DNA of 64,000 bases, taken from positions 1,490,001 to 1,554,000 of the forward strand of contig NZ_CAKAKL010000002.1 in assembly GCF_916619195.1 (NCBI RefSeq), written 5' to 3'. This stretch comes from Inquilinus sp. Marseille-Q2685 (GTDB taxonomy: Bacteria; Pseudomonadota; Alphaproteobacteria; DSM-16000; Inquilinaceae). The position numbers and the translations under genes are program-made. Each line of letters starts with the position of its first letter. Within the stretch, counting starts at the first letter, position 1. Below are positions 1-64,000 of the stretch, one piece after another. The notes beneath the pieces were generated by a model, which was not told where the DNA came from, made no database searches, and saw only the letters and a program-made list of their open reading frames with translations.

Positions 1-233
1 CCGCTCAGCACATCCCGGGCGTGGCGCAGCAGGATCTCGCCGGCCGCGGTCAGCTTGACCCGCCGTGTCGTGCGGTCGAACAGGCGCACGCCCAGCCGCT
101 CCTCCAGCTGCCGGATCTGCTGGCTGAGCGGCGCCTGGGCCATGCCGAGGCGGTCGGCGGCGCGGCCGAAATGCAGCTCCTCCGCCAGGCAGGCGAAGTA
201 GCTCAGATGACGCAGCTCGATGCCTCTATTCAT
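1..233 (-). CDS. LysR-family transcriptional regulator, N-terminal part (cut by window edge)
   Basis: Reading leftward from the ATG at 233, the product begins MNRGIELRHLSYFACLAEEL and continues with a winged helix-turn-helix typical of LysR regulators: the 'HFGRAADRLGMAQAPLSQQI' recognition region, then 'LEERLGVRLFDRTTRRVKLT'. Only about 77 residues are inside the window, so the effector-binding domain is not seen. The gene is divergent from the Dpp-type operon starting at 397. In this family that arrangement usually means the regulator controls the neighbouring operon from the shared intergenic region; this is inference here. The inducer is unknown. Confidence 0.93.
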   Translation of the reverse strand, partial: MNRGIELRHLSYFACLAEELHFGRAADRLGMAQAPLSQQIRQLEERLGVRLFDRTTRRVKLTAAGEILLRHARDVLS

Positions 234-270
234 ATCTCTGACATATAAATCCCCCTGTAATTTTATGATA

Positions 271-284
271 GATCCCATGGGATC
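271..284. promoter_or_regulatory. 14-base perfect palindrome in the LysR/Dpp divergent promoter region
   Basis: GATCCCATGGGATC is a perfect inverted repeat midway between the LysR start (233) and the permease start (397), beside an A+T-rich stretch at about 236-270. LysR sites are classically T-N11-A, and this palindrome is only loosely of that form, so it may be the operator of LysR or of another regulator. Confidence 0.35.
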
Positions 285-396
285 GCTGTGGTTCGCTACC
301 GCCCTCGACGCCCCGGATCGGACCCTTTCTTGCCGATCGCGGGCGCCCTCCCGAGACAGGCCCTGCCCGCCCCGACGACGGAGAGAAGGCTGCTGC

Positions 397-1317
397 ATGG
401 TGCGCTTCTGGTCGGTGAAAGCCGCGCGGACCCTCTTGACGCTCTGGTTCGTCGTGACCTTCGCCTTCATCGTGCTGCGGGTCTCGGGCGACCCGGTGCA
501 GTCGCTGCTGGGGCCGGACGCCACCAATGAGGAGATCGCGCAGTTCCGCGAGGCCTGGGGCCTCGACCGGCCGCTGCCCGAACAGTATCTGCGCTATGTC
601 GTGCAGATGGCGTCGGGCCAGTTCGGCACCTCCTACCGCGACGGAAGGCCGGTGACGGAGATCATCGCCGAGCGCGTGCCCTGGACCGTGCTGCTCGGCC
701 TCTCCGCCTATGCCGTCGCCATCCTGGTCGGGGTGCCGGCCGGCATCGTCGCGGCGCTGCGCCGCGGCTCCGCCCTCGACCGGCTGGTGATGGGCTTCGC
801 CGTGTTCGGCTTCGCCCTGCCGAACTTCTTTCTCGGCATCCTGCTGATCCTCCTGTTCTCCCTGACGCTGCAATGGCTGCCGAGCTCGGGCACCGGCTCG
901 ATCCTGCACCTGCTGATGCCGGCCGCGACGCTGGGCGTCTACACCGCCGGCACGCTGGCGCGCTTCACCCGTTCGGCGATGCTGGAGGTGCTGGCCAAGC
1001 CCTATATGCGCGCCGCGGCGGCGAAGGGCGCGCCGCCCCTGGTCCGGGTGCTGCGCCATGCCCTGCCCAACGCCGCCATCCCGATCGTCACCATCATCGG
1101 CCTCAATCTCGGCGCGCTGGTCGGCGGCGCGGTGGTGGTGGAGACGGTGTTCGCCTGGCCCGGCATCGGCCGCCTCCTGGTCACCGCCGTGACCTCGCGC
1201 GACCTTGCCGTGGTGCAGGCGCTGGTGCTGCTGGTCGCCGCCACCATGGTCGCGGCCAACCTCGCGGTCGACCTGCTGTACGGGCTGCTCGACCCCCGCA
1301 TCCGCACGGCGCGCTGA
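397..1317 (+). CDS. ABC transporter permease, DppB/OppB type
   Basis: 306 residues. Inner-membrane permease of a peptide/nickel-type importer. The N-terminal helix (about 7-30) is followed by the periplasmic loop typical of DppB ('GDPVQSLLGPDA', 'WGLDRPLPEQYLRY'), several hydrophobic segments, and the ATPase-contact EAA loop 'AAAKGAPPLVRVLRHALPN'. 'VETVFAWPGIGRL' is a DppB signature. I chose ATG 397 because GGAGAGAAGG lies just upstream; the open frame extends back to 220 but without DppB-like sequence. It is the first gene of an operon running to 9330. Confidence 0.93.
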   Translation: MVRFWSVKAARTLLTLWFVVTFAFIVLRVSGDPVQSLLGPDATNEEIAQFREAWGLDRPLPEQYLRYVVQMASGQFGTSYRDGRPVTEIIAERVPWTVLLGLSAYAVAILVGVPAGIVAALRRGSALDRLVMGFAVFGFALPNFFLGILLILLFSLTLQWLPSSGTGSILHLLMPAATLGVYTAGTLARFTRSAMLEVLAKPYMRAAAAKGAPPLVRVLRHALPNAAIPIVTIIGLNLGALVGGAVVVETVFAWPGIGRLLVTAVTSRDLAVVQALVLLVAATMVAANLAVDLLYGLLDPRIRTAR

Positions 1318-1327
1318 GGGGCGGGCG

Positions 1328-2164
1328 ATGCGGCGCTTCCCCTGGTTCCTCGCAGCGGCCTTCGCGATCCTGGCGGCGGCGCTGCTGGCCGCCCTGTTCG
1401 GCGGCTGGCTGACTCCGTACGGCGTGACCCAGCAGAACCTGCTGGCCCGGCTGAAGCCGCCGTCCTTCCTGGGCGGCGACCCGCGCTACCTGCTGGGCAC
1501 CGACCGGCTCGGCCGCGACATGGTGGCCCGGCTGGTCGGCGGGCTGCAGATGTCGCTGTCGGTCGCCGTCGCCGGCACGCTGATCGGGGCCGTCGTCGGC
1601 AGCGCCATCGGCTTCATCGCCGCGCATTTCCGCGGCTGGGTCGAGGAGTCGCTGATGATGCTGGTCGACTTCCAGGCGTCGCTGCCCTTTATCCTGATCG
1701 CCCTGACCCTCCTGGCCTTCTTCGGCAACAGCCTGACGCTGTTCGTCATCCTGATGGGGCTGCATGGCTGGGAATCCTCCGCCCGGCTGGCGCGCGGCGT
1801 GGTCCTGTCCGCCGCCAGCCAGCCCTATGCCAAGGCGGTGGTGGCGCTGGGCGCCCCGCCGATGCGGCTCTACCTGCGGCACATCCTGCCGAATGTGGCG
1901 AGCGCGCTGATCGTCCAGGTCACGCTGAACTTCCCGCAGATCATCCTGCTCGAGACCTCGCTGAGCTTCCTCGGCCTCGGCATCCAGCCGCCCCTGACCA
2001 GCCTGGGCCAGATCCTCGGCGACGGCCGCGAGTATCTCTCCAGCGCCTGGTGGATCGCGGTCTGGCCCGGCCTCGTGATCTTCGCCGTCACCCTGTCGAT
2101 GAGCATCGTCGGCGACTGGCTGCGCGACCGGCTGGACCCGATGCTGCGCCACCGCACCGCCTGA
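1328..2164 (+). CDS. ABC transporter permease, DppC/OppC type
   Basis: 278 residues. Partner permease of the gene ending 10 bases upstream. It has an N-terminal membrane anchor (about 6-26), the DppC signatures 'LLGTDRLGRDMVARLVGG' and 'LSFLGLGIQPP', and the EAA loop 'VALGAPPMRLYLRHILPN'. Start ATG 1328 follows GAGGGGCGGGCG. The open frame runs further upstream only as a shadow of the preceding gene. With the DppB-type protein it forms the membrane channel of the importer. Confidence 0.93.
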   Translation: MRRFPWFLAAAFAILAAALLAALFGGWLTPYGVTQQNLLARLKPPSFLGGDPRYLLGTDRLGRDMVARLVGGLQMSLSVAVAGTLIGAVVGSAIGFIAAHFRGWVEESLMMLVDFQASLPFILIALTLLAFFGNSLTLFVILMGLHGWESSARLARGVVLSAASQPYAKAVVALGAPPMRLYLRHILPNVASALIVQVTLNFPQIILLETSLSFLGLGIQPPLTSLGQILGDGREYLSSAWWIAVWPGLVIFAVTLSMSIVGDWLRDRLDPMLRHRTA

Positions 2165-2190
2165 AAACGAAACAAGCAACGGAGGCTTCG

Positions 2191-3768
2191 ATGTTCACAA
2201 GACGCGGTTTCGGCAAGCTGGCGCTCGGCGCGGGCGCCGTCTCGCTGGCCACGCCGCTGCGATACGGGCGGGCGGCGGACCGGCCGGTGCTGACCATCGC
2301 GGTCGACAACCTGTGGCAGATGATGTCGCCGATCAACGGCCTCAGCACCACCTCGAACCGGATCTTCCCGAACTTCTACGAAGCGCTGATCGAGCGCGAC
2401 TACCTCTCCGACCCCAACGGCCTCACGCTGCAGCCCAAGCTGGCGACGAAGTGGGACCGGAACGGCACGGTCTGGACTATCGAGCTGCGCCAGGGCGTGA
2501 AGTTCCATGACGGCACGGAGATGACGGCCGAGGACGTCGCCTTCACCCTCGGCGCCGACCGGCTGTGGGGGCCGAAGCCGTTCGAGCCGCGCGGCAAGAC
2601 CTTCACCGCCGGCTTCAAGCGGGTCGAGGCCACCGGCACCCATACGATCGAGATCGAGACCGCCACGCCCGACCCCAACGTCCCGGGCAAGCTGACCGGC
2701 AATATCGGCCTGGTGGTGCCGAAGAAATACTATCTCGAGGTCGGGGTCGACCGCTTCGGCCAGGCGCCGATCGGCACCGGCCCGTACAAGGTCACCACCT
2801 TCCGCTCCGGCGAGGTGATGGTGCTGGACGCCTTCGACGGTTATTGGGGCGACCCGCCGCCGGCGCGGCAGCTGGTGTGGAAGATCGTGCCGGAATTCGC
2901 GGCGCGCCTGGCCGGGCTGGTGTCGAAGGAGTTCGACTTCATCGTCAACATCCCGACCGACCAGGAACCGACGCTGCAGGGCTATTCCGACGTCAAGCTG
3001 ATACGGCGCCAGGTCGAGAACTACCCGGCGTTCGCCTTCAACACCCTGCCCGACCCGCCGGACAACCCGCTGGTCGACCCGAAGCTGCGCTACGCCATGG
3101 TCCAGGGCGTCAACATGGACGAGATCGTGGCCGCCCTGTTCGGCGACGCCACCTTCCACCCGGCGGTGCCGTTCAACTTCCCGGAATACGGCCGGTTCTA
3201 CGACCCGGAGCTGAAGCCGAAGCTGCCCTACGACCCGGAACGGGCCAAGGCCCTGGTCAAGGAGACCAGCTACGACGGCCAGAAGCTGCGCTGGCACATC
3301 ACCCGGCAGTTCTACCCGAACTACGAGGCCGCGGCCGAGATCATGGTCGAGCAGTGGCGCGAGATCGGGGTCAATGTCGAGGCCGTGGTGCTGGACAATT
3401 TCGAGCTGGTCTACCGCCGCCCCTACCATCTGATGAACATGTCGATGAGCTCGGATTTCATCCCGGGCGACCCGTACCAGCCGCTGTGGCTGGACTGGGG
3501 CCCGACCGCGACCCGGTCTACCGCCAGCTGGAAGTCCTGGACCCCGACCGAGAAGTTCGTCGAGCTGGGCCGCGCCTTCGAGAAGGAGACCGAGTTCGAG
3601 AAGCGCAAGGCGGCCTATCTGGCCCTGTCCGAGGAATGGCAGCGGGTGACGCCCGGCTTCTACCTGTGGAAGAGCGTCTACAACTGGGCCCATCGCGCCG
3701 ACATCGCGTGGACGCCGATCGGCGACAGCGACATGCGCATGTATGGCGGCTACCTGAAGCTGGGCTGA
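2191..3768 (+). CDS. Peptide-type ABC transporter substrate-binding protein (SBP_bac_5), Tat signal
   Basis: 525 residues. Periplasmic binding protein of the DppA/OppA class, matching family length. The N-terminus 'MFTRRGFGKLALGAGAVSLA' carries a twin-arginine-like motif and a hydrophobic stretch, so export by Tat is likely. 'KFHDGTEMTAEDVAFTLGADR' and 'GPYKVTTFRSGEVMVL' are typical of the family. GGAG ten bases before ATG 2191 supports the start. The ligand cannot be read from sequence. The enzymes downstream suggest gamma-glutamyl or other amide compounds (inference). Confidence 0.93.
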   Translation: MFTRRGFGKLALGAGAVSLATPLRYGRAADRPVLTIAVDNLWQMMSPINGLSTTSNRIFPNFYEALIERDYLSDPNGLTLQPKLATKWDRNGTVWTIELRQGVKFHDGTEMTAEDVAFTLGADRLWGPKPFEPRGKTFTAGFKRVEATGTHTIEIETATPDPNVPGKLTGNIGLVVPKKYYLEVGVDRFGQAPIGTGPYKVTTFRSGEVMVLDAFDGYWGDPPPARQLVWKIVPEFAARLAGLVSKEFDFIVNIPTDQEPTLQGYSDVKLIRRQVENYPAFAFNTLPDPPDNPLVDPKLRYAMVQGVNMDEIVAALFGDATFHPAVPFNFPEYGRFYDPELKPKLPYDPERAKALVKETSYDGQKLRWHITRQFYPNYEAAAEIMVEQWREIGVNVEAVVLDNFELVYRRPYHLMNMSMSSDFIPGDPYQPLWLDWGPTATRSTASWKSWTPTEKFVELGRAFEKETEFEKRKAAYLALSEEWQRVTPGFYLWKSVYNWAHRADIAWTPIGDSDMRMYGGYLKLG

Positions 3769-3772
3769 CCCG

Positions 3773-4585
3773 ATGCCGCCGCGCAAGCACGCCCTGAAGG
3801 ACATGACCTTCGTGGAGTTCCGCGAGCGTCTGGCCGAGCGCCCGGTCGTCCTGCTGCCCTTCGGCAGCCAGGAGGAGCAGGGCCCGCACGCCCCGATGGG
3901 CGACTACATGCTGACCGAGCGGCTGTCGCTGCTGGCGGCGGAGGCGGCGGACGCGATCGCCGCCCCCACCGTCCCCTTCGGCTATGCCGATTTCTTCCGC
4001 ACCGTGCCGGGCGGCATCCAGCTGCGCGCCGAGACCTTCTCGGCGGTGCTGGAAGACACGGTCACCGCCTTCCTCGACCATGGCGTCGAGCATCTGGTGG
4101 TGTTCAACGGCCACAGCTCGAACGCCCCCCTGATCGACCAGACGCTGCGCCGCCTGCGCCGCGAGCGCGGCGTGGCGGTGGCGGCGCTGAACATCTGGCG
4201 CCTGATCCCGCCGGAGCTGTGGCGGGAGCTGCACGGCGACGCCGCCGGCCGGGCCCGCGGCCATGGCGGCGACCCGCTGACCTCGGTCTATCTGCACCTG
4301 TTCCCGGAGATGATGCGGCCCGACCTGGTGCGCCCGGCGACGCCCTCCCGCGCCTTCGGCCTGCCGACCGACGGCGTTGCCGCGGTCAGCTTCGAGGGGC
4401 TGCCGGTGCAGGTCCCGCTCGACGTCACCGAGGTCAATCCGGACGGCATGCTGGGCGGCGACCCGGCCCTGGCCGACGCCGCGAAAGGCGCCCGGATCGT
4501 CGAGCACATCGTGGGATTCACCGCCCGCTTCGTCGCCCATTTCCGCCGCTGCGACCCGCGCCGGGTCGAGGCGGCGCCGGCATGA
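3773..4585 (+). CDS. Creatininase-family amidohydrolase with altered metal-site motif
   Basis: 270 residues, the usual length of creatininase-family proteins, which hydrolyse cyclic or linear amides using two metals. Visible motifs are 'LLPFGSQEEQGPHAPMGDY', 'FNGHSSNA' and 'RGHGGDPLTSV'. In classical members the first reads GS-x-EQHGPH and the last contains HAGE. Here the histidine after EQ appears as Gln and the Glu as Asp, so the substrate or metal set may differ. It starts 4 bases after the binding-protein stop, and its stop overlaps the next start (ATGA), so the operon is translationally coupled. Confidence 0.85.
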   Translation: MPPRKHALKDMTFVEFRERLAERPVVLLPFGSQEEQGPHAPMGDYMLTERLSLLAAEAADAIAAPTVPFGYADFFRTVPGGIQLRAETFSAVLEDTVTAFLDHGVEHLVVFNGHSSNAPLIDQTLRRLRRERGVAVAALNIWRLIPPELWRELHGDAAGRARGHGGDPLTSVYLHLFPEMMRPDLVRPATPSRAFGLPTDGVAAVSFEGLPVQVPLDVTEVNPDGMLGGDPALADAAKGARIVEHIVGFTARFVAHFRRCDPRRVEAAPA

Positions 4586-6222
4586 CGCCGCTTCTCGCCA
4601 TCGAGGATCTGCGCGTGCCGCTGCCGCCGGCGGCACAGCGACCGGATGCCGTCTCCGGCCTGTCGCTGACGCTCGGCCGCGGCGAGATCCTCTGCGTCGT
4701 CGGCGAATCCGGCTCCGGCAAGTCGATGACGGCCCTGGCGGTGATGGGGCTGCTGCCGGCCAACCTGCCGGAGCCGAGCGGCCGCGTGCTGTTCGAGGGC
4801 CGCGACCTGCTGGCGCTGGCCGAGCGCGAGCGGCGCGACCTCTCCGGCCGCCGCCTCGCCATGATCTTCCAGGAGCCGGGCGCCGCCCTGAACCCGATCT
4901 ACCGGGTCGGCGACCAGGTGGCCGAGACCTTCCGGCTGCACACGAAGCTCTCCGCCGCCGAGATCCGCGAGCGCGTGCTGGCGCTGTTCCGCGAGGTCCG
5001 CCTGCCCGACCCGGAGCAGCTGTACCACAGCTACCCGCACCAGCTGTCCGGCGGGCAGTGCCAGCGGGTGATGATCGCAACGGCGCTGGCGCTGGAGCCC
5101 GCCATCCTGATTGCCGACGAGCCGACCACCGCGCTCGACGTCACCACCCAGGCGCAGATCCTGCGGCTGATGCTGGACCTGCGGCAGCGTCACGGCACCG
5201 GCATCCTGTTCATCACCCACGACTTCGGCGTGGTCGCCGAGATCGCCGACCGAGTCGCGGTGATGCAGAACGGCCGGCTGGTCGAGGAAGGCCCGCGCGA
5301 CCGGGTGCTGCGCCGGCCGCAGGCGGACTACACCCGCGACCTGCTGGCCGCCGTGCCGGTGCTGGAGCCGCGGCGCGCCCGGCCCGGGCTGGGGCCGGTC
5401 GCCGTCTCGGCCAAGGGCATCGCCAAGACCTTCCGCAAGTCCGGCCTGTTCGGCGGCGGCCGCAGCGTCAGGGCGGTGGACGGGGTCGATGTCGAGATCC
5501 GCCGCGGCGAGACGCTGGGGCTGGTCGGCGAATCCGGCTCCGGCAAGTCCACCCTGGCGCAATGCGTGATCCGGCTGATCGAGCCCGAGCGCGGCGACAT
5601 CACCCTGCCGGGAGGATCGTTCTCCGCCCTCAGGGGCAAGGCGCTGCGGGCGGCGCGGCGGCGGGTGCAGATCGTGTTCCAGGACCCCTACAGCGCGCTC
5701 GACCCGCGGCAGAGCGTCGGCGCCGCGATCGCCGAAGGGCCGGTGATCCATGGCGTCGACCGGGCCGAGGCCCGCCAGCGCGCGCTGACGCTGCTGCAGG
5801 CCGTCGGCCTCGACGCCGAGGCGGCCGGCCGGTTCCCGCACGAATTCTCCGGCGGCCAGCGCCAGCGCATCTGCATCGCCCGGGCGCTGGCGATCGAGCC
5901 GGACCTGCTGATCGCCGACGAATCGGTCTCGGCGCTCGACGTCTCGGTCCAGGCCCAGATCCTGGACCTGCTGGCCGAGATGCAGCAGCGGCTGGGTTTC
6001 GCCATGCTGTTCATCACCCACGACCTGCGCGTGGCCAGCCGGATCTGCGACCGCATCGCGGTGATGCGCCAGGGCCGCATCGTCGAGGAGGGCGAACCCG
6101 CCGCCCTCTTCGGCGCCCCGCGCGAGGCCTACACCCGCGAGCTGCTGTCGGCCGTGCCCGGCCGCGACTGGGGCCGGGACGACGCCGGGCCGGAAGGAGC
6201 GAGGCTGCATGAGAAAGTATGA
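4582..6222 (+). CDS. Peptide-type ABC transporter ATP-binding protein, fused OppD-OppF (two ATPase domains)
   Basis: 546 residues carrying both ATPase domains in one chain. Domain 1 has Walker A GESGSGKS at about 41-48, signature LSGGQ(C)QR and Walker B '[12 protein letters not shown]'. Domain 2 has Walker A at about 316-323, signature FSGGQRQR and '[12 protein letters not shown]', where Ser replaces the usual Pro after DE. It powers the importer encoded at 397-3768. ATG 4582 overlaps the creatininase stop. The open frame extends back to 4219 only as a shadow. Confidence 0.94.
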
Positions 6223-6892
6223 GATCGGCGCCGTGCCGCCGCAGATCGCCCCGGCGCTGGCCGAGAAGCTGGCCCGGGTCGAGATCGCCACGATCGGCCA
6301 TTTCCGCCATCGCGGCTTCGTCCACCGCAGCATCGCGCCGCTGCAGCCGGTGCGCGGCACGCTGGTCGGCACCGCCGTCACGGTGGCGATCCCGGGCACG
6401 GATTCGACCCTGCTGCACCACGCCGTCGGCCTGCTGCGGCCCGGCGACGTGCTGGTGATCGACCGGCTGGGCGACGACCGCCACGCCTGCCTCGGCGGCG
6501 GCGTGGCCCGGGCGGTGAAGCGGGCCGGCGCCGTGGCGGTCGTGCTCGACGGCCCCTGCACCGACCCGGAGGAGATCCGCGAGGCCGGGCTGCCGGCCTG
6601 GTGCCGCGGCGCCTCCGCCATCACCACCCGGCTGAACGATCTGGGCGGGGCGCTGAACCTGCCGGTCGCCTGCGGCAACGTCCCGGTGCTGCCGGGCGAC
6701 GCGATCCTGGCCGATGCCACCGGCGTGCTGGTCCTGCCGCCCGGCGAGGCCGAGGCCGCGGCGGACGAGGCGATCGCCCGCGAGGCGCGGATCGCCGAGC
6801 GGCAGGCCCGCGCCCGGGCCGGGCAGGCGCTGGGCGACATCTCCGGCGCAAGTCGCCTGGTCGCCGCCGACCAGGAGGCCCATCATGGCTGA
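6209..6892 (+). CDS. RraA-like protein (dimethylmenaquinone methyltransferase/HMG-aldolase fold)
   Basis: 227 residues. The region 'GDVLVIDRLGDDRHACLGGG' followed by 'AGAVAVVLDGPCTDPEEI' matches the RraA fold family, which includes 4-hydroxy-4-methyl-2-oxoglutarate aldolases and the RNase E inhibitor RraA. In catabolic operons these proteins are usually aldolases or decarboxylases of keto acids. The exact reaction here is unknown. GGAAGGAG precedes ATG 6209. It overlaps the ATPase gene by 14 bases and the next gene by 8, so it belongs to the same operon. Confidence 0.8.
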   Translation: MRKYEIGAVPPQIAPALAEKLARVEIATIGHFRHRGFVHRSIAPLQPVRGTLVGTAVTVAIPGTDSTLLHHAVGLLRPGDVLVIDRLGDDRHACLGGGVARAVKRAGAVAVVLDGPCTDPEEIREAGLPAWCRGASAITTRLNDLGGALNLPVACGNVPVLPGDAILADATGVLVLPPGEAEAAADEAIAREARIAERQARARAGQALGDISGASRLVAADQEAHHG

Positions 6893-8441
6893 TCCCCATT
6901 TCGCCACCGCCCGGGTCGAGCGCTGGCGCCTGAGCAAGCCGGCCGCCGCCGGGCCGCACGGCGTCGTCACCTCCCAGCACTATGCCGCGGCCGAGGCCGG
7001 CGCCGCGGTGCTGGAGGCCGGCGGCAACGCCGTCGACGCCGCGGTCACCGGCGCCCTCGTGCTGCAGACGGTCGAGCCCTGGATGAGCGGCCTCGGCGCC
7101 TGCGGCTATCTGATGGTGGCAGAGCCGGACGGCCGGGTCGAGGTGGTGGAGTTCACCGGCCGCGCGCCGCTGCGCTTCGACCCCGAGGCCTACCGGCCGG
7201 ATCCGGAGGGTTCCGTCACCTTCCTCGGCATGCCGGCCTCGGCCGGCCAGGCGAATGTCCGCGGCTATACCGCGGCGGTGGTCCCCGGCTGCGTCCGCGG
7301 CCTGGCCGAGGCGCTGCGGCGCTTCGGCACGATCGGCTTCGACCGCGCCCTGGCCCCGGCGATCGAACGGGCCCGCAAGGGCATGGCGGTCGACTGGCAC
7401 GCCACCCTGGCCATCGCCATGGCCGAATCCGATCTGCGGCGCGACGACGGCGCCCGCGCCGTGCTGATGCCCGGCGACACGGTGCCCGAGCCGGAGACGG
7501 TGCTGCCGCTGCCGGCGCTGGCCGCGACGCTGGAGCGGCTGGCCGAGGCCGGGCCGGAGGATTTCTACACCGGCCGTATCGCCGAGCGCCTGGCCGAGGA
7601 TTTGCGCCGCGGCGGCAGCTTCATCACCGCCGAGGACCTGGCCGCCTATCAGCCGAGCGTCTACCCGGCTTCCGCGGCCGGGATCGCCGGCCGGCAGGTC
7701 CATGTCGCCGGCGACAGCAGCGGCGGCCGCCGGCTGCACGACGCCCTCCGACACTTCGACGCGCGGCGCGGCGCCGGGCCGCTCGACCCCGGCTTCTACA
7801 CGGCGATGACCGCGGCGCTGCGCGACGCCTTCGCCGGCCATCGCGCTCGCCTGATCCCGGCGGAGCTGAGCACCACCTCCAGCACCACCCAGCTCAACGC
7901 CGCCGACCGCGACGGTCGCATGGTGGCGCTGACCTTCACCCTGCTGAACCGCTTCGGCGCCCGGGTGCTGTCGCCCGCGACCGGCGTGCTGCTGAACAAC
8001 GGCATGTCCTGGTTCGACCCCCGGCCCGGCCGGGCCAACAGCCTGCGGCCCGGCGCCTTCGGGCCGAACAACATGTGCCCGGTGGCGATCACCGATTCCG
8101 ACGGCCCCTTCGCCGTGCTCGGCGCCTCCGGCGGCAACCAGATCGTGCCGGCGCTGGCCCAGGTCTCGGCGATGCTGCTGCATGCCGGGATGGGCGTCGA
8201 GGCCGCGCTGAACGCGCCGCGCATCAATGCCGGCCCGGCCGTCGGGATCACCGTCGACATCGACCTGCCGGCGGATTGCGTCGCGGCGCTTGAGCCGCTG
8301 GGCCCGGTCCGCCCGGCCCAGCGTGCGGTCTATCCCCGCCCCTTCGCCTCGCCCTCGGCCATCGCCCGCGAGGGCGGCGGCTTCACCGGCATGGCCGACA
8401 CCACCTACCCCGCCTCCCAGGCCTCCGCCGCCACCCGCTGA
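6885..8441 (+). CDS. Gamma-glutamyltransferase family protein (Ntn hydrolase), no signal peptide
   Basis: 518 residues. GGTs cleave the gamma-glutamyl bond after self-processing at a Thr that becomes the nucleophile. The large-subunit start 'GVVTSQHYAAAEAGAAVLEA' and the small-subunit motif 'STTQLNAADRDG' are clear; the predicted nucleophile is Thr334. 'LLNNGMSWFDPRPG' and 'GASGGNQIVPAL' are family hallmarks. There is no N-terminal hydrophobic signal, unlike the periplasmic E. coli enzyme, so it probably acts in the cytoplasm on imported substrate (inference). Start ATG 6885 overlaps the RraA-like stop. Confidence 0.9.
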   Translation: MADPHFATARVERWRLSKPAAAGPHGVVTSQHYAAAEAGAAVLEAGGNAVDAAVTGALVLQTVEPWMSGLGACGYLMVAEPDGRVEVVEFTGRAPLRFDPEAYRPDPEGSVTFLGMPASAGQANVRGYTAAVVPGCVRGLAEALRRFGTIGFDRALAPAIERARKGMAVDWHATLAIAMAESDLRRDDGARAVLMPGDTVPEPETVLPLPALAATLERLAEAGPEDFYTGRIAERLAEDLRRGGSFITAEDLAAYQPSVYPASAAGIAGRQVHVAGDSSGGRRLHDALRHFDARRGAGPLDPGFYTAMTAALRDAFAGHRARLIPAELSTTSSTTQLNAADRDGRMVALTFTLLNRFGARVLSPATGVLLNNGMSWFDPRPGRANSLRPGAFGPNNMCPVAITDSDGPFAVLGASGGNQIVPALAQVSAMLLHAGMGVEAALNAPRINAGPAVGITVDIDLPADCVAALEPLGPVRPAQRAVYPRPFASPSAIAREGGGFTGMADTTYPASQASAATR

Positions 8442-8448
8442 TCGAGCG

Positions 8449-9330
8449 ATGACCCAGCCCGCCCTCCGCATCGACGCCGTCGAGATCGACGGCGTCCTCA
8501 CCGTCGTCCCGCCACGAGGGCTGCCGAGCCCGATGGTGTTCGACAGCCCGCACAGCGGCCTGGCGCTGCCCGCGGATTTCCGCCCGGCGGTGCCGCCGGC
8601 GCTGGTGCGCATGGCGTCCGACACCCATGTCGACGCGCTGTTCGACTTCGCCCCGGACCTCGGCGCGCCCTTCCTGGTGGCGCAGTTCCCGCGCAGCTTC
8701 CTCGACGTCAACCGGTCGCTGCTCGACGTCGATCTCGACCTCGTGGAGGGCCACTGGCCGCATCCGGTGCGCGACAGCGCCTCGGCCCGGCGCGGCATGG
8801 GGCTGATCTGGCGCTACGCCTGGGGCGACGCGCCGATGTACGACCGGCGCCTGACCGTGGCCGAGGTCGAGGCCCGGATCGAGCGCTACTGGCGGCCCTA
8901 TCACGACCGGCTGAAAGCCCTGCTCGACGCGGTGCATGGCGCCTTCGGCCGGGTCTACCACGTCAACTGCCACTCGATGCCGGCCTATGGCCATGCCCTG
9001 TCGCCCGACCCGGCCGGGACGGCGCGGCCGGATTTCGTGCTCGGCGACTATGACGGCGCCGCCTGCGAGCCCGGCTTCGTGCAGCTCGCCGCCGAGACGC
9101 TGCGTGGCCTCGGCTATTCGGTCGCGCTGAACGTGCCGTTCCGCGGTGCCGAGCTGGTCTCGGCCTATTCCGACCCGCCCCGCGGCCGCCACAGCCTGCA
9201 GATCGAGATCAACCGCCGCCTGTACATGGACGAAGACAGCCGCGAGCGCACCGCCGGCTTCGCGGCACTGCGCGGCCATCTGGAGACGTTGGGCCGGGTG
9301 CTGCGGGACCATGCGGGGAGCGGGGCTTGA
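8449..9330 (+). CDS. N-formylglutamate amidohydrolase family protein
   Basis: 293 residues. The family releases glutamate and formate from N-formylglutamate with a metal. Motifs seen in order: 'VFDSPHSG' (about 30), 'DTHVDALFDFAPDLGAPFL', 'RSFLDVNRS', 'YHVNCHSMPAYG', and near the C-terminus 'LQIEINRRLYMDED'. It lies 7 bases after the GGT gene and is last in the operon. No other hut gene is near, so this copy probably serves the transporter pathway rather than histidine breakdown. Formylated or other N-acyl glutamates are plausible substrates. Confidence 0.9.
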   Translation: MTQPALRIDAVEIDGVLTVVPPRGLPSPMVFDSPHSGLALPADFRPAVPPALVRMASDTHVDALFDFAPDLGAPFLVAQFPRSFLDVNRSLLDVDLDLVEGHWPHPVRDSASARRGMGLIWRYAWGDAPMYDRRLTVAEVEARIERYWRPYHDRLKALLDAVHGAFGRVYHVNCHSMPAYGHALSPDPAGTARPDFVLGDYDGAACEPGFVQLAAETLRGLGYSVALNVPFRGAELVSAYSDPPRGRHSLQIEINRRLYMDEDSRERTAGFAALRGHLETLGRVLRDHAGSGA

Positions 9331-9354
9331 CGCTGGTCGCCCCGACCGCGTCCG

Positions 9355-10518
9355 TCAATCGAAGCGAGGCGGCTCGGCGGCGGTGCGAAGCGCCTGCAGC
9401 AGCGCCGCCGAAGGCTGCCCCGTGACCGGCAGGCCCTGGCTCCGCTGGAAGGTGGCGATGGCGGCCCGGGTCCTGCGCCCCAGCCGGCCATTGGCCTGCC
9501 CCGCATCCAGGTTCAGCCTTCCCAGCAGCTGCTGGATCTCCCGGATCTGGGCGCCGGTCGCCGGCCGGTCGGGGGCAAGCGCAGGTGGCGTCGCAGGCAC
9601 GGCCGATGGAGATGCGATTGCCGCCTGGCGGCTGGTCGGCTCCGGCGCCGGAACCTGGGCCGCCGGATTGTCGAGGCCCGGCTCCGCGCTCGTGGCGGCC
9701 GTGGTGGCTTGGGCCGGCGCGAGGCGGCCGGCGTCCGGGCTGGCGACACCGGTGCCGGGCATCGCCGACGCGGCAACGCCCGGAGACGCCTGCAGCCTTG
9801 CCAGCGCCTGCTTGCCCTGCTCGTCGCCGCCATCGGCCGCGATCCGGTACCAGCCGGCGGCGATGCGCGGGTTGGGCGGCCCGAGCTCGCCGCTTTCATA
9901 GAGGCGGCCGACCTCGTACGCACCGCGCGGATTGCCGGCGATGCTGGCTCTGCGGAACCAGTTCATCGCCTCTCTGACGTCGCGCGGCACGCCGGAGCCG
10001 TTGAGATAGACGAGGCCCAGGGCATAGAGCGCGTCGGCTTTGCGCTGGTCGGCGGCGCGGCGATACCAATACGCGGCTCGCTCATCGCTCTGCGGCACTT
10101 CCATGCCGCGTGCGAAGCGGGTGCCGATCTCATACTCGGCGTTCGCATCGCCGGCCATGGCCCTGCGCGCCAGGTCGCGCAGCTCGGGGGAGGCGTTGTC
10201 CGGCAGCGGCGCTTCGGCTGCGGAATTGTCCGGCGCGCGGGGCGTGCCGGTTTCATCCGGCCATATCGCGGCTGTCCTGAGAGCGGGCGCCGAGGCGGCG
10301 GGCGCAGGCTGCAGAGCCGGGGCTGCGGGATCGGGCGCGGATGCTTGCGGAGCTTCGGCCGAACCGGCACTCCCCCAGCCGAGCCCCAGTTCGTCCAGGG
10401 TGGAGCAGCCGACCACGGTGAATGCGAGCAGCGCCGCGACCGCGCGGCGGGCGGCGCTTCCGCGGGAATTGTCCGGCTCATGCCCGAGCCGAGTCACATC
10501 GTCGGCCAGAGAGTCCAC
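9355..10518 (-). CDS. Lipoprotein with Sel1 repeats and C-terminal peptidoglycan-binding domain
   Basis: 387 residues. A basic and hydrophobic stretch ends in the lipobox VVGC (Cys38), so this is probably a lipoprotein. An Ala/Pro-rich linker leads to about three Sel1-like repeats ('AEYEIGTRFARGMEVP', 'ALYALGLVYLNGSGVPRD', 'AYEVGRLYESGELGPP'). A second linker precedes a PG_binding_1 domain near the C-terminus ('IQQLLGRLNLDAGQANGRLG...AIATFQRSQGLPVTG'). It is likely a cell-wall-associated scaffold. The start is GTG 10518, with GGAGG a few bases upstream. It is convergent with the preceding operon and stands alone. Confidence 0.85.
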   Translation of the reverse strand: MDSLADDVTRLGHEPDNSRGSAARRAVAALLAFTVVGCSTLDELGLGWGSAGSAEAPQASAPDPAAPALQPAPAASAPALRTAAIWPDETGTPRAPDNSAAEAPLPDNASPELRDLARRAMAGDANAEYEIGTRFARGMEVPQSDERAAYWYRRAADQRKADALYALGLVYLNGSGVPRDVREAMNWFRRASIAGNPRGAYEVGRLYESGELGPPNPRIAAGWYRIAADGGDEQGKQALARLQASPGVAASAMPGTGVASPDAGRLAPAQATTAATSAEPGLDNPAAQVPAPEPTSRQAAIASPSAVPATPPALAPDRPATGAQIREIQQLLGRLNLDAGQANGRLGRRTRAAIATFQRSQGLPVTGQPSAALLQALRTAAEPPRFD

Positions 10519-11308
10519 CCAACCTCCTCGCCCGTTTCCCGGCCTTGCCGTACCAGAAGCTGCAGATGCCGTCGTTCACGACGGCCGTCACGGTCGCGGT
10601 GACCGGGTCCCGGCTCATGCTCACCGGGCATCTTTGCCGGACCGTCCTCGGCTCCGCTCCGGCGAGATGTCGATATGGCGCCAGGCGCCGATCGACAGGA
10701 CAAGACCCGGCTTCGGGATCGGCCAGGTCTACGCGCATTCAGGTAAGTGTTCGGTCCCCGCCAATCGACTACTGGAGATCTGGCGGCCAGACAATTCAGC
10801 CAAACGGGGTAGACTTCTGATCTTATGCCCTTTTGTTATATCTAGCTCAAATTATCTGCAGTACCTGTCGATGGAGCCACGGAATGAACTTGGCTGCCGC
10901 CAGGGCGAGCTTGCCCGGCGCCGTCATGAATTCGGACTCGTCGCGGTGCCGCGGACCTGCGCGGTCGACAGGATGGCCTTTCGGGTCTCAGTTGCCCCCG
11001 GCACTCGTGATAGGCTGCTCCTGCCCGATCTCCCGCACCGGTGACGAGCTCCTCCGTCCGGAGGACCTCCACGGTCGATTACCACTTTGGGAATAGCTTT
11101 CGTTCGAAAGGCTTAGGTCGAACTCGATTGATTTTGCATAAAATATAATACAAATAGGAGTGAACTTCGCCGGACTTCGGCCCGCATTCCTGCCGGCCGC
11201 ACCGGCCTCTGAAGAACGACAAGAAACCATACGCAACCAAAAAATATCTTTGATCTCTAGCTATTGAAGCAGGAAGGGAAGTATCCCCAACCAGGCTACG
11301 AGGCAATT
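10519..11308. other. 790-base region without a recognisable gene
   Basis: GC content falls markedly at about 10800-10870 and 11080-11290, unlike the coding surroundings, as expected for promoters of the LuxR gene (rightward) and the Sel1 gene (leftward). Short open frames exist, for example about 10871-11044 rightward (57 codons) and a leftward frame ending near 10478, but none resembles a known protein or has a convincing ribosome site. I see no tRNA, repeat or insertion-sequence end. Confidence 0.5.
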
Positions 11309-12106
11309 ATGCTTTTCAACGAAAATGAAGCGGATGCGCTTCCCAACACCATCAGAGCGCCAGAACCTGAAATCGATTCCATTACCAGTGTCCGAGCCAT
11401 CGACCATTCCGTTCCGAACCCGGTGACGGTCGCAATTATCGATCGACGTGCTCTGGGCCGGGAGACATTGACCCGGGCGCTCGTGTCGAGCGACGGCCGA
11501 TTTCGGGTCCGCGCATTCGCCGACATCGGTGAATGGGAACGGAGCCCGGAACGGAGCGACACGTCGCTGATCCTTCTGGAATGCGGTTCGGTCGGCAATG
11601 ACCATCCATCGCTTGAGGACGAGCTTCGGGGCCTGATCGGCGCCCATCGCGACATCCCTGTGGTTGTGCTGGGCGAAAACGAGGATCCAGGCCATATCGC
11701 CGAGATTCTGGCGCGGGGAGTTCGCGGCTATATCCCCACCAGCGTCAGCCTGAATGTCGCGATCGGAGCGCTTTGCCTCGCGATGGCCGGAGGCACCTTC
11801 GTCCCTGCCAGCGCGCTTCGGAACTCCGGTCGCGAGCAGCCGGGACGCCAGCAATCCGTCCACAGCATGCTCGGTCTTTCGGAACGGCAGGCGGCTGTCG
11901 CCGAGGCCGTCGCCCTCGGCAGGCCGAACAAGATCATCGCTTATGAGCTGGACCTGAGTGAGAGCACCGTGAAGGTGCACATCAGGGCCATCATGAAAAA
12001 GCTCCAGGCCCGGAACCGGACCGAGATCGCCTTCAAGCTGCACGCAGCCAAGAATGGCTTCCTTTCATCTCCAAAGGCTCGCCCGGTCGAAACCTGCGCT
12101 GCCTGA
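11309..12106 (+). CDS. LuxR/FixJ-type regulator with degenerate receiver domain
   Basis: 265 residues. The C-terminal LuxR helix-turn-helix is clear (about 191-250: 'LSERQAAVAEAVALG', 'STVKVHIRAIMKKLQARNRT'). The preceding part folds like a receiver ('VTVAIIDRRALGRETLTRAL', then 'DTSLILLECG'). The phospho-acceptor Asp position is Glu91, and the usual conserved Lys near 'RGYIPTS' is Thr, so control by phosphorylation is doubtful. GAGG sits about 6 bases before ATG 11309; an in-frame TTG at 11264 is a weaker start. It is monocistronic and followed by a hairpin. Lower GC than its neighbours suggests a different history. Confidence 0.85.
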   Translation: MLFNENEADALPNTIRAPEPEIDSITSVRAIDHSVPNPVTVAIIDRRALGRETLTRALVSSDGRFRVRAFADIGEWERSPERSDTSLILLECGSVGNDHPSLEDELRGLIGAHRDIPVVVLGENEDPGHIAEILARGVRGYIPTSVSLNVAIGALCLAMAGGTFVPASALRNSGREQPGRQQSVHSMLGLSERQAAVAEAVALGRPNKIIAYELDLSESTVKVHIRAIMKKLQARNRTEIAFKLHAAKNGFLSSPKARPVETCAA

Positions 12107-12112
12107 CATGGA

Positions 12113-12139
12113 AAAGGCCGCCACGCAGCGGCGGCCTTT
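12113..12139 (+). terminator. Hairpin terminator after the LuxR gene
   Basis: AAAGGCCGCC pairs perfectly with GGCGGCCTTT across a 7-base loop, starting 7 bases after the stop codon. The stem ends in three T residues and has no longer U tract. Confidence 0.7.
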
Positions 12140-12282
12140 CCAGCTCCAGGCGTTCCTTCCCGATCCGTCAACACGGGCAAGAATACTTTATCCGCAAGAC
12201 CGTGTGCCGGGTGACGGCCCGGACACATTCATTTCCTCGGTCGGAGCACCGGGATCATAATATATTATTCGACCGGTCCAAG

Positions 12283-12298
12283 TACGCCTTTCGGCGTA
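12283..12298 (-). terminator. Small hairpin downstream of the LacI gene
   Basis: TACGCC and GGCGTA form a 6-base stem with a TTTC loop, 18 bases beyond the LacI stop in its direction of transcription, followed by an A+T-rich stretch. It may end the leftward operon. Confidence 0.35.
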
Positions 12299-12315
12299 GG
12301 GCGCGCCGATCGCCC

Positions 12316-13353
12316 CTATCCGCTCGCCCGCACCACCAGGCTCAGTTCGACCAGCTCGATGCCGCGCTCCGGCCTCTCCCCGCCCAGGCGGGTCAGCAGC
12401 ATCCGGCCGGCGCGGCGACCGATATCGTCGCTGTCGATCCGCACCGTCGTCAGCCCCGGCTCCAGCGCCTCCGACAGCTCGATGTCGCCGAAGCCGGCGA
12501 CCGCCAGGTCGCCCGGCACGGCCATGCCGCGGCGCCGCGCCTCGAACATCGCGCCGATCGCCAGCAGGTCGTTGCCGAAGAACGCCGCGTCGAGCGGCTC
12601 GCCCTGGTCCAGCAGCGCGGCCATCGCCCGGCGCCCTTCGGCCAGGCCGGCCGGCCCCTCGACCGGCAGCTCCGCCGCCGGGCGCAGCCCGTGCTTGGCC
12701 AAGCCCTCCTTGAAGCCCTGCAGCCGCAGCACGCCGCGGCCGCCGCCGCGCCCGACATAGGCGACGCGGCGGTATCCGCGCTCGCCGAAATGCTCGCCGA
12801 CCAGCCGCCCGCCGTCGAAGTTGGAGAAGCCGACCAGCATGTCGATCGGGTCCTGCGGATAGGCCCAGGTCTCCATCACCGGCACGCCGAGCGCGCGCAG
12901 CGCCTCGCGGTTCTCCTCCAGCTCGATCACGCCGGTGAACATCACCGCGGCGGGTCTGAGGTCGCGCAGCGACCGGATCATCGCCGTCTCGCGCGCATAG
13001 GAATAGGCGGTCTCGCCCATCATCAACCGGTAGCCCGCCGGCTCCAGCACCTCGGCGCAGGCCCGCACCGCGCGGGAGAATTGCGGGTTGGCGATGTTCG
13101 AGACGAAGGCCGCCACCAGGGTCGAGGGCGCGGCCGCGGCGAGCGCCGCCCCGGGGCGGCCGCCGGAGCGCAGGCGGATCGCGTCCTGGTTCGGCGCGTA
13201 GCCGGTCTGCTCGATCGCCGCCTGGATACGGCGGCGCTTCTCCTCCGCCACCTTCTCCGGCTGGCGCAGCGCGCGGGAGACGGTGATCGGCGACACCCCG
13301 GCGATCCGTGCGACCTCGTCGATGCGGGGCGGCCGCTTCTCCGAATCCGTCAT
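12316..13353 (-). CDS. LacI-family transcriptional repressor
   Basis: 345 residues. The N-terminal LacI helix-turn-helix 'IDEVARIAGVSPITVSRALRQPEKV' is followed by the hinge and a periplasmic-binding-protein-like sensor domain ('TLVAAFVSNIANPQFSRAV', 'DAAFFGNDLLAIGAM', 'VAVAGFGDIELSEALEPGLTTVRID'). ATG 13353 follows AGGGGAG. It is the last gene of the leftward operon that begins near 17316. The likely operator is the 16-base palindrome found at 17315, 18735 and 24342, the only repeated LacI-like palindrome nearby. The effector is unknown. Confidence 0.93.
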   Translation of the reverse strand: MTDSEKRPPRIDEVARIAGVSPITVSRALRQPEKVAEEKRRRIQAAIEQTGYAPNQDAIRLRSGGRPGAALAAAAPSTLVAAFVSNIANPQFSRAVRACAEVLEPAGYRLMMGETAYSYARETAMIRSLRDLRPAAVMFTGVIELEENREALRALGVPVMETWAYPQDPIDMLVGFSNFDGGRLVGEHFGERGYRRVAYVGRGGGRGVLRLQGFKEGLAKHGLRPAAELPVEGPAGLAEGRRAMAALLDQGEPLDAAFFGNDLLAIGAMFEARRRGMAVPGDLAVAGFGDIELSEALEPGLTTVRIDSDDIGRRAGRMLLTRLGGERPERGIELVELSLVVRASG

Positions 13354-13376
13354 CTCCCCTCCGTCCCGCCTGCGCC

Positions 13377-14390
13377 TCACCGGCCGGTGTCCAGCACCTC
13401 GGCCACCTGGATTAGACAGTCGCCCGGTTCGCACCGGCTGTGCAACCGGTGCGAGATCACGACGCCGGCCTCGGCGAAGCGCAGCGGCTGCTCCGCCACC
13501 TCCAGCCGATCCAGGTCGTGCATCCAGCCAGCCAGGTCCCCGGCCGCGACCTCAGCGCCGACCTCGACCGCCGGCTCGAACCAGCCGGGTGCCGTGGCGT
13601 AGATCGCCTGGCTGTGCCGGGCCAGGGACAGGAGGCGCATCGGCCCGGCCGTCGGTGCAGGCCCGAGCAGCGGCGCGTCGATGACGCCGAGCGCCAGCAG
13701 CAGCGCGTCGATCGCGGCCGAAGCGCCACGCATCGTCGCCGGCGTCACCGTCCCGCCGCCGCCGAACTCGCCCGACAGGCCGATCGTGCCGGCCCGCGCC
13801 GCGGCGCCCATCGAGGTCGGCGCCGCCGGCCCGTTGTCGGCGATGAAGCCCCAGGGCAGGCCCAGCGCCCGCATCAGCGCCACCGCCCGCTCCTGCCGCG
13901 CCGGATCGGCATGGCGCTCGATCAGGGCGCAGGGCAGATGCGCCATCGAGGTGCCGCCGGAATGCAGGTCGAACACCACGTCGTGGCGCGGGAACAGCTC
14001 GTGCTCGAGGAAATGGGCGATGCGCTGGGTCGGGGGGCCGTCCGGGTCGCCCGGGAAGGCGCGGTTGAGATTGCCGCCGTCGAGCGGCGAGCAGCGCCTG
14101 GACGCCCGCACCGCCGGCGCGTTGACGATCGGCAGGATGGTGACGGCGCCCTTCATCCGGGCCGGGTCCAGCCGGCGGACCAGCCGGGCCAGGGCGAACT
14201 CGCCCTCGTATTCGTCGCCGTGGTTGCCGGCCATCAGCAGCACGCGCGGGCCGTCGCCGTTCCTGATCCGCGCGACCGGGACCTTGACGTGGAAATAGGG
14301 CGACCGGTCGACCGAGAAGGGGATTCCCAGATGGTCCAGGACCTTGCCGTCGGCGTCGAAATCGATGGTGTGGAACAGACCCGTATGCAT
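13377..14390 (-). CDS. Succinylglutamate desuccinylase/aspartoacylase-family deacylase (DoeB-like)
   Basis: 337 residues. Zinc carboxypeptidase-like fold that removes acyl groups from N-acyl amino acids. Visible motifs are 'LLMAGNHGDEYEGEFAL' (zinc His and Glu), 'DGGNLNRAFPGDP', 'DVVFDLHSGGTSM' (zinc His) and 'GLSGEFGGGG' (probable catalytic Glu). It resembles the DoeB/EutE N-acetyl-diaminobutyrate deacetylases of ectoine breakdown, but no other ectoine-degradation enzyme is present. It lies between the transporter binding protein and the LacI gene, so it probably deacylates the imported compound. Confidence 0.87.
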   Translation of the reverse strand: MHTGLFHTIDFDADGKVLDHLGIPFSVDRSPYFHVKVPVARIRNGDGPRVLLMAGNHGDEYEGEFALARLVRRLDPARMKGAVTILPIVNAPAVRASRRCSPLDGGNLNRAFPGDPDGPPTQRIAHFLEHELFPRHDVVFDLHSGGTSMAHLPCALIERHADPARQERAVALMRALGLPWGFIADNGPAAPTSMGAAARAGTIGLSGEFGGGGTVTPATMRGASAAIDALLLALGVIDAPLLGPAPTAGPMRLLSLARHSQAIYATAPGWFEPAVEVGAEVAAGDLAGWMHDLDRLEVAEQPLRFAEAGVVISHRLHSRCEPGDCLIQVAEVLDTGR

Positions 14391-14446
14391 CTCGGTCCTC
14401 GGGGGCGCAGGGAATGCCGCCGCCCGGAAAGGACGGCGGCAGAGAC

Positions 14447-15238
14447 TTACATCAAGGGCAGTTGCTGGGCCGCGCCGAACCAGGTGGTCTGCAGCTTGGC
14501 CAGCTTGCCGTTGAGGCGGTTGTAGTAGAGGAAGGTGTTGATCCAGTTCAGCAGGTCCGGCTGGCCGTGCGGGATCACGACATGAGCGGGCGACTGGCGG
14601 ATCAGGAACTTCAGCTCCACCTCCTTGCCCGGGTTCTGCTGCGACACGGTGCGGGCGATGGCGCTGTTCTCGGCGAACATCTCGGCCTGGCCCGACAGAT
14701 AGGCGGCGACGGCCGAGGGCGCGTCCTCGAAGCGGCTATAGGCGGCGTCCGGCGCGTTCTCGGTCAGCCACAGGTCCAGCGTCGTGCCCTTGGCGACGGC
14801 GATGCTGTGCCCGGCCATGGCCGCGGCATCCTCGAACGGCTTGATGCTCTTCGGCCCGTAGACGCCGAGGTCGACCGCGGCATAGGGCTGCGAGAACGCG
14901 ACCTGCTGCGCCCGCTCCGGCGTGGCCCCGGCGGCGGCGATCAGCACGTCGACCTTATCGGCCAGGAGGCTCGGGATGCGGCTGGCGCCCGTGACCTGCA
15001 CCAGCTCGAGTTCCACGCCCATGTCGGCGGCCATCAGCTTCGCCAGGTCGATGTCGAGGCCGATGGCCTCGCCCTTCTCGTCCTTGAAGCCCCAGGGCGC
15101 CACGTCCATCAGCACCCCGACCCTGAGCTTGCCGGCGTCGAGCACGTCCTGCAGCTTGTCGGCCTGCGCCGCGGCCGGCAGGGCCAGGGCCGCGACCGCC
15201 GCGGCGGCGGCCAGCAGGCGGCGGAATCCGGTGATCAT
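14447..15238 (-). CDS. Polar amino-acid ABC transporter substrate-binding protein (SBP_bac_3)
   Basis: 263 residues. A Sec signal (about 1-26, ending in an Ala-rich cleavage site AQA-D) precedes the family-3 fold: 'GKLRVGVLMDVAPWGFKDEKG', 'GLDIDLAKLMAADM', 'FSQPYAAVDLGVYG', 'IAVAKGTTLDLWL'. GAAGGAGG is 8 bases before ATG 15238. The ligand is probably an amino acid or N-acyl derivative, judging by the downstream deacylase and the upstream PLP enzyme. Confidence 0.92.
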   Translation of the reverse strand: MITGFRRLLAAAAAVAALALPAAAQADKLQDVLDAGKLRVGVLMDVAPWGFKDEKGEAIGLDIDLAKLMAADMGVELELVQVTGASRIPSLLADKVDVLIAAAGATPERAQQVAFSQPYAAVDLGVYGPKSIKPFEDAAAMAGHSIAVAKGTTLDLWLTENAPDAAYSRFEDAPSAVAAYLSGQAEMFAENSAIARTVSQQNPGKEVELKFLIRQSPAHVVIPHGQPDLLNWINTFLYYNRLNGKLAKLQTTWFGAAQQLPLM

Positions 15239-15269
15239 GTGAGAACCTCCTTCTGTTTGTTGCTTCGGG

Positions 15270-15998
15270 TCACTGCGCGGAACCGATGAAGCTGCGCAAC
15301 TCCGGCGTCTGCGGGTCGCCGAAGATCCGGTCCGGCGGCCCCTCCTCCCAGACCTTGCCCTGATGCATGAAGACGATCTTGGTGGCGACGTTGCGGGCGA
15401 AGCCCATCTCGTGCGTCACCAGGATCATGGTCATGCCCTGGCGGGCCATCTGCTCCATCACCCGCAGCACCTCGCCCACCAGCTCGGGGTCGAGGGCGGA
15501 GGTGACCTCGTCGAACAGCATCAGCTGCGGCGACATGGCAAGGCAGCGGGCGATGGCGACGCGCTGCTGCTGGCCGCCGGACAGCCGCTCGGGCCAGGCG
15601 TCGATCTTGTCGGCCAGCCCGACCCGGCCCAGCACCTCGGCCGCCAGCGCCCGCGCCTCGCCCTTGCGGATCCGGCCGGTCAGGATCGGCGCCAGGGTGA
15701 CGTTGCGCTCGACCGTCAGATGCGGGAACAGGTTGTAGCTCTGGAACACGATGCCAACGCGCTGGCGCAGCGCCCGCAGCTCCTTCATCCCGGCGCGGAC
15801 CGGCCTGCCCTCGATCCGCACCTCGCCGCCTTCGATCGACTCCAGCGCGTTGATGCAGCGCAGCAGCGTCGACTTGCCGGAGCCGGAACGGCCGATGATG
15901 GTGACGATCTCGCCTTCCTCGACATCCAGCGAGACGCCCTTCAGCACCTCGACCGGGCCGAAGCGCTTGCTCAGGTTCCGGACTTCAACGAGCGCCAT
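15270..15998 (-). CDS. Polar amino-acid ABC transporter ATP-binding protein
   Basis: 242 residues, the standard length of HisP/GlnQ-type ATPases. Walker A GRSGSGKS at about 36-43, Q-loop 'VGIVFQSYNLFPHLTV', signature LSGGQQQR, Walker B 'LMLFDEVTSALDPE', switch His in 'ILVTHEMGF'. The Walker B stretch reads DEVTSALD, where DEPTSALD is more usual. It is the energising subunit for the two permeases encoded just upstream, and overlaps the nearer one by 14 bases. Confidence 0.95.
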   Translation of the reverse strand: MALVEVRNLSKRFGPVEVLKGVSLDVEEGEIVTIIGRSGSGKSTLLRCINALESIEGGEVRIEGRPVRAGMKELRALRQRVGIVFQSYNLFPHLTVERNVTLAPILTGRIRKGEARALAAEVLGRVGLADKIDAWPERLSGGQQQRVAIARCLAMSPQLMLFDEVTSALDPELVGEVLRVMEQMARQGMTMILVTHEMGFARNVATKIVFMHQGKVWEEGPPDRIFGDPQTPELRSFIGSAQ

Positions 15999-16635
15999 TG
16001 AGACGGGCCTCCAGCGAGCGCGACCAGGTGGTCAGCGGAAAGCAGATCGCGAAGTAGATCGCGGCGACGACGGTGTAGGTCAGCAGCGGCTGGAAGGTGG
16101 CGGCGCTGGCGATCTGCCCGGCCCGCGCCAGCTCGACGAAGCCGACGACCGACGCCAGCGAGGTGTTCTTCACCAGCTGCACCAGGAAGCCGACCGTTGC
16201 CGGCAGGGCGATGCGGAAGGCCTGCGGGCCGATCACCCAGCGGAACTGCTGCCACCGGGTCAGGCCGAGGCATTCCGCCGCCTCCCACTGCGCCGGCTTC
16301 ACCGCCTCGATGCCGCCGCGCCAGATCTCGCCCAGGAACACCGCGGTCCAGATGGTGTAGGCGACGGCCACGGCGGTGAGTGCCGGCACGTCGACGCCGA
16401 GGAACACCGGCATACCGAAATAGAAGAACATCAGCAGGCCCAGCAGCGGCACGCCCTGTACCAGCTGCAGCAGCAGCGCCGCGATCCAGCGCGGCAACGC
16501 CGCCCGCCCGGCGCGCATCGCCGCGAGGCCGAGCGCCAGCGGCCCGCCGCAGCCCAGCGCGATCAGGGTCAGTGCCACCGTCCATTGCAGGGCGGACAGC
16601 AGCGACAGCAGGTCGCCGGCGGAGAAAACGCGCAT
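15985..16635 (-). CDS. Polar amino-acid ABC transporter permease
   Basis: 216 residues. HisM/GlnP-type membrane protein with an N-terminal helix (about 12-35), further hydrophobic spans, 'LLLQLVQGVPLLGLLMFFY', and the EAA loop 'EAAECLGLTRWQQFRWVIGPQAFRIALP'. It is encoded between the ATPase gene (overlapping) and a second permease gene 12 bases upstream. ATG 16635 follows a GC-rich leader with GGGGAGG. Confidence 0.93.
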   Translation of the reverse strand: MRVFSAGDLLSLLSALQWTVALTLIALGCGGPLALGLAAMRAGRAALPRWIAALLLQLVQGVPLLGLLMFFYFGMPVFLGVDVPALTAVAVAYTIWTAVFLGEIWRGGIEAVKPAQWEAAECLGLTRWQQFRWVIGPQAFRIALPATVGFLVQLVKNTSLASVVGFVELARAGQIASAATFQPLLTYTVVAAIYFAICFPLTTWSRSLEARLNGAR

Positions 16636-16647
16636 CCGGCCCCTCCC

Positions 16648-17316
16648 CTAGCGCCGCACCGGCCAGCGGAAGGCCAGCCGGCCCACCGCCGCGAACAGCG
16701 CCTTGAAGGCCGCCACCATCGCCAGATACAGGACGCAGACCACGGCATAGACCTCGAAGCTGCGGAAGCTGCGGCTCTCGACAAATCCCGCGGTGTGGAA
16801 CAGCTCCTCCGCCGAGACCTGGGAGGCGAGCGAGGAGCCGAGCAGCAGCAGCACGAACTGGCTGGTGATCGACGGGTAGACGTTGCGCAGCGCCGGCGGC
16901 AGCACGACGTGGCGAAACACCTGCCAGCGCGTCAGCCCCAGGCAGGACGCCGCCTCCACCTGGCTGCGATGGATCGAGTCGAGGCCGGAGCGCACGATCT
17001 CGGTGGCGTAGGCGCCGAAATAGAGGCTCAGCGCCACGGCCGCGGCCTCGAAGGGCGGCAGCTTCAGCCCCAGGCCCGGCAGCACGAAGAAGATCAGGAA
17101 CAGCTGGATCAGCGCCGGGGTGTTGCGGATCAGCTCGACATAGGCGCGGACCAGCAGCCGCAGCGGCCGGGGGCTGTGGCGCAGCGCCAGCGCCCCGGCG
17201 ACGCCGATCGCCAGACCCGCCGCTGCGGCGATGCCGGTCAGCAGCAGCGTCATCAGGGCGCCGTCCAGCAGCTGGTCCTCGTAGCGCCAGAGCGGCCGGA
17301 AGTTCAATCGGTCCAT
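16648..17316 (-). CDS. Polar amino-acid ABC transporter permease (operon head)
   Basis: 222 residues from ATG 17316. Motifs 'YVELIRNTPALIQLFLIFF' and 'EAASCLGLTRWQVFRHVVLPPALRN' identify the second HisM/GlnP-type permease. A longer TTG start at 17340 would add 8 residues. The ATG directly follows the palindromic operator 17315-17330, and I see no ribosome site in front of it. The mRNA may therefore be leaderless, or the gene translated by coupling to the enzyme gene 55 bases upstream. It heads the importer-deacylase-LacI operon. Confidence 0.92.
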   Translation of the reverse strand: MDRLNFRPLWRYEDQLLDGALMTLLLTGIAAAAGLAIGVAGALALRHSPRPLRLLVRAYVELIRNTPALIQLFLIFFVLPGLGLKLPPFEAAAVALSLYFGAYATEIVRSGLDSIHRSQVEAASCLGLTRWQVFRHVVLPPALRNVYPSITSQFVLLLLGSSLASQVSAEELFHTAGFVESRSFRSFEVYAVVCVLYLAMVAAFKALFAAVGRLAFRWPVRR

Positions 17317-17330
17317 GACAACGTTGTCTT
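17315..17330 (-). promoter_or_regulatory. Operator copy 1 for the LacI regulator (AAGACAACGTTGTCAT)
   Basis: The central GACAACGTTGTC is a perfect 12-base palindrome with the central CG typical of LacI-family sites. The full 16 bases are identical to the copies at 18735 and 24342. This copy abuts the ATG of the first permease gene, and its orientation relative to transcription is opposite to the other two. Confidence 0.8.
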
Positions 17331-17371
17331 TTCGGGACAAGAAAGCGCGACGGCGGCGGTCATGGGCCGGA

Positions 17372-18673
17372 TCAGCCGAAGCAGGTGGGATAGGCGGCCC
17401 GGACGCGGCCCCGGCCGTCGACGCCCCAGATCACCCGCCAGCGGTCGAGGCAGGTGCAGGGGTGGGAGATGCCGAACTCGACCACGTCGCCGACCGCGAC
17501 CGGGCTGCCGGCGCCCAGCGCCAGGAAGGCGTGCTGGTCGTTCAGCTTCGCCACCCTCGCCTCGTTCGGCCCGGCGAAGCCGTGTGCCGGCTTGCCGTCG
17601 CGGTGCAGGCGCAGCGGCGTCGGCAGGTCCTGGTCGTGGGAGACGTCGCGCATGCCCATGCCGCAGACGGCGAGGCCGGGCTCGGGCCGCGACAGCACCT
17701 CGGCCCAGATCCGCAGCGCCGGGCGGAAGCCCTCCGATGCGCTGGCGGGCTCGCCGCCCAGGCGGAAGCCCTGCCGGGCGTCCAGCGCGGCCAGGCCGCG
17801 CTTGTAGATGCCGTGGTCGTGGAAGAAGATCGCGCCGCTGCGCAGCACCAGCCGGGCCTTGCCGTCGGCGGCCGCGACGGGACCGAGATGCCGCACGATC
17901 AGGTCGAAATAGGTGGATCCGCCGGCGGTCAGGATCAGCGGCGCCTGCGGCCCGACGGCGGCGCGGACCTTGCCGAACGCCTCCGCCGCCAGCGCGGCGA
18001 GACCGGCGATCGCCGCCTGTGTGCGCTCCGCATCCGCCGTCGCCGCCGCGCCCTCATAGGCGCCGATTCCGGCCAGGCGCAGCCGGCCCTCGCTGGCCTT
18101 GACCGCGGCGATCACCCGCTCCGCCGCCGCCAGGTCGCGGGCGCCGGCGCGGCCGGCCCCGACCTCGACCAGCACCGGCAGCGGCGCCAGCCGCGCCTCG
18201 CGCCAGGCGGCGTCGAGCGCCGCGGCGGCCTCCGGGGAATCGACGAAGGCGTAGATCTCGGCCCGGGGATAGGCCTCGTGCAGCCGGGCCAGGCGGCGCG
18301 CGCCGCCCAGGCCGCCGACCTGGTTGGCCAGCAGCAGCCGGTTCAGCCCGGCGCGCAGCATCACCGCAGCCTGGCGGATGTCCGCCACCGTGGTGCCCCA
18401 GGCCCCGGCCGCGACCAGCGAGGCTGCCAGCGCCGGCGCCATCGGCGTCTTGGCATGCGGTGCGATCGCCGCCCCCTGCTCCGCCGCATAGCGCAGCATC
18501 AGGGCGCGGTTGGCGGCGAAGGCGTCCTCGTCCAGGGTCAGCACCGGCAGCGACATCGCGCCCTCGGCCGGGTGCCAGCCCTGCGCCGCCACTTCGTCCA
18601 GCGGGATCGGCCCGGCGCCCGGCGGCACGCCCCGGATGCCGTCATGCAGCATGTCGATGATCCCGTCGGCCAC
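17372..18673 (-). CDS. D-threonine aldolase/D-serine dehydratase-like PLP enzyme (alanine-racemase N-terminal fold)
   Basis: 433 residues. The N-terminal TIM-barrel carries the PLP lysine in 'AIAPHAKTPMAPALA', followed by 'LLANQVGGLGGARRLARL' and 'VLVEVGAGRAGA'. The C-terminal D-serine-dehydratase-like domain ends with a probable metal site 'GISHPCTCLDRWR'. Enzymes of this fold act on D-threonine, D-serine or 3-hydroxyaspartate. I chose GTG 18673 because AAGGGGAG lies 8 bases upstream; longer starts would run through the operator. The operator at 18735 and a TTGACA box lie just upstream. Confidence 0.87.
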   Translation of the reverse strand: MADGIIDMLHDGIRGVPPGAGPIPLDEVAAQGWHPAEGAMSLPVLTLDEDAFAANRALMLRYAAEQGAAIAPHAKTPMAPALAASLVAAGAWGTTVADIRQAAVMLRAGLNRLLLANQVGGLGGARRLARLHEAYPRAEIYAFVDSPEAAAALDAAWREARLAPLPVLVEVGAGRAGARDLAAAERVIAAVKASEGRLRLAGIGAYEGAAATADAERTQAAIAGLAALAAEAFGKVRAAVGPQAPLILTAGGSTYFDLIVRHLGPVAAADGKARLVLRSGAIFFHDHGIYKRGLAALDARQGFRLGGEPASASEGFRPALRIWAEVLSRPEPGLAVCGMGMRDVSHDQDLPTPLRLHRDGKPAHGFAGPNEARVAKLNDQHAFLALGAGSPVAVGDVVEFGISHPCTCLDRWRVIWGVDGRGRVRAAYPTCFG

Positions 18674-18706
18674 GATCGCCGCTCCCCTTCCCTGTCCTTG
18701 GGCTTC

Positions 18707-18736
18707 CTTAGACGGCAGCGGCGGGCTATCTGTCAA
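18707..18736 (-). promoter_or_regulatory. Probable sigma70-type promoter of the PLP-enzyme gene
   Basis: On the minus strand a perfect TTGACA (-35) overlaps the edge of the operator at 18735, and TCTAAG (4 of 6 to TATAAT) follows after 18 bases. The RBS and GTG start lie about 35 bases further on. A repressor on the adjoining palindrome would cover the -35 region. Confidence 0.5.
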
Positions 18737-18750
18737 GACAACGTTGTCAT
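18735..18750 (+). promoter_or_regulatory. Operator copy 2 for the LacI regulator
   Basis: Identical 16-base AAGACAACGTTGTCAT, lying between the divergent PLP-enzyme gene (start 18673) and the amidohydrolase gene (start 18777), so it can govern both. A further 6 bases to its left (TCTGTC) are also shared with the copy at 24342. Confidence 0.8.
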
Positions 18751-18776
18751 GAATCCATGACCCGCTGGAGAGACCC

Positions 18777-19682
18777 ATGACCCGGCCCTATGACGGCCCG
18801 ATCGTCGACGCGCACCATCACCTCTGGGACCTGTCGATGGACCGCCATCCCTGGCTGCGCCCGGCGCGGGACATGGTGTTCGGCGACAACGCGCCGCTGC
18901 GCCGCGATTACCTGCCGGCGGATTACCGGGCGGATGCGCGGAACCAGCCGGTGGTCGCGACCGTGCATATCGAGGCCGGCTGGGATCCTTCCAATCCGGT
19001 AGCGGAGACGGAATGGCTGGAGACGCTGGACAAGGCGGACGGCATCGCCGCGCGATACGTCGCCCACGTCCCGCTCGGCTCCCCGGACGCGGCGGCGCTG
19101 CTCGAGCGGCAGGCGGCCTTCCCCCGCGTCGTCGGCATCCGGGACATCCTGAGCTGGCATCCCGACCCGGCGCGCAGCTTCGCCGCCCGGCCGGACCGGA
19201 TGGACGACCCCGCCTGGCGCCGCGGCCTGGCGCGGCTGGAAGGGCACGGCCTGTCCTTCGACCTGATGATCTATCCCGGCCAGATGGCGGACGCGCTGCG
19301 GCTGGTGCGCGACGTCCCGGGCCAGACCTTCATCCTGAACCATTGCGGCAGCCCGGCCGACCGCGACCCGGAGGGCATGGCCCGCTGGCGCGCCGGCCTG
19401 GCGGCGCTGGGGCGCGAGCCGAACGTCCACCTCAAGATCTCCGACCTCGTGGCCTATGACCGGGACTGGACGCCGGACAGCCTGCGCGACGTGGTGCTGG
19501 CCTGCCTCGACGCCTTCGGCCCCGACCGGTCGCTGTTCGCCAGCGATTTCCCGGTGGCCGGGCTGCACGCCTCCTTCGACGAGGTCTGGGACGGCTTCAA
19601 GGCCTTCACCGCCGACCTGACCCCGGAAGAGCAGCGGGCGCTGTTCCACGACAACGCCCGCCGGCTGTACCGCATCGGCTAG
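18777..19682 (+). CDS. Amidohydrolase-family protein (COG3618-type lactonase/TIM-barrel metal hydrolase)
   Basis: 301 residues. Metal-binding 'IVDAHHHLWDL' at the N-terminus, 'FILNHCGSPADRDPEG' and 'SLFASDFPVAGLH' near the C-terminus match the group that includes L-fuconolactonase and 2-pyrone-4,6-dicarboxylate lactonase. The substrate is probably a lactone or similar sugar-acid derivative; this is family-level inference. GGAG precedes ATG 18777. It shares the operator at 18735 with the PLP enzyme, and its stop overlaps the convergent permease stop by 4 bases. Confidence 0.88.
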   Translation: MTRPYDGPIVDAHHHLWDLSMDRHPWLRPARDMVFGDNAPLRRDYLPADYRADARNQPVVATVHIEAGWDPSNPVAETEWLETLDKADGIAARYVAHVPLGSPDAAALLERQAAFPRVVGIRDILSWHPDPARSFAARPDRMDDPAWRRGLARLEGHGLSFDLMIYPGQMADALRLVRDVPGQTFILNHCGSPADRDPEGMARWRAGLAALGREPNVHLKISDLVAYDRDWTPDSLRDVVLACLDAFGPDRSLFASDFPVAGLHASFDEVWDGFKAFTADLTPEEQRALFHDNARRLYRIG

Positions 19683-20632
19683 CGCCGCGCCTCTCGGCCC
19701 GACAGCAGCAGCAGGCCCAGGATCAGCCCGCCGAACAGGATGCTGCGCCAGCCGGGCGAGGCGTTCACCACGGTGATCAGCGCGGTGATGGTGACCAGCA
19801 GGATCGCCCCCGGGATGGTGCCGGCATAGGTGCCGCGCCCGCCCAGGATCGAGGTGCCGCCCAGCACCACCGCGGCGATCGAGGTCAGGAGATACGGGTC
19901 GCCGATGCCGACATAGCCCTGCCGGTTCATGCCCAGCACGAGCACCCCGGCGATGCCCGCCGCGAGGCCGCTGAGCGTGTACAGCAGCACCGTGGTCCGC
20001 CCGATATCGACGCCGGACAGGCGCGCCGCCAGCGGGCTGGTGCCGAGGGCGAAGATCCGCGCGCCCACGGCCGTCCGGTGCAGCAGCACCAGCACCCCGG
20101 CCGAGACCAGGAGCCACAGCAGGATGCCGACCGGCACCCCGGCCGGTCGGGCGGAGCCGAGCCATTCCACCACCGGGTTGCGCACGGTGATCGCGCTGCC
20201 GCCGGCGACGATCACCAGGAGCCCTTGCAGCAGCGTCGCCATCGCCAGCGTCATGATCAGCGGATGCACCCTGAGCGCGGCGATGCCGAGCCCGTTGAGG
20301 AAGCCGATCCCGGCCGCCACCAGCAGCGTCGCCGCCACCCCGACGAGGCCGGTCGGGTCCCAGGCCACGGACAGCAGCGGCAGCAGGATCGCCGTCACCG
20401 TGATCACCGCGCCGACCGCGAGGTCGATGCCGCCGCCGATCACCACCAGCGTCTGCCCTGCGGCGACCAGGCCGATCACGGCCGCGAGCTCCAGCAGATA
20501 GCGCAGATGACCATAGGCGCCGAAGCCGCGGGTCAGCAGGCTGGCGGCGACCCAGACCGCGGCCACCACCAGCCAGGCCAGCACCGCCTTGTGCCGCAGG
20601 ATCGCGGGCAGCCTGGTCGCGATCGCCGTCAT
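19679..20632 (-). CDS. CUT2 sugar-type ABC transporter permease (RbsC-like), second
   Basis: 317 residues, largely hydrophobic. RbsC/BPD_transp_2 signatures are 'AAGQTLVVIGGGIDLAVGAV' and 'AAVVLGGTSILGGRGTYAGTI'. It is the last gene of the leftward CUT2 operon. Its ATG 20632 overlaps the stop of the other permease (ATGA). Two different permeases indicate a heterodimeric channel, as in AI-2 (LsrC/LsrD) or rhamnose (RhaP/RhaQ) importers. Confidence 0.93.
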   Translation of the reverse strand: MTAIATRLPAILRHKAVLAWLVVAAVWVAASLLTRGFGAYGHLRYLLELAAVIGLVAAGQTLVVIGGGIDLAVGAVITVTAILLPLLSVAWDPTGLVGVAATLLVAAGIGFLNGLGIAALRVHPLIMTLAMATLLQGLLVIVAGGSAITVRNPVVEWLGSARPAGVPVGILLWLLVSAGVLVLLHRTAVGARIFALGTSPLAARLSGVDIGRTTVLLYTLSGLAAGIAGVLVLGMNRQGYVGIGDPYLLTSIAAVVLGGTSILGGRGTYAGTIPGAILLVTITALITVVNASPGWRSILFGGLILGLLLLSGREARR

Positions 20633-21570
20633 GCCCGCCTCCAGCGGATCTGCGGCAGCGCCACGGCGCCGACGATGATCAGCCCCTGGGCGATGTATTG
20701 CGCCACGGGCGGAAATCCCAGGAAGAACATGACGTTGATCATGACGCTGAGCAGCAGGCTGCCGGCCAGGGCGCCGCGCATGGTGCCGGCCCCGCCGAGG
20801 AAGCCGACCCCGCCCAGCACCGAAGCGGCGATGGAATTGAGGGTGAAGGGCGTGCCGATCACCGGGTCGCCCGATCCCGTCTGCGCCGCCACGAACAGCC
20901 CGGCCAGCGCCGCCAGCATGAAGCTGACGGCATAGGCCACGACCTTGGCGAGGTCGACCGGCACGCCGGAGCGGTAGGCGCCAACCGGGTTGTCGCCGGC
21001 GGCGTAGAGGCCGAGGCCGATCGGCGTCGCCAGGTACAGCTTCCAGGCGACCGCCAGCAGCACCAGCAGCAGCGCCGCCACCGGCTGGTGGCCGGCCAGC
21101 AGCTCCGACAGCCAGTCCGGCACGTCGCCGCCCGGCCGCGGCAGCACCAGCAGGGCCGCGCCGCCGAGGATGAAGGACCCGGCCAAAGTGACGATGATCG
21201 CCGGCAGCCGGAAGAAAGCCACGATCGCCCCCGCCCCGGCCCCGACCGCGAGGCCGATCGCGGCCACCGCCAGCACCCCGCCGGGCACGCCGAGCAGCCC
21301 GTCGAAGCTGGTGGCGGCGACCACGGCGCCGAGGCTGACCATGGCGCCGACGGCGAGGTTGATGCCGCCGGTCAGCATGATCATCGCCTGGGCCATCGCC
21401 ACCAGCGCCAGCGGGAACCAGTTCTGGGTGAACCTGGCCACGCCCTCGACGCTGACCAGCCCCGGGAACAGGGCGACGTAGAGCGCCAGGAACAGCGCCA
21501 CGATCAGGTACAGCCCGCGCAGCCCCTGGTGCCGGCGGCCCTGGATCGCCCGGTACAGCGCCGCGCTCAT
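20629..21570 (-). CDS. CUT2 sugar-type ABC transporter permease (RbsC-like), first
   Basis: 313 residues. Multiple membrane spans, with 'MAQAMIMLTGGINLAVGAMVSLGAV' and 'NSIAASVLGGVGFLGGAGTMRGA' in the RbsC pattern. ATG 21570 overlaps the ATPase stop by 4 bases; the open frame further upstream is a shadow of the ATPase gene. It pairs with the permease at 19679. Confidence 0.93.
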   Translation of the reverse strand: MSAALYRAIQGRRHQGLRGLYLIVALFLALYVALFPGLVSVEGVARFTQNWFPLALVAMAQAMIMLTGGINLAVGAMVSLGAVVAATSFDGLLGVPGGVLAVAAIGLAVGAGAGAIVAFFRLPAIIVTLAGSFILGGAALLVLPRPGGDVPDWLSELLAGHQPVAALLLVLLAVAWKLYLATPIGLGLYAAGDNPVGAYRSGVPVDLAKVVAYAVSFMLAALAGLFVAAQTGSGDPVIGTPFTLNSIAASVLGGVGFLGGAGTMRGALAGSLLLSVMINVMFFLGFPPVAQYIAQGLIIVGAVALPQIRWRRA

Positions 21571-23111
21571 GCCGCCAGCCCCGGCGCCGCGACGCCCATG
21601 GCGGCGCCGACGATCGCCTCCTCGCTGATGCCCGGCCGCTCCAGCGTCGCCACGGTGCGGCCGGCGAACATCACCGCCACCCGGTCGCAGAGATGCACCA
21701 GCTCCGGCGTGTCGGAGCTGAGCAGCACCACCGCCTTCCCCTGCGCCGCCAGCGCCCGTAGCATGACGTAGATCTCCCGCTTGGTCTCGACATCGACGCC
21801 GCGCGTGGGATCGTTCAGCAGCAGGATGCGCGGCGCCAGCGGCAGCCACTTGGCCAGCGCCACCTTCTGCTGGTTGCCGCCCGACAGCGCCTGCACCGGC
21901 CGTGCCGTGTCGCCCTTGATGGTCAGCCGTTTCGCCAGATCGGCTACCGTCGCCGCCTCCGCCGACCGGTCGCGGAGGCCGCGGGCCGGCCGCGCCAGGG
22001 TCGGCAGCAGCAGGTTGAAGGCGATGCTGTGCGGCAGCAGCAGCCCTTCCTTCTTGCGGTCGGCCGGGATGTAGGCCAAGCCCGCCGCCGTCGCCTCGGT
22101 CACCTTGGCGACGGGCCTATTGGCGCCGGCGATGCGCGCGGCATCGGCCGCCGCCGGCAGGGCGCCGACGAGGCCCAGCAGCAGGTCCTCCTGCCCCTGC
22201 CCGACCAGCCCGCCGATGCCGACCACCTCGCCGTAGCGGACCGTCAGGTCGACCTCCCGCGCCGACCCCGCCCGGAAGCCCTTGATCTCGATCGCCGTCT
22301 CCGCCCGGGCGCTGGGCTGCCACGCCGGGAACAGGTCGCCGGGATCGCGCCCGACCATCAGCCGCACCAGCCCTTCCGGGTCGACGCCGGCCAGCGGCCG
22401 GTCGGCGGTGCGGCTGCCGTCCTTCAGCACCGTGGCGTAATCGCAGAGGTCCAGCACCTCGTTCAGCCGGTGCGAGATGTAGAGGATGGCGACGCCCTCG
22501 TCGCGCAGCCGCCGCACCAGCCGGGCCAGGGTCTGCGCCTCGTGAGCGGACAGCGAGGAGGTCGGCTCGTCCAGGATCAGGACGCGCGGCTTGCGGTACA
22601 GCGCCTTGGCGATCTCGACCATCTGCCGGCGGCCGAGCGACAGGGCATCGACCGGCAGGTCCAGCGGCTCGTCCAGCCCGACCAGCTCGCAGGCCGCCCG
22701 GGCCCGCGCCGCCAGGGCGCCGTAGTCGATCAGCCCCAGCCGCCGGGGATAGGCGCCAAGGCCGATGTTCTCGGCGATCGACAGGTGCGGCGCCAGGCTC
22801 AGCTCCTGCTGCACCACGGCGATGCCGGCGCGCTGGGCCTCGCGCGGGGTCAGGTGGCCGGCGCTGCGTCCGTCCACCGTCAGCGACCCGCCATCCGGCC
22901 GCAGCGCCCCGGACAGGATGTTGATCAGGGTCGACTTGCCGGCCCCGTTCTCGCCCAGCAGGGCATGCACCCGGCCGGGATGCAGCGCGATCGAGACATC
23001 GCGCAGCACCGGATTGCCGAAGAAGGCCTTGGACACGCCCTCCGCGGCCAGGACAGGCGCGGCCTGAACGGGCGGCGCCGTCCCGGCGCCGCCCCCGCCC
23101 ACGATGCTCAC
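21567..23111 (-). CDS. CUT2 sugar-type ABC transporter ATP-binding protein (two domains, RbsA/MglA-like)
   Basis: 514 residues. Domain 1: Walker A GENGAGKS (about 53-60), 'LSLGRRQMVEIAKAL', Walker B 'VLILDEPTSSLS'. Domain 2: degenerate Walker A region 'GIGGLVGQGQEDLLLGL', signature LSGGNQQK, 'ILLLNDPTRGVDVETK'. That pattern, with a weak second site, is normal for RbsA/MglA. Start GTG 23111 overlaps the binding-protein stop (GTGA). The longer frame upstream is a shadow of the binding-protein gene. Confidence 0.93.
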   Translation of the reverse strand: MSIVGGGGAGTAPPVQAAPVLAAEGVSKAFFGNPVLRDVSIALHPGRVHALLGENGAGKSTLINILSGALRPDGGSLTVDGRSAGHLTPREAQRAGIAVVQQELSLAPHLSIAENIGLGAYPRRLGLIDYGALAARARAACELVGLDEPLDLPVDALSLGRRQMVEIAKALYRKPRVLILDEPTSSLSAHEAQTLARLVRRLRDEGVAILYISHRLNEVLDLCDYATVLKDGSRTADRPLAGVDPEGLVRLMVGRDPGDLFPAWQPSARAETAIEIKGFRAGSAREVDLTVRYGEVVGIGGLVGQGQEDLLLGLVGALPAAADAARIAGANRPVAKVTEATAAGLAYIPADRKKEGLLLPHSIAFNLLLPTLARPARGLRDRSAEAATVADLAKRLTIKGDTARPVQALSGGNQQKVALAKWLPLAPRILLLNDPTRGVDVETKREIYVMLRALAAQGKAVVLLSSDTPELVHLCDRVAVMFAGRTVATLERPGISEEAIVGAAMGVAAPGLAA

Positions 23112-24160
23112 TTCGCCGCCAGCAGTTGGTCGAACAGCGCCGTGTCGTATTCCGAGAAGATGTAACCGTCGGCCGGGAACTTGTCGGCCCGCGCCAGATA
23201 GCCGTCGATGCTGCTGTCGTCGATCACCGGCAGCGGCACCTTGACGAAAGCGGGCACGTCCTTGCCCTGCAGCGCCTGCACCGCGGTGTAGACGGCCAGC
23301 GCGCCCAGCCAGTTCGGCTGCATCGTCGCCCAGCCCTTCATCTCGTGCTGCTTCCACAGCTCCAGGAACTGGCGGTAGTTCTCGCCGGTGGTCGGCACGA
23401 AGTCGCGGCCCTGCCGGTCCATCGCCAGGATCGCGCCGGCCGACAGCGCCCCGCCCAGCGACAGGATGCCGTCGATCTCCGGGTTGGCGAACAGCAGGCT
23501 GGTCACCGCCTCCTGCGCCGGGGCGACGTTGTAGTCGGTGTTGGTCTCGGCCAGCACCTCGACCCCCGGATTGGCCTGCAGCACCGGCGTCGCGCCCTTG
23601 CGCCGGTCGTCGCTGACCGAGATACCGGCCGGGCCGTTCAGCACGATGATCTTGCCCTTGCCGCCGATCTGCTTGACCAGCCACTCGGCGGCCTGTTTTC
23701 CCCAGTCGAGCGAATCGGTGTTGATCTTGGCCGTCACCTTGTCGGTCTGCACCAGGCTGTCGAAGTTGATCACCGCGATGCCCTTGGCGCAGGCATCGGC
23801 GACCACGCGGTCCAGCGCGGTGGCCGACCCGGCGATCAGGATGATCGCGTCGACATCGGCGTCGATCATCGACTGGACCTGCTGGATCTGGGTGTTGGCG
23901 TTGCCCTGGGCGTCGGTGATGACCAGCTTGTCGACCAGCCCCTTGCCCTTCAGCTCCTCCACCATCGTGCTGATGGTGCCTTCGGTCTGCTTCATCCAGG
24001 TGGGCACGGAATAGATGTTGGCCCAGCCGACGGTGAAGGGCGGCTTACGGTCGCCCTTGATGCAGTTGGCGGCAGCGTCGGCCGTGCCGGTGGCGGCGAC
24101 CAGGGCCGCGACCGCGAGGGCCGCCCCGCAGACGGCGCGGCGCGCCAGATCTTTCGTCAT
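23108..24160 (-). CDS. CUT2 sugar-type ABC transporter substrate-binding protein (Peripla_BP_4)
   Basis: 350 residues. Sec signal at about 1-30, then the ribose-binding-protein-like fold: 'NANTQIQQVQSMIDADVDAIILIAG', 'GIAVINFDSLVQ', 'GKIIVLNGPAGISVS', 'EIDGILSLGGAL'. The second of two adjacent ATGs (24160) is better spaced from GGGAG than the first (24163). It heads the operon to 19679 under the operator at 24342. Sugar or sugar-like ligand inferred from family only. Confidence 0.93.
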   Translation of the reverse strand: MTKDLARRAVCGAALAVAALVAATGTADAAANCIKGDRKPPFTVGWANIYSVPTWMKQTEGTISTMVEELKGKGLVDKLVITDAQGNANTQIQQVQSMIDADVDAIILIAGSATALDRVVADACAKGIAVINFDSLVQTDKVTAKINTDSLDWGKQAAEWLVKQIGGKGKIIVLNGPAGISVSDDRRKGATPVLQANPGVEVLAETNTDYNVAPAQEAVTSLLFANPEIDGILSLGGALSAGAILAMDRQGRDFVPTTGENYRQFLELWKQHEMKGWATMQPNWLGALAVYTAVQALQGKDVPAFVKVPLPVIDDSSIDGYLARADKFPADGYIFSEYDTALFDQLLAAK

Positions 24161-24341
24161 CATTTTCTCCCTGCCTGACCCGGACCATCGCGGCCGGTGC
24201 GTTGTCGATTCGCCCGGCGAAGCCCAAGGGCAAAGCCGGGAGGGTGCGACGCCGCCTGCCCGGCCGCAATCTTCCGCTGCGGGCCGGCGGCAGGACGACA
24301 TCATCCCCGCGCAAGGAGAGACGGGACGGCAGGATTCTGTC

Positions 24342-24357
24342 AAGACAACGTTGTCAT
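24342..24357 (+). promoter_or_regulatory. Operator copy 3 for the LacI regulator
   Basis: Identical 16-base AAGACAACGTTGTCAT, about 180 bases upstream of the CUT2 binding-protein start. On the minus strand a perfect TTGACA (24338-24343) overlaps the operator edge, as at copy 2, so a leftward promoter for the CUT2 operon is likely. No good -10 box is evident. Confidence 0.78.
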
Positions 24358-24400
24358 CGAGGCGATCGGGGACGGGGAGACGACATGCGCCGGCGTGTCC

Positions 24401-24775
24401 TCAGCGCCCTCTGGGCATCAGCAGCTTCGCCGCGATCGCCTGCACCTCGCGGTCCTGGAACGGCTTCGCCAGCATCGGCCGGGCGACGAATCTGTCTTCG
24501 ATGCGATCGCGGGGGCAGGACGACACGAAGGCGAACGGAACGTTCCGCTCGGCCAGGATCTCCGCCGCCGGGAAGACCTCGTCGCCGCCGGACAGCTCGA
24601 CATCGAGCAGGGCGGCATCCACGCCGTCATGTCCGGCCAGCTCCACCGCCCGCTCCAGGCTCGCAGCCGGGCCCAGGACGCGGATGCCGGCCTCGGCGAG
24701 GGCCTCCTCCACCAGCAGGGCGGTCAGGAACTCGTCCTCGACGACGAGGACGCAAGGGTCTCGATCGGGCTCCAT
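24401..24775 (-). CDS. Single-domain response regulator (receiver only)
   Basis: 124 residues, just one receiver domain: acidic pair in 'VLVVEDEFLTALLVEEAL', phospho-acceptor Asp58 in 'VDAALLDVELSGG', a Ser in 'FAFVSS' and Lys in 'MLAKPFQ'. No output domain. Related stand-alone receivers in alphaproteobacteria feed phosphorelays or stress signalling. No histidine kinase is in the window. GGAGGAG precedes ATG 24775. It faces away from the small-protein genes at 24957. Confidence 0.9.
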   Translation of the reverse strand: MEPDRDPCVLVVEDEFLTALLVEEALAEAGIRVLGPAASLERAVELAGHDGVDAALLDVELSGGDEVFPAAEILAERNVPFAFVSSCPRDRIEDRFVARPMLAKPFQDREVQAIAAKLLMPRGR

Positions 24776-24956
24776 AGGCAGCTCCTCCGGTGTTGCATTT
24801 TTGTGGCAACGGCCGGTACCGCCCGGGAGTGCATGTAGTTTTGTTTCTTATTTCCGGTGAATGCCGCGCGGACGCTCTCCTCTTTCCTGCGAAGAGGCTC
24901 TTGCCCCCTTCGCCGAAGGCGCGCATCACCAACCTGCCACAGTCGGGAGCCCGACC

Positions 24957-25319
24957 ATGCCCGCCAACGAACGCGACGACGAGCTGCGCTACGCGATGAA
25001 CCAGCTGGAGGCCTGGCTGGCGCGCTGGCGCGCCGGCCGGGCCCCGAACGGGCTCCAGCTGGCCGCGATCAAGCGGGCCGTCGGCGAACTGCATGTCGAC
25101 GAGGGCGAGGTCCATGACGACGCCGAGCCCTCGGCGCATCAGGAGATCGCCGACCTGCTGGCCGCGGCGGATCCGGAGCATTCGCCGCTGGTCGAGACGG
25201 GCGGCGATGCCTCCGCCATCGGCTACACGCTGCCGGAGTTCGAGCGCGATCTGGAGCTGCTGCGGCCGAAATACGAGTATCTGAGCTGGCTCGGCGGCCG
25301 CCCGATCGGCCACGCCTAG
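24957..25319 (+). CDS. Small acidic hypothetical protein, paralogue of the next gene
   Basis: 120 residues, family not recognised. It shares an N-terminal pattern with its neighbour ('DELRYAMNQLEAWLARWRAG' against 'GELRYALGQLEQWLRRWQAG'), a middle segment rich in Asp/Glu, and a C-terminal 'YTLPEFERDLELLRPKYEYL' against 'YPLEQFERDLIGLRKKFAYL'. No signal peptide or membrane span. GGGAG sits 8 bases before ATG 24957; longer in-frame starts lack this. Probably soluble and mainly helical. Confidence 0.75.
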   Translation: MPANERDDELRYAMNQLEAWLARWRAGRAPNGLQLAAIKRAVGELHVDEGEVHDDAEPSAHQEIADLLAAADPEHSPLVETGGDASAIGYTLPEFERDLELLRPKYEYLSWLGGRPIGHA

Positions 25320-25387
25320 CGCCGCTCGGCTTGCCGGGGCGCCCGGCCGCCGCCATCTTCCTGGAGCGACCGAAGGGGAGAGAGGCG

Positions 25388-25738
25388 ATGCCCGGTGCCG
25401 ACCGAGACGGCGAGCTGCGCTATGCGCTGGGCCAGCTGGAGCAGTGGCTGCGGCGCTGGCAGGCCGGCCACAGGATGACCTCGCGCGAGCGGTGGAACGT
25501 CCATTTCGCGGTCCGGCAGCTCCTGGCCGACGAGGGCGCACAGCAGGACCCGACCGTCGTGACCAAGGCGGACACCATGATCGACCCGATCCGGCGGATC
25601 GACCCGGACCTGCCCGGCCAGCCCGACGCCAGCGCCGCGCCGGAGATCGACTACCCGCTGGAGCAGTTCGAGCGCGACCTGATCGGGCTGCGGAAGAAGT
25701 TCGCCTATCTCGGCGGCACTTTCGTCGGAAACGGCTGA
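25388..25738 (+). CDS. Small hypothetical protein, tandem paralogue
   Basis: 116 residues, arisen by tandem duplication with the gene 68 bases upstream: both ends are conserved and the middle is diverged. No recognised domain, signal or transmembrane segment. GGGGAGAGAGG precedes ATG 25388. Its position between a receiver protein and a DUF2171 protein suggests a stress- or envelope-related role, but nothing in the sequence fixes a function. Confidence 0.75.
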   Translation: MPGADRDGELRYALGQLEQWLRRWQAGHRMTSRERWNVHFAVRQLLADEGAQQDPTVVTKADTMIDPIRRIDPDLPGQPDASAAPEIDYPLEQFERDLIGLRKKFAYLGGTFVGNG

Positions 25739-25781
25739 CGGGCCGATGCCTGTCCGTCCCCCGCGGCGCCGCCGGTCCCGC

Positions 25782-25807
25782 GGAACATCGGGGCGGATGC
25801 CTCCATT
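25782..25807 (+). promoter_or_regulatory. Candidate EcfG-type general-stress promoter
   Basis: GGAAC and CATT are 17 bases apart, close to the alphaproteobacterial EcfG consensus GGAAC-N16/17-CGTT (one mismatch). It is correctly placed about 30 bases before the DUF2171 start. One mismatch in so short a motif could be chance. Confidence 0.35.
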
Positions 25808-25837
25808 GGAGACTCTAGGCAACCAGGAGGATGTCCC

Positions 25838-26065
25838 ATGACGCCGATGTCTCAGATCAAGGACCATATGGACGTGGTCGGCTCCGACGGCATGCATGTC
25901 GGGACAGTCGACCATATGGAAGGCCAGGACCGCATCAAGCTCGCCCGGTCGGACCGGGATGCCGGGTCGCAGCATCATTACATCCCGATGGGTTGGGTCG
26001 ACCATGTCGACGACCGGGTCCATCTCACCATGACGGCCAAGGACGCCAAGGCGCAGTGGCACTAA
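25838..26065 (+). CDS. DUF2171 family protein
   Basis: 75 residues. The pattern 'IKDHMDVVGSDGMHVGTVDHMEG', then 'RIKLARSDRD' and 'HHYIPMGWVDHVDDRVHL', matches DUF2171 proteins, which are short, soluble and built from a PRC-barrel-like fold. Function unknown; relatives are common in soil proteobacteria. AGGAGG precedes ATG 25838. A strong hairpin follows. Confidence 0.88.
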   Translation: MTPMSQIKDHMDVVGSDGMHVGTVDHMEGQDRIKLARSDRDAGSQHHYIPMGWVDHVDDRVHLTMTAKDAKAQWH

Positions 26066-26081
26066 GCCGTTCCGGCATGTC

Positions 26082-26107
26082 GAAGGCCGCCCGACGCGGC
26101 GGCCTTC
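26082..26107 (+). terminator. Hairpin terminator after the DUF2171 gene
   Basis: GAAGGCCGCC pairs perfectly with GGCGGCCTTC across a 6-base loop, 16 bases past the stop. The stem is very like the terminator at 12113. Confidence 0.7.
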
Positions 26108-26153
26108 ACGCCTCGACGGCCTGGTAACAGAGGTCGGTCGAGCATGACCGTCG

Positions 26154-27041
26154 CTACAGCGCATCGATCCACGCGGCGAGCGCGGCGTTCACGTCATCCT
26201 TCCGGTCCTGCATGATCCAGTGCCCGGCGCCGGTCCACAGGTCGACCTTCGATTTCGGGTGCGAGAGCCACGAGCGCATCGGGCCGACCTGAGCCGGATT
26301 GCGGCTGAGGTGGTAGACCGGCACGGTCAAGCCTTTCAGGAAGTCCTCGCTCCGCTTGCCGATGCCGACCTGGCCGGGGCCCAGGAACAGGGGACCGAAG
26401 GATTCGCGCACGACGTGCAGCGGCACGCCTTGCATGCGCCTCGCGTGCCAGCGCCTGTAGGCCGGATCGGTCGCGGCGTCGTAGAACAGCTCGAACAGCG
26501 CCGGCCCCACCGCGCCCGGGTCCCCGGCGTTCAGATCGTCGGCGGTTTTCCGGAAGACCGGGGCCAGGTCGGATGACAGGCCGAGGGCGCCGTCGACCGA
26601 CACGACGGCGCTGACCAGGTCGGGCCGCCTGGCGGCCAGGCGGGCGGCGATTTGCCCGCCCATCGAATGCCCCACCAGGACGAAAGGCTGGCCGCCATAG
26701 GTGGTCGCGATCAGGGACTCGATGTCTGCCACGTAATCGGCGGGCGTGTAGCCCCCTGGCGGCATGACCTCGGACCGGCCATGGCCCCGCAGATCCACCG
26801 CGACGACCCGGTACCGGCTTTCGAGAACCGGCAGCTGCCAGCTCCAGTCGTGGGAATCGCACGTCCAGCCGTGCAGCAGTATGACGGTCCTGCCGGCGCC
26901 GGTGTCCGTGGAGAACAGCCTCGCCGGACGTGCCGTCGCCGCCAGCCCCGTTGCGAGGCCTGCAGTCGCCGCGGCCGCCGCCGCCCCCGTGAGCGCCAGC
27001 ACGCCGCGCCGAGACAGATCGAATTGCGCCATCTCTTCCAT
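26154..27041 (-). CDS. Alpha/beta hydrolase with Tat signal
   Basis: 295 residues. A twin-arginine-type leader ('SRRGVLALTGAAAAAA') indicates export. The hydrolase fold shows the oxyanion region 'ILLHGWTCDSHDWSW', the nucleophile elbow 'VLVGHSMGGQIAA' (Ser) and a C-terminal 'GAGHWIMQD' (His). It resembles haloperoxidase/esterase-type hydrolases. The start is uncertain between ATG 27041 and ATG 27032; no clear ribosome site for either. Divergent from an HxlR regulator, which probably controls it. Confidence 0.87.
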   Translation of the reverse strand: MEEMAQFDLSRRGVLALTGAAAAAATAGLATGLAATARPARLFSTDTGAGRTVILLHGWTCDSHDWSWQLPVLESRYRVVAVDLRGHGRSEVMPPGGYTPADYVADIESLIATTYGGQPFVLVGHSMGGQIAARLAARRPDLVSAVVSVDGALGLSSDLAPVFRKTADDLNAGDPGAVGPALFELFYDAATDPAYRRWHARRMQGVPLHVVRESFGPLFLGPGQVGIGKRSEDFLKGLTVPVYHLSRNPAQVGPMRSWLSHPKSKVDLWTGAGHWIMQDRKDDVNAALAAWIDAL

Positions 27042-27156
27042 CCATGGTGCACGAGACCGCTTCCCGCTCCCGGATCGGAATCGGGCGAAGCGGTGCCCGG
27101 CGCCGATCGGCCGGGTTGCCCCATGGGGTATACGATTGATATTTAGGGTCAATCAC

Positions 27157-27170
27157 GCACCTTCAGGTGC
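27157..27170. promoter_or_regulatory. Palindrome in the hydrolase/HxlR divergent region
   Basis: GCACCT-TC-AGGTGC is a perfect 6-base inverted repeat 25 bases before the HxlR start, within the A+T-rich intergenic stretch. Candidate HxlR operator controlling both divergent genes. Confidence 0.4.
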
Positions 27171-27194
27171 CCAGGTATATGCGAGGATATCCCG

Positions 27195-27575
27195 ATGGCG
27201 GAACCCGTCGACGCCGTGTATTTCGCGGACTGCGCCGCGCGCTCCTTCTTCGATCAGGTCGCCAACAAATGGTCGGTGATGATCCTGACCATCCTCATCG
27301 AAAAGCCGACGCGCTTTAACGAGTTCATCCGGCGCCTGGAAGGCGTGACGCACAAGGCGCTGACGCAGGCCTTGCGGCGCCTGGAGCGCAACGGGCTGAT
27401 CGCCCGCGAGGTCCTGGCCACGTCCCCGGTCGCCGTCCGGTACTCCATCACGGACCTCGGACGCACGCTGCAGGGCCCGTTCGGCGCGGTCTATGACTGG
27501 GCCATCAACCACCTGCACGAAATCGAACAGGCCCAGGAAGCCTATGATGCGCGGACCGGTCGCGAAACTCGGTGA
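27195..27575 (+). CDS. HxlR-family transcriptional regulator
   Basis: 126 residues, the usual size. The HxlR winged helix is evident: 'DQVANKWSVMILTIL', 'RFNEFIRRLEGVTHKALTQALRRLERNGLI', 'VRYSITDLGRTL'. A Cys near the N-terminus ('FADCAARSFFDQV') lies where redox- or aldehyde-sensing members often carry one. It likely senses a small molecule and regulates the exported hydrolase gene on the other strand. Confidence 0.92.
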   Translation: MAEPVDAVYFADCAARSFFDQVANKWSVMILTILIEKPTRFNEFIRRLEGVTHKALTQALRRLERNGLIAREVLATSPVAVRYSITDLGRTLQGPFGAVYDWAINHLHEIEQAQEAYDARTGRETR

Positions 27576-27716
27576 CAGCGCAGGATCCGGCTCTGGCGAG
27601 CGGAGCGGATCCACGGGCCGGCCGGATATCCGCCGCTCGGCCTGAGAGCGCAACCGCGCCGGTCCCGTCAAATCAGTAAACACAATGTTCATTGCGCGGG
27701 GCCGCGCGATTCGTTC

Positions 27717-28589
27717 ATGATATGTTCCATGAAGGAGATCCCTGCCGATTTCGATGTCCAGGCCTATGGCCGCGGCTGCGCCCTGCAGCAGTGCGAGATG
27801 CTCTCGCGCCTGGCCGAGATCGGCATGCAGCTGGCCGAAGCCGCCGGCGCCCGCGCCCTCGCCGCCCAGGCGGCAGAGCCCCAGGCCGAGGCTGCGGAGA
27901 GTCGGCCCGAGGCCGCCCCGGCCGGAGACCCCGGGCTCGCCTTCACCCGCTATGCCCATCTGGTGCGCCAGACCCTGGCCCAGCGCGCCCGCGCCGTGCG
28001 GGCCCTCGATGTCCGCGACGGCGGCCGCGACGCCCGCCGCGCCCGCCACCGCGAGCAGGTCGAGACCCTGATCGGCCGTCTGGTCTGGAGCGATGCCGAG
28101 GACCGCGGCCGCGCCGCTGCCCTCGACCTGCAGGTCTCCCAGGCCTTCGCCGACCTCTATGGCGACGCCGAGGACCCGGTCGAGGACCGCCCGGTCGGCT
28201 CGGTCGTGGCCGGGCTGGTCTGCGGCCTCGGCCTGGCCGACAAGTGGAGCCGCTGGGCGCCGCATCGCGTCAGCCGGCCGCGCCCGGGCCGGCCGGACGG
28301 CAGCCCGGAGGAGATCCGGGCCGAGCGCGCCCGCCGCCGCGCCGCGGTCACCGCCTGGATCGAGCAGGCCGTCGACGACCTCGCCGACCCCGCCCTGGCC
28401 GCCGACATCCGGGCCGGGCTGGCGGTCCGGATGCAGGAGCCCGATGTCGAGACGCTGCTCGACAGCGAAAGCTTCGGCACCGCCGTGGTCCGGCTCTGCC
28501 GCTCCCTCGGCTTCGACATCGAGAACGACCTCGACATCCCGCTCGACGACGCGGACGACGCCGCCGGGGCCCCGCCCGACAGCAGCTGA
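27717..28589 (+). CDS. Hypothetical protein, 290 residues
   Basis: Not recognised. Ala/Arg-rich and mostly helical, with an Ala/Glu/Pro-rich low-complexity stretch (about 42-70) and a very acidic tail ('NDLDIPLDDADDA'). No signal peptide or membrane span. Codon use and length make it a convincing gene. The start could be ATG 27717 or ATG 27729; neither has a ribosome site. An inverted repeat CAATG-TT-CATTG at 27683 lies in the short A+T-rich leader. Monocistronic. Confidence 0.7.
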   Translation: MICSMKEIPADFDVQAYGRGCALQQCEMLSRLAEIGMQLAEAAGARALAAQAAEPQAEAAESRPEAAPAGDPGLAFTRYAHLVRQTLAQRARAVRALDVRDGGRDARRARHREQVETLIGRLVWSDAEDRGRAAALDLQVSQAFADLYGDAEDPVEDRPVGSVVAGLVCGLGLADKWSRWAPHRVSRPRPGRPDGSPEEIRAERARRRAAVTAWIEQAVDDLADPALAADIRAGLAVRMQEPDVETLLDSESFGTAVVRLCRSLGFDIENDLDIPLDDADDAAGAPPDSS

Positions 28590-28709
28590 GCGCTGCCGCG
28601 AGCCGGATGAATCCGGGTCGGATCACCCGGGCCCGACGCGAACAATCGCAGGGCCTTATTCGGCGGCCCGCCCGATCATACCGGAAGGGCTCGGGCCATT
28701 CCGGGAAAG

Positions 28710-28723
28710 TCCCGCTTGCGGGA
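28710..28723. terminator. Small hairpin between convergent genes
   Basis: TCCCGC-TT-GCGGGA lies between the stop of the hypothetical gene (28589) and the stop of the leftward SDR gene (28772). It could end either transcript. No U tract is present. Confidence 0.3.
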
Positions 28724-28771
28724 GAGGCAATGCAAAGTCACCCGCCCGATCCCCTCGCCACGGCCCGGCGG

Positions 28772-29536
28772 CTACACGGATGCCAGCAGGCCGCCATCGA
28801 CATAGACGATCTGGCCGTTGACGAAGTCGGAGGCGGCGGAGGCCAGGAACACGGCGGCCCCGCCCAGCTCGTCCGGCCGGCCCCAGCGGGCCGCGGGGGT
28901 GCGGCGCTTGACGAAGGCGTCGAACTCCGGGTCGTCGATCAGCGCCCGGTTCAGCTCGGTGGCGAAATAGCCGGGGCCGATGCCGTTGACCTGGATGTTG
29001 TGCCGGGCGAACTCGACCGCGAGGTTGCGGGTCAGCATCCTCAGCGCGCCCTTGGCCGAGGCATAGGGGGCGATGGTCGGCCGGCCCAGCTCGCTCATCA
29101 GCGAGCAGATGTTGATGATCTTGCCGGCCTGGCGCTCGACCATTCCGGGCAGCACCGCCTTGGCGGCGACGACGCTGCCGATCAGGTGCACGTCGAGGAT
29201 CATCCGCCAGTCCTCGATCGCGAAGTCCAGGAACGGCTTGCGCAGTTGGACGCCGGCGTTGTTGACCAGGATGTCGACCGCCCCGACCGTCTGCACCGCC
29301 TGCCCGATCGCGGCGGACGCGGCCTCGGCATCGGTCAGGTCGAAGCGGGCGGGATGGGCATCGATGCCCTCGTCGCGCAGCTTGGCCACCGCCTGGGCCA
29401 GGGGCCCGTCGTCGCGGCCGTTCAGGATCACCGTCGCACCGTGGCGGCCGAGCGCGGCGGCGACCGAGAAGCCGAGGCCGCGCGAGGAGCCGGTGACCAG
29501 GGCACGCTTTCCGGTCAGGTCGAACAAGGTGCTCAT
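28772..29536 (-). CDS. Short-chain dehydrogenase, gluconate 5-dehydrogenase (IdnO)-like
   Basis: 254 residues. NAD(P)-binding 'TGSSRGLG', 'ILVNNAGVQ', catalytic Tyr and Lys in 'APYASAKGA', and the tail 'SDFVNGQIVYVDGG'. 'ARHNIQVNGIGPGYFATEL' and 'RTPAARWGRPDEL' are characteristic of gluconate 5-dehydrogenases of the IdnO type. It is the last gene of the leftward operon that starts with the deacetylase. The likely role is oxidation or reduction of a hydroxyl or keto group in the operon's substrate. ATG 29536 overlaps the aminotransferase stop. Confidence 0.9.
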   Translation of the reverse strand: MSTLFDLTGKRALVTGSSRGLGFSVAAALGRHGATVILNGRDDGPLAQAVAKLRDEGIDAHPARFDLTDAEAASAAIGQAVQTVGAVDILVNNAGVQLRKPFLDFAIEDWRMILDVHLIGSVVAAKAVLPGMVERQAGKIINICSLMSELGRPTIAPYASAKGALRMLTRNLAVEFARHNIQVNGIGPGYFATELNRALIDDPEFDAFVKRRTPAARWGRPDELGGAAVFLASAASDFVNGQIVYVDGGLLASV

Positions 29537-30819
29537 CGCGACGTCTCCTGATCGTGGAGGGTGCGGTCGAGGGCGTCGACCAGCATCTCGGCATGCTCGC
29601 GGCCGAAGACCAGCGGCGGGCGCAGCTTCAGCACGTTGCCGTGCCGGCCGCAGCTGCTGACCAGCACCCGCCGCCGGCGCAGGCCGTTGACCACGCGCGC
29701 CGCCAGCGCGCCGTCCGGCTCGCGCGTCGTCCGGTCGCGCACCAGCTCGACGCCGAGGAACAGCCCCGCGCCGCGGATGTCGCCGATGGCGGCATGCTGG
29801 TTCGCCAGCGTCCGCAGGGCCTCGGCCAGGAAGGCCCCGGTGTCGCGGGCGTTGGCGACCAGCCCCTCGCCCTCGATCACGTCCAGCACCGCCATGCCCA
29901 CGGCGGCCGAGACCGGGTTGCCGCCGAAGGTGTTGAAGTAGCGGGTGCGGCGGCCGAATTCGGCCAGCACCTCCGGCCGGGCGGCCATGCCGGCGATCGG
30001 ATGGCCGTCGCCCATCGGCTTGCCCATGGTGACCATGTCCGGGACGACGCCGTGGCGGACGAAACCCCACATGCCGTCGCCGGTGCGGCCGAAGCCGGGC
30101 TGCACCTCGTCGGCGATCACCAGACCGCCCGCCGCCCGCATCGCCGCCGCGGCCGGGGCCAGGAAGCCCGGCGGGTCGGCGAAGACGCCGTCGCTGGAGA
30201 AGATCGTGTCGACCAGCAGCGCCGCCGGCACGATGCCGTGGCGGCGCATGTCCTCGATCGCCGCGGCCACCCGCGCGGCGAAGGCTTGGCCCACATCCCC
30301 TTCGCCGCGATACGCGTCGGGCGGCGCCACCAGCCGGACATGGTCGCCGATCCGCACCGCGCTGCCGAGCGAAGGCGACATCTCCGCCAGCGCCACGGTG
30401 ACGCCGTGATAGGCCCAGTCGGTGACGATCACGCCGGTGCCGCCGGTGACGGTGCGTGCCACCCGAAGGGCCAGGTCGTTGGCCTCGCTGCCGGTGCAGG
30501 TGAACATCACATGGCCGATCTCCGGCGGGAAGGTCGCCAGCAACCGCTCGGCATAGTCGAGCACGCCTTCGCCGAGGTAGCGGGTGTGGGTGTTCAGCAC
30601 CGCCGCCTGCCGCGCCAGGGCGGCGACGACATGCGGGTGGCAGTGCCCGACCGAGGCGACGTTGTTGTAGGCGTCGAGGTAGCGGTCGCCCGCGGCGTCG
30701 GTCAGCCAGACGCCCTCGCCGCGCACGACATGCAGCGGCTCGTCGTAGAACAGGCGGTAGGCCGGGCCCAGCAGCCGGTCGCGGCGGGCGCGCCAGGCGG
30801 CGGGTCGTGGATCAGGCAT
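29533..30819 (-). CDS. Class III PLP enzyme, aminotransferase or phospho-lyase type
   Basis: 428 residues. Class III fold with 'DAYNNVASVGHCHPHV', 'TCTGSEANDLALRVA', 'LVIADEVQPGFGRTGDGMWG' and the PLP Lys267 in 'VTMGKPMGDGHP'. The sequence style resembles the AGXT2L group, whose members are phospho-lyases of phosphoethanolamine or 5-phosphohydroxylysine rather than transaminases. The adjoining kinase gene (8-base overlap) supports a kinase/phospho-lyase pair. A plain transaminase remains possible. Confidence 0.9.
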   Translation of the reverse strand: MPDPRPAAWRARRDRLLGPAYRLFYDEPLHVVRGEGVWLTDAAGDRYLDAYNNVASVGHCHPHVVAALARQAAVLNTHTRYLGEGVLDYAERLLATFPPEIGHVMFTCTGSEANDLALRVARTVTGGTGVIVTDWAYHGVTVALAEMSPSLGSAVRIGDHVRLVAPPDAYRGEGDVGQAFAARVAAAIEDMRRHGIVPAALLVDTIFSSDGVFADPPGFLAPAAAAMRAAGGLVIADEVQPGFGRTGDGMWGFVRHGVVPDMVTMGKPMGDGHPIAGMAARPEVLAEFGRRTRYFNTFGGNPVSAAVGMAVLDVIEGEGLVANARDTGAFLAEALRTLANQHAAIGDIRGAGLFLGVELVRDRTTREPDGALAARVVNGLRRRRVLVSSCGRHGNVLKLRPPLVFGREHAEMLVDALDRTLHDQETSR

Positions 30820-31825
30820 GGGCGGGCTCCTCCCGGCAGATCCGGTGCAGGCAGTCGGCGGCGGCCTGCCGGTCGAGATCGGCGAGGCGCCGCAGCCGCG
30901 CCCAGGCCGTCCGGTTGTTGCGCAGGATGTAGTCCCGGTTTTCCGGATGGCGCCGGGCGCGCCAGGCGCCGATGACCACGATCATCACCAGCCGGGTCGC
31001 CATCAGGTCGCAGAGCAGCTCGATCTCCTCCGGCCGCAGCGGCAGCGCGGCATGGTAGCCGGCGATCAGCTCGGCCGCCGGCCCGAGCGGATCGTCACCG
31101 TCCGAGAGGTGATAGGCGGCGGCGACGGCGACGTCGCTGGCCAGCACGGTGCGCACCGCGTCGCCGAAATCGATCAGGCCGGCGACCGTGTCGGGATCGG
31201 CGGGGTCGACCAGGATATTGCTGGGATTGGCGTCGGCATGGATCACCTGCCGGCGCAGCCCCGGCAGGGCCGGCACCACCGCCCGCTCGAACCGGTCGAG
31301 GCCGGCTGCGGCGAGCGCCCGGCGGTCCGCATCCTCGATCTCGCCCAGCAGGTCGCGCAGCCGCGCCGCGCGGGCCATGTCCCAGATCAGCTCGTGCTCG
31401 TCCGCCGGATGGCGGAAACCGGCGAGCGCCGCGCCGAGGCGGCCGAGGCGTTCGCCGATCCGCCGGCGCTGGCGCGGCGAGCGCGCGGCCACCGCCGCCA
31501 GCGGCATCCCGTCCAGGAAGGACAGCAGCCGGGCGACCAGCGGGGTGCCGGTGCCGATCTCGATCTCCGCCGTCCCGTCGAGCGCCTGCAGGATGCGCGG
31601 CGCCGGCAGGCCCGGATCCGCCCGCTCCAGATGCAGCAGCAGCTCGGTCTGGAAGTTCGTGACCTGCCGGTCCTCGGCCGGATCGGCGATCTTGAGCAGC
31701 ACGCGCCGCCCGGCCGCGGTCTCGATCCGGAAGTTCTGGTCCCGCTCGCTGCTCAGGGCCTCGGCGCGTCCCTCGATTCCCCAGCGGGCGCGGACCAGCC
31801 GCTCGGCGTCCTCCGGCGAGAGCAT
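30812..31825 (-). CDS. APH-fold small-molecule kinase (hydroxylysine kinase-like)
   Basis: 337 residues. Aminoglycoside-phosphotransferase fold: nucleotide region 'SERDQNFRIETAAGRRVLLKI', catalytic loop 'QVIHADANPSNILVD' (Asp198) and metal-binding 'GLIDFGDAV'. The group includes hydroxylysine kinase and homoserine/choline-type kinases, not only resistance enzymes. Flanked by the class III PLP enzyme and the deacetylase in one operon, so it probably phosphorylates a hydroxyl group of the imported amine. ATG 31825 overlaps the deacetylase stop; the longer frame upstream is a shadow. Confidence 0.88.
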   Translation of the reverse strand: MLSPEDAERLVRARWGIEGRAEALSSERDQNFRIETAAGRRVLLKIADPAEDRQVTNFQTELLLHLERADPGLPAPRILQALDGTAEIEIGTGTPLVARLLSFLDGMPLAAVAARSPRQRRRIGERLGRLGAALAGFRHPADEHELIWDMARAARLRDLLGEIEDADRRALAAAGLDRFERAVVPALPGLRRQVIHADANPSNILVDPADPDTVAGLIDFGDAVRTVLASDVAVAAAYHLSDGDDPLGPAAELIAGYHAALPLRPEEIELLCDLMATRLVMIVVIGAWRARRHPENRDYILRNNRTAWARLRRLADLDRQAAADCLHRICREEPAHA

Positions 31826-32856
31826 CAGCCGGAGAAGCCGTCGAAGAAGCGCGTCAGCAGCCGGCCGAGGAATTCGACGGCGTAGCCGCCCTCCTGGATG
31901 ATCGCCGCCGGCTTGCCGAGGGTCCGGATCTTCTCGCCGGTCCGGGCGAAGCCGTCCTCGGTCACCTGCAGCGCCGCCAGCGGCTCGTCCTTCGAGGCGT
32001 CGAAGCCGAGGCTGACCACCACCGCGTCGACCCCGGCCCGCTCGATCGCGGCGATCGCCTGGTCGACCGCGGCGAGCCAGCCCTCGTCGCCGGTGCCGAG
32101 GACGAGCGGCAGGTTGAGGTTGGCCCCCTCTCCCGCCCCGCCCCCGGTCTCGCCGGCATGGCCGACATACCAGGGGTAATAGCGGTTCGGGTCGCCATGC
32201 ACCGAGGCGGTGAAGACGTCCGCGCGGTCCCAGAAGATGCCCTGGGTGCCGTTGCCGTGATGGGCGTCGATGTCGAGCACGGCGACGCGCGCGGCGCCGC
32301 GGGCGCGCAGCCGCTGCGCCGCCAGCGCCGCGTTGTTCAGGTAGCAGTGGCCGCCGGCCCGCGCCGCATAGGTGTGGTGCCCCGGCGGCCGCGCCAGGGC
32401 ATAGGCGGCACGGCCGGCGGCCGCCTCGTCGGCCGCGGCGACGGCGCAGGAAGCGGCGGCGATGGAGGCCGTCCAGGTCTGCGGTCCGATCGGGCAGGAG
32501 GTGTCGGCGGTGTACCAGCCGAGCCGGCCGACGATGGTGCCGGACGGCCTGGCGCCCTGGGCCAGCATCTCCGGGCTCGGATGGATGTTCGGCACCAGCT
32601 CGGGCCCATGATCGGGCAGCGCCGCCCACTCCGCCCAGGCGCCTTCCAGGAAGCCGAGATAATCCGCCGCGTGGACCGACTGCAGCATGGCGCGGTCGAC
32701 CTGCGGCGGCTCGACGACCTCGAGCCTCATCTCGTGCACCGCGGCCAGCAGCGCCTCGGCCCGGGCCGGCACCTCGAAATTCCGGCGCAGCTGGCCGCGC
32801 TGGAGGAAGAATTGCGGCGCGTGGCTGCGCTGGACCTCGTTCCAGAAGACCTTCAT
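31825..32856 (-). CDS. Histone-deacetylase-family enzyme, acetylpolyamine amidohydrolase-like
   Basis: 343 residues. Zn-dependent deacetylase fold with 'ALARPPGHHTYAARAGGHCYLNN', 'VAVLDIDAHHGNGTQGIFW' and 'VSLGFDASKDEPLA', matching the acetylpolyamine amidohydrolases that remove acetyl from polyamines. The start MKVFWNE at 32856 matches where such enzymes begin; an in-frame ATG at 32868 is possible. It heads the leftward operon (deacetylase, kinase, PLP enzyme, SDR) opposite the GntR gene, with the GntR operator in between. Confidence 0.9.
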   Translation of the reverse strand: MKVFWNEVQRSHAPQFFLQRGQLRRNFEVPARAEALLAAVHEMRLEVVEPPQVDRAMLQSVHAADYLGFLEGAWAEWAALPDHGPELVPNIHPSPEMLAQGARPSGTIVGRLGWYTADTSCPIGPQTWTASIAAASCAVAAADEAAAGRAAYALARPPGHHTYAARAGGHCYLNNAALAAQRLRARGAARVAVLDIDAHHGNGTQGIFWDRADVFTASVHGDPNRYYPWYVGHAGETGGGAGEGANLNLPLVLGTGDEGWLAAVDQAIAAIERAGVDAVVVSLGFDASKDEPLAALQVTEDGFARTGEKIRTLGKPAAIIQEGGYAVEFLGRLLTRFFDGFSG

Positions 32857-32914
32857 GTCACTGTCCATTCGTCGAAAGGCGGCCCGGCCTCGACCGCCGC
32901 CGCATCAGTGATGT

Positions 32915-32926
32915 ATGATGCATCAT
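32915..32926. promoter_or_regulatory. GntR operator copy 1 (ATGATGCATCAT)
   Basis: A perfect 12-base palindrome between the deacetylase (start 32856) and GntR (start 32953) genes. The core TGATGCATCAT recurs upstream of the Opp importer operon at 40510. FadR/VanR-type regulators bind palindromes of this size. An in-frame ATG at 32911 would place the operator inside the coding region, which is another reason to prefer ATG 32953 for GntR. Confidence 0.7.
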
Positions 32927-32952
32927 CAAGATCTCTCGCACCATCCCGCTTC

Positions 32953-33660
32953 ATGGACAGCACGACGACCGAGAAACTCCACCCTGTGCCCGGCCTGGTC
33001 GCGATCGACCACGAGAATCTCGGCGACATCGTCTACGGCAAGTTGAGCGCGGCGCTGATGGAGGGGGCGCTGCGGCCGGGGCACCGGCTGCGGATCCGCG
33101 ACCTGGCGCAGCAGATGGGCACCAGCGTCACCCCGGTGCGCGACGCCATCCTGCGGCTGGTGCAGGAGCAGGTGCTGACCCTGCGCAGCCTGCGCGACAT
33201 CCGCGTGCCGTCCCTGACGCTGGAGCAGTATCTCGAGATCCGCGACATCCGGATCGAGCTGGAGGGGCTGGCGGCGGAGCGGGCCGCGGCGCGGGCGGCG
33301 CCGAAGGACCTGAAGCTGCTGGAGCGGCTGATCCGCCAGAACGAGACGGCGATCCGCAGGGGCGACACCGCCGCAGCCATCGCGTTGAACGAGCAGTTCC
33401 ACCTGGCGCTGCCGGCGATCGCCGGGCTGCCGACCCTGGCCGGCATTCTGAAGCCGCTGTGGATGCGGATGGGACCGCTGATCTCCGAGCTCTACGAGGC
33501 CGGCGGCCGGTCGATGATCGAGCATCACTATCCGGTCCTAGAGGCGATCCGCGCCGGCGACGGCCCGGCCGCGCGGCAGGCGATCGCGCAGGACATCCTG
33601 AAGGGCGGCGAGGTCATCCTGCAGCGCAAGCTGCTGGAGGCTTCGTCTCACGACCAGTAG
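32953..33660 (+). CDS. GntR-family regulator, FCD (FadR/VanR) subfamily
   Basis: 235 residues. Winged helix at about 25-90 ('DIVYGKLSAALMEGALRPG', 'IRDLAQQMGTSVTPVRDAI') and an all-helical FCD sensor domain with probable metal/ligand histidines ('LNEQFHLALPA', 'MIEHHYPVLEAIRAGD'). Its candidate operator lies between it and the divergent deacetylase operon and again at 40510, so it probably represses both operons and itself. Its 3' end overlaps the convergent aldolase gene by 13 bases. No ribosome site is evident. Confidence 0.92.
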   Translation: MDSTTTEKLHPVPGLVAIDHENLGDIVYGKLSAALMEGALRPGHRLRIRDLAQQMGTSVTPVRDAILRLVQEQVLTLRSLRDIRVPSLTLEQYLEIRDIRIELEGLAAERAAARAAPKDLKLLERLIRQNETAIRRGDTAAAIALNEQFHLALPAIAGLPTLAGILKPLWMRMGPLISELYEAGGRSMIEHHYPVLEAIRAGDGPAARQAIAQDILKGGEVILQRKLLEASSHDQ

Positions 33661-34424
33661 GGCGGTTTCCCGTCCTCGACCAGCACCAGCGCCGCCTGCC
33701 ACCCCTTCTCGCAATGCTCCAGCGTGGCGCCGCGGCGGAACTGCTCGGCGGTGTGCAGGCGCACCTCCTCCGGCGGCAGCACCAGCTCCGCCCCGCCGGC
33801 CAGGGCCTGGATCTGCGCCTGGCAGGCGCGCTCCAGGTAGTAGATCTGGTTGAACGCCTCCGGGATCGTCCGCCCGGCCACCAGCAGCCCGTGGTTGCGC
33901 AGGATCATCGCCTGATTGTCGCCGAGGTCGCGCACCAGCCGCTCGCGCTCGTCGAGGTCGAGGGCGATGCCCTCATAGCCGTGATAGGCCAGCCGGCCGT
34001 AGAACTTCAGCGCGTGCTGGCTGATCGGCAGCAGGCCGTGCTTCTGCGCCGAGACGGCGATGCCGGCGGCGGTGTGGGTGTGGACGACACAGACCAGATC
34101 GTGCCGGGCGGCGTGGATCGCCGAATGGATGGTGAAGCCGGCGGCGTTCACCTCCTGGTCCATTGCGGCGTCGGCGCCGCCAACCACCCGGCCGTCGAGG
34201 TCGATCTTGACCAGGTCGCTGGCGCGCATGCGGTCGAACAGCACGCCGTAGCGGTTGATCAGGAAGTGGTCCTCCGGCCCCGGCACCCGCGCGCTGATGT
34301 GGGTGTAGATCAGGTCGGTCATCCGGAAATGCGCGACCAGCCGGTACAGCGCCGCCAAGTCGCAGCGCGTCCTCCACTCCGCCTCGCTCATGCCGGCCGG
34401 CACCGTGCCCATGCGTCCGTCCAT
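33648..34424 (-). CDS. Class II aldolase/adducin-family protein
   Basis: 258 residues. Zn-dependent aldolase fold: 'FRMTDLIYTHISARVPG', 'HAARHDLVCVVHTHTAAGIAVSA' (zinc His-x-His) and 'AMILRNHGLLVAGRTIPEAF' (third His). Members cleave phosphorylated or free sugars, or have lost activity. Here it probably cleaves a carbonyl intermediate produced by the operon. It is the last gene of the leftward Opp operon, 12 bases after the dehydrogenase gene. Confidence 0.9.
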   Translation of the reverse strand: MDGRMGTVPAGMSEAEWRTRCDLAALYRLVAHFRMTDLIYTHISARVPGPEDHFLINRYGVLFDRMRASDLVKIDLDGRVVGGADAAMDQEVNAAGFTIHSAIHAARHDLVCVVHTHTAAGIAVSAQKHGLLPISQHALKFYGRLAYHGYEGIALDLDERERLVRDLGDNQAMILRNHGLLVAGRTIPEAFNQIYYLERACQAQIQALAGGAELVLPPEEVRLHTAEQFRRGATLEHCEKGWQAALVLVEDGKPPYWS

Positions 34425-34436
34425 CCGGGCCTCCTC

Positions 34437-35369
34437 TCAATAGCCTCGTTCGCGTTCGACCAGCCCGATCAGCGGCTGTCCCTCGACGGTGCGACGCCAG
34501 TTCTCCGCCGCCTGGCGGGCGATGTCGCGCCGGTCGGTGCGCGACGCCATGTGCGGCGTCACCACCACCGCCGGATGCCGCCAGGCGGGATGGTCCGGCG
34601 GCAGCGGCTCGATCTCGAAGACATCGAGCACGGCGCCGCGCAGATGCCCCTCGTCGAGCAGGCCGAGCAGGTCGTCCAGCACCAGCTGCTCGCCGCGACC
34701 GACATTGACGACGGCGGCACCCGGCTTCAGCCGCGACAGCACCGTGCGATCGAACAGGTACCGCGTCTCCGTCGTCAGCGGCAGGATCGACACCACCACG
34801 TCGCAGGCCTCGATGCAGGGCACCAGCCCCTCCGGCCCGGCGAAGCAGTCCATGCCCTCAACCTGCTTCGGGCCGCGCGACCAGCCGCGCACCCGGTAGC
34901 CGAGGTCGCGCAGGGCCGCGGCGACGCCGAGGCCGATCGCGCCGAGCCCGAGCACCCCGACCGTCCACTCGCCGGCCGGGACCGGCGCCCGCGCCTCCCA
35001 CAGCCGCTGCTCGCGCTGGCGGGCGGCGAGGTCGAAGTCGCGGTGGAAGTACAGCACCGACCACAGGACGTATTCGCGGATCCCGGCGGCCATGGCGCCG
35101 TCGATCATCCGGCACAGCGGCCGGTCGGGCAGGTCCGGGTCGGCGGTGATGTGGTCGACCCCGGCCCCGATCGAATGGATCAGCCGAAGCCGCGGCATCC
35201 CGGCCAGCACGCCCGCCTGCGGCCGCCAGCAGATCGCCATCTCCACCGCCTGCGGGTCGGCATCCGGCCACAGCCGGACATCGGCACCCGGCAGCGCGTC
35301 ACGCATCGGCTCGACCAGATAGCCGAGGTCGAGCGTGCTGGAGAGCAGCAGGACGGTCGGTGCACTCAC
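34437..35369 (-). CDS. D-2-hydroxyacid dehydrogenase, GhrA-like
   Basis: 310 residues. Catalytic-domain hallmark 'LIHSIGAGVDHI', NAD(P) site 'VGVLGLGAIGLGVAAALRDLGY', 'VNVGRGEQLVLDDL', and the active-site Glu/His region 'DVFEIEPLPPDHP...VVVTPHMAS'. Similar to the glyoxylate/hydroxypyruvate reductase A group. Probably reduces a 2-keto acid from the pathway. The start is GTG 35369, overlapping the ATPase stop (GTGA), so it is coupled to the importer. Confidence 0.9.
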   Translation of the reverse strand: MSAPTVLLLSSTLDLGYLVEPMRDALPGADVRLWPDADPQAVEMAICWRPQAGVLAGMPRLRLIHSIGAGVDHITADPDLPDRPLCRMIDGAMAAGIREYVLWSVLYFHRDFDLAARQREQRLWEARAPVPAGEWTVGVLGLGAIGLGVAAALRDLGYRVRGWSRGPKQVEGMDCFAGPEGLVPCIEACDVVVSILPLTTETRYLFDRTVLSRLKPGAAVVNVGRGEQLVLDDLLGLLDEGHLRGAVLDVFEIEPLPPDHPAWRHPAVVVTPHMASRTDRRDIARQAAENWRRTVEGQPLIGLVERERGY

Positions 35370-36979
35370 GCCGCCGGCTCCATCGCCAGGGCCGGCGGCG
35401 TCCAGTGCCGGCCGGGGATGCTGTCCAGCAGCTCGCGCGTGTAGTCATGCGTCGGGGCGGCGAAGACCGCCGCGGTCTCGCCCTGCTCCACGATCTCGCC
35501 GCGACGCATCACCGCGATCCGGTCGCAGATCTGGGCCGCGACGCGCAGGTCGTGGGTGATGAACAGCATCGACAGGCCGAGGCGCCTGCGCAGGTCGCGC
35601 AGCAGGTCCAGCACCTGGGCCTGGACCGAGACGTCGAGGGCCGAGACCGGCTCGTCCGCGATCAGCAGCTCCGGCTTCATCGCCAGCGCCCGGGCGATGC
35701 CGATGCGCTGGCGCTGGCCGCCGGAGAACTCGTGGGGGTAGCGGCCGGCGGCGGCGCGATCCAGCCGCACGAGGTCGAGCAGTTCCAGCGCCTCCGCCTC
35801 GGCCTGGGCCCGCGGGACGCCATGGGCGATCGGCCCCTCGGTGATGATCTCGCCCACCCGCCGCCGCGGGTTGAGCGAGGCGAAGGGGTCCTGGAACACC
35901 ATCTGGATGCGCTTGCGGTAGGGAAGCCAGCCGGACCGCGACAGCGGGCGCAGGTCGGCGCCGTCGAAGACGATGCGGCCGTCGTCCGGGCGCACCAGCC
36001 GGACCAGCGTGCGCGCCAGGGTCGACTTGCCCGAGCCGCTCTCGCCGACCAGGCCGAGCGTCTCGCCGCGCCGGATCTCGATGGTGGCGCCGTCGATCGC
36101 CTTCGTCGCCGGCCGCCGGAACAGGCCGTGCGAGCGGTAGGTCTTGCGGATGTCCCGTGCCGCGACCAGGACGTCCGATCCGACGGCGGCGCCGTCCGGC
36201 GCCCGACCCTCGAAGCGGGGCACGGCGCGGATCAGGGCGCGAGTGTAGGGGTGGGCCGGCGCGTTCAGCACCTCCTGCGCCGCCCCGGTCTCGACGATGC
36301 GGCCGTGCTGCATCACCGCGACCCGGTCGGCGATCTCGGCCACCACGCCGAAGTCATGGGTGATGAAGATCACGCCCATGCCGCGCCGGCGCTGGATCGA
36401 CCGGATCAGGCGCAGGATCTGCATCTGGGTGGTGACGTCGAGCGCCGTGGTCGGCTCGTCCGCCACCAGCATCGCCGGCTCCAGCGCCAGGGCCATGGCG
36501 ATCATCACCCGCTGGCGCTGCCCGCCGGACAACTGGTGCGGGTAGGAGCGGGCGATCCGTGCCGGGTCGGGCAGGCCGACCGCCGCGATCAGCTCGGTCA
36601 CGCGGTTGCCGGGGTGCACCCCGTGCACCTGCAGCACCTCGGCGATCTGGTCGGCAACCCGCATCAGCGGGTTCAGCGCCGTCATCGGCTCCTGGAAGAT
36701 CATGCCGATGCGGGCGCCGCGCAGGGCGCGCATCTCCTCCGGCTTCAGCGCCAGCAGGTCCCGCCCCTCGAACAGGATGCGGCCCGACCGGACCGGCAGC
36801 TGCTTCGGCAAAAGGCCGGTGACCGCGGCGGTCGAGACCGACTTGCCCGACCCGCTCTCGCCGACGATGCACAGGATCTCGCCGGCCTCCAGGGTCAGCG
36901 AGATGTCGGAGACGGCGTTCGGCCGGTCGCCGCCCGGCGGCAGGGCCACGGTGAGGCCGGTGATCTCGAGCAGGCTCAT
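35366..36979 (-). CDS. Peptide-type ABC transporter ATP-binding protein, fused OppD-OppF
   Basis: 537 residues with two ATPase domains: Walker A GESGSGKS at about 40-47, LSGGQRQR, '[12 protein letters not shown]'; then a second [16 protein letters not shown] and '[12 protein letters not shown]'. Same architecture as the fused ATPase at 4582 but a different sequence. ATG 36979 overlaps the permease stop. It energises the importer encoded at 36976-40381. Confidence 0.94.
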
Positions 36980-37809
36980 CGCCGGGTCCTCGCCAGGCGC
37001 GGGTTCAGGGCATCGCTGAGCCCCTCCCCCACCAGGTTGAGCGACAGCACGGTCAGGAAGATCGCGACGCCGGGGAAGACGCTCATCCACCAAGCCAGGC
37101 GGATGACGCTGCGGCCGCTGCCGATCATGAAGCCCCAGGACATCAGGTTCGGGTCGCCGAGGCCGAGAAAGGACAGCGAGGATTCGAGCAGGATCGCGGT
37201 CGCCACCATCAGGCTGGCCAGCACCACCACCGAGGAGGCGACGTTCGGCAGGATCTCGCGCAGGATGATGGCGGCGTGCGACCGGCCCAGCACCTCCGCC
37301 GCCTGGACGAATTCGCGGCTGCGCAGCGACAGGCATTCGGCCCTGACGACGCGCGCCACCGGCGGCCAGGAGACCACGGCGATCGCGATGACGATCGACC
37401 CCAGGCTGGGTGTCAGGATCGCGACCACGACGATGGCCAGGACGAAGCCGGGCACGGTCTGGAAGATCTCGGTGAAGCGCATGATCAGGTCGTCGACCCG
37501 CCCGCCGGCATAGCCGGCCAGCGCGCCGAGCAGCACGCCGATGCCGACCGCCGCCAGGGTCGAGACCACGCCGATCAGCATCGAGACCGAGGCGCCGTAG
37601 GCGATGCCGGCCGCCACGTCCCGTCCCAGCGAGTCGGTGCCGAGCAGGAACTGCTCCTCGCCAGGCGGGGTGAAGGGCGCGCCCTGCATGTCCCATGGCG
37701 AGAACGGGAACAGCACCGGCGCCAGCGCGGCGAGGAGGCCGAGCGCGAGGAGGAAGAGGAGGCCGATGACGGCGCCCTTGTTGCGCAGGAAGGCCCGGGC
37801 GAACGCCAT
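36976..37809 (-). CDS. Peptide-type ABC transporter permease, DppC/OppC type
   Basis: 277 residues. N-terminal span, 'FLLGTDSLGRDVAAGIAYG', the EAA-loop region 'AAEVLGRSHAAIILREILPN' and 'LLESSLSFLGLGDPN' place it in the DppC group. ATG 37809 overlaps the DppB-type stop by one base. It forms the channel with the next gene. Confidence 0.93.
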   Translation of the reverse strand: MAFARAFLRNKGAVIGLLFLLALGLLAALAPVLFPFSPWDMQGAPFTPPGEEQFLLGTDSLGRDVAAGIAYGASVSMLIGVVSTLAAVGIGVLLGALAGYAGGRVDDLIMRFTEIFQTVPGFVLAIVVVAILTPSLGSIVIAIAVVSWPPVARVVRAECLSLRSREFVQAAEVLGRSHAAIILREILPNVASSVVVLASLMVATAILLESSLSFLGLGDPNLMSWGFMIGSGRSVIRLAWWMSVFPGVAIFLTVLSLNLVGEGLSDALNPRLARTRR

Positions 37810-38786
37810 CACACCGCCTCCACCCGCGGATCGATCACGAGGTACAAGAGGTCGGTCACCAGGTTGAACAGCACCACCAGCACCGAGGTGCAGAGGAAGA
37901 CGCCGAGCAGCAGCTGGTAGTCGCGGGCCATCAGCGCGTCGAAGGCCAGCCGGCCGATGCCGGGCCAGGCGAAGACGGTCTCGACCAGCACGGCGCCGCC
38001 GACCAGCTGCCCCGCCTGAATGCCGGCCAGGGTGACGATCGGCAGGAGGGCGTTGCGCAGCACGTGCCGGCGCAGGATCCGCCCTTCCGGCACGCCTTTG
38101 GCGCGGGCGGTGCGGATATGGTCCTGGTCCGCCACCTCCAGCATCGAGGCGCGGGTCATGCGGGCATAGACGGCCATGTAGAACAGGCCGAGCGTCACCG
38201 CCGGCAGGGTCAGGTACCATAGCGTGTCGAGCACCGCGGCGAGCCCGGTCAGGTCGGCGCCGACGGTCTCGCTGCCGAAGCTGGGCAGCCAGTTCAGCCA
38301 GACGCTGAACACCAGCACCAGCATCAGCCCGACCCAGAAGATCGGGGTGGCGTAGAAGCACAGGGCGACGACGGTGACCATGCTGTCGAGCCAGCGCCCG
38401 GCATGGCGCGCCGCCACCACCCCCGCGACCACCCCGGCCAGCAGCGCCAGGAGGAAGGCGGTGCCGGTCAGCAGCAGCGTGGCCGGCAGCCGCTCCAGGA
38501 TCAGCGAGGCGACGCTGCGCTGCTGCGGATAGGAGAAACCGAGATCGAGCTGCGCCACATGGCCGAGATAGATGCCGAGCTGGGTGATCAGCGGCTTGTC
38601 CAGGCCGAATTGCTGGCGCAGCTGGTCGACCAGCTGCTGGTCCGCCGCCCCGGACTGGCCGGCAATGACGCTGGCCGGGTCGCCGGGCGCGGCATGGATC
38701 AGCAGGAAGCTGACCACCGCGACCGCCAGCACGACCAGCACCATCTTGACCAGGCGCCGGCCGAGCAGGAGCAGGAGGCGCGCCAT
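37809..38786 (-). CDS. Peptide-type ABC transporter permease, DppB/OppB type
   Basis: 325 residues. 'LIHAAPGDPASVIAGQSG', 'LRQQFGLDKPLITQLGIYL', the EAA loop 'RAKGVPEGRILRRHVLRNALLP' and 'VETVFAWPGIGRLAFDAL' are DppB hallmarks. ATG 38786 comes 2 bases after the binding-protein stop, and AGGAG lies just upstream in the minus strand. Confidence 0.93.
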   Translation of the reverse strand: MARLLLLLGRRLVKMVLVVLAVAVVSFLLIHAAPGDPASVIAGQSGAADQQLVDQLRQQFGLDKPLITQLGIYLGHVAQLDLGFSYPQQRSVASLILERLPATLLLTGTAFLLALLAGVVAGVVAARHAGRWLDSMVTVVALCFYATPIFWVGLMLVLVFSVWLNWLPSFGSETVGADLTGLAAVLDTLWYLTLPAVTLGLFYMAVYARMTRASMLEVADQDHIRTARAKGVPEGRILRRHVLRNALLPIVTLAGIQAGQLVGGAVLVETVFAWPGIGRLAFDALMARDYQLLLGVFLCTSVLVVLFNLVTDLLYLVIDPRVEAV

Positions 38787-38788
38787 CG

Positions 38789-40381
38789 TCAGGCGATGAA
38801 GACGTCGTCGAAACAGGCGTGCACGCCGGTTCCGGTGGTGATCAGGTTGTTCACCCGCCGGTCGTGGATGGTCGGGAAGCTCATCTCCATCAACCAGACC
38901 ACCGGCACCTCCTGGGTCAGGATCTTCTGCACCTCGTAGAAGGCCTTCTTCCGCTCCTCGGGATCGCCGGACAGGCGGGCAGTCTCGAACAGCTTGTCGA
39001 CCGCCGGGTTGGAGTAGCCTTCGGTGTTGGCGAAGGTCACCTTCTTGATGTTGCTGCTGACATAGGTGCGCTCGACCCCCAGCGTCGGGTCGCCGTACTG
39101 GTAGACGAAGTTGATCGCGGTCTCGTAGTCCCAGTCGCCGACGCGCTTGGCCCAGCTGCCGGCGTCGGTCGTCTCCAGCACCACCTGGATGCCGATCTTG
39201 CCGAGCGACGCCCGGACATATTCCGACAGGCGCGACCAGATCTCGCCATAGGGGATGGCGAGGTGCTTGATGGTGAAGCGGACGCCGTTGGCGTCGGGCT
39301 TCAGCCCGGCGTCGTCCAGCAGCTTCGCCGCCGCCTCGAGGTCGTAGGCCTGCAGCTTCGCGTCGGGATCGTGGTAGCGGGTGGCCGAAGCGACCGGGCT
39401 GGTCGCCGGCTTGCCGACGCCGAACCACAGCCGCTTGACGATGAAGTCGCGGTCGAGCGCGTGGCTGATCGCCTGGCGCACGCGGACGTCGTCCAGCGGC
39501 TTCACCCGGTTGTTGAGCTCGAGCCACATCAGCGGCGCGAAGTATTCCCAGCCCCTTGTCTCGACCATCAGCGTCGGCAGCTGCTGGAACCGCGGCACGT
39601 CGAACGGCTCGATGTCGTTGAACTGGGTCATCTGGACCTGGCCGGTCTCCAGCGCCAGCGCCCGGCTCTGGCTGTCCGGCACGATCCGGTAGATCAGCTG
39701 ATCGAGATAGGGCTGCCCCGGCTTCCAGTAGCCGGCGAACTTCTTCAGCCGGATGAAGCTGCCGCGCTGCCAGGCGTCGAAGGCGAAGGGCCCGGTGCCG
39801 ACCGGGTGCTGGTTCGCCGGGTTGTTGCGGTAGTCGGTGCCGTCGTAGAGGTGCTTCGGCACGATCGCGCAGGTGGTCACGTCGAACATCAGGAGGAACG
39901 GCTCGAACGGTGAATCGAGCGTCAGCTTCACCGTGTTCGGGTCCGGCGCCTCCGCCGCCTTGATCTTCGAGAACACGCCGCGGGCCCGGGGCGCCAGCTC
40001 CATGTGGAACTTCATGATCGAGAAGATCACGTCGTCGGCCGTCATCGGCTTGCCGTCGTGGAACGACACGTTCGGCTGCAGATGGAAGGTGTAGGTCAGC
40101 TTGTCGTCCGACAGCTCCCAGCTCTTCGCCAGCGCCGGCTGGGGCGTCAGGTCGGGGGCGTAGCTGATCAGCCCCTGATAAATCTTGCTGGAGACGATCA
40201 GGGTCGGACCCTGATTGTTCACGCCCGGCACCAGCAGCGGCGGCTCCGGCGTGATCACGGTGGTGAGCGTGCCGCCGGCCTTGGGCGCCACGCCCTGCGC
40301 CCGGGCCTCGGCGAGGCTGAGGAGCGTGACCGCCCCGGCGGTGGCGAGCAGATGCCGCCGTGTCAAGCCATGGATGTCCAT
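38789..40381 (-). CDS. Peptide-type ABC transporter substrate-binding protein (SBP_bac_5), Tat signal
   Basis: 530 residues. Leader 'LTRRHLLATAGAVTLLSLA' suggests Tat export. Family motifs are 'VSFHDGKPMTADDVIFSIMKF', 'HPVGTGPFAFDAWQRGSFI' and 'RVRQAISHALDRDFIV'. It heads the leftward importer operon. The GntR-type palindrome at 40510 lies about 130 bases upstream. The ligand may be an acetylated or hydroxylated amine, judging from the co-regulated enzymes (inference). Confidence 0.93.
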   Translation of the reverse strand: MDIHGLTRRHLLATAGAVTLLSLAEARAQGVAPKAGGTLTTVITPEPPLLVPGVNNQGPTLIVSSKIYQGLISYAPDLTPQPALAKSWELSDDKLTYTFHLQPNVSFHDGKPMTADDVIFSIMKFHMELAPRARGVFSKIKAAEAPDPNTVKLTLDSPFEPFLLMFDVTTCAIVPKHLYDGTDYRNNPANQHPVGTGPFAFDAWQRGSFIRLKKFAGYWKPGQPYLDQLIYRIVPDSQSRALALETGQVQMTQFNDIEPFDVPRFQQLPTLMVETRGWEYFAPLMWLELNNRVKPLDDVRVRQAISHALDRDFIVKRLWFGVGKPATSPVASATRYHDPDAKLQAYDLEAAAKLLDDAGLKPDANGVRFTIKHLAIPYGEIWSRLSEYVRASLGKIGIQVVLETTDAGSWAKRVGDWDYETAINFVYQYGDPTLGVERTYVSSNIKKVTFANTEGYSNPAVDKLFETARLSGDPEERKKAFYEVQKILTQEVPVVWLMEMSFPTIHDRRVNNLITTGTGVHACFDDVFIA

Positions 40382-40509
40382 TCTTCGATCGCCTCCCCTG
40401 CTGCTGGCCGGCTGCCGCCGCGGACCGCGGCGGCTTCCACGGATGGCGGGTCAGGTCCCGTCATCCATGATCAAGCTCTGCAAGTCTCGTGCCATTGGCG
40501 CATCATGTT

Positions 40510-40520
40510 TGATGCATCAT
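40510..40520. promoter_or_regulatory. GntR operator copy 2 (TGATGCATCAT)
   Basis: Eleven bases identical to the core of the palindrome at 32915, here flanked as TT-TGATGCATCAT-AATT in an A+T-richer stretch upstream of the Opp binding-protein gene. The rest of the 350-base gap 40382-40731 holds only the short ORF described below. Confidence 0.68.
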
Positions 40521-40571
40521 AATTCCGTGGTCAAGGCCTGCGGCGACACCCCGGCCGAAGACCGCCGGGGA

Positions 40572-40733
40572 TCAATCGGGAAGCGCATTGCCCAGAATTT
40601 GATCATTCCGCGCGGTCAGCGCGGCAGCGGGACCGAGCCGGCCCTTCGATCGCGAAACCTCGATTTCCGCCAATAGCGGCAGCCGCACCCCGCGCCAGAC
40701 TGCCTGCGTTTCCTTCATCAGGTCGTCAGTCAT
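40572..40733 (-). CDS. Possible small ORF, 53 residues
   Basis: Starts MTDDLMKETQAVWRGVRLPL and ends with ALPD; mixed charge, no membrane span, not recognised. AAGGAG lies 6 bases before its ATG, a better ribosome site than that of the divergent AlaX-like gene, whose ATG it overlaps by 2 bases. However, those bases also encode AlaX-like residues Ser-Phe, so the match could be chance. Confidence 0.3.
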   Translation of the reverse strand: MTDDLMKETQAVWRGVRLPLLAEIEVSRSKGRLGPAAALTARNDQILGNALPD

Positions 40734-41460
40734 GGCACGCTCCTTCTATCACGAGAATCCGGACCACCTTACCCTCGAGACCGAGGTGGTCGACGCCCGT
40801 CCCGGCCGGGTGCTGCTGGCCCGGTCTCCCTTCTATCCCGGTGGCGGCGGGCAGCTGCCGGACCGCGGCACGCTGCGCTGGCAGGGCGGCGAGGTCGCGG
40901 TCGCCGGCTTCGAACCCGCCGGCGGCAAGGTCTGGCACCTGCTGGACGATCCCACGGTCGAGATGGCCGGCCCGGTCGAGGCCGCGGTCGACCCCGACTT
41001 CCGCCGGATGATGCGCGAGCTGCACACCGGCACGCATATCCTGAACGCGCTGGTCTTCCGGCACTTCGACGGCGCGCTCGTCACCGGGGCTCAGCTGGGC
41101 GCCGACGGGACGGCCCGGCTCGACTTCGACCTGCCCGATGCCGACAACGACCGCCTGCGCGCGCTCGAGCCCGAGATCAACGACCTCATCCGCCAGGATC
41201 TCGCCGTGCGCGACGACTATGTGCCGCTGGCCGAGGCCCACAACACGCGGGGGCTGATCCGCTCGAAATCCGTGACGCCGCCGCCGACGGCGGACGGGCT
41301 GATCCGCATCGTCGACATCGCCGGGCTCGACCGTCAGGCCTGCGGCGGAACGCATCTGGCCTCCACCGGCCGGTCCGGGCCGATCCGGATCCTCAAGGTC
41401 GACAACAAGGGCCGTCACAACCGGCGCATCCGCATCGGCCTCGCCGAGGCGGCGTCCTGA
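40732..41460 (+). CDS. AlaX-type alanyl-tRNA editing protein (tRNA second additional domain)
   Basis: 242 residues. It hydrolyses mischarged Ser- or Gly-tRNA(Ala) in trans. 'RSPFYPGGGGQLPDRGTL' is the N-terminal small domain. The zinc site is His98 and His102 in 'ELHTGTHILNAL', with Cys204 and His208 in 'QACGGTHLASTG', as in the editing domain of alanyl-tRNA synthetase. It lacks the C-terminal extension of long AlaX forms. It stands alone between two leftward operons; only a weak AGG is seen before ATG 40732. Confidence 0.92.
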   Translation: MARSFYHENPDHLTLETEVVDARPGRVLLARSPFYPGGGGQLPDRGTLRWQGGEVAVAGFEPAGGKVWHLLDDPTVEMAGPVEAAVDPDFRRMMRELHTGTHILNALVFRHFDGALVTGAQLGADGTARLDFDLPDADNDRLRALEPEINDLIRQDLAVRDDYVPLAEAHNTRGLIRSKSVTPPPTADGLIRIVDIAGLDRQACGGTHLASTGRSGPIRILKVDNKGRHNRRIRIGLAEAAS

Positions 41461-41477
41461 CCGTCCGGCGAACCGCG

Positions 41478-42707
41478 CTAGGCGGCCAGGCGCAGCAGGG
41501 CGGCGAGCAGGACCCGGGTGCCGGCCACGGCGTGCTCCGGTTCGACATGCTCCGCCTCGTTGTGGCTGATGCCGCCGCGGCAGGGCACAAAGATCATGCC
41601 GGACGGGCAGATCCCGGCGATGAACTGGGCGTCGTGGAAGGCGCCGGAGACCAGGCGCCGCTCCGGAAAGCCGCACTCCCGCACCGCCTCGGCGCAGAGC
41701 CCGGTGATCCGGTCGGGAAAGCGCCGGCCGGGGATGGTCAGGAGCGGCCGGATCACCGCCCGGCAGGGCGCGGCGCGTTCGGCGACGATGCTCCGGACTG
41801 CAGTCTCCAGCGCGTCGAGCCGGTCCTCCTCCGGATGCCTCAGGTCGATCGAGAACGTTGCCTCGGCCGGGATGGTGTTGACCGAGCCGGGGTGCAGGGC
41901 GAAGCGGCCGATGGTGAAGCGGGTGCGGTCCTCCGGATCGGCCAGGGCCGCGCGCAGTTCGGCGATGATCCGCTGCGCCGCGACGAAGGCGTCCTTGCGG
42001 AACGCCTCCGGCGTGGTGCCGGCGTGGCCGGCCTCGCCCGACACCGTCACCTCGAGCCAGCGGGCGCCCTGGATGCCGGTGACGATGCCGACCGGGATGC
42101 CCTCCGCCTCCAGCACCGGCCCCTGCTCGATATGCAGCTCGAGATAGGCGGCGAGCGGCGCGCCAAGCGGCCGCGGTTCCGCCTCCGGCGTGGCGGCCAG
42201 CGCCGCCGGCAGGGCGTCGGCGACGGCGATGCCCTCGGCGTCGCGGCTGGCCAGCAGCTCGGCCAGCGGCCGGGCGCCGCTATAGGCCATCGAGCCCATG
42301 GCGCCCGGGGCGAAGCGGCTGCCCTCCTCATTGGTCCAGGCTACCACCTCGACCGGCGGGCGGTGGATGAGGCCGGCATCGTCGATCGCCTCCAGGCATT
42401 CCAGCGCCGCCATCACGCCGAGCGCGCCGTCATAGCGCCCGCCGCGCGGCTGGCTGTCGAGATGGCTGCCGGCGACGACCGGCGGCAGCGACGGGTCGGT
42501 GCCCTCGCGCCGCAGGAACAGGTTGCCGATCGGATCGACGAAGCTGCGGAAGCCGCGCCCCGCGGCGATATCGAGGACATAGCGCCGGGCCGCGATCTCC
42601 GGCTGCGACAGGGCCTGGCGGTCGACGCCGCCGGCCGGGGTGGCGCCGAAGGCGGCGAGCTCGTCCAGCCGCCGCAGCAGCCGCGCGGGGGCGATCTCGG
42701 GGACCAT
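41478..42707 (-). CDS. M20-family Zn-dependent amidohydrolase (N-carbamoyl-amino-acid hydrolase/allantoate amidohydrolase type)
   Basis: 409 residues, family length. Metal ligands appear in 'VVAGSHLDSQPRGGRYDGALGV', 'VVAWTNEEGSRFAPGAMGS', 'LELHIEQGPVLE' and 'RGGISHNEAEHV'; 'SGEAGHAGTTP' is in the dimerisation region. Relatives hydrolyse N-carbamoyl amino acids, beta-ureidopropionate or allantoate. It is last in the sugar-type operon, 8 bases after the BtpA-like gene, which suggests the imported compound carries an amide or ureido group (inference). The start at 42707 leaves a normal N-terminus. Confidence 0.88.
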   Translation of the reverse strand: MVPEIAPARLLRRLDELAAFGATPAGGVDRQALSQPEIAARRYVLDIAAGRGFRSFVDPIGNLFLRREGTDPSLPPVVAGSHLDSQPRGGRYDGALGVMAALECLEAIDDAGLIHRPPVEVVAWTNEEGSRFAPGAMGSMAYSGARPLAELLASRDAEGIAVADALPAALAATPEAEPRPLGAPLAAYLELHIEQGPVLEAEGIPVGIVTGIQGARWLEVTVSGEAGHAGTTPEAFRKDAFVAAQRIIAELRAALADPEDRTRFTIGRFALHPGSVNTIPAEATFSIDLRHPEEDRLDALETAVRSIVAERAAPCRAVIRPLLTIPGRRFPDRITGLCAEAVRECGFPERRLVSGAFHDAQFIAGICPSGMIFVPCRGGISHNEAEHVEPEHAVAGTRVLLAALLRLAA

Positions 42708-42715
42708 CGCCGCCC

Positions 42716-43555
42716 TCACCGGTCGATGCCGGCGATGAAGCGGCGCACCCGCTCCGGATCGACCGGGTTCCACCACACCCCATCCCGCTTCAGCGCGCTG
42801 GCGACGATCACCGCGTCGACGACGCCGAGGATGGCGTTGACGTTCTCCGGCGTCACGCCGCTGCCGACCAGCGAGGGCAGCGTGGTGGCGCCGGCGATGG
42901 TACGGATGTAGTCGAGATCGGCGGCGTGGCCGGTGCGCTGGCCGGTGGCGATCACCGCGTCGGCGTCGAAGAACTCCACGTCGCGCGCCAGCTCCTCCAC
43001 CGGGCGGTCGCCGGTGATGGCGTGGGCGCCGTGCTTGACATGCGCGTCGGCGAAGACGCGGATGCCGTCGGCCCGCAGCCGGGCGCGGTAGCGCAGGGCC
43101 CGCGCCGCCTCGCCCTCGACGAAGCCCTCATTGGCGACATAGGCGTTGGCCCACTGGTTTACCCGCACGAAGGCCGCCTGAGCGGCGCAGGCGACAGCGA
43201 AGGCAGGGATGGCGGCGTTGGCCAGCACATTGATGCCGATCGGCTTGCCGAGCTGCCGCTGGATGCGGTCGGCGATCACCGCCATGTGCGACGCCGTCTC
43301 CGGCCCGATGTCGTCCGGCTTGGCGAAGGGGATGTCGCCGTGGTTCTCGACGATCAGCCCGTCGCAGCCGCCGGCCAGATAGGCCTCGGCGTCGGCCATG
43401 GCGCGGTCATAGATGGCATCGACCCCGCCGCCGCGATACTGCGGCGCGCCGGGCAGGGCCAGCAGATGGACGACGCCGATCACCGCCTTGCTTCGGCCGA
43501 AGATGTCGCGGATGGCGTGGCCCCGGGTCTCGGCCACCGCTTTGGTCTCGGTCAT
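42716..43555 (-). CDS. BtpA/SgcQ-family TIM-barrel protein
   Basis: 279 residues. 'AVIGVVHLLALPGAPQYRGG', 'GCDGLIVENHGDIPF', 'GINVLANAAIPAFAVA', 'RVFADAHVKHGAHAI' and 'LVGSGVTPENVNAIL' are typical of the family containing cyanobacterial BtpA (photosystem I stability) and E. coli SgcQ of a cryptic sugar operon. In sugar operons the family is thought to be enzymatic, but the reaction is not established. ATG 43555 overlaps the PfkB kinase stop, so the two are coupled. Confidence 0.88.
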   Translation of the reverse strand: MTETKAVAETRGHAIRDIFGRSKAVIGVVHLLALPGAPQYRGGGVDAIYDRAMADAEAYLAGGCDGLIVENHGDIPFAKPDDIGPETASHMAVIADRIQRQLGKPIGINVLANAAIPAFAVACAAQAAFVRVNQWANAYVANEGFVEGEAARALRYRARLRADGIRVFADAHVKHGAHAITGDRPVEELARDVEFFDADAVIATGQRTGHAADLDYIRTIAGATTLPSLVGSGVTPENVNAILGVVDAVIVASALKRDGVWWNPVDPERVRRFIAGIDR

Positions 43556-44472
43556 CGCTCGGCCCCTCCTCGGGCCAGGGATGCGGGCAGGATCGCGTCG
43601 ATCTCCGCCCGGCTCGGAAATGAAGACAGGACGCCCGGCCGGGCGACGCCGAGGGCGGCGGCGCGGATCGCGGCGGGCAGTGCCGCTTCGATCGCCACGC
43701 CGCGGTCGAGCAGCCCGGCCAGCACGCCGCAGAGCAGGTCGCCAGCGCCGGCGGTGTCGACAGCCGTGACGGCAGGCGCGGGAAAACCCTGCCGGCCATC
43801 GGCCGTCACCAGCGAGGCGCCGGCCGCGCCGAGGGTCACAACGACCGCCGACGCGCCGCGGCGCAGCAGGGCCTGCGCCGACCGGTGCGGGTCGGCATCG
43901 CCGCCCAGCCGGCAGGCTTCGCCGCGGTTGACCACCAGCAGGTCGGTCAGCGGCAGGACGGCGGCGTAGGAATCCCGGATCGGGGACGGGTTCAGCACGG
44001 TTCCGACGCCGCGGCCGCGGGCCAGGGCGAAGCACTCGCGCACCGCGGAGATCCGCAGATTGCCCTGCATCAGCAGCAGGTCGCCGGCCTCGAGCGCGCG
44101 GTCCAGATCGGTGCCCAGCGGCGGGGCGAAGCGGTCGGCGCAGCCGGTGACGCTGACAATGGTGTTCTCGCCGGCGGCGTCGACCTGAATCATCGACCGG
44201 TCGGTCGGACAATCCAGCCGGACCAGCCCGGCGGCGTCGATCCCCTCCGCCGCCAGCCTCTCCGCCACCGCCTCGCCCGGCCGGTCGGGGCCGATGGCGG
44301 CGAACAGGTGGACCCGCGCTCCCGCGCGCGCCGCCGCGACCGCCTGGTTCAGCCCCTTGCCGCCCAGATCCTCCGCCATGCCGTCGGCGACCATCGTCTC
44401 CCCCGGCTCCGGGAAGCGCTGCAGCCGGTAGAGCGTGTCGAGACAGGCATTGCCGACGACATGGACGGTCAT
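43552..44472 (-). CDS. PfkB-family carbohydrate kinase (ribokinase-like)
   Basis: 306 residues. 'AEDLGGKGLNQAVAAARAGA' (PfkB signature 1) and 'DTAGAGDLLCGVLAGLLDRG' (signature 2, with the catalytic Asp) are clear, along with 'VVTLGAAGASLV'. Probably phosphorylates the sugar brought in by the CUT2 importer of the same operon; the product may be the substrate of the coupled BtpA/SgcQ protein. The 187-base gap upstream holds repeat copy A. Confidence 0.92.
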   Translation of the reverse strand: MTVHVVGNACLDTLYRLQRFPEPGETMVADGMAEDLGGKGLNQAVAAARAGARVHLFAAIGPDRPGEAVAERLAAEGIDAAGLVRLDCPTDRSMIQVDAAGENTIVSVTGCADRFAPPLGTDLDRALEAGDLLLMQGNLRISAVRECFALARGRGVGTVLNPSPIRDSYAAVLPLTDLLVVNRGEACRLGGDADPHRSAQALLRRGASAVVVTLGAAGASLVTADGRQGFPAPAVTAVDTAGAGDLLCGVLAGLLDRGVAIEAALPAAIRAAALGVARPGVLSSFPSRAEIDAILPASLARGGAER

Positions 44473-44505
44473 CGAGATCCCATGGGTCTGCTCCAGCGGC
44501 GCGGT

Positions 44506-44630
44506 CCCCCCTCACCCTCCCGTCGCTGTCGCGCCGGGCCCCTCCCTCTCCCCGAGGAGAGGGAAACGGGCCGCGCTTCACCTCTCCTTGGGGAGAGGTC
44601 GAAATCGCGCAGCGATTTCGGGTGAGGGGG
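44506..44630. repeat. Palindromic repeat copy A (125 bases)
   Basis: Begins CCCCCTCACCC and ends GGGTGAGGGGG (inverted termini). Inside are the hairpins CCCTCTCC..GGAGAGGG and ACCTCTCC..GGAGAGGT, and GAAATCGCGCAGCGATTTC. It lies between the GATase-like and PfkB genes, transcribed through in both cases. Nearly the same sequence occurs at 48383, and inverted at 58959. Confidence 0.9.
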
Positions 44631-44659
44631 CGTCACCGGCGTCTCCGCATCGATCCGCC

Positions 44660-45424
44660 TCACGCCTTCCCGATCGTCCAGGCGAGGGCCTGGGACCACA
44701 GGCGGCCATAGCCGTCCCAGGCCGCGAATTCCGGCGGCAGCCAGTGCGGGCCGATGTCGGAGGTCCAGGCCAGGGTGCGGCCCTGGCCGTACTCCCCGAC
44801 CACCAGCAGCGGCAGGTCGCCGTACTCCGCGCCGACCGTGGCCAGCACCTGCGCGCCCGGCTTCGGCTTCACCTCGTTGAAGCCGAGCAGCGCCGGCCAG
44901 GGGCCCGGAAGCCCGGCCAGGATCGGGTGGTCGGCGACGGTCTTCGGATCGAAACCCTCCGGCACCTCGACCCGGTCGTCGACCGGCAGGATCTCGACCG
45001 GCAGCACCTCCTCCACCGCGGTCTTGTGGAAGCGGGCGCCGCCATTGATGCCCTGGAAGCTGTAATAGCCGCCGAACATCAGAAGGCCGCCGCCGCCGCG
45101 GACATAGTCGCGCAGCAGCTTCAGCCGGTTCGGCGTGCGCCGGCTGTGCACCCAGGTGTCGGGATGCAGCAGCAGCGTGTTGGCGCCGATGTCGGACAGG
45201 ATCACCGCGTCATAGGCCTGCAGCCCCTCGATCGACTGCGGGAAGTCGCGTTGCGCCAGATGCGCCGGCATGTAGTGGATGTCGAAAGGCGAGTCCTTCA
45301 GCGCCTCCAGCAGCGGCTCGGCGCCCTGGTGGTAGGTCACGGTCGGGAACTGGTCGAACCCCTTGATGTGGGTTGCGGTCGAGACCCAGGATTCGCCCGC
45401 CAGCAGGATCTTGTGCTTCGCCAT
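44660..45424 (-). CDS. Class I glutamine amidotransferase-like protein (GATase1-like, unknown role)
   Basis: 254 residues. 'KILLAGESWVSTATHIKGFDQF', 'YDAVILSDIGANTLLLHPD', 'RGGGGLLMFGGYYSFQGINGG' and 'GEYGQGRTLAWTSDIGPHW' match a family of putative glutamine amidotransferase-fold proteins of unknown activity. The usual nucleophilic Cys at the elbow appears as Gly-Gly-Tyr, so it may be a binding or lyase-like protein rather than an amidotransferase. It lies 3 bases after the PTE-like gene in the same operon. Confidence 0.82.
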   Translation of the reverse strand: MAKHKILLAGESWVSTATHIKGFDQFPTVTYHQGAEPLLEALKDSPFDIHYMPAHLAQRDFPQSIEGLQAYDAVILSDIGANTLLLHPDTWVHSRRTPNRLKLLRDYVRGGGGLLMFGGYYSFQGINGGARFHKTAVEEVLPVEILPVDDRVEVPEGFDPKTVADHPILAGLPGPWPALLGFNEVKPKPGAQVLATVGAEYGDLPLLVVGEYGQGRTLAWTSDIGPHWLPPEFAAWDGYGRLWSQALAWTIGKA

Positions 45425-45427
45425 AAG

Positions 45428-46519
45428 TCAGGCCTTGGTGTTGTGGGCGGCGGAGAAGACCCGCCGCGGATTGTCGATGAGCAGCCGGTCGATCGTCGCG
45501 CGATCGACGCCGTGCCGGCGCAGCCTGGGCACGAAATGCTTGAGGATGTAGCCGTAGCCGAAGCCGCCATAGCGGGTCAGCATCATCTTCAGGAACACGT
45601 CCTGCGACAGCAGCAGCCGGTCTTCATGGCCGGATTCGATCAGGCTGACGATCGCCCGGGCGTTCTGCTCGTCGCTCGGCGACTGCGCCTTCTGGTCGGC
45701 GTAGTAGTAGTCCATGCCGATCATGTCGTATTCCAGGAAGGCGCCGCGGCCGGCCAGCGCCTTCTGGTACGACAAGTCGCCGTGGCTCGGGTTCATGTGG
45801 CACAGCACGGTGTGCCGCAGATCCGCCCCCTCCTCCTCGATCACGTCCAGCACGCGATGGGCCAGCCGCTCCCACCCCGGCAGGTGGATCGACAGCGGCA
45901 CGCCGGTGCGGCGAGCGGCGCGGGCGGCGCCGCGCAGCGACTTCTCTTCCTGCGCCGTGAAGTCCTTGCTGATGCCGATCTCGCCGATCAGCCCGGCCTG
46001 GATCACCGGCCCGTCATCATCCTCGGCCGGCGGCGCCCCGCCGACGTCGCGCACGATCTTGTCGGCGATGGCGTCGACCTCCATCGTCCGCACCTCCTCC
46101 GGGTGCGAATGCTGCAGGTAGTAGCCCGAGCCCATGACGATGTTGAGGCCGGTGCGGCGGCTGATGCGCTGCAGCGCCTCCGGGTCTCGGCCGATGCCGA
46201 AGCAGGTCGGGTCGACCACGGTGGCGCCGCCCAGCTCGGCGAACTTGCCCAGCTCCTCCACCGCCAGGTCGACATCGAGCAGGAAGCAGTTGTCCCGGTT
46301 CAGGAACGGGTTCATCCGCAGCTCACCGAGCATGGTGATGTCGATCGGCTTCTCGGCCAGGGCGATGTGGCTGGCGCAGCACGGCCGCCGCCACCAGCCG
46401 GAGGTGTCGAGCAGGATGTGCTCGTGCATCAGGGTCACGCCCATGTCGTCGACCGGGATCGGCCCCAGCACGGTCATGACCTGGCCGGAGCGCACGCCGA
46501 TGGTGTCTGTCGTGGTCAT
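45428..46519 (-). CDS. Phosphotriesterase (PTE)-family metal hydrolase
   Basis: 363 residues. Metal ligands: 'TLMHEHILLD' (His-x-His), a Glu in 'LIGEIGISKDF' where phosphotriesterase has carbamylated Lys, 'SIHLPGW' and 'VLCHMNPSHGD' (His), 'LLSQDVF' (Asp). The Glu variant is typical of PHP-like and lactonase members, so a sugar lactone or similar ester is a likelier substrate than an organophosphate (inference). Second-stage enzyme of the CUT2 operon, 9 bases after the permease. Confidence 0.88.
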   Translation of the reverse strand: MTTTDTIGVRSGQVMTVLGPIPVDDMGVTLMHEHILLDTSGWWRRPCCASHIALAEKPIDITMLGELRMNPFLNRDNCFLLDVDLAVEELGKFAELGGATVVDPTCFGIGRDPEALQRISRRTGLNIVMGSGYYLQHSHPEEVRTMEVDAIADKIVRDVGGAPPAEDDDGPVIQAGLIGEIGISKDFTAQEEKSLRGAARAARRTGVPLSIHLPGWERLAHRVLDVIEEEGADLRHTVLCHMNPSHGDLSYQKALAGRGAFLEYDMIGMDYYYADQKAQSPSDEQNARAIVSLIESGHEDRLLLSQDVFLKMMLTRYGGFGYGYILKHFVPRLRRHGVDRATIDRLLIDNPRRVFSAAHNTKA

Positions 46520-46528
46520 GGTGGGGCC

Positions 46529-47551
46529 TCAGCGGCGGGACGTGGTCCGGAAGATCCGGAAGTTGAGCCAGATCGCGATCAGGATGATCACGCCGGTGAT
46601 GATGGGCGTCAGGAACGGCGACATATGCGCCAGGATCAGGCCGTTGCCGATCACCGCGACGGTCAGGGCGCCCAGCACGGTGCCGACCATGGTGCCGCGG
46701 CCGCCGAACAGGCTGGTGCCGCCCAGCACCACCGCGGCGATGACGTCGAGCTCGAACCCCGCCCCGGAATTGGCCGAGCCGCTGCCCAGCCGCGCCGCGA
46801 TCACCACCGCTGCCAGCGCCGCGGCGGCGCCGGACAGGACGTAGACCAGGAGCGTCACCCGCCGGATGTTCACGCCGGCGCGGCGCACCGCCTCGGCATT
46901 GGCGCCGATGCCGGTGACGTAGCGGCCGAAGCGGGTCTGGGTGAAGATCACGACGCCGAGCGCCAGCACCGCGACCGCGATGATCGCCGGCAGCGGCAGC
47001 CCCGCCACCCAGCCGCGGCCGATGGTGACGAAGGCGCTGGTCGGCTCGATCGGGATCGAATAGCCCTGGGTGATCAGCAGCGCGACGCCGCGGATGATGC
47101 CGAGCCCGGCCAGGGTGACGATGAAGGCCGGGATGCCCTCATAGGCGATGAAGAAGCCCTGCACCGCGCCGATGGCTGCGCCCAGAAGGACCAGGCCGAT
47201 GAGCGCCACCGGCCAGGGCACCCCGGCCTGCAGCAGCACCGCCGACAGGGCGCCGACCAGGCCGAGCATGGAGCCGACCGACAGGTCGATGCCGCCGGTG
47301 GTGATGACGAAGGTCATCGCCGTGGCGACGATCAGCAGCGGCGCGCTCTGGCGCAGGATGTTCAGGATGTTGGCCTCGGTCAGGAAGCTGTCCGTGACCA
47401 GGCCGAACAGGATGCAGACGGCCAGGAAGAAGATGAAGATGCTGGCGACGCCGCCGTTCGCCATCACCTGGTGGCGCAGCCCCGGCGGCCGGTCGGCCTT
47501 CGCCGGGGCGGCATGGTCCTCGGTCATCGCAGTGCTCCCCGCGGCGCTCAT
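46529..47551 (-). CDS. CUT2 sugar-type ABC transporter permease (RbsC/FrcC-like)
   Basis: 340 residues. 'VATAMTFVITTGGIDLSVGSML' and 'AAVVLGGTSLFGGRGTMVGTVLGAL' are RbsC hallmarks. It is the only permease of this importer, so the channel is likely a homodimer, as in FrcABC and ribose systems. ATG 47551 overlaps the ATPase stop; an internal ATG 24 bases later is possible. Confidence 0.94.
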   Translation of the reverse strand: MSAAGSTAMTEDHAAPAKADRPPGLRHQVMANGGVASIFIFFLAVCILFGLVTDSFLTEANILNILRQSAPLLIVATAMTFVITTGGIDLSVGSMLGLVGALSAVLLQAGVPWPVALIGLVLLGAAIGAVQGFFIAYEGIPAFIVTLAGLGIIRGVALLITQGYSIPIEPTSAFVTIGRGWVAGLPLPAIIAVAVLALGVVIFTQTRFGRYVTGIGANAEAVRRAGVNIRRVTLLVYVLSGAAAALAAVVIAARLGSGSANSGAGFELDVIAAVVLGGTSLFGGRGTMVGTVLGALTVAVIGNGLILAHMSPFLTPIITGVIILIAIWLNFRIFRTTSRR

Positions 47552-48357
47552 GCCCGCGCCTCCGCGCCCGCGCCGCCGCCCATTCGGGCCGAGCGGGCGG
47601 TGAACTTCCGGCCGACGATCAGGTCGACCACCTCCTCGATATTGGTGTCCGCGATATTCCGCTCGGCGATGGCGCGGCCCTCGTACATCACCTGGATCCG
47701 GTCGCAGACCAGGAACAGGTCCTGCAGCCGATGGGTGATCAGGATGACGCTGACGCCGCGGGCGCTGACCGTGCGGATCAGCTCCAGCACCGCCTCGACC
47801 TCGGCGACGGCCAGCGCCGCCGTCGGCTCGTCCATGATCAGGACCTTCGGATCGAAGGAGGCGGCGCGGCCGATGGCGATGCTTTGGCGCTGGCCGCCCG
47901 ACAGGTTCTCGACCTTCAGCCAGGTGTTCGGGATGCGGATGCCGAGCCCGTCCAGCATCCGCCGCGCCTCGGCGTGCATCCGCCCCTTGTCAAGGAAGGA
48001 CAGGCCGAAGGCGCCGCGCCGCGGCTCCCGCCCCAGGAAGAGGTTGCCGGCGACGTCGACCGTGTCGCACAGCGACAGGTCCTGATAGACCATCTCGACG
48101 CGGTGCCGGCGGGCATCGGCCGGGCTTTCGAACCGCACCGGGGCACCGTCGATCTCGATCGTGCCGGCGTCGGGGATCACGGCGCCGGACAGCACCTTGC
48201 TCAGCGTCGACTTGCCGGCGCCGTTATCGCCGACCAGCCCCAGCACCTCGCCGCGGCGCAGGGTCAGGTCGACATTGTCGAGCGTCTGGATCGCGCCGTA
48301 GCGCTTGCAGATGCCGCTCATGCGGACGCGGACAGGTTCGTCCAACAGTCCCTCCAT
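47548..48357 (-). CDS. CUT2 ABC transporter ATP-binding protein, single domain (FrcA-like)
   Basis: 269 residues with one ATPase domain, unlike RbsA. Walker A GDNGAGKS at about 43-50, 'LSGGQRQSIAIGRA', Walker B 'VLIMDEPTAALA', 'ILITHRLQD'. The single-domain form is known from FrcA-type fructose importers. The ATG 48357 has no clear ribosome site; a TTG four codons later is preceded by GGAGGG. It lies after repeat copy B in the operon. Confidence 0.93.
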   Translation of the reverse strand: MEGLLDEPVRVRMSGICKRYGAIQTLDNVDLTLRRGEVLGLVGDNGAGKSTLSKVLSGAVIPDAGTIEIDGAPVRFESPADARRHRVEMVYQDLSLCDTVDVAGNLFLGREPRRGAFGLSFLDKGRMHAEARRMLDGLGIRIPNTWLKVENLSGGQRQSIAIGRAASFDPKVLIMDEPTAALAVAEVEAVLELIRTVSARGVSVILITHRLQDLFLVCDRIQVMYEGRAIAERNIADTNIEEVVDLIVGRKFTARSARMGGGAGAEARA

Positions 48358-48382
48358 CGCTTGATCACTCGACAGCGGTTCT

Positions 48383-48499
48383 CCCCCTCACCCTCCCGTC
48401 GCCTTCGGCGCCGGGCCCCTCCCTCTCCCCGAGGAGAGGGAATGTTCACCTCTCCTTGGGGAGAGGTCGAAATCGCGCAGCGATTTCGGGTGAGGGGGG
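48383..48499. repeat. Palindromic repeat copy B (about 117 bases)
   Basis: Same orientation as copy A and nearly identical, including the inverted ends and the internal GAAATCGCGCAGCGATTTC. It fills the gap between the binding-protein stop (48514) and the ATPase start (48357). As transcribed RNA it would form strong hairpins between these two cistrons. Confidence 0.9.
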
Positions 48500-48513
48500 C
48501 GAGCCGCCCTGGG

Positions 48514-49464
48514 TTACTTGAACAGGCTGCGGAACTGGTCGACGTTGGCCTTGGTGACGATGGTCACAGGCACGTTGATGATCGCCGGCACGGTCTCGCC
48601 CTTCTTCAGCTTCAGCAGCGTCTCGACCGCGACCTTGCCTTCCGTGGCCGGGTCCTGCTGCACCACGGCGGCGACCCAGCCGGCGTCGATGCCTTCCATC
48701 GCCTGGGCGGTCAGGTCCCAGCCGAACACCTTGATGTCGCCGGTGCGGCCCTGGCTGGTGACGGCGGAGACGGCGCCGATCAGCGCCGGCTCGCCGGTGG
48801 CGTAGAGCGCGGTCATGTCCGGGTTGGCGGTCATCAGGTTCTCCGACGCCGTCAACGCCACGTCCTGGACGTTCTGGCCGTCGACCGTGTCGACGATATC
48901 GACCTTCACGCCCGAGGCCGACAGCGCCTTCTTGAACCCGTCCAGCCGCTGGTTCTGGATGAAGGAGTTCAGCGCGCCGATGACGCCCAGCTTGGCGCTG
49001 CCGCCCATGTTCTGCTTCACGTAATCGGCGACATGCTTGCCGATCTCCTCGCCGGCCTTGAGATTGTCGACGCCGACGAAGGCGGCGTTGTCGCCGTCCG
49101 GGATCTGCGCGTCGACCGCGACCACCGGGATGCCGGCCTGCTTGGCCGCGGTGATCGCCGGCTTCACGCCGTTGACGTCGATCGCCACCAGGACGATGCC
49201 GTCGACCTTCTGGGTGATGTAGTTCTCGATCGCGTCGTTCTGGGCGCTGGGCACGTTGTTGGCGTTGAAGATCACCAGCTTGGCGCCGGCGGCGTCGGCC
49301 GCCTTCTGCGCGCCCTCGTTGATCTGGTTGAAGAACAGGGCCTGCTGATTGATCGTCACCAGCGCGATCATCTCGGCCTGCGCCTGGGCGGCGCCGGCCA
49401 GCATCGCCGCGCCGGTCAGCGCCGCGGCAAGGGAGACCTTGGTCGGAAATGTCGGTCGCGTCAT
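48514..49464 (-). CDS. CUT2 sugar-type ABC transporter substrate-binding protein
   Basis: 316 residues. Sec signal (about 1-30, ending AQAQA). Ribose-binding-protein-like: 'LFFNQINEGAQKAADAAGAKL', 'VDGIVLVAIDVNGVKPAI', 'GIPVVAVDAQIPDGDN', 'FGWDLTAQAMEGIDAGWVAAVVQQDP'. Second gene of the operon after LacI; the ATG follows GAGGAGAG. Sugar ligand inferred. Confidence 0.93.
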   Translation of the reverse strand: MTRPTFPTKVSLAAALTGAAMLAGAAQAQAEMIALVTINQQALFFNQINEGAQKAADAAGAKLVIFNANNVPSAQNDAIENYITQKVDGIVLVAIDVNGVKPAITAAKQAGIPVVAVDAQIPDGDNAAFVGVDNLKAGEEIGKHVADYVKQNMGGSAKLGVIGALNSFIQNQRLDGFKKALSASGVKVDIVDTVDGQNVQDVALTASENLMTANPDMTALYATGEPALIGAVSAVTSQGRTGDIKVFGWDLTAQAMEGIDAGWVAAVVQQDPATEGKVAVETLLKLKKGETVPAIINVPVTIVTKANVDQFRSLFK

Positions 49465-49525
49465 GAAGCTCTCCTCTGTCTGCAGTGTCGTTGTCGCGTT
49501 TCGTCCCTGACGGCAGGCGTCGCGA

Positions 49526-50542
49526 TCAGCCTGCCTTCTTGGCCCTGCCCGGCGGCGGCCCGACGGATCGGCGGACCACCAGCTGGGTGGGCAGGCGCTG
49601 GGTCGGCGGCGGCTCCTCGCCCCGGATCTGCGCGAGCAGCGTGCGGATGCCGAGCCGGCCGAGCGCCTCGATCGGCTGGCGCACGGTCGTGATCGGCGGG
49701 CTGAGGAGGTCCGCGAAAGGCATGTCGTCGAAGCTGGCGAGGGACAGGTCGCCCGGCACCGACAGGCCCTGGGCCGCCAGCTCCTGCAGCACCCCGACGG
49801 CGATGTAGTCGCTGCCGGTGAACACGGCGGTCGGCCGGCCGTTGGCGAGGATCGCCCGGGTCGCCTCGCATCCGAAATCGCGCTCATAGGCGCCGAACCG
49901 GACCAGGCCGTCCTCGACCGCCAGCCCGGCCTCGGCCATAGCCCGGGCGAAGCCGGCGAAGCGCTCGCGAGAGCTCAGCAGCTGCTCCGGCCCGCCGATA
50001 TGGGCGATGCGGCGGTGCCCGGCCGCGATCAGATGGCGGGTGGCGTCATAGGCGCCGGCTTCGTTCTCGACGAAGATCCGCGTCACCCTGGCGCCCGGCA
50101 CGTCCTCGTCGAGCACGACCACGTCGGTGCGCCCGTCGATCAGGTCCCGCAGGCGGCCGTCGTCGACCCGGTTGGTCAGGACCAGCAGGCCGTCGACATG
50201 GCGCGCCGCCAGCCGGTCGATGCTGGCGGCCTCCATCTCCAGGTCTCCGCCGGTGCTGCTCAAGAGGATCGAGAAGCCCTCACGCCGCGCCTCGTCCTCG
50301 GCCGCCGCGGCCAGCGCGGCGAAGAACGGGTTGGCGATCTCCGGCGTGACCAGGCCGATGGTCTCGGAGCTGCCGAGGCTGAGGCGCTTGGCCAGCAGGT
50401 TCGGGCGATATCCCAGCCGCTTCGACGCCGCATCGATCCGCCCGGCGGTCTCCGCCGGCAGCTCGATGTTCCCGTTCAGGTAGCGCGAGACCGTGGCCGG
50501 TGAAACCCCCGCCTCCCGCGCGACGTCGCGAATGGTCGCCAT
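49526..50542 (-). CDS. LacI-family transcriptional regulator (operon head)
   Basis: 338 residues. HTH 'TIRDVAREAGVSPATVSRYLNGNIELP', then the sensor domain 'TIGLVTPEIANPFFAALAAAAEDEA', 'RPTAVFTGSDYIAVGVLQEL', 'LSLASFDDMPFADLLSPPITTV'. ATG 50542 is preferred over the longer frame because it begins at the HTH. The double AAACCGGTTT site 28 bases upstream marks autoregulation. The CUT2 importer and six enzymes follow in the same direction, so it likely controls them all. Confidence 0.93.
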   Translation of the reverse strand: MATIRDVAREAGVSPATVSRYLNGNIELPAETAGRIDAASKRLGYRPNLLAKRLSLGSSETIGLVTPEIANPFFAALAAAAEDEARREGFSILLSSTGGDLEMEAASIDRLAARHVDGLLVLTNRVDDGRLRDLIDGRTDVVVLDEDVPGARVTRIFVENEAGAYDATRHLIAAGHRRIAHIGGPEQLLSSRERFAGFARAMAEAGLAVEDGLVRFGAYERDFGCEATRAILANGRPTAVFTGSDYIAVGVLQELAAQGLSVPGDLSLASFDDMPFADLLSPPITTVRQPIEALGRLGIRTLLAQIRGEEPPPTQRLPTQLVVRRSVGPPPGRAKKAG

Positions 50543-50569
50543 TGTGCCTCCGAGACTCAGCCTAGCGTC

Positions 50570-50596
50570 AGAAACCGGTTTAGTAAACCGGTTTCT
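50570..50596. promoter_or_regulatory. Double LacI-type operator (two AAACCGGTTT palindromes in a 27-base palindrome)
   Basis: AAACCGGTTT occurs at 50572-50581 and 50585-50594, three bases apart, each a perfect 10-base palindrome. With one flanking pair of bases (AG/CT) the whole forms a larger inverted repeat with 12-base arms. The centre-CG type is typical for LacI regulators. It is close upstream of the LacI start and also within reach of the divergent GntR gene at 50687. Confidence 0.8.
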
Positions 50597-50659
50597 GATC
50601 GGAAGCACCGCTCGATTTTATGATCTCTCAATGTGAAATTTCAGATTCATCTTGTGAGA

Positions 50660-50676
50660 TGTCACGTACAATGACA
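50660..50676. promoter_or_regulatory. Inverted repeat TGTCA-N7-TGACA before the GntR gene
   Basis: Five-base arms spaced by 7, ending 10 bases before the GntR ATG; a possible self-operator or chance. CATCT-TGTG-AGATG lies immediately upstream at 50648. Confidence 0.3.
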
Positions 50677-50686
50677 CGCTGCGGGC

Positions 50687-51478
50687 ATGTATGATCATGC
50701 CTCGCCTTTCGCCCACGCCCTCCCGCCCGGCGCCGAGCCAAAGGCCGCTTTCGCGCTGAAGCGGCTGCGCCGGGCCGTGATCGAGTGCGAGCTCCGGCCG
50801 GATGCCGAGTGCTCGGAGCCGGAGCTCGCCACGCGCTTCGGCCTGGGCCGCGCCGCCGTCCGCACGGCCCTCACCACCCTCGCGGGCGAAGGGCTGGTCG
50901 CCGTCGAGCCGCGCCGCGGCTGGCGGGTGGCACCGGTCACCGGGGCGCTGATCGGCGACGTGATCCGCGCCCGCAAGGCGGTCGAGCCCGGCCTGGCCGA
51001 GATCCGGCTGCCGCCGGATGCCGCCGCCCGGCTGACGGCGCTGACCCGCATGAGCACCGCGCTGCAGGGGCGCGAGGACCATCAGGCGCTGGTCACGCTG
51101 CGCAGCGCCGACCGCCAGATCCTGGACCAGCTGGCGGCCCGGTCCGGCGGGCTGGTCGGCCGCTGGCTGGACCAGGCCTGGAACCAGGCGGACCGGATCG
51201 CGGCCTTCTTCGACCTCGCCGGACGGCACCACCGGCCGGTCGGACGGGAGCCACTGATCGCGGCGCTGGCCGCCGGCGACGCCGAGGCGGCGCGGCGGGA
51301 GATCGCGGCCGCGATATCAGCCTTCCAGGATTTCGCGACCGAGGCCCTGTTCGCCCTGCCCTCGCCCCTCGACGTGGCGGAGACGGACGGCGACAGGCGA
51401 CGTCGGCGACAAACCGGACCGGCGATGGCGCGCGCGGCGCGCCCGCGCCGGCCGTCACAACAGGGGGACATCACATGA
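50687..51478 (+). CDS. GntR-family regulator with FCD-like sensor domain
   Basis: 263 residues. Winged helix 'LKRLRRAVIECELRPDAECSEPELATRFGLGRAAVRTALTTL' (bases of the helix about 25-90), then a helical sensor region ending 'REPLIAALAAGDAEAARREI' and an Arg-rich tail. It heads the rightward Dpp/GGT operon and is coupled to the binding-protein gene (ATGA overlap), so it is probably the local regulator. The effector is unknown. Confidence 0.9.
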   Translation: MYDHASPFAHALPPGAEPKAAFALKRLRRAVIECELRPDAECSEPELATRFGLGRAAVRTALTTLAGEGLVAVEPRRGWRVAPVTGALIGDVIRARKAVEPGLAEIRLPPDAAARLTALTRMSTALQGREDHQALVTLRSADRQILDQLAARSGGLVGRWLDQAWNQADRIAAFFDLAGRHHRPVGREPLIAALAAGDAEAARREIAAAISAFQDFATEALFALPSPLDVAETDGDRRRRRQTGPAMARAARPRRPSQQGDIT

Positions 51479-52974
51479 CGCGGATCAGGACCATATGGCT
51501 CGGCGCGGCGCTCGGGGCCGTGATGCTGGCGACGGCCCCGGCCATGGCCAAGGACCGTCTCACCATCGATCTGGTGAACGAGCCCTCTTCGCTGGACCCG
51601 CAGCAGCAATGGAACCCGGACAGCTACTACGTCTACCGCAACGTCTTCGACAACCTGGTCACCCGCGACGACAAGGGCGACATCGTCCCGCAGGTCGCGA
51701 CCTCCTGGAAATACCTCTCGGACACCGAGATCGAGTTCCAGATCCGCGACGACATCACCTTCCATGACGGGCAGAAGCTGACGGCGGAGGACGTCGCCTA
51801 CAGCATCCGCCGCATCACCGACCCGAAATTCGCCAGCCCGCAGCTGGGCCAGTTCAACAAGATCACCGGCGCCGAGGCGACCGGCCCGACCACGGTCCGC
51901 ATCAAGACCGACGGTCCCTATCCCGCCCTGCTGGCCCAGCTGGTGAAGCTGTCGATCGTGCCGAAGCATGTGGTCGAGGCGGTGGGCAACGAGGCCTTCA
52001 ACCAGAAACCCGTCGGCAGCGGGCCGTACAGGTTCGACAGCTGGCAGCGCGGCGTCGCCGTCACCCTGACCCGCAACGACGCCTATTGGGGCACCAAGGG
52101 CCCGTTCCAGACCGCGGTGTTCCGCGCCGTGCCCGACGCCGCCACCCGCGTGGCCGACCTGCAGGCCGGCACCGCCGATCTCGTCGTCACCTTGGACAGC
52201 GACCTCGCGGCCCAGATCCAGGGATCGGACAAGGTGAAACCGCTGGTGGTGCTGACCGAGCGCGTCGCCTATCTGCGGCTGAACCCGCTGATCCCGCCCT
52301 TCGACAACCTCAAGCTGCGCCAGGCCGTGGCCTATGCCATCGACAAGCAGGGGCTGACCGAAGGCATCCTGGGCGGCTACGACAAGCCGGTGGCGGAGCT
52401 GCTGACCCCCGCCCATGTCGGCTGGACCGAAGGCATCGAGGGCTTCCCCTACGATCCGGAGAAGGCCAAGGCGCTGGTCGCCGAGGCCGGCGACGCGGCG
52501 AAGGTGGAGGCCGAGCTGTCGACCGCGCCGGTCTACGACCAGCGCATCGTCCAGGCCGTGCAGCAGCAGCTGACCGAGGTCGGCATCAACGTGAAGATCA
52601 CGATGACCGACATGGCCAGCTATCTGAAGCGGTCGCAGGGCAAGCCGCAGGAGGGCGCGAGCATCACCTTCGGCCGCTGGTCCTGCGCCTGCCAGGATGC
52701 CGACGGCGTGCTGTTCCCGCTGCTGCACAGCAGCAGCGGCTGGTCGAACTACCGCAACGCCGAGGTCGACAAGCTGCTGGTCGAGGCCCGCTCGACCCTG
52801 GACCAGGCCGTCCGCCTCGACCGCTATGCCAAGGTCAACGAGATCGTCGCCGGCGACGTGCCGGTGGTGCCGCTGTACCAGGCCGCCATCATCTACGGCG
52901 CCGCGAAGCAGCTGAACTGGCAGCCGACCCCGAATGAGAGCCTGTTCCTGAACCGCATGTCCTGGTCGGAATAA
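51475..52974 (+). CDS. Peptide-type ABC transporter substrate-binding protein (SBP_bac_5)
   Basis: 499 residues. Sec signal (about 1-25, ending APAMA-K). 'LVNEPSSLDPQQQW', 'ITFHDGQKLTAEDVAYSIRRI', 'KPVGSGPYRFDSWQRG' and 'LRQAVAYAIDKQGLTEGIL' are DppA/OppA-type motifs. The ATG 51475 overlaps the GntR stop. The ligand is unknown; the downstream GGT suggests gamma-glutamyl compounds (inference). Confidence 0.93.
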   Translation: MTRIRTIWLGAALGAVMLATAPAMAKDRLTIDLVNEPSSLDPQQQWNPDSYYVYRNVFDNLVTRDDKGDIVPQVATSWKYLSDTEIEFQIRDDITFHDGQKLTAEDVAYSIRRITDPKFASPQLGQFNKITGAEATGPTTVRIKTDGPYPALLAQLVKLSIVPKHVVEAVGNEAFNQKPVGSGPYRFDSWQRGVAVTLTRNDAYWGTKGPFQTAVFRAVPDAATRVADLQAGTADLVVTLDSDLAAQIQGSDKVKPLVVLTERVAYLRLNPLIPPFDNLKLRQAVAYAIDKQGLTEGILGGYDKPVAELLTPAHVGWTEGIEGFPYDPEKAKALVAEAGDAAKVEAELSTAPVYDQRIVQAVQQQLTEVGINVKITMTDMASYLKRSQGKPQEGASITFGRWSCACQDADGVLFPLLHSSSGWSNYRNAEVDKLLVEARSTLDQAVRLDRYAKVNEIVAGDVPVVPLYQAAIIYGAAKQLNWQPTPNESLFLNRMSWSE

Positions 52975-52989
52975 GGAGGATCGGGAGGC

Positions 52990-53916
52990 ATGACCGCCTT
53001 CCTGCTCCGCCGCCTGGGCCAGGCGCTGCTGACGATCTTCGGCGTCGCCACGCTGATCTTCTTCCTGCAGCGCCTGACCGGCGACCCGACCTATCTGCTG
53101 GTGCCGGACACCGCGACCCAGGCCGACATCGAGACGCTGCGCCACGCGCTGGGCTTCGACCGGCCGCTCTGGGTGCAGTACCTGTCCTTTCTGGGCGAGA
53201 TCGCGCGCTTCGACCTCGGCAAGTCGGTGGTGCAGAACGTGCCTGTCGCGGACATCATCGCCTCGCGCCTGCCCTACACCCTGGCGCTGGCGGCGGGGGC
53301 GCTGCTGGTCGCCTGCGGCCTCGGCATCCCGGTCGGGGTGGCGCTGGCGCTGGGACGGGACCGCTGGGTGGCCCGGATGCTGGCCGGGCTGGTGCTGGCG
53401 GCGCAGAGCATGCCGACCTTCTGGAGCGGCATCCTGATGATCCTGGTCTTTGCCGTCACGCTCGGGTGGCTGCCGCCCTCCTCCACCGGCGGGATCGACC
53501 ATCTGGTGATGCCGTCGGTGGCGCTGGGCCTGCTGAGCATGGCGACCTTCGCCCGGGTGACGCGGACGGCCCTGCTGGAGGAGCTGTCGAAGGATTATGT
53601 CCGCACCGCCCGGGCCCGCGGCGCCGCCACCGGGCGCCTGCTGCTGCGCCACCTGGCCCGCAACGCCTCGATCCCGGTGATCACGGTGGCCGGTCTCGAG
53701 ATCTCAAACCTCCTGGCCGGGGCGGTGATCGTCGAGACGGTCTTCGCTTGGCCCGGGCTGGGGCAGCTGACGGTACAATCGATCCTGGCGCGCGACTTCC
53801 CGATCGTGCAGGGGGTGGTGCTGCTGGGGTCCTTCGTCACCGTCGCTCTCAACCTGCTGACCGACCTGCTGTACAGCGCCGTCGACCCGCGCATCCGGCT
53901 GGGGAGCGCAAGATGA
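52990..53916 (+). CDS. Peptide-type ABC transporter permease, DppB type
   Basis: 308 residues. N-terminal helix, 'LQRLTGDPTYLLVPDTATQ', the EAA loop 'ARGAATGRLLLRHLARNASIP' and 'IVETVFAWPGLGQLTVQSIL'. GGGAGG is 1-2 bases from the ideal distance before ATG 52990. First permease of the importer. Confidence 0.93.
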   Translation: MTAFLLRRLGQALLTIFGVATLIFFLQRLTGDPTYLLVPDTATQADIETLRHALGFDRPLWVQYLSFLGEIARFDLGKSVVQNVPVADIIASRLPYTLALAAGALLVACGLGIPVGVALALGRDRWVARMLAGLVLAAQSMPTFWSGILMILVFAVTLGWLPPSSTGGIDHLVMPSVALGLLSMATFARVTRTALLEELSKDYVRTARARGAATGRLLLRHLARNASIPVITVAGLEISNLLAGAVIVETVFAWPGLGQLTVQSILARDFPIVQGVVLLGSFVTVALNLLTDLLYSAVDPRIRLGSAR

Positions 53917-54773
53917 GCGCCGCGGTCGACATAACCCCGGCCCCGGCCACCCGCCGGCCGCTGCGGCGCGCCCTGCCCTTCATCGTCCTGCTGGCGCTGT
54001 TCGCCGTGGCCGCGGTGCTGGCGCCGCTGGTCGCGCCCTACGACCCGAACGCACAGAACCTGCTGGGCCGGCTGAAGCCGCCCGGCACCGTCGCCCGCAA
54101 CGTCCACTACCTCTTGGGCAGCGACGAGCTCGGCCGCGACCTGCTGAGCCGCCTGGTCTGGGGCGCCCGGATCTCGCTGCTGGTCGCGGTGCTGTCGGTG
54201 CTGATCTCCGGCGTCGTCGGCACCGTGCTCGGCATGCTCGCGGGCTATCTGCGCGGGCCGGTCGAGATCGTGGTGATGCGGGTGGTCGACGTGTTCCTGT
54301 CCGTGCCCGCCATCCTGCTGGCGATCATCACCGTCGCCGTGGTCGGCCCCGGCCTGCTGAACGTCATCCTGGTGCTGGCCCTGACGCGCTGGCCGCGCTA
54401 CGCCCGCGTCGCCTACGGCCAGACGCTGGCGATCGCCGGCCGGCCCTATGTCCGGCTGTCCGCCTTCATGGGCGCCGGGCCGTTCCGCGTGCTGTTCCGC
54501 CACATCCTGCCGAACATCCTGGGCGCCGTGACCGTGGTCGCGACGCTGGAGTTCGGGCTGATGGTGCTGTTCGAGGCCGGGCTGTCCTTCCTCGGCCTCG
54601 GCGTGCAGCCGCCGACCGCGAGCTGGGGCGCGATGCTGTCGACCGGCCGCAACTACGTCGCCACCGCATGGTGGATCGCCACCTTCCCCGGCCTCTGCCT
54701 GTTCCTCCTGGTGCTCGCCGCCAACCTGATCGGCGACGCACTGCGCGACCGTCTCGACCCCCACAGCCGATGA
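53913..54773 (+). CDS. Peptide-type ABC transporter permease, DppC type
   Basis: 286 residues. 'YLLGSDELGRDLLSRLVWGARIS', the EAA-like segment 'FMGAGPFRVLFRHILPN', 'FEAGLSFLGLGVQPPTASWG'. The ATG 53913 overlaps the preceding stop (ATGA) and the frame upstream is a shadow. Forms the channel with the DppB-type protein. Confidence 0.93.
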   Translation: MSAAVDITPAPATRRPLRRALPFIVLLALFAVAAVLAPLVAPYDPNAQNLLGRLKPPGTVARNVHYLLGSDELGRDLLSRLVWGARISLLVAVLSVLISGVVGTVLGMLAGYLRGPVEIVVMRVVDVFLSVPAILLAIITVAVVGPGLLNVILVLALTRWPRYARVAYGQTLAIAGRPYVRLSAFMGAGPFRVLFRHILPNILGAVTVVATLEFGLMVLFEAGLSFLGLGVQPPTASWGAMLSTGRNYVATAWWIATFPGLCLFLLVLAANLIGDALRDRLDPHSR

Positions 54774-54781
54774 GGACCCCC

Positions 54782-55567
54782 ATGAACATCCCCAGCGATC
54801 TGAACGGCAAGCGCGTGGTGGTGACCGGCGCCTGCGGCGTGGTGGGCAGCTGGATCGCCGCTGCCTTCGCCGAGGCCGGCGCCCGCCTGTGCCTGACCGA
54901 CACATCCCAGGAGGATCTCGACCGCCTGGTCCTGAACCTCAAGGGCGACCGCTTCGCCCATGCGGCCGACCTACGGAAGGACGCCGCGATCGACGACCTG
55001 GCCGCCGAGATCGGCCGGCGCTGGGGCACGGCGGACATCCTGGTCAACAATGCCGGCGTCTATCCCAGCGGCTTCCTGCTCGACATCGACGTCGACGAAT
55101 GGGACCGGATCTTCGACGTCAACCTGCGCGCGCCCTTCCTGCTGACCCGCGCCCTGGCCAGGCAGATGATCGCCGCCAAGGTTCCGGGGAGCGTCATCAA
55201 CATCTCCTCCGGCGCATCGCGCAAGATGCGGCGGACCGTGGTGCCTTATTGCGTGTCCAAGGCCGCGCTGGACCGGCTGACCAAGGGCTTCGCGCTGGAG
55301 CTGGCGGAATTCGGCATCCGGGTCAACGCGGTCGAGCCCGGCTTCATCGCCGGCAGCAAGGTCAGCCTGCTGACCCAGGAGCACGTGGAGGCCACCAGCG
55401 GGTCGATCCCGCTCGGCCGCCCCTCCTCCGCCGCCGATGTCGGCAACGCCGTCCTGTTCCTGGCCAGCGACGCCGCCGCCTACATGACCGGGTCGACCAT
55501 GACGGTCGACGGCGGCAACTCGATCGGATCGATGGCCGTGTACCAGGCCAAGAAGTCGCCGCTGTAG
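54782..55567 (+). CDS. Short-chain dehydrogenase/reductase
   Basis: 261 residues. 'VVTGACGVVGSWIAAAFAEAGARL' (cofactor site, the usual third Gly present), 'ADILVNNAGVYPSGF', catalytic 'VPYCVSKAALDRL' (Tyr/Lys) and the tail 'AAYMTGSTMTVDGGNSIGS'. Substrate unknown. ATG 54782 is 8 bases after the permease stop, in the GntR operon. Confidence 0.9.
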   Translation: MNIPSDLNGKRVVVTGACGVVGSWIAAAFAEAGARLCLTDTSQEDLDRLVLNLKGDRFAHAADLRKDAAIDDLAAEIGRRWGTADILVNNAGVYPSGFLLDIDVDEWDRIFDVNLRAPFLLTRALARQMIAAKVPGSVINISSGASRKMRRTVVPYCVSKAALDRLTKGFALELAEFGIRVNAVEPGFIAGSKVSLLTQEHVEATSGSIPLGRPSSAADVGNAVLFLASDAAAYMTGSTMTVDGGNSIGSMAVYQAKKSPL

Positions 55568-55576
55568 GAGGAACCG

Positions 55577-56467
55577 ATGGTCCAGCCCTGGCCGCGTTAT
55601 CAATGGCCGGAAGGCCGCGACAGCGCCTTCTGCTTCACCGTCGATGTCGATGCGGATTCGCCTTATCTGTGGCAGCAGCGGGCGCCAGAGGCGACGCGCT
55701 CGCTGGGGCAGCTGGAGCAGCGGCGCTTCGGGCCGCGGCTGGGGATCTGGCGGCTGTTGGACCTGCTGGACCGCTTCGGCGTCAAGGGCAGCTTCTTCGT
55801 GCCGGGGGCGGTGGCCGAGGCCAATCCCGAGCTGCTGCCCGCCTTCCTGCAGCGCGGCCACGAGATTGGGCTGCACGGCTATTTCCACGAGATCGTGGCG
55901 CAGAGCAGCGATGCCGAGTTCACCGGCGCGCTGGAGGCCTCGATCGAGGTGTTCCGGCGCCAGACCGGCGCGGTGCCGAGGGGCTTCCGGTCGCCGGCCT
56001 GGGAGATGACCCCGCACATGCTGGCGGAGATCCGCCGGCACGGCTTCTGGGACAGCTCGCTGATGGGCGCCGACCACCCCTATGAGATCGACGGCGTGGT
56101 CGAGGTGCCGGTGCAATGGGCGATCGACGACGCGGTGTTCTTCAAGTTCTCCGGCGGCGGCACCGACCAGTGGCCGCCCGAGGCGCCGGGGCCGATCCTG
56201 GAGGGCTGGCTGGACGAGTGGGAAGGGCTGCGCCGCCTGAACGGCCTGTTCATGCTGACGGTCCATGACTGGATCTCCGGCCGGGCCCAGCGGCTGCGGC
56301 TGCTGGAGCGCCTCCTGGAACGGATCACCGCCGCGCCCGGCGTCTGGATCGCCACGGTCGGCGAGGTCGCGGCGTATCACGCCGGGTCGGCCAATGCCGG
56401 GAGGTTCGTCGCCGCGTCGGACATCCCCGGCCCGGTCGAACCGCGCCGCTTCGGGCGCACGGCATGA
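55577..56467 (+). CDS. Polysaccharide-deacetylase-fold hydrolase (PuuE/HpPgdA-like)
   Basis: 296 residues. NodB-fold motifs: 'FCFTVDVDADSPYLW' (catalytic Asp region), 'RGHEIGLHGYFHEIVA' (metal His), 'GFRSPAWEMTPHMLAEI'. Relatives with this DVDA pattern include the PuuE allantoinases and the cyclic-imide-type amidases rather than chitin deacetylases. No signal peptide, so it probably acts in the cytoplasm on the imported compound, opening an amide or ring (inference). AGGAGG precedes the ATG. Confidence 0.87.
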   Translation: MVQPWPRYQWPEGRDSAFCFTVDVDADSPYLWQQRAPEATRSLGQLEQRRFGPRLGIWRLLDLLDRFGVKGSFFVPGAVAEANPELLPAFLQRGHEIGLHGYFHEIVAQSSDAEFTGALEASIEVFRRQTGAVPRGFRSPAWEMTPHMLAEIRRHGFWDSSLMGADHPYEIDGVVEVPVQWAIDDAVFFKFSGGGTDQWPPEAPGPILEGWLDEWEGLRRLNGLFMLTVHDWISGRAQRLRLLERLLERITAAPGVWIATVGEVAAYHAGSANAGRFVAASDIPGPVEPRRFGRTA

Positions 56468-58014
56468 CTGTGAGCGGGCGCAGGACCGAGATCCGCAGCC
56501 GCCACGGCCTGGTTGCGGCCCAGCATCGTTATGCTGCGGAAGCCGGCGCGGCGGTGCTGGCCCGCGGCGGCAACGCCATGGACGCGGCGGTGGGGGCGGC
56601 GCTGGGGCTGAGCGTGGTCGAGCCCCGGCTGTCCGGCATCGGCGGCGGCGGCTTCCTGCTGCATGCCGATGGCTCGAGCGGCACGGGCTCCGCGCTGGAC
56701 TTCAACGTCCGGGCGCCCGCGGCGCTGGACCCGGCCGACTATCCGCTGGCGGGGGCCGACACCGGCAACTGGTTCCAGTGGCCGTCGGTGACCGAGGACC
56801 GCAACCTGATCGGCGGCCCCTCGATCTGTGTTCCCGGCGCCATCGCCGGCTTGGCCGCGGCGCTGGAACGCTTCGGCAGCATCGGCTGGGCCGAGGCGCT
56901 GGCGCCCGCCATCGAGCATGCCGAGCGCGGGCTGGAGATCGACTGGTACGCCGCCTTCTGCCTGTCGATCGAGGCCACGGCCCTGGCCCGCTTCGCCCCC
57001 ACCGCCGAGTTGCTGCTGGAGAACGGCCAGGCACCGAAGGCGGCGGAAGGGAAATACCGCCCGATGCCGGCCAAGGCCCGAATGCTGCGGCGCCTGGCGC
57101 GGGAAGGCGCCCGCGAGTTCTACGAGGGCGGAACCGCGCGGGACCTGGCCGCCGACCTGGCCGACGCCGGGTCCCGCATCACCGCCGCCGACTTGGCCGC
57201 CTATCAACCGCGCTGGGCCGAGCCGCTGCGCGGCGCCTATCGCGGCCGCGACGTCTGGGCCATGCCGGGGCTGAGCGGCGGCCCCAGCCTGCTGGCGGCG
57301 CTGGAGCTGCTGGCCCCTCGCACGTCCTGGGGCGACCGGCCGGATGCGCGGGCGGCCCTGGCCTATGCCCGCGCGGCGCGCGAGGCCTACCGCCCCCGCC
57401 TGACCGGCATGGGCCATGCCGGCCTCGCCCGCGCCCCCGGCTGCACCAGCCATATCAGCATCGTCGATGCGCAGGGCAACTTCGTCTCGCTGACCAACAC
57501 GCTGCTGTCCCGCTTCGGCTCCAAGGTGGTGCTGTCGCGCGCCGGCATCCTGATGAACAACGGCATGATGTGGTTCGACCCGCGGCCGGGCCAGCCGAAC
57601 TCCATGGCGCCGGGCGCCCAGCCGCTGGCGAATATGTGCCCGCTGATCCTGGGCCGCGACGGCCGGCCGGACCTGGCCATCGGCGCCGCCGGCGGCCGGT
57701 CGATCTTCCCGGCGTTGCTGCAGCTGATCTCCTACGTCGTCGATTACGGCATGTCGCTGGAGGCGGCCTTCCACACCCCGCGCGTCGACGCCAGTACGCC
57801 CACGATCAAAGTGAACGCGGCCGCGGCGCCGGACGTCGCCGCCACGGTGGCGCGCGACTTCCCGGTGCAGATCGTCGAGGACACGCTGTACCCGGTGAAC
57901 TTCGCCATCGCCTCCGCCGCCGCGCGCGACCCGGCGACCGGCGAGACGGTCGGCATGGCGCACCCGACCAGCCCCTGGTCCGGCGTGGCGGTCGGAGGGC
58001 CGGCCGATGCCTGA
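56464..58014 (+). CDS. Gamma-glutamyltransferase family protein, second copy, no signal peptide
   Basis: 516 residues. 'GLVAAQHRYAAEAGAAVLARGGNAMDAAV', here without preceding hydrophobic leader. Predicted processing at Thr328 in 'APGCTSHISIVDAQGNFVSLT', then 'LMNNGMMWFDPRPGQPNS' and 'GAAGGRSIFPALLQLISY'. Paralogous to the GGT at 6885 in arrangement (beside a Dpp importer) but distinct in sequence around the nucleophile (CTSH against STTQ). Likely cytoplasmic. ATG 56464 overlaps the previous stop. Confidence 0.9.
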   Translation: MTVSGRRTEIRSRHGLVAAQHRYAAEAGAAVLARGGNAMDAAVGAALGLSVVEPRLSGIGGGGFLLHADGSSGTGSALDFNVRAPAALDPADYPLAGADTGNWFQWPSVTEDRNLIGGPSICVPGAIAGLAAALERFGSIGWAEALAPAIEHAERGLEIDWYAAFCLSIEATALARFAPTAELLLENGQAPKAAEGKYRPMPAKARMLRRLAREGAREFYEGGTARDLAADLADAGSRITAADLAAYQPRWAEPLRGAYRGRDVWAMPGLSGGPSLLAALELLAPRTSWGDRPDARAALAYARAAREAYRPRLTGMGHAGLARAPGCTSHISIVDAQGNFVSLTNTLLSRFGSKVVLSRAGILMNNGMMWFDPRPGQPNSMAPGAQPLANMCPLILGRDGRPDLAIGAAGGRSIFPALLQLISYVVDYGMSLEAAFHTPRVDASTPTIKVNAAAAPDVAATVARDFPVQIVEDTLYPVNFAIASAAARDPATGETVGMAHPTSPWSGVAVGGPADA

Positions 58015-59161
58015 GGCCCCCCTTCTCGCCATCGACGGACTGCGGGTCGCGATCGGCGGCCGGTCCGTGGTCGACGGGGTGTCGCTGTCGATCGGCCGCG
58101 GCGAGGTGCTGGCCCTGGTCGGCGAAAGCGGCTGCGGCAAGAGCCTGACGGCCCTGTCGGTGCTGCGCCTGCTGCCGGCCGCCGCCCGCATCGCCGGCGG
58201 CGCCGTCGCCATGGACGGGATCGACCTGCTGGGGCTGAACGAGGCGGCGCTGCGCGCCCTGCGCGGCAACCGGGTGTCGGTGATCTTCCAGGAGCCGGTG
58301 GCGTCGCTGAACCCGCTGGTCCGGGTCGGCGACCAGGTGGCGGAGAGCCTGCGGCTGCATCGCGGCGCCCCGGCCGCCGAGGCCCGCAGCGAGGCCGTCG
58401 CCATGCTGGCGCGGGTCGGCATCGCCGATCCGGAGCGGCGGGCCGGGCAGTTCCCGTTCGAGCTGTCCGGCGGCATGTGCCAGCGGGTGATGATCGCCTC
58501 GGCCCTGATCTGCCGGCCGGAGATCCTGATCGCCGACGAGCCGACCACGGCGCTGGACGTCACCATCCAGGCGCAGATCCTGGACCTGCTGAAGACCCTG
58601 CGGGCCGAGGCCGGCAGCGCCATCCTACTGATCACCCACGACATGGGCGTGGTCGCCGACATGGCCGACCGGGTGGCGGTGATGTATGGCGGCACGGTGG
58701 TCGAGAGCGGGCCGGTCGACGCGATCTTCGACGCCCCCGCCCATCCCTACACCAAGCTGCTGCTGGCGACGGTGCCGCGCCTCGACGGCCCGCGGCGGCA
58801 GGAGCTGAAGACCATCGCCGGCGCGGTGCCGGACGCGGCGCACTGGCCGCAGGGCTGCCGCTTCCGCACCCGCTGCCCGCTGGCCGACGCGCGCTGCGCC
58901 GAAGCGCCGCCGCTGGAATCGGTACGCCGCGGCAGCATGAGGGGAGAGGTCGGTGCCGCCCCCTCACCCGAAATCGCCGGCGCGATTTCGACCTCTCCCC
59001 GAGGGAGAGGTCAACTGCCCCTCTCCCTCGGGGAGAGGGAGGGGCCCGGCGCGCAGCGACGGGAGGGTGAGGGGGAACAGGCCCCTCCATCGCGAGCTGA
59101 CTCAGCAACGGATCATCTGGCCGCTTGCTGGCACAGCGACCGCGTCGCGGGGCTGGCATGA
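58007..59161 (+). CDS. Peptide ABC transporter ATP-binding protein OppD type, with repeat inserted in the C-terminus
   Basis: 384 residues. Walker A GESGCGKS at about 39-46, signature 'LSGGMCQR', Walker B '[12 protein letters not shown]', then the OppD C-terminal Cys motif 'CRFRTRCPLADARCAEAPPLE'. Normally about ten residues later the protein would end with an HxAC motif, here 'DHLAACWHSD'. Between them lie about 50 extra residues rich in Arg/Gly/Glu encoded by repeat copy C, read in frame. ATG 58007 overlaps the GGT stop by 8 bases. Confidence 0.92.
   Translation: MPEAPLLAIDGLRVAIGGRSVVDGVSLSIGRGEVLALVGESGCGKSLTALSVLRLLPAAARIAGGAVAMDGIDLLGLNEAALRALRGNRVSVIFQEPVASLNPLVRVGDQVAESLRLHRGAPAAEARSEAVAMLARVGIADPERRAGQFPFELSGGMCQRVMIASALICRPEILIADEPTTALDVTIQAQILDLLKTLRAEAGSAILLITHDMGVVADMADRVAVMYGGTVVESGPVDAIFDAPAHPYTKLLLATVPRLDGPRRQELKTIAGAVPDAAHWPQGCRFRTRCPLADARCAEAPPLESVRRGSMRGEVGAAPSPEIAGAISTSPRGRGQLPLSLGEREGPGAQRREGEGEQAPPSRADSATDHLAACWHSDRVAGLA
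58959..59075. repeat. Palindromic repeat copy C, inverted, inside the OppD-type gene
   Basis: 117 bases, 39 codons, in the opposite orientation to copies A and B, with the same CCCCCTCACCC / GGGTGAGGGGG ends and inner hairpins. The reading frame of the ATPase passes through it with no stop. Confidence 0.9.
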
Positions 59162-60126
59162 CCGGCGCGCCGCTGCTCTCCGTCCGCGACCTGGCGGTGC
59201 ATTTCCCGGTCCGCGGCGGCGCTGCCAAGGGCGCGGTCAAGGCGGTGGACGGCGTCTCGCTGGAGCTCGAGGCCGGCCGCACCCTGGCGCTGGTCGGCGA
59301 GAGCGGCTGCGGCAAGTCGACCACCGGCTATGCCATCCTGGGGCTGGAGCGGGCGACGCGCGGCACCGTGGCCTTCGAGGGCCGCGACGTCACCCACGCC
59401 GCCCCAGCCGAGCGCCGCGCCCTGGCCGGCGCCATGCAGATCGTGTTCCAGGACCCGAGCGCGGCGCTGGACCCGAAGATGCGGATCGGCGCCAGCATCG
59501 CCGAGCCGCTGGCGATCCGCGGCACGCCCGGCGCCGAGCGCCGCCGAAGGGTGGCGGAGCTGCTGGACCTGGTCGGCCTGCCCGAATCCTACGCGCAGCG
59601 CTATCCGAACGAGCTGTCGGGCGGGCAGCGCCAGCGGGTGGTGATCGCCCGCGCCCTGGCGCTGTCGCCGAAGCTGCTGGTCTGCGACGAGCCGGTCTCG
59701 GCGCTCGACGTCTCGATCCGCTCGCAGATCCTGAACCTGCTGGTGCGGCTGCAGGATCAGTTGGGCCTCGCCTATCTCTTCATCAGCCACGACCTGTCGG
59801 TGGTGCGCCACATCGCCGACCGGGTGGCGGTGATGTATCTCGGCACCATCGTCGAGCAGGGCGACACCGACGCCGTCTTCGCGGCGCCGCGCCACCCCTA
59901 TACCGAGGCGCTGCTGTCGGCGATCCCGCTGCCCGACCCGCGAGCGCAGCGGCAGCGCCGCAAGATCATCCTGTCCGGCGACCTGCCGAGCCCGCTGGCG
60001 GCGCCCGCCGGCTGCCCCTTCGTCAGCCGCTGCCCGATCCGGGTCGAGGACTGCGCCGCCATCCGCCCGGCGCTGCGACCGGCCGAAGGCGGCACCGAGG
60101 CCGCCTGCCTGGTGCGGGCGGGATAA
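59158..60126 (+). CDS. Peptide ABC transporter ATP-binding protein, OppF type
   Basis: 322 residues. Walker A GESGCGKS at about 47-54, 'MQIVFQDPSAALDPKM', signature 'LSGGQRQR', Walker B '[15 protein letters not shown]', C-terminal Cys motif 'CPFVSRCPIRVEDC'. ATG 59158 overlaps the OppD-type stop; the frame upstream is a shadow. Completes the importer that starts at 51475. Confidence 0.94.
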   Translation: MTGAPLLSVRDLAVHFPVRGGAAKGAVKAVDGVSLELEAGRTLALVGESGCGKSTTGYAILGLERATRGTVAFEGRDVTHAAPAERRALAGAMQIVFQDPSAALDPKMRIGASIAEPLAIRGTPGAERRRRVAELLDLVGLPESYAQRYPNELSGGQRQRVVIARALALSPKLLVCDEPVSALDVSIRSQILNLLVRLQDQLGLAYLFISHDLSVVRHIADRVAVMYLGTIVEQGDTDAVFAAPRHPYTEALLSAIPLPDPRAQRQRRKIILSGDLPSPLAAPAGCPFVSRCPIRVEDCAAIRPALRPAEGGTEAACLVRAG

Positions 60127-60139
60127 GCCCTCCGGGAAA

Positions 60140-60157
60140 TCTTATCGGGCGATAAGA
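60140..60157. promoter_or_regulatory. Inverted repeat TCTTATC-GGGC-GATAAGA
   Basis: A perfect 7-base inverted repeat with 4-base spacer, 13 bases after the OppF-type stop, with AAAA following. It could be a terminator for the rightward operon or an operator for the Pot-type operon at 60275. The stem is A+T-rich, which favours an operator. Confidence 0.45.
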
Positions 60158-60274
60158 AAAACCCGTTAGACGGGACCGCCCGCCTGTCCCAGCGTATCCC
60201 TGCCGCCGGCGATCGACCGGCGCCCGCAGACCGCCCGAGACGGCGGCCGCCACGGCACAAACAGGGACACGACC

Positions 60275-61336
60275 ATGACACTCGCCTCCTGCGCGCGATC
60301 CCTTTGCCTCGCCTCCATCTTGGCCGTCGCCGCGACCGCGGCCGATGCCGCCCAGATCACCGTGATGGGTTATCGCGGCGAGTTCCAGGAGAACTATACC
60401 AAGGCGGTGATCGAGCCGTTCCAGGCCGCCCATCCGGACATCACCGTGACCTATTACGGCGTGCAGAACGCGGCCACAGCGCTGGGGCTGATGCGGGCGC
60501 AGAAGGACGCGCCGCAGGTCGACGCCGTGATCTTCGACCTGTCTGTCGCCAAGATCGCCCGGGACGAAGGGCTGATCGCCGAGGGCGACCCGGCGCGGCT
60601 GACCAACCTGGCCCGGCTCGGCGATCTCGGCCGCGACCTCGGCGCCTTCGCGCCGCCGATCACCTACGACACGCTGGCGCTGCTGTACAACGCCGAGGCG
60701 TTCCCGACGGCGCCGACCAGCTGGACCGCACTGTGGGACAAGGCGCAGGCCGGCAAGGTCATCGTCCCGGCCCAGGGCGGCGGCGATATCCAGGCGATCG
60801 CCTTGACCCTGATCGCCAACCGCATGGCCGGGGCCGAAGACTACCGCCAGGGCGTCGATGCCGGCGTCGAGAAGCTGGTCGAGATGGCCCCCCTGATCCA
60901 GACCTGGGAGCCGAAGCCGGACGCCTACACCCTGGTCGCCAACGGCACGGCCACCCTCGCCATCGGCTGGAACGCGCGCAGCCAGTTCTACGCCGACCAG
61001 ACCGAGGGCCGGCTGGGCTCCGTCGCGCCGGCGGAGGGCACCATCACCCAGGTCAACGTGATCAGCCTGATCGCCAACTCGCCGAACCGCGAGGCGGCCG
61101 AGACCTTCATGGACTACGCGCTGGGGGCCGAGGCGCAGAAGCGCTTCTCCGAGGCGATGTTCTACGCCCCCTCGAACAAGGACACGGCGATCCCGCCCGA
61201 GACCGGCAGGCGCATCCCGCTGCTCGATCCGGCACAGAAGGCGAAGCTGGTGCCGATCGACTGGATGACCATCGGCGACATGCGGGAATCGATCCTGGCC
61301 CCCTGGCGGCGCCAGATCATTCCGGCCAGCCGCTAG
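60275..61336 (+). CDS. PotD/AfuA-type ABC transporter substrate-binding protein (SBP_bac_8)
   Basis: 353 residues. Sec signal (about 1-25). 'ITVMGYRGEFQENYTKAVIEPF', 'DAVIFDLSVAKIARDEGLI', 'PPITYDTLALLYNAEAF', 'ATLAIGWNARSQFYADQT' are family traits; the group binds polyamines, Fe(III) or small organic acids. Its stop lies in the left end of the 145-base inverted-repeat element. Heads a Pot-type operon. Confidence 0.92.
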   Translation: MTLASCARSLCLASILAVAATAADAAQITVMGYRGEFQENYTKAVIEPFQAAHPDITVTYYGVQNAATALGLMRAQKDAPQVDAVIFDLSVAKIARDEGLIAEGDPARLTNLARLGDLGRDLGAFAPPITYDTLALLYNAEAFPTAPTSWTALWDKAQAGKVIVPAQGGGDIQAIALTLIANRMAGAEDYRQGVDAGVEKLVEMAPLIQTWEPKPDAYTLVANGTATLAIGWNARSQFYADQTEGRLGSVAPAEGTITQVNVISLIANSPNREAAETFMDYALGAEAQKRFSEAMFYAPSNKDTAIPPETGRRIPLLDPAQKAKLVPIDWMTIGDMRESILAPWRRQIIPASR

Positions 61337-61478
61337 AGACCGTTTGTAAACGCTACTGGCGCGGCCGTCTGACGGCGGTCTCTCCGCTTCCGGTGCTCAC
61401 GCACCAATGTGCGCTGCGCTCCGGTTCTCGAAACCACCGCCAGCCGACTCACGCCAGCGCATTTCCAAACGGTCTCTA
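61334..61478. repeat. 145-base element with 17-base inverted ends
   Basis: TAGAGACCGTTTGTAAA at the left and TTTCCAAACGGTCTCTA at the right are inverted repeats with one mismatch. Between them is a roughly self-complementary GC-rich core. The left end starts with the stop codon of the binding-protein gene. It looks like a small dispersed palindromic element or MITE. No second copy is evident in the window. Confidence 0.7.
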
Positions 61479-61510
61479 ACCCCTCCCATCCACCAGCCTC
61501 GGGAAGTCCC

Positions 61511-62641
61511 ATGCAGGCGATGCTGACCGCCCCCGCCCCCGTCCTCGACCGTGCCGAGCCGGCACCCGATCCCTCCGCCGGCTTCCTGCGGCTGGAGGGC
61601 GTGACCAAGCGCTATGCCGGATTCACCGCCGTCTCCGACCTCTGGCTCGAGGTCAGCCGCGGCAAGCTGCTGGGCCTGCTCGGCCCCTCCGGCTGCGGCA
61701 AGACCACGGCGCTGCGCATGATCGCCGGGCTGCTGCCGGTGACCGACGGTCGGATCGTGGTGGCCGGCGACGACATCACCCAGCGCCCGCCGCACCGGCG
61801 CGACATCGGCCTGGTGTTCCAGAACTATGCCCTGTTCCCGCACATGACCGTGGCCGAGAACGTCGCCTTCGGCCTGGAGATGCGCCGCGTCGGCAAGGCC
61901 GAGGCGCGCGAGCGGGTGGAGCAGGCGCTGGAGATGGTGCGGCTGCCCGGCTACGGCCCGCGCAAGCCGAAGGAGATGTCGGGCGGCCAGCAGCAGCGCA
62001 TCGCCCTGGCCCGGGCGCTGGTGATCCGCCCCCGCATCCTGCTGCTGGACGAGCCGCTGTCCAACCTCGACGCCAAGCTGCGCGACGAGATGCGGATCGA
62101 GATCCGCGAGATCCAGCAGCGGCTGTCGATCACCACCGTCTTCGTCACCCACGACCAGGTCGAGGCGCTGACCATGTGCGACGTGGTCGGCGTCATGTCC
62201 GGCGGGCGGCTGGCGCAGCTGGGCACGCCGGAGGACATCTACGAGCGGCCGGCGTCGCGCTTCGTGGCCGAGTTCGTCGGCCGCACCAACACCCTGCCCT
62301 GCGAGCTACTGGACCGCCGCCGGCTGCGGCTGGGCGGCGCCGTCTACCGCTGCGCCGCGACCGAGCAGTCGCCCGGCGCCGCCTGGGCGACGGTGCGGCC
62401 GCACCGGATCAGCCTGACGCCGCATCGCGACCAGGCGCTGCTGAGCACCGCCACCAACGGCGCCCCCGGCCGGGTGCTGCGCGTCACCTATATCGGCGAC
62501 CTGGTGCAGTACGACATCGACATCGGCGGCCCGGTGCTGAAGGTCGAGGCGCCCACCGCCGGTCATGGGGCCGCCCACCGGCCGGGCGACCGGCTGATGT
62601 GCGAATGGTCGCCCGACGACATGCTGGTCTTCCCGGGCTGA
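61511..62641 (+). CDS. PotA-type ABC transporter ATP-binding protein
   Basis: 376 residues. Walker A GPSGCGKT at about 58-65, 'GLVFQNYALFPHMTVAENVAF', signature 'MSGGQQQR', Walker B 'ILLLDEPLSNLDAKL', and a C-terminal TOBE domain ('AAWATVRPHRISLTP', 'VLRVTYIGDLVQYDI') that usually binds regulatory or substrate ligand. About 30 N-terminal residues before the domain are atypical. GGGAAG precedes ATG 61511. Confidence 0.94.
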   Translation: MQAMLTAPAPVLDRAEPAPDPSAGFLRLEGVTKRYAGFTAVSDLWLEVSRGKLLGLLGPSGCGKTTALRMIAGLLPVTDGRIVVAGDDITQRPPHRRDIGLVFQNYALFPHMTVAENVAFGLEMRRVGKAEARERVEQALEMVRLPGYGPRKPKEMSGGQQQRIALARALVIRPRILLLDEPLSNLDAKLRDEMRIEIREIQQRLSITTVFVTHDQVEALTMCDVVGVMSGGRLAQLGTPEDIYERPASRFVAEFVGRTNTLPCELLDRRRLRLGGAVYRCAATEQSPGAAWATVRPHRISLTPHRDQALLSTATNGAPGRVLRVTYIGDLVQYDIDIGGPVLKVEAPTAGHGAAHRPGDRLMCEWSPDDMLVFPG

Positions 62642-62644
62642 GCC

Positions 62645-63538
62645 ATGACCGCCGTCTCCGCCGACCTCGCCCCGGCCGCCCCGTCCCGCTCCCGCCGCGG
62701 CCGCTTCGCCCTGATCGCCGCCGCCCTGCTGGCGCCGATGGCGCTGATCAACCTCGTCGCCTTCGTCTTCCCGGTGCTGCGGCTGGCCCAGATCTCGTTC
62801 CAGGAAAGCCGCAGCAGCGGCGTCCTGACTGACGTCTACAGCTTCCGCAACTATCTCGGCTTCTTCACCGACAGCTTCAATCTCAGCCTGATCGCGAACT
62901 CGCTGGCGATGAGCTTCGCCGTGACCCTGGCGACGCTGGCCTGCGCCTATCCGATCGCGATGTTCCTGCACCGGGCGCCCGCCCATTGGCGGAACATCCT
63001 GTTCGTGATCACGGTGTCGCCGCTGCTGGTCAGCAGCGTCGTCCGCACTTATGGCTGGATGGTGCTGCTGGGCGACCAGGGGCTGGTGAACAGGGCGCTG
63101 CTGTCGCTCGGCCTGGTCCAGTCGCCGCTGCGCCTGGTCAACAACATGACCGGCGTCTTCATCGGCCTGGTCGAGATCCTGATGCCGTACATGGCGCTGT
63201 CGCTGATGGCAGGGTTCGGCCGGCTGGAGGCGAGCTATGAGGAGGCTGCGGCCTCGCTCGGCGCCGGCCCCTTCACCCGGTTCCGCCGCATCGTTCTGCC
63301 GCTGACCCTGCCCGGGATCGCGCTGGGCTGCCTGCTGTGCTTCGTGCTGGCCATCAGCTCCTTCATCACCCCGAAGCTGCTGGGCGGCGGCCGGGTCTTC
63401 CTGCTGGCGACCGAGATCTACGACCAGGCGGTGATCCAGCTGCAATGGCCGATGGCGGCGACGATCTCGGTGATCGTTCTGATCATCTTCGGCTGCGCCC
63501 TCGCCGCCTATGCCCGCATCGTCCGGCGCTTCGACTGA
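62645..63538 (+). CDS. PotB-type ABC transporter permease
   Basis: 297 residues with an N-terminal basic stretch then about six membrane spans. 'SYEEAAASLGAGPFTRFRRIVLPLTLPGI' is the EAA loop. 'VTVSPLLVSSVVRTYGWMVLL' is typical of PotB. Starts 3 bases after the ATPase stop. Confidence 0.93.
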   Translation: MTAVSADLAPAAPSRSRRGRFALIAAALLAPMALINLVAFVFPVLRLAQISFQESRSSGVLTDVYSFRNYLGFFTDSFNLSLIANSLAMSFAVTLATLACAYPIAMFLHRAPAHWRNILFVITVSPLLVSSVVRTYGWMVLLGDQGLVNRALLSLGLVQSPLRLVNNMTGVFIGLVEILMPYMALSLMAGFGRLEASYEEAAASLGAGPFTRFRRIVLPLTLPGIALGCLLCFVLAISSFITPKLLGGGRVFLLATEIYDQAVIQLQWPMAATISVIVLIIFGCALAAYARIVRRFD

Positions 63539-63552
63539 AGGAGGGAACCGCC

Positions 63553-64000
63553 ATGGTCGGAACCACGACTCTGCCCTTCAGGCTGCTGGTGCTGCTGCTC
63601 TACGCCTTCCTGCTGGCGCCGATCCTGATCGTCGTGCCGCTGTCCTTCAGCAACGACGCCTATCTCACCTTCCCGCCCTCGGCCTGGGGCACGCGCTGGT
63701 ACGCGGCGCTGGTCCAGAACAAGGTGATGATCCGGGCCTTCTGGGTCAGCCTCGGCATAGCGGCGCTGGTCACCGCCCTGTCGCTGGCGGCCGGCATCCC
63801 CGCCGCCTACGCCATCCGGCGCTTCCGGTTCCGCGGCAGCGAGGCGCTGATGAGCCTGTTCACAGCGCCGCTCTTGCTGCCCTCGATCGTGCTGGGGCTG
63901 GCGATCCTGCTGGTCTTCGTCGACCTGCGCCTGCTCAGCACCTATCCCGGGCTGGTGGCGGCGCATCTGATCGTCACCACGCCCTATGTGATCCGGATCA
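63553..64000 (+). CDS. PotC-type ABC transporter permease (cut by window edge)
   Basis: About 149 residues are visible from ATG 63553, after GGAGGGAA. 'LLLYAFLLAPILIVVPLSF', 'WGTRWYAALVQNKVMIRAFW' and 'LTAPLLLPSIVLGLAILLVF'-like segments match PotC. The EAA loop and C-terminus lie beyond the window. Fourth gene of the Pot-type importer. Confidence 0.93.
   Translation, partial: MVGTTTLPFRLLVLLLYAFLLAPILIVVPLSFSNDAYLTFPPSAWGTRWYAALVQNKVMIRAFWVSLGIAALVTALSLAAGIPAAYAIRRFRFRGSEALMSLFTAPLLLPSIVLGLAILLVFVDLRLLSTYPGLVAAHLIVTTPYVIRI

What the first reader, a model, noticed from the sequence alone, without database searches (positions are those of the whole stretch)
28772..40381. Putative import, deacetylation, phosphorylation and phospho-lyase pathway for an acetylated hydroxy-amine
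One operon holds an acetylpolyamine amidohydrolase-like enzyme, an APH-fold kinase, an AGXT2L-like class III PLP enzyme and an IdnO-like SDR. The neighbouring operon holds a complete Opp importer, a 2-hydroxyacid dehydrogenase and a class II aldolase. In animals, hydroxylysine kinase and a class III phospho-lyase act in sequence on hydroxylysine, and the pair here is adjacent and overlapping. Adding a deacetylase suggests breakdown of an N-acetylated hydroxylysine-, hydroxyputrescine- or ethanolamine-like compound. I know of no described bacterial pathway with this exact set.
Basis: partly seen in the sequence, partly recalled or inferred. Interest (0 to 1): 0.8.

Follow-up and report, generated by a model that had tools for sequence, protein, structure and literature searches.

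The report
Putative regulon for acylated amino alcohols
An Inquilinus-like bacterium carries two jointly controlled gene blocks that look built to import an amine joined to an acid, cut the two apart, and remove the amine's nitrogen by a phosphorylate-then-eliminate route known from animals; the compound itself is still unknown.

Summary
The PLP enzyme (29533-30819) belongs with phospho-lyases, not transaminases: two solved phospho-lyases score 400 and 366 bits, all others 191 or less, and it shares their family-only residues. The overlapping APH-fold kinase has intact catalytic motifs. The two operons form one regulon: ATGATGCATCA(A/T)ACAT, with up to one mismatch, occurs at exactly two places in the 7.29 Mb genome, before the importer operon and between the GntR gene and the deacetylase operon. 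The same core lies at kinase/phospho-lyase loci with close relatives of this GntR in other genera. All enzyme and importer parts recur, reordered, at 42-72% identity in G572, and most of them in Comamonadaceae and Chelatococcus. Corrections: the SDR looks like a leftover of a lost sugar operon, and the 'acetylpolyamine amidohydrolase' lies outside the clade of the proven M. ramosa enzyme. The chemistry is known in kind, so this is a new variant. The substrate is unresolved: probably an amide of a vicinal amino alcohol, its acid perhaps a 2-hydroxy acid.

The parts
31825..32856 (-). HDAC-family zinc amidohydrolase (343 aa), outside the M. ramosa acetylpolyamine amidohydrolase clade
   Evidence: Pfam PF00850; best PDB 9gkz 275, 3men 269, 6phr 253, 3q9b 246 bits; PPGHH, DIDAHHG, GFD and EGGY align with solved APAHs; tree
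30812..31825 (-). APH-fold small-molecule kinase (337 aa)
   Evidence: Pfam PF01636; H196-x-D198-xxxx-N203 and D219-F-G-D invariant in 13 rows; AlphaFold pLDDT 91, top PDB folds homoserine kinase 2ppq and amicoumacin kinase AmiN; 6ef6 aminopropanol kinase rank 11
29533..30819 (-). Class III PLP enzyme of the phospho-lyase family (428 aa)
   Evidence: 5g4i phospholyase 400 bits, 6tor ethanolamine-phosphate phospho-lyase 366 bits, next 191; tree and family-only residues
32953..33660 (+). GntR/FCD regulator; start inferred from the sequence (32929 used)
   Evidence: Pfam FCD and GntR; 52-58% identical relatives sit at APH-PLP loci in other genera
32911..32926 (-). Operator ATGATGCATCATACAT between the GntR and HDAC genes
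   Evidence: binding by the GntR protein is inferred
40505..40520 (-). Operator ATGATGCATCAAACAT, about 120 bp upstream of the OppA start
   Evidence: binding by the GntR protein is inferred
38789..40381 (-). OppA-type substrate-binding protein
   Evidence: below all cut-offs; nearest GsiB, NikA, Opp4A
37809..38786 (-). OppB-type permease
   Evidence: position and sequence; type by eye and by place; same-family matches next to OppA in relatives
36976..37812 (-). OppC-type permease
   Evidence: Opp4C 278 bits, cut-off 350
35366..36979 (-). Fused OppD-OppF ATPase
   Evidence: two ABC domains, nearest model YejF, below its cut-off
34437..35369 (-). GhrA-like D-2-hydroxyacid dehydrogenase
   Evidence: GhrA 213 bits, cut-off 403
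33648..34424 (-). Class II aldolase/adducin family protein (PRK07044, 358 bits, cut-off 207)
28772..29536 (-). SDR, overlapping the PLP gene by 4 bp here but judged NOT part of the pathway

Best explanation
Two operons under one GntR regulator form one catabolic module. An Opp-type ABC importer takes up an amine conjugate (shown: genes and shared operator; inferred: substrate class). The HDAC-family zinc enzyme hydrolyses its amide bond (family and zinc-site motifs seen; reaction inferred). The freed amine carries a hydroxyl next to a terminal amino group. The APH-fold kinase phosphorylates the hydroxyl, and the class III PLP enzyme eliminates phosphate and ammonia to give an aldehyde (family membership shown; reactions inferred from characterised relatives). 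The 2-hydroxyacid dehydrogenase and class II aldolase probably process the other half, a 2-hydroxy or 2-oxo acid (inferred). In sister modules a transaminase stands where kinase plus phospho-lyase stand here, so these two look like an interchangeable amine-processing unit. The SDR is not part. The exact compound is not determined.
For: Phospho-lyase family: 400 and 366 bits against 191 or less; 36 rows including 5g4i split from 9 transaminase-type rows at 100*; Y25, Y51-N52-N53, R80, Y81, W251, G266, P268, F295, F298, K398 in 36 of 36, in at most 1 of 9 outside. Kinase motifs. One regulon: (two sites in 7.29 Mb at up to 1 mismatch, both here; none in the backwards control; 0 in 100 window shuffles; conserved in L009 and L010). 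The same core at loci with close relatives of this GntR: exact in 7 of 10 loci with GntR at 52% or more, one mismatch in 2 of 10 (both Chelatococcus, before OppA), absent in 1 of 10 (L174); these 10 are not independent (three of one unnamed genus, two Azospirillum, two Chelatococcus); 3 sites in L172 (GntR 46%); 2 sites in 1.76 Mb of other loci. Recurrence: G572, G596, Comamonadaceae and Chelatococcus. Transaminase in the place of APH-PLP: L112/L143, L115/L144. PLP beside APH in 25 of 25 chosen genome loci and 20 of 20 plasmid loci.
Against: No enzyme activity is shown. HDAC lies with APH-PLP in a minority: beside the Inquilinus genomes, a strong match in 2 of 25 genome loci (with for G572) and 3 of 20 plasmid loci (two of the three are near-identical Chelatococcus); weaker HDAC matches (37%) lie 5-6 kb off in L074, L075 and L077. 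Two of five trio-bearing Inquilinus genomes (G002, G003) lack OppA at 1e-150. Of 68 HDAC neighbourhoods only 9 hold this OppA. The GntR genes of G572 (no match to this one at 1e-6; called GntR by eye) and G596 (29%) are different, and no operator is there. Chelatococcus shows no dehydrogenase or aldolase within the stretch read. L014, a kinase relative with 9 kb of flank, has no PLP match. No aldehyde dehydrogenase lies in the two operons. The dehydrogenase and aldolase have no proven role in relatives.
Confidence: 0.6

Rival explanations
1. The trio alone is the pathway (N-acetyl amino alcohol such as N-acetyl-hydroxylysine, -aminopropanol or -ethanolamine: deacetylate, phosphorylate, eliminate). 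The importer operon with dehydrogenase and aldolase serves a second compound under the same inducer.
For: G003 has the trio without importer or GntR beside it, and neither G002 nor G003 has OppA at 1e-150. APH-PLP pairs occur with different importers: a lysine/arginine/ornithine type in a Klebsiella plasmid, a spermidine/putrescine-annotated one in Rahnella, Pot-like ones elsewhere (the Pot label of my query was given by eye).
Against: Both operons hold the only two operator sites found in the genome. G572 has importer, dehydrogenase, kinase and PLP genes on one strand in one run.
Confidence: 0.23
2. Acetylpolyamine or hydroxypolyamine breakdown: HDAC protein as a true acetylpolyamine amidohydrolase.
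For: The best solved relatives are named acetylpolyamine amidohydrolases, and one of them, 3men, falls on the window's side of the tree. In one MAG (L028) the nearest relative outside the genus lies beside DAO-like and Pot-like genes (names by eye).
Against: The proven M. ramosa enzyme and another HDAC-family protein of this genome lie together, split from the window enzyme by a 100* branch of length 1.12. The M. ramosa Glu106 position is Val here. HDACs beside Pot-like importers and transaminases form a separate group.
Confidence: 0.12
3. Pantothenate-like amide: HDAC releases pantoate; the dehydrogenase (or the PanE-family protein in its place in G360 and G066) makes ketopantoate; the aldolase cleaves it to ketoisovalerate and formaldehyde; a transaminase, or here kinase plus phospho-lyase, handles the amine.
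For: PanE-family genes follow the same importer in G360 and G066. Genes that look like formaldehyde detoxification lie near the HDAC in G066 (by eye only).
Against: The PanE family is broad. Beta-alanine has no hydroxyl for the kinase. A literature search listed no such cluster (listing only).
Confidence: 0.05
4. The PLP enzyme is an ordinary omega-transaminase and the kinase is unrelated, for example a resistance enzyme.
For: Both belong to large families; aminoglycoside phosphotransferases appear among the fold matches. L014 has a kinase relative without a PLP match nearby.
Against: the pair stands together in 45 of 45 chosen loci (25, 20), and both proteins match parts of the fused NCBIfam model PRK06148, below its cut-off.
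Confidence: 0.05

Closest known systems
Mammalian hydroxylysine kinase and phospho-lyases acting on 5-phosphohydroxylysine and phosphoethanolamine (Veiga-da-Cunha et al. 2012; not held; title seen in the reference list of PMC8154272; the rest recalled)
   Same: Kinase followed by a class III phospho-lyase; PLP enzyme 366 bits to 6tor
   Different: No amidohydrolase, importer, dehydrogenase or aldolase known there; substrate here unknown
Bacterial phospholyase of PDB 5g4i/5g4j (organism Arthrobacter aurescens recalled)
   Same: Closest solved relative of the PLP enzyme (400 bits)
   Different: Its gene context was not examined here
Aut/RMM microcompartment 1-amino-2-propanol loci (PMC6620236, PMC4207490; passages read)
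   Same: GntR regulator, an aminotransferase gene (class not stated in the passages), a phosphotransferase; the microcompartment aminopropanol kinase 6ef6 has the same fold
   Different: There a microcompartment, a permease and an amino alcohol dehydrogenase; here an ABC importer and an amidohydrolase. PMC6620236 assigns the PLP enzyme as a transaminase
Acetylpolyamine amidohydrolases (M. ramosa 3q9b; P. aeruginosa PA0321 and PA1409, PMC4784309, passages; cluster 4 of PMC11532494, passages)
   Same: HDAC family, zinc-site motifs
   Different: Separate from the M. ramosa enzyme in the tree, no Glu106 equivalent, other gene partners
Herbaspirillum operon with 4-aminobutyrate aminotransferase, hydroxylysine kinase, 2-haloacid dehalogenase and an AsnC/Lrp regulator (PMC13275390, one passage)
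   Same: Annotated kinase and aminotransferase genes in one operon, like L072 and L076
   Different: No amidohydrolase or Opp importer in that passage; pathway not tested there as far as seen

Membership tests
Class III phospho-lyase (ETNPPL/AGXT2L type) | Closer to characterised phospho-lyases than to transaminases | tested here: met
   400 and 366 bits against 191 or less; tree
Class III phospho-lyase (ETNPPL/AGXT2L type) | PLP lysine and family-only residues | tested here: met
   GKPMG motif, Lys between G266 and P268 (sequence); residues listed; which of them bind phosphate was not tested
Class III phospho-lyase (ETNPPL/AGXT2L type) | Releases phosphate and ammonia from a phospho-amino-alcohol | not testable with these tools
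   needs an assay
APH-fold amino alcohol kinase | HxDxxxxN and DFG-like catalytic motifs, APH fold | tested here: met
APH-fold amino alcohol kinase | Substrate is a vicinal amino alcohol | not testable with these tools
   only indirect, from the phospho-lyase partner
Acetylpolyamine amidohydrolase | HDAC family and zinc-site residues | tested here: met
Acetylpolyamine amidohydrolase | Groups with a characterised acetylpolyamine amidohydrolase | tested here: inconclusive
   split from M. ramosa 3q9b by a 100* branch, but 3men (named so by its depositors) is on the window's side; 9gkz, 6phr, PA0321 and PA1409 were not in the tree
Acetylpolyamine amidohydrolase | Glu at the M. ramosa Glu106 position | tested here: not met
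   Val; but PsApaH has His and is a polyamine deacetylase (PMC11532494), so this alone is weak
Acetylpolyamine amidohydrolase | Deacetylates acetylpolyamines | not testable with these tools
   needs an assay
Aut/RMM microcompartment system | Shell proteins in the locus | not tested
   no shell-protein search was run
Single regulon | Shared operator before both operons, rare elsewhere | tested here: met
   binding itself not tested
IdnO-type SDR as pathway member | Kept with the trio in relatives | tested here: not met
   directly after the trio in 2 of 5 genomes that have it; beside a KduI/IolB gene in the other 3

The most novel reading that the evidence does not exclude
A new catabolic route for natural conjugates of a 2-hydroxy acid with a vicinal amino alcohol: one GntR regulon imports the conjugate whole, an HDAC-family enzyme of a new functional type splits it, 2-hydroxyacid dehydrogenase and class II aldolase degrade the acid half, and kinase plus phospho-lyase degrade the amine half, with a transaminase taking over that half in sister modules.
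Probability: 0.3. Interest if true: 0.72.

Novelty: new variant of a known kind. Interest (0 to 1): 0.52.

Why it matters
Kinase plus phospho-lyase gene pairs are common in the bacteria searched here (for example 260 of 72,556 plasmid records hold a relative of the kinase), and I saw no proven substrate for them in what was read. Here a regulator, a defined operator and an importer are tied to the pair, so the inducer, and hence the substrate, can be looked for directly. It also gives a group of HDAC-family proteins without a known substrate a concrete pathway, and suggests an amine-processing unit that is swapped as a block.

Tried and rejected
SDR as member: rejected. M20 hydrolase at 41478-42707 as member: HDAC-linked M20 genes occur in relatives (13 of 68 HDAC loci at 150 bits or more), but this genome's best match to the one from L110 lies on contig C5 (54%), not in the window (44%). 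ArgE-like M20 of sister modules: no match in this genome at 1e-30, without a positive control. Papers: searches joining an acetylpolyamine amidohydrolase with a phosphotransferase and class III gene, a phospholyase with Arthrobacter, an Opp importer with class II aldolase and hydroxyacid dehydrogenase and aminopropanol kinase with phospholyase listed none; pantothenate and hydroxylysine gave listings with nothing on such a cluster; led to the papers cited. The library holds open-licence papers only. The hydroxyectoine genes beside the Chelatococcus locus were not pursued.

Trees are quick searches; long branches meet in the PLP tree (5g4i with L036), so the order inside the phospho-lyase side is unsure. 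Selections: one search used 68 of the 127 places (the query itself not counted) listed: the top 70 less three (G049, the second of G290, the second of G278) plus another HDAC of G000. The 25 genome loci are high-scoring, mostly unfused kinase matches, not all of them. Of the 13 loci, L014, L015, L019 and L021 show no PLP match; the last three are cut near the kinase by a contig end. Two PLP rows that repeat loci already in the set were left out. Odds lowered slightly (best explanation 0.62 to 0.60) on rechecking, because the GntR genes of G572 and G596 differ and L014 lacks the PLP gene.
Full report
Observation. The genes exist where stated. On the - strand lie two tight blocks: OppA-OppB-OppC-OppDF-2-hydroxyacid dehydrogenase-class II aldolase (40381 down to 33648) and HDAC-APH-PLP-SDR (32856 down to 28772). 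Between them a GntR/FCD gene lies on the + strand; it converges on the aldolase gene and diverges from the HDAC gene. The genome is Inquilinus-like: among named records the nearest matches of the kinase (81-90%) are two Inquilinus limosus records and one titled Mycobacterium sp. KBS0706.

PLP enzyme. Against the PDB sequences the two top hits are solved phospho-lyases, 5g4i (400 bits) and 6tor (366 bits); the next is 191 bits. In a tree of 45 rows, 36 rows (window, kinase-linked relatives, 5g4i) are split from 9 transaminase-type rows (8 other class III proteins of this genome, one from L082) at 100*. Residues found in 36 of 36 and in at most 1 of 9 outside include Y25, Y51-N52-N53, R80, Y81, W251, G266, P268, F295, F298 and K398. 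The reaction type is thus inferred by family, not shown.

Kinase. APH fold, with H196, D198, N203 and D219 invariant in 13 rows. The AlphaFold model (pLDDT 91) is nearest to homoserine kinase 2ppq and amicoumacin kinase; the microcompartment aminopropanol kinase 6ef6 is rank 11. Both kinase and PLP enzyme match parts of the fused NCBIfam model PRK06148, below its cut-off.

HDAC-family enzyme. Its best solved relatives are named acetylpolyamine amidohydrolases (275 to 246 bits) and the zinc-site motifs align. In a 77-row tree the M. ramosa enzyme and another HDAC-family protein of this genome (C2:483101) lie on one side of a 100* branch of length 1.12 and the window enzyme on the other, grouped with importer-linked relatives L028, L085 and L082_5467 (96*); 3men, named acetylpolyamine aminohydrolase by its depositors, is on the window's side. 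The M. ramosa Glu106 position holds Val. PMC11532494 (passages) reports His there in another polyamine deacetylase, so the residue alone decides little.

One regulon. Comparing the two upstream regions gave a common site, ATGATGCATCATACAT and ATGATGCATCAAACAT, conserved in L009 and L010. With up to 2 mismatches the window has only these two (0 in 100 shuffles). With up to 1 mismatch the whole 7.29 Mb genome has only these two, and the backwards control none. In loci whose GntR is 52% or more identical, the core TGATGCATCA is exact in 7 of 10, off by one base of the 12-base palindrome in 2 of 10 (both Chelatococcus), absent in 1 of 10; three of the ten are of one unnamed genus, two are Azospirillum and two Chelatococcus, so they are not ten independent cases. 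L172 (46%) has three sites. Of 16 stretches with more distant GntR genes (two of them from one region of G596), 15 have no site and one has a site inside the kinase gene. The other loci hold 2 sites in 1.76 Mb. Neither trio locus without GntR in view (L011, L041) has the site. That the GntR protein binds it is inferred.

Recurrence. Within the genus, 5 of 6 genomes have the kinase and all 5 have HDAC-APH-PLP in order. OppA is in 3 of 6. Outside, G572 has a GntR-like gene (by eye; no match to this one at 1e-6) and HDAC divergent from aldolase-OppABCDF-dehydrogenase-APH-PLP, at 42 to 72% identity. G596 has aldolase-OppABCDF-dehydrogenase-transaminase-HDAC-EamA-GntR-HDAC-APH-PLP; a Comamonadaceae plasmid is alike as far as read. 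Two Chelatococcus plasmids have OppABCDF-HDAC-GntR-M20-APH-PLP, with no dehydrogenase or aldolase in the stretch read. Roseomonas mucosa has the importer, APH-PLP and an amidase, with no HDAC in the stretch read. Of 68 HDAC neighbourhoods (68 of 127 places listed, selection told under Tried and rejected) 9 hold the importer's OppA, 7 the aldolase, 12 a class III transaminase like that of L082 and 3 the dehydrogenase, at 150 bits or more. In G290 and G367 a transaminase ends the importer operon where G572 has APH-PLP; in G360 and G066 a PanE-family gene follows the importer where others have the dehydrogenase. So importer, amidohydrolase, 2-hydroxyacid-type dehydrogenase and aldolase look like a common frame, and the amine-processing part is exchanged. 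What this says about the substrate is inference.

Limits. APH-PLP pairs mostly live without HDAC: besides the Inquilinus genomes, a strong HDAC match is in 2 of 25 genome loci and 3 of 20 plasmid loci. They go with varied importers: Pot-like, lysine/arginine/ornithine type, sugar type. One kinase relative, L014, has no PLP match within 9 kb. In L029-L032 a RidA-like gene stands divergent from the pair (the L029 one confirmed by Pfam), which fits an enamine or imine product but is only suggestive.

SDR. In G002, G003 and G005 the SDR lies beside a KduI/IolB-family gene; in G002 these stand in a run with a LacI regulator, an Opp-type importer and a GH39 gene. In G003 the KduI/IolB gene is in two pieces and the SDR holds a stop. 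In G000 and G001 the KduI/IolB gene is not found genome-wide at 1e-20, and the SDR follows the PLP gene directly. The simplest reading is a deletion that joined the leftover SDR to the trio; the direction of change was not tested on a tree.

What is known. Kinase plus phospho-lyase is established in animals (Veiga-da-Cunha 2012, not read; title seen in PMC8154272). In bacteria, the Aut/RMM microcompartment loci join a phosphotransferase and an aminotransferase to 1-amino-2-propanol (passages), and 5g4i is a solved bacterial phospholyase. I judge the finding a new variant: known chemistry, with a new amidohydrolase-importer frame and a defined regulon. That no paper describes this set rests in an open-licence library only.

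Noticed in passing
window 41478-46519, - strand: Run of a phosphotriesterase-family gene, a GATase1-like gene, a PfkB kinase, a BtpA-family gene and an M20 hydrolase; reads like a separate catabolic operon.
   Followed up: partly
window 40732-41460, + strand: Stand-alone alanyl-tRNA editing (AlaX-like) gene between the importer operon and the M20 operon.
   Followed up: no
L041 (G002) 608-11739: LacI, Opp-type importer, KduI/IolB, SDR and GH39 sugar operon next to the trio; its KduI/IolB gene is not found in G000 and G001.
   Followed up: yes
L159 and L166 (Chelatococcus plasmids): Hydroxyectoine and ectoine breakdown genes shortly downstream of the HDAC-GntR-M20-APH-PLP module.
   Followed up: no
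L029-L032 (family f37): RidA-like gene divergent from the APH-PLP pair; would fit hydrolysis of an enamine or imine product.
   Followed up: partly
L171 (Klebsiella pneumoniae plasmid): APH-PLP pair beside a lysine/arginine/ornithine ABC importer and a GntR gene; a hint at hydroxylysine there.
   Followed up: no
L072, L076, L079, L080, L161, L175: Haloacid dehalogenase type II-like gene recurrently beside APH-PLP, in some with an Lrp regulator.
   Followed up: no
L164, L173 (Shinella, Agrobacterium plasmids): APH-PLP pair in a run with propanediol/glycerol dehydratase subunits, a sugar ABC importer and an SDR-type dehydrogenase.
   Followed up: no
L009, record titled Mycobacterium sp. KBS0706: Record looks mislabelled: 89-99% protein identity to this Inquilinus-like cluster.
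   Followed up: no
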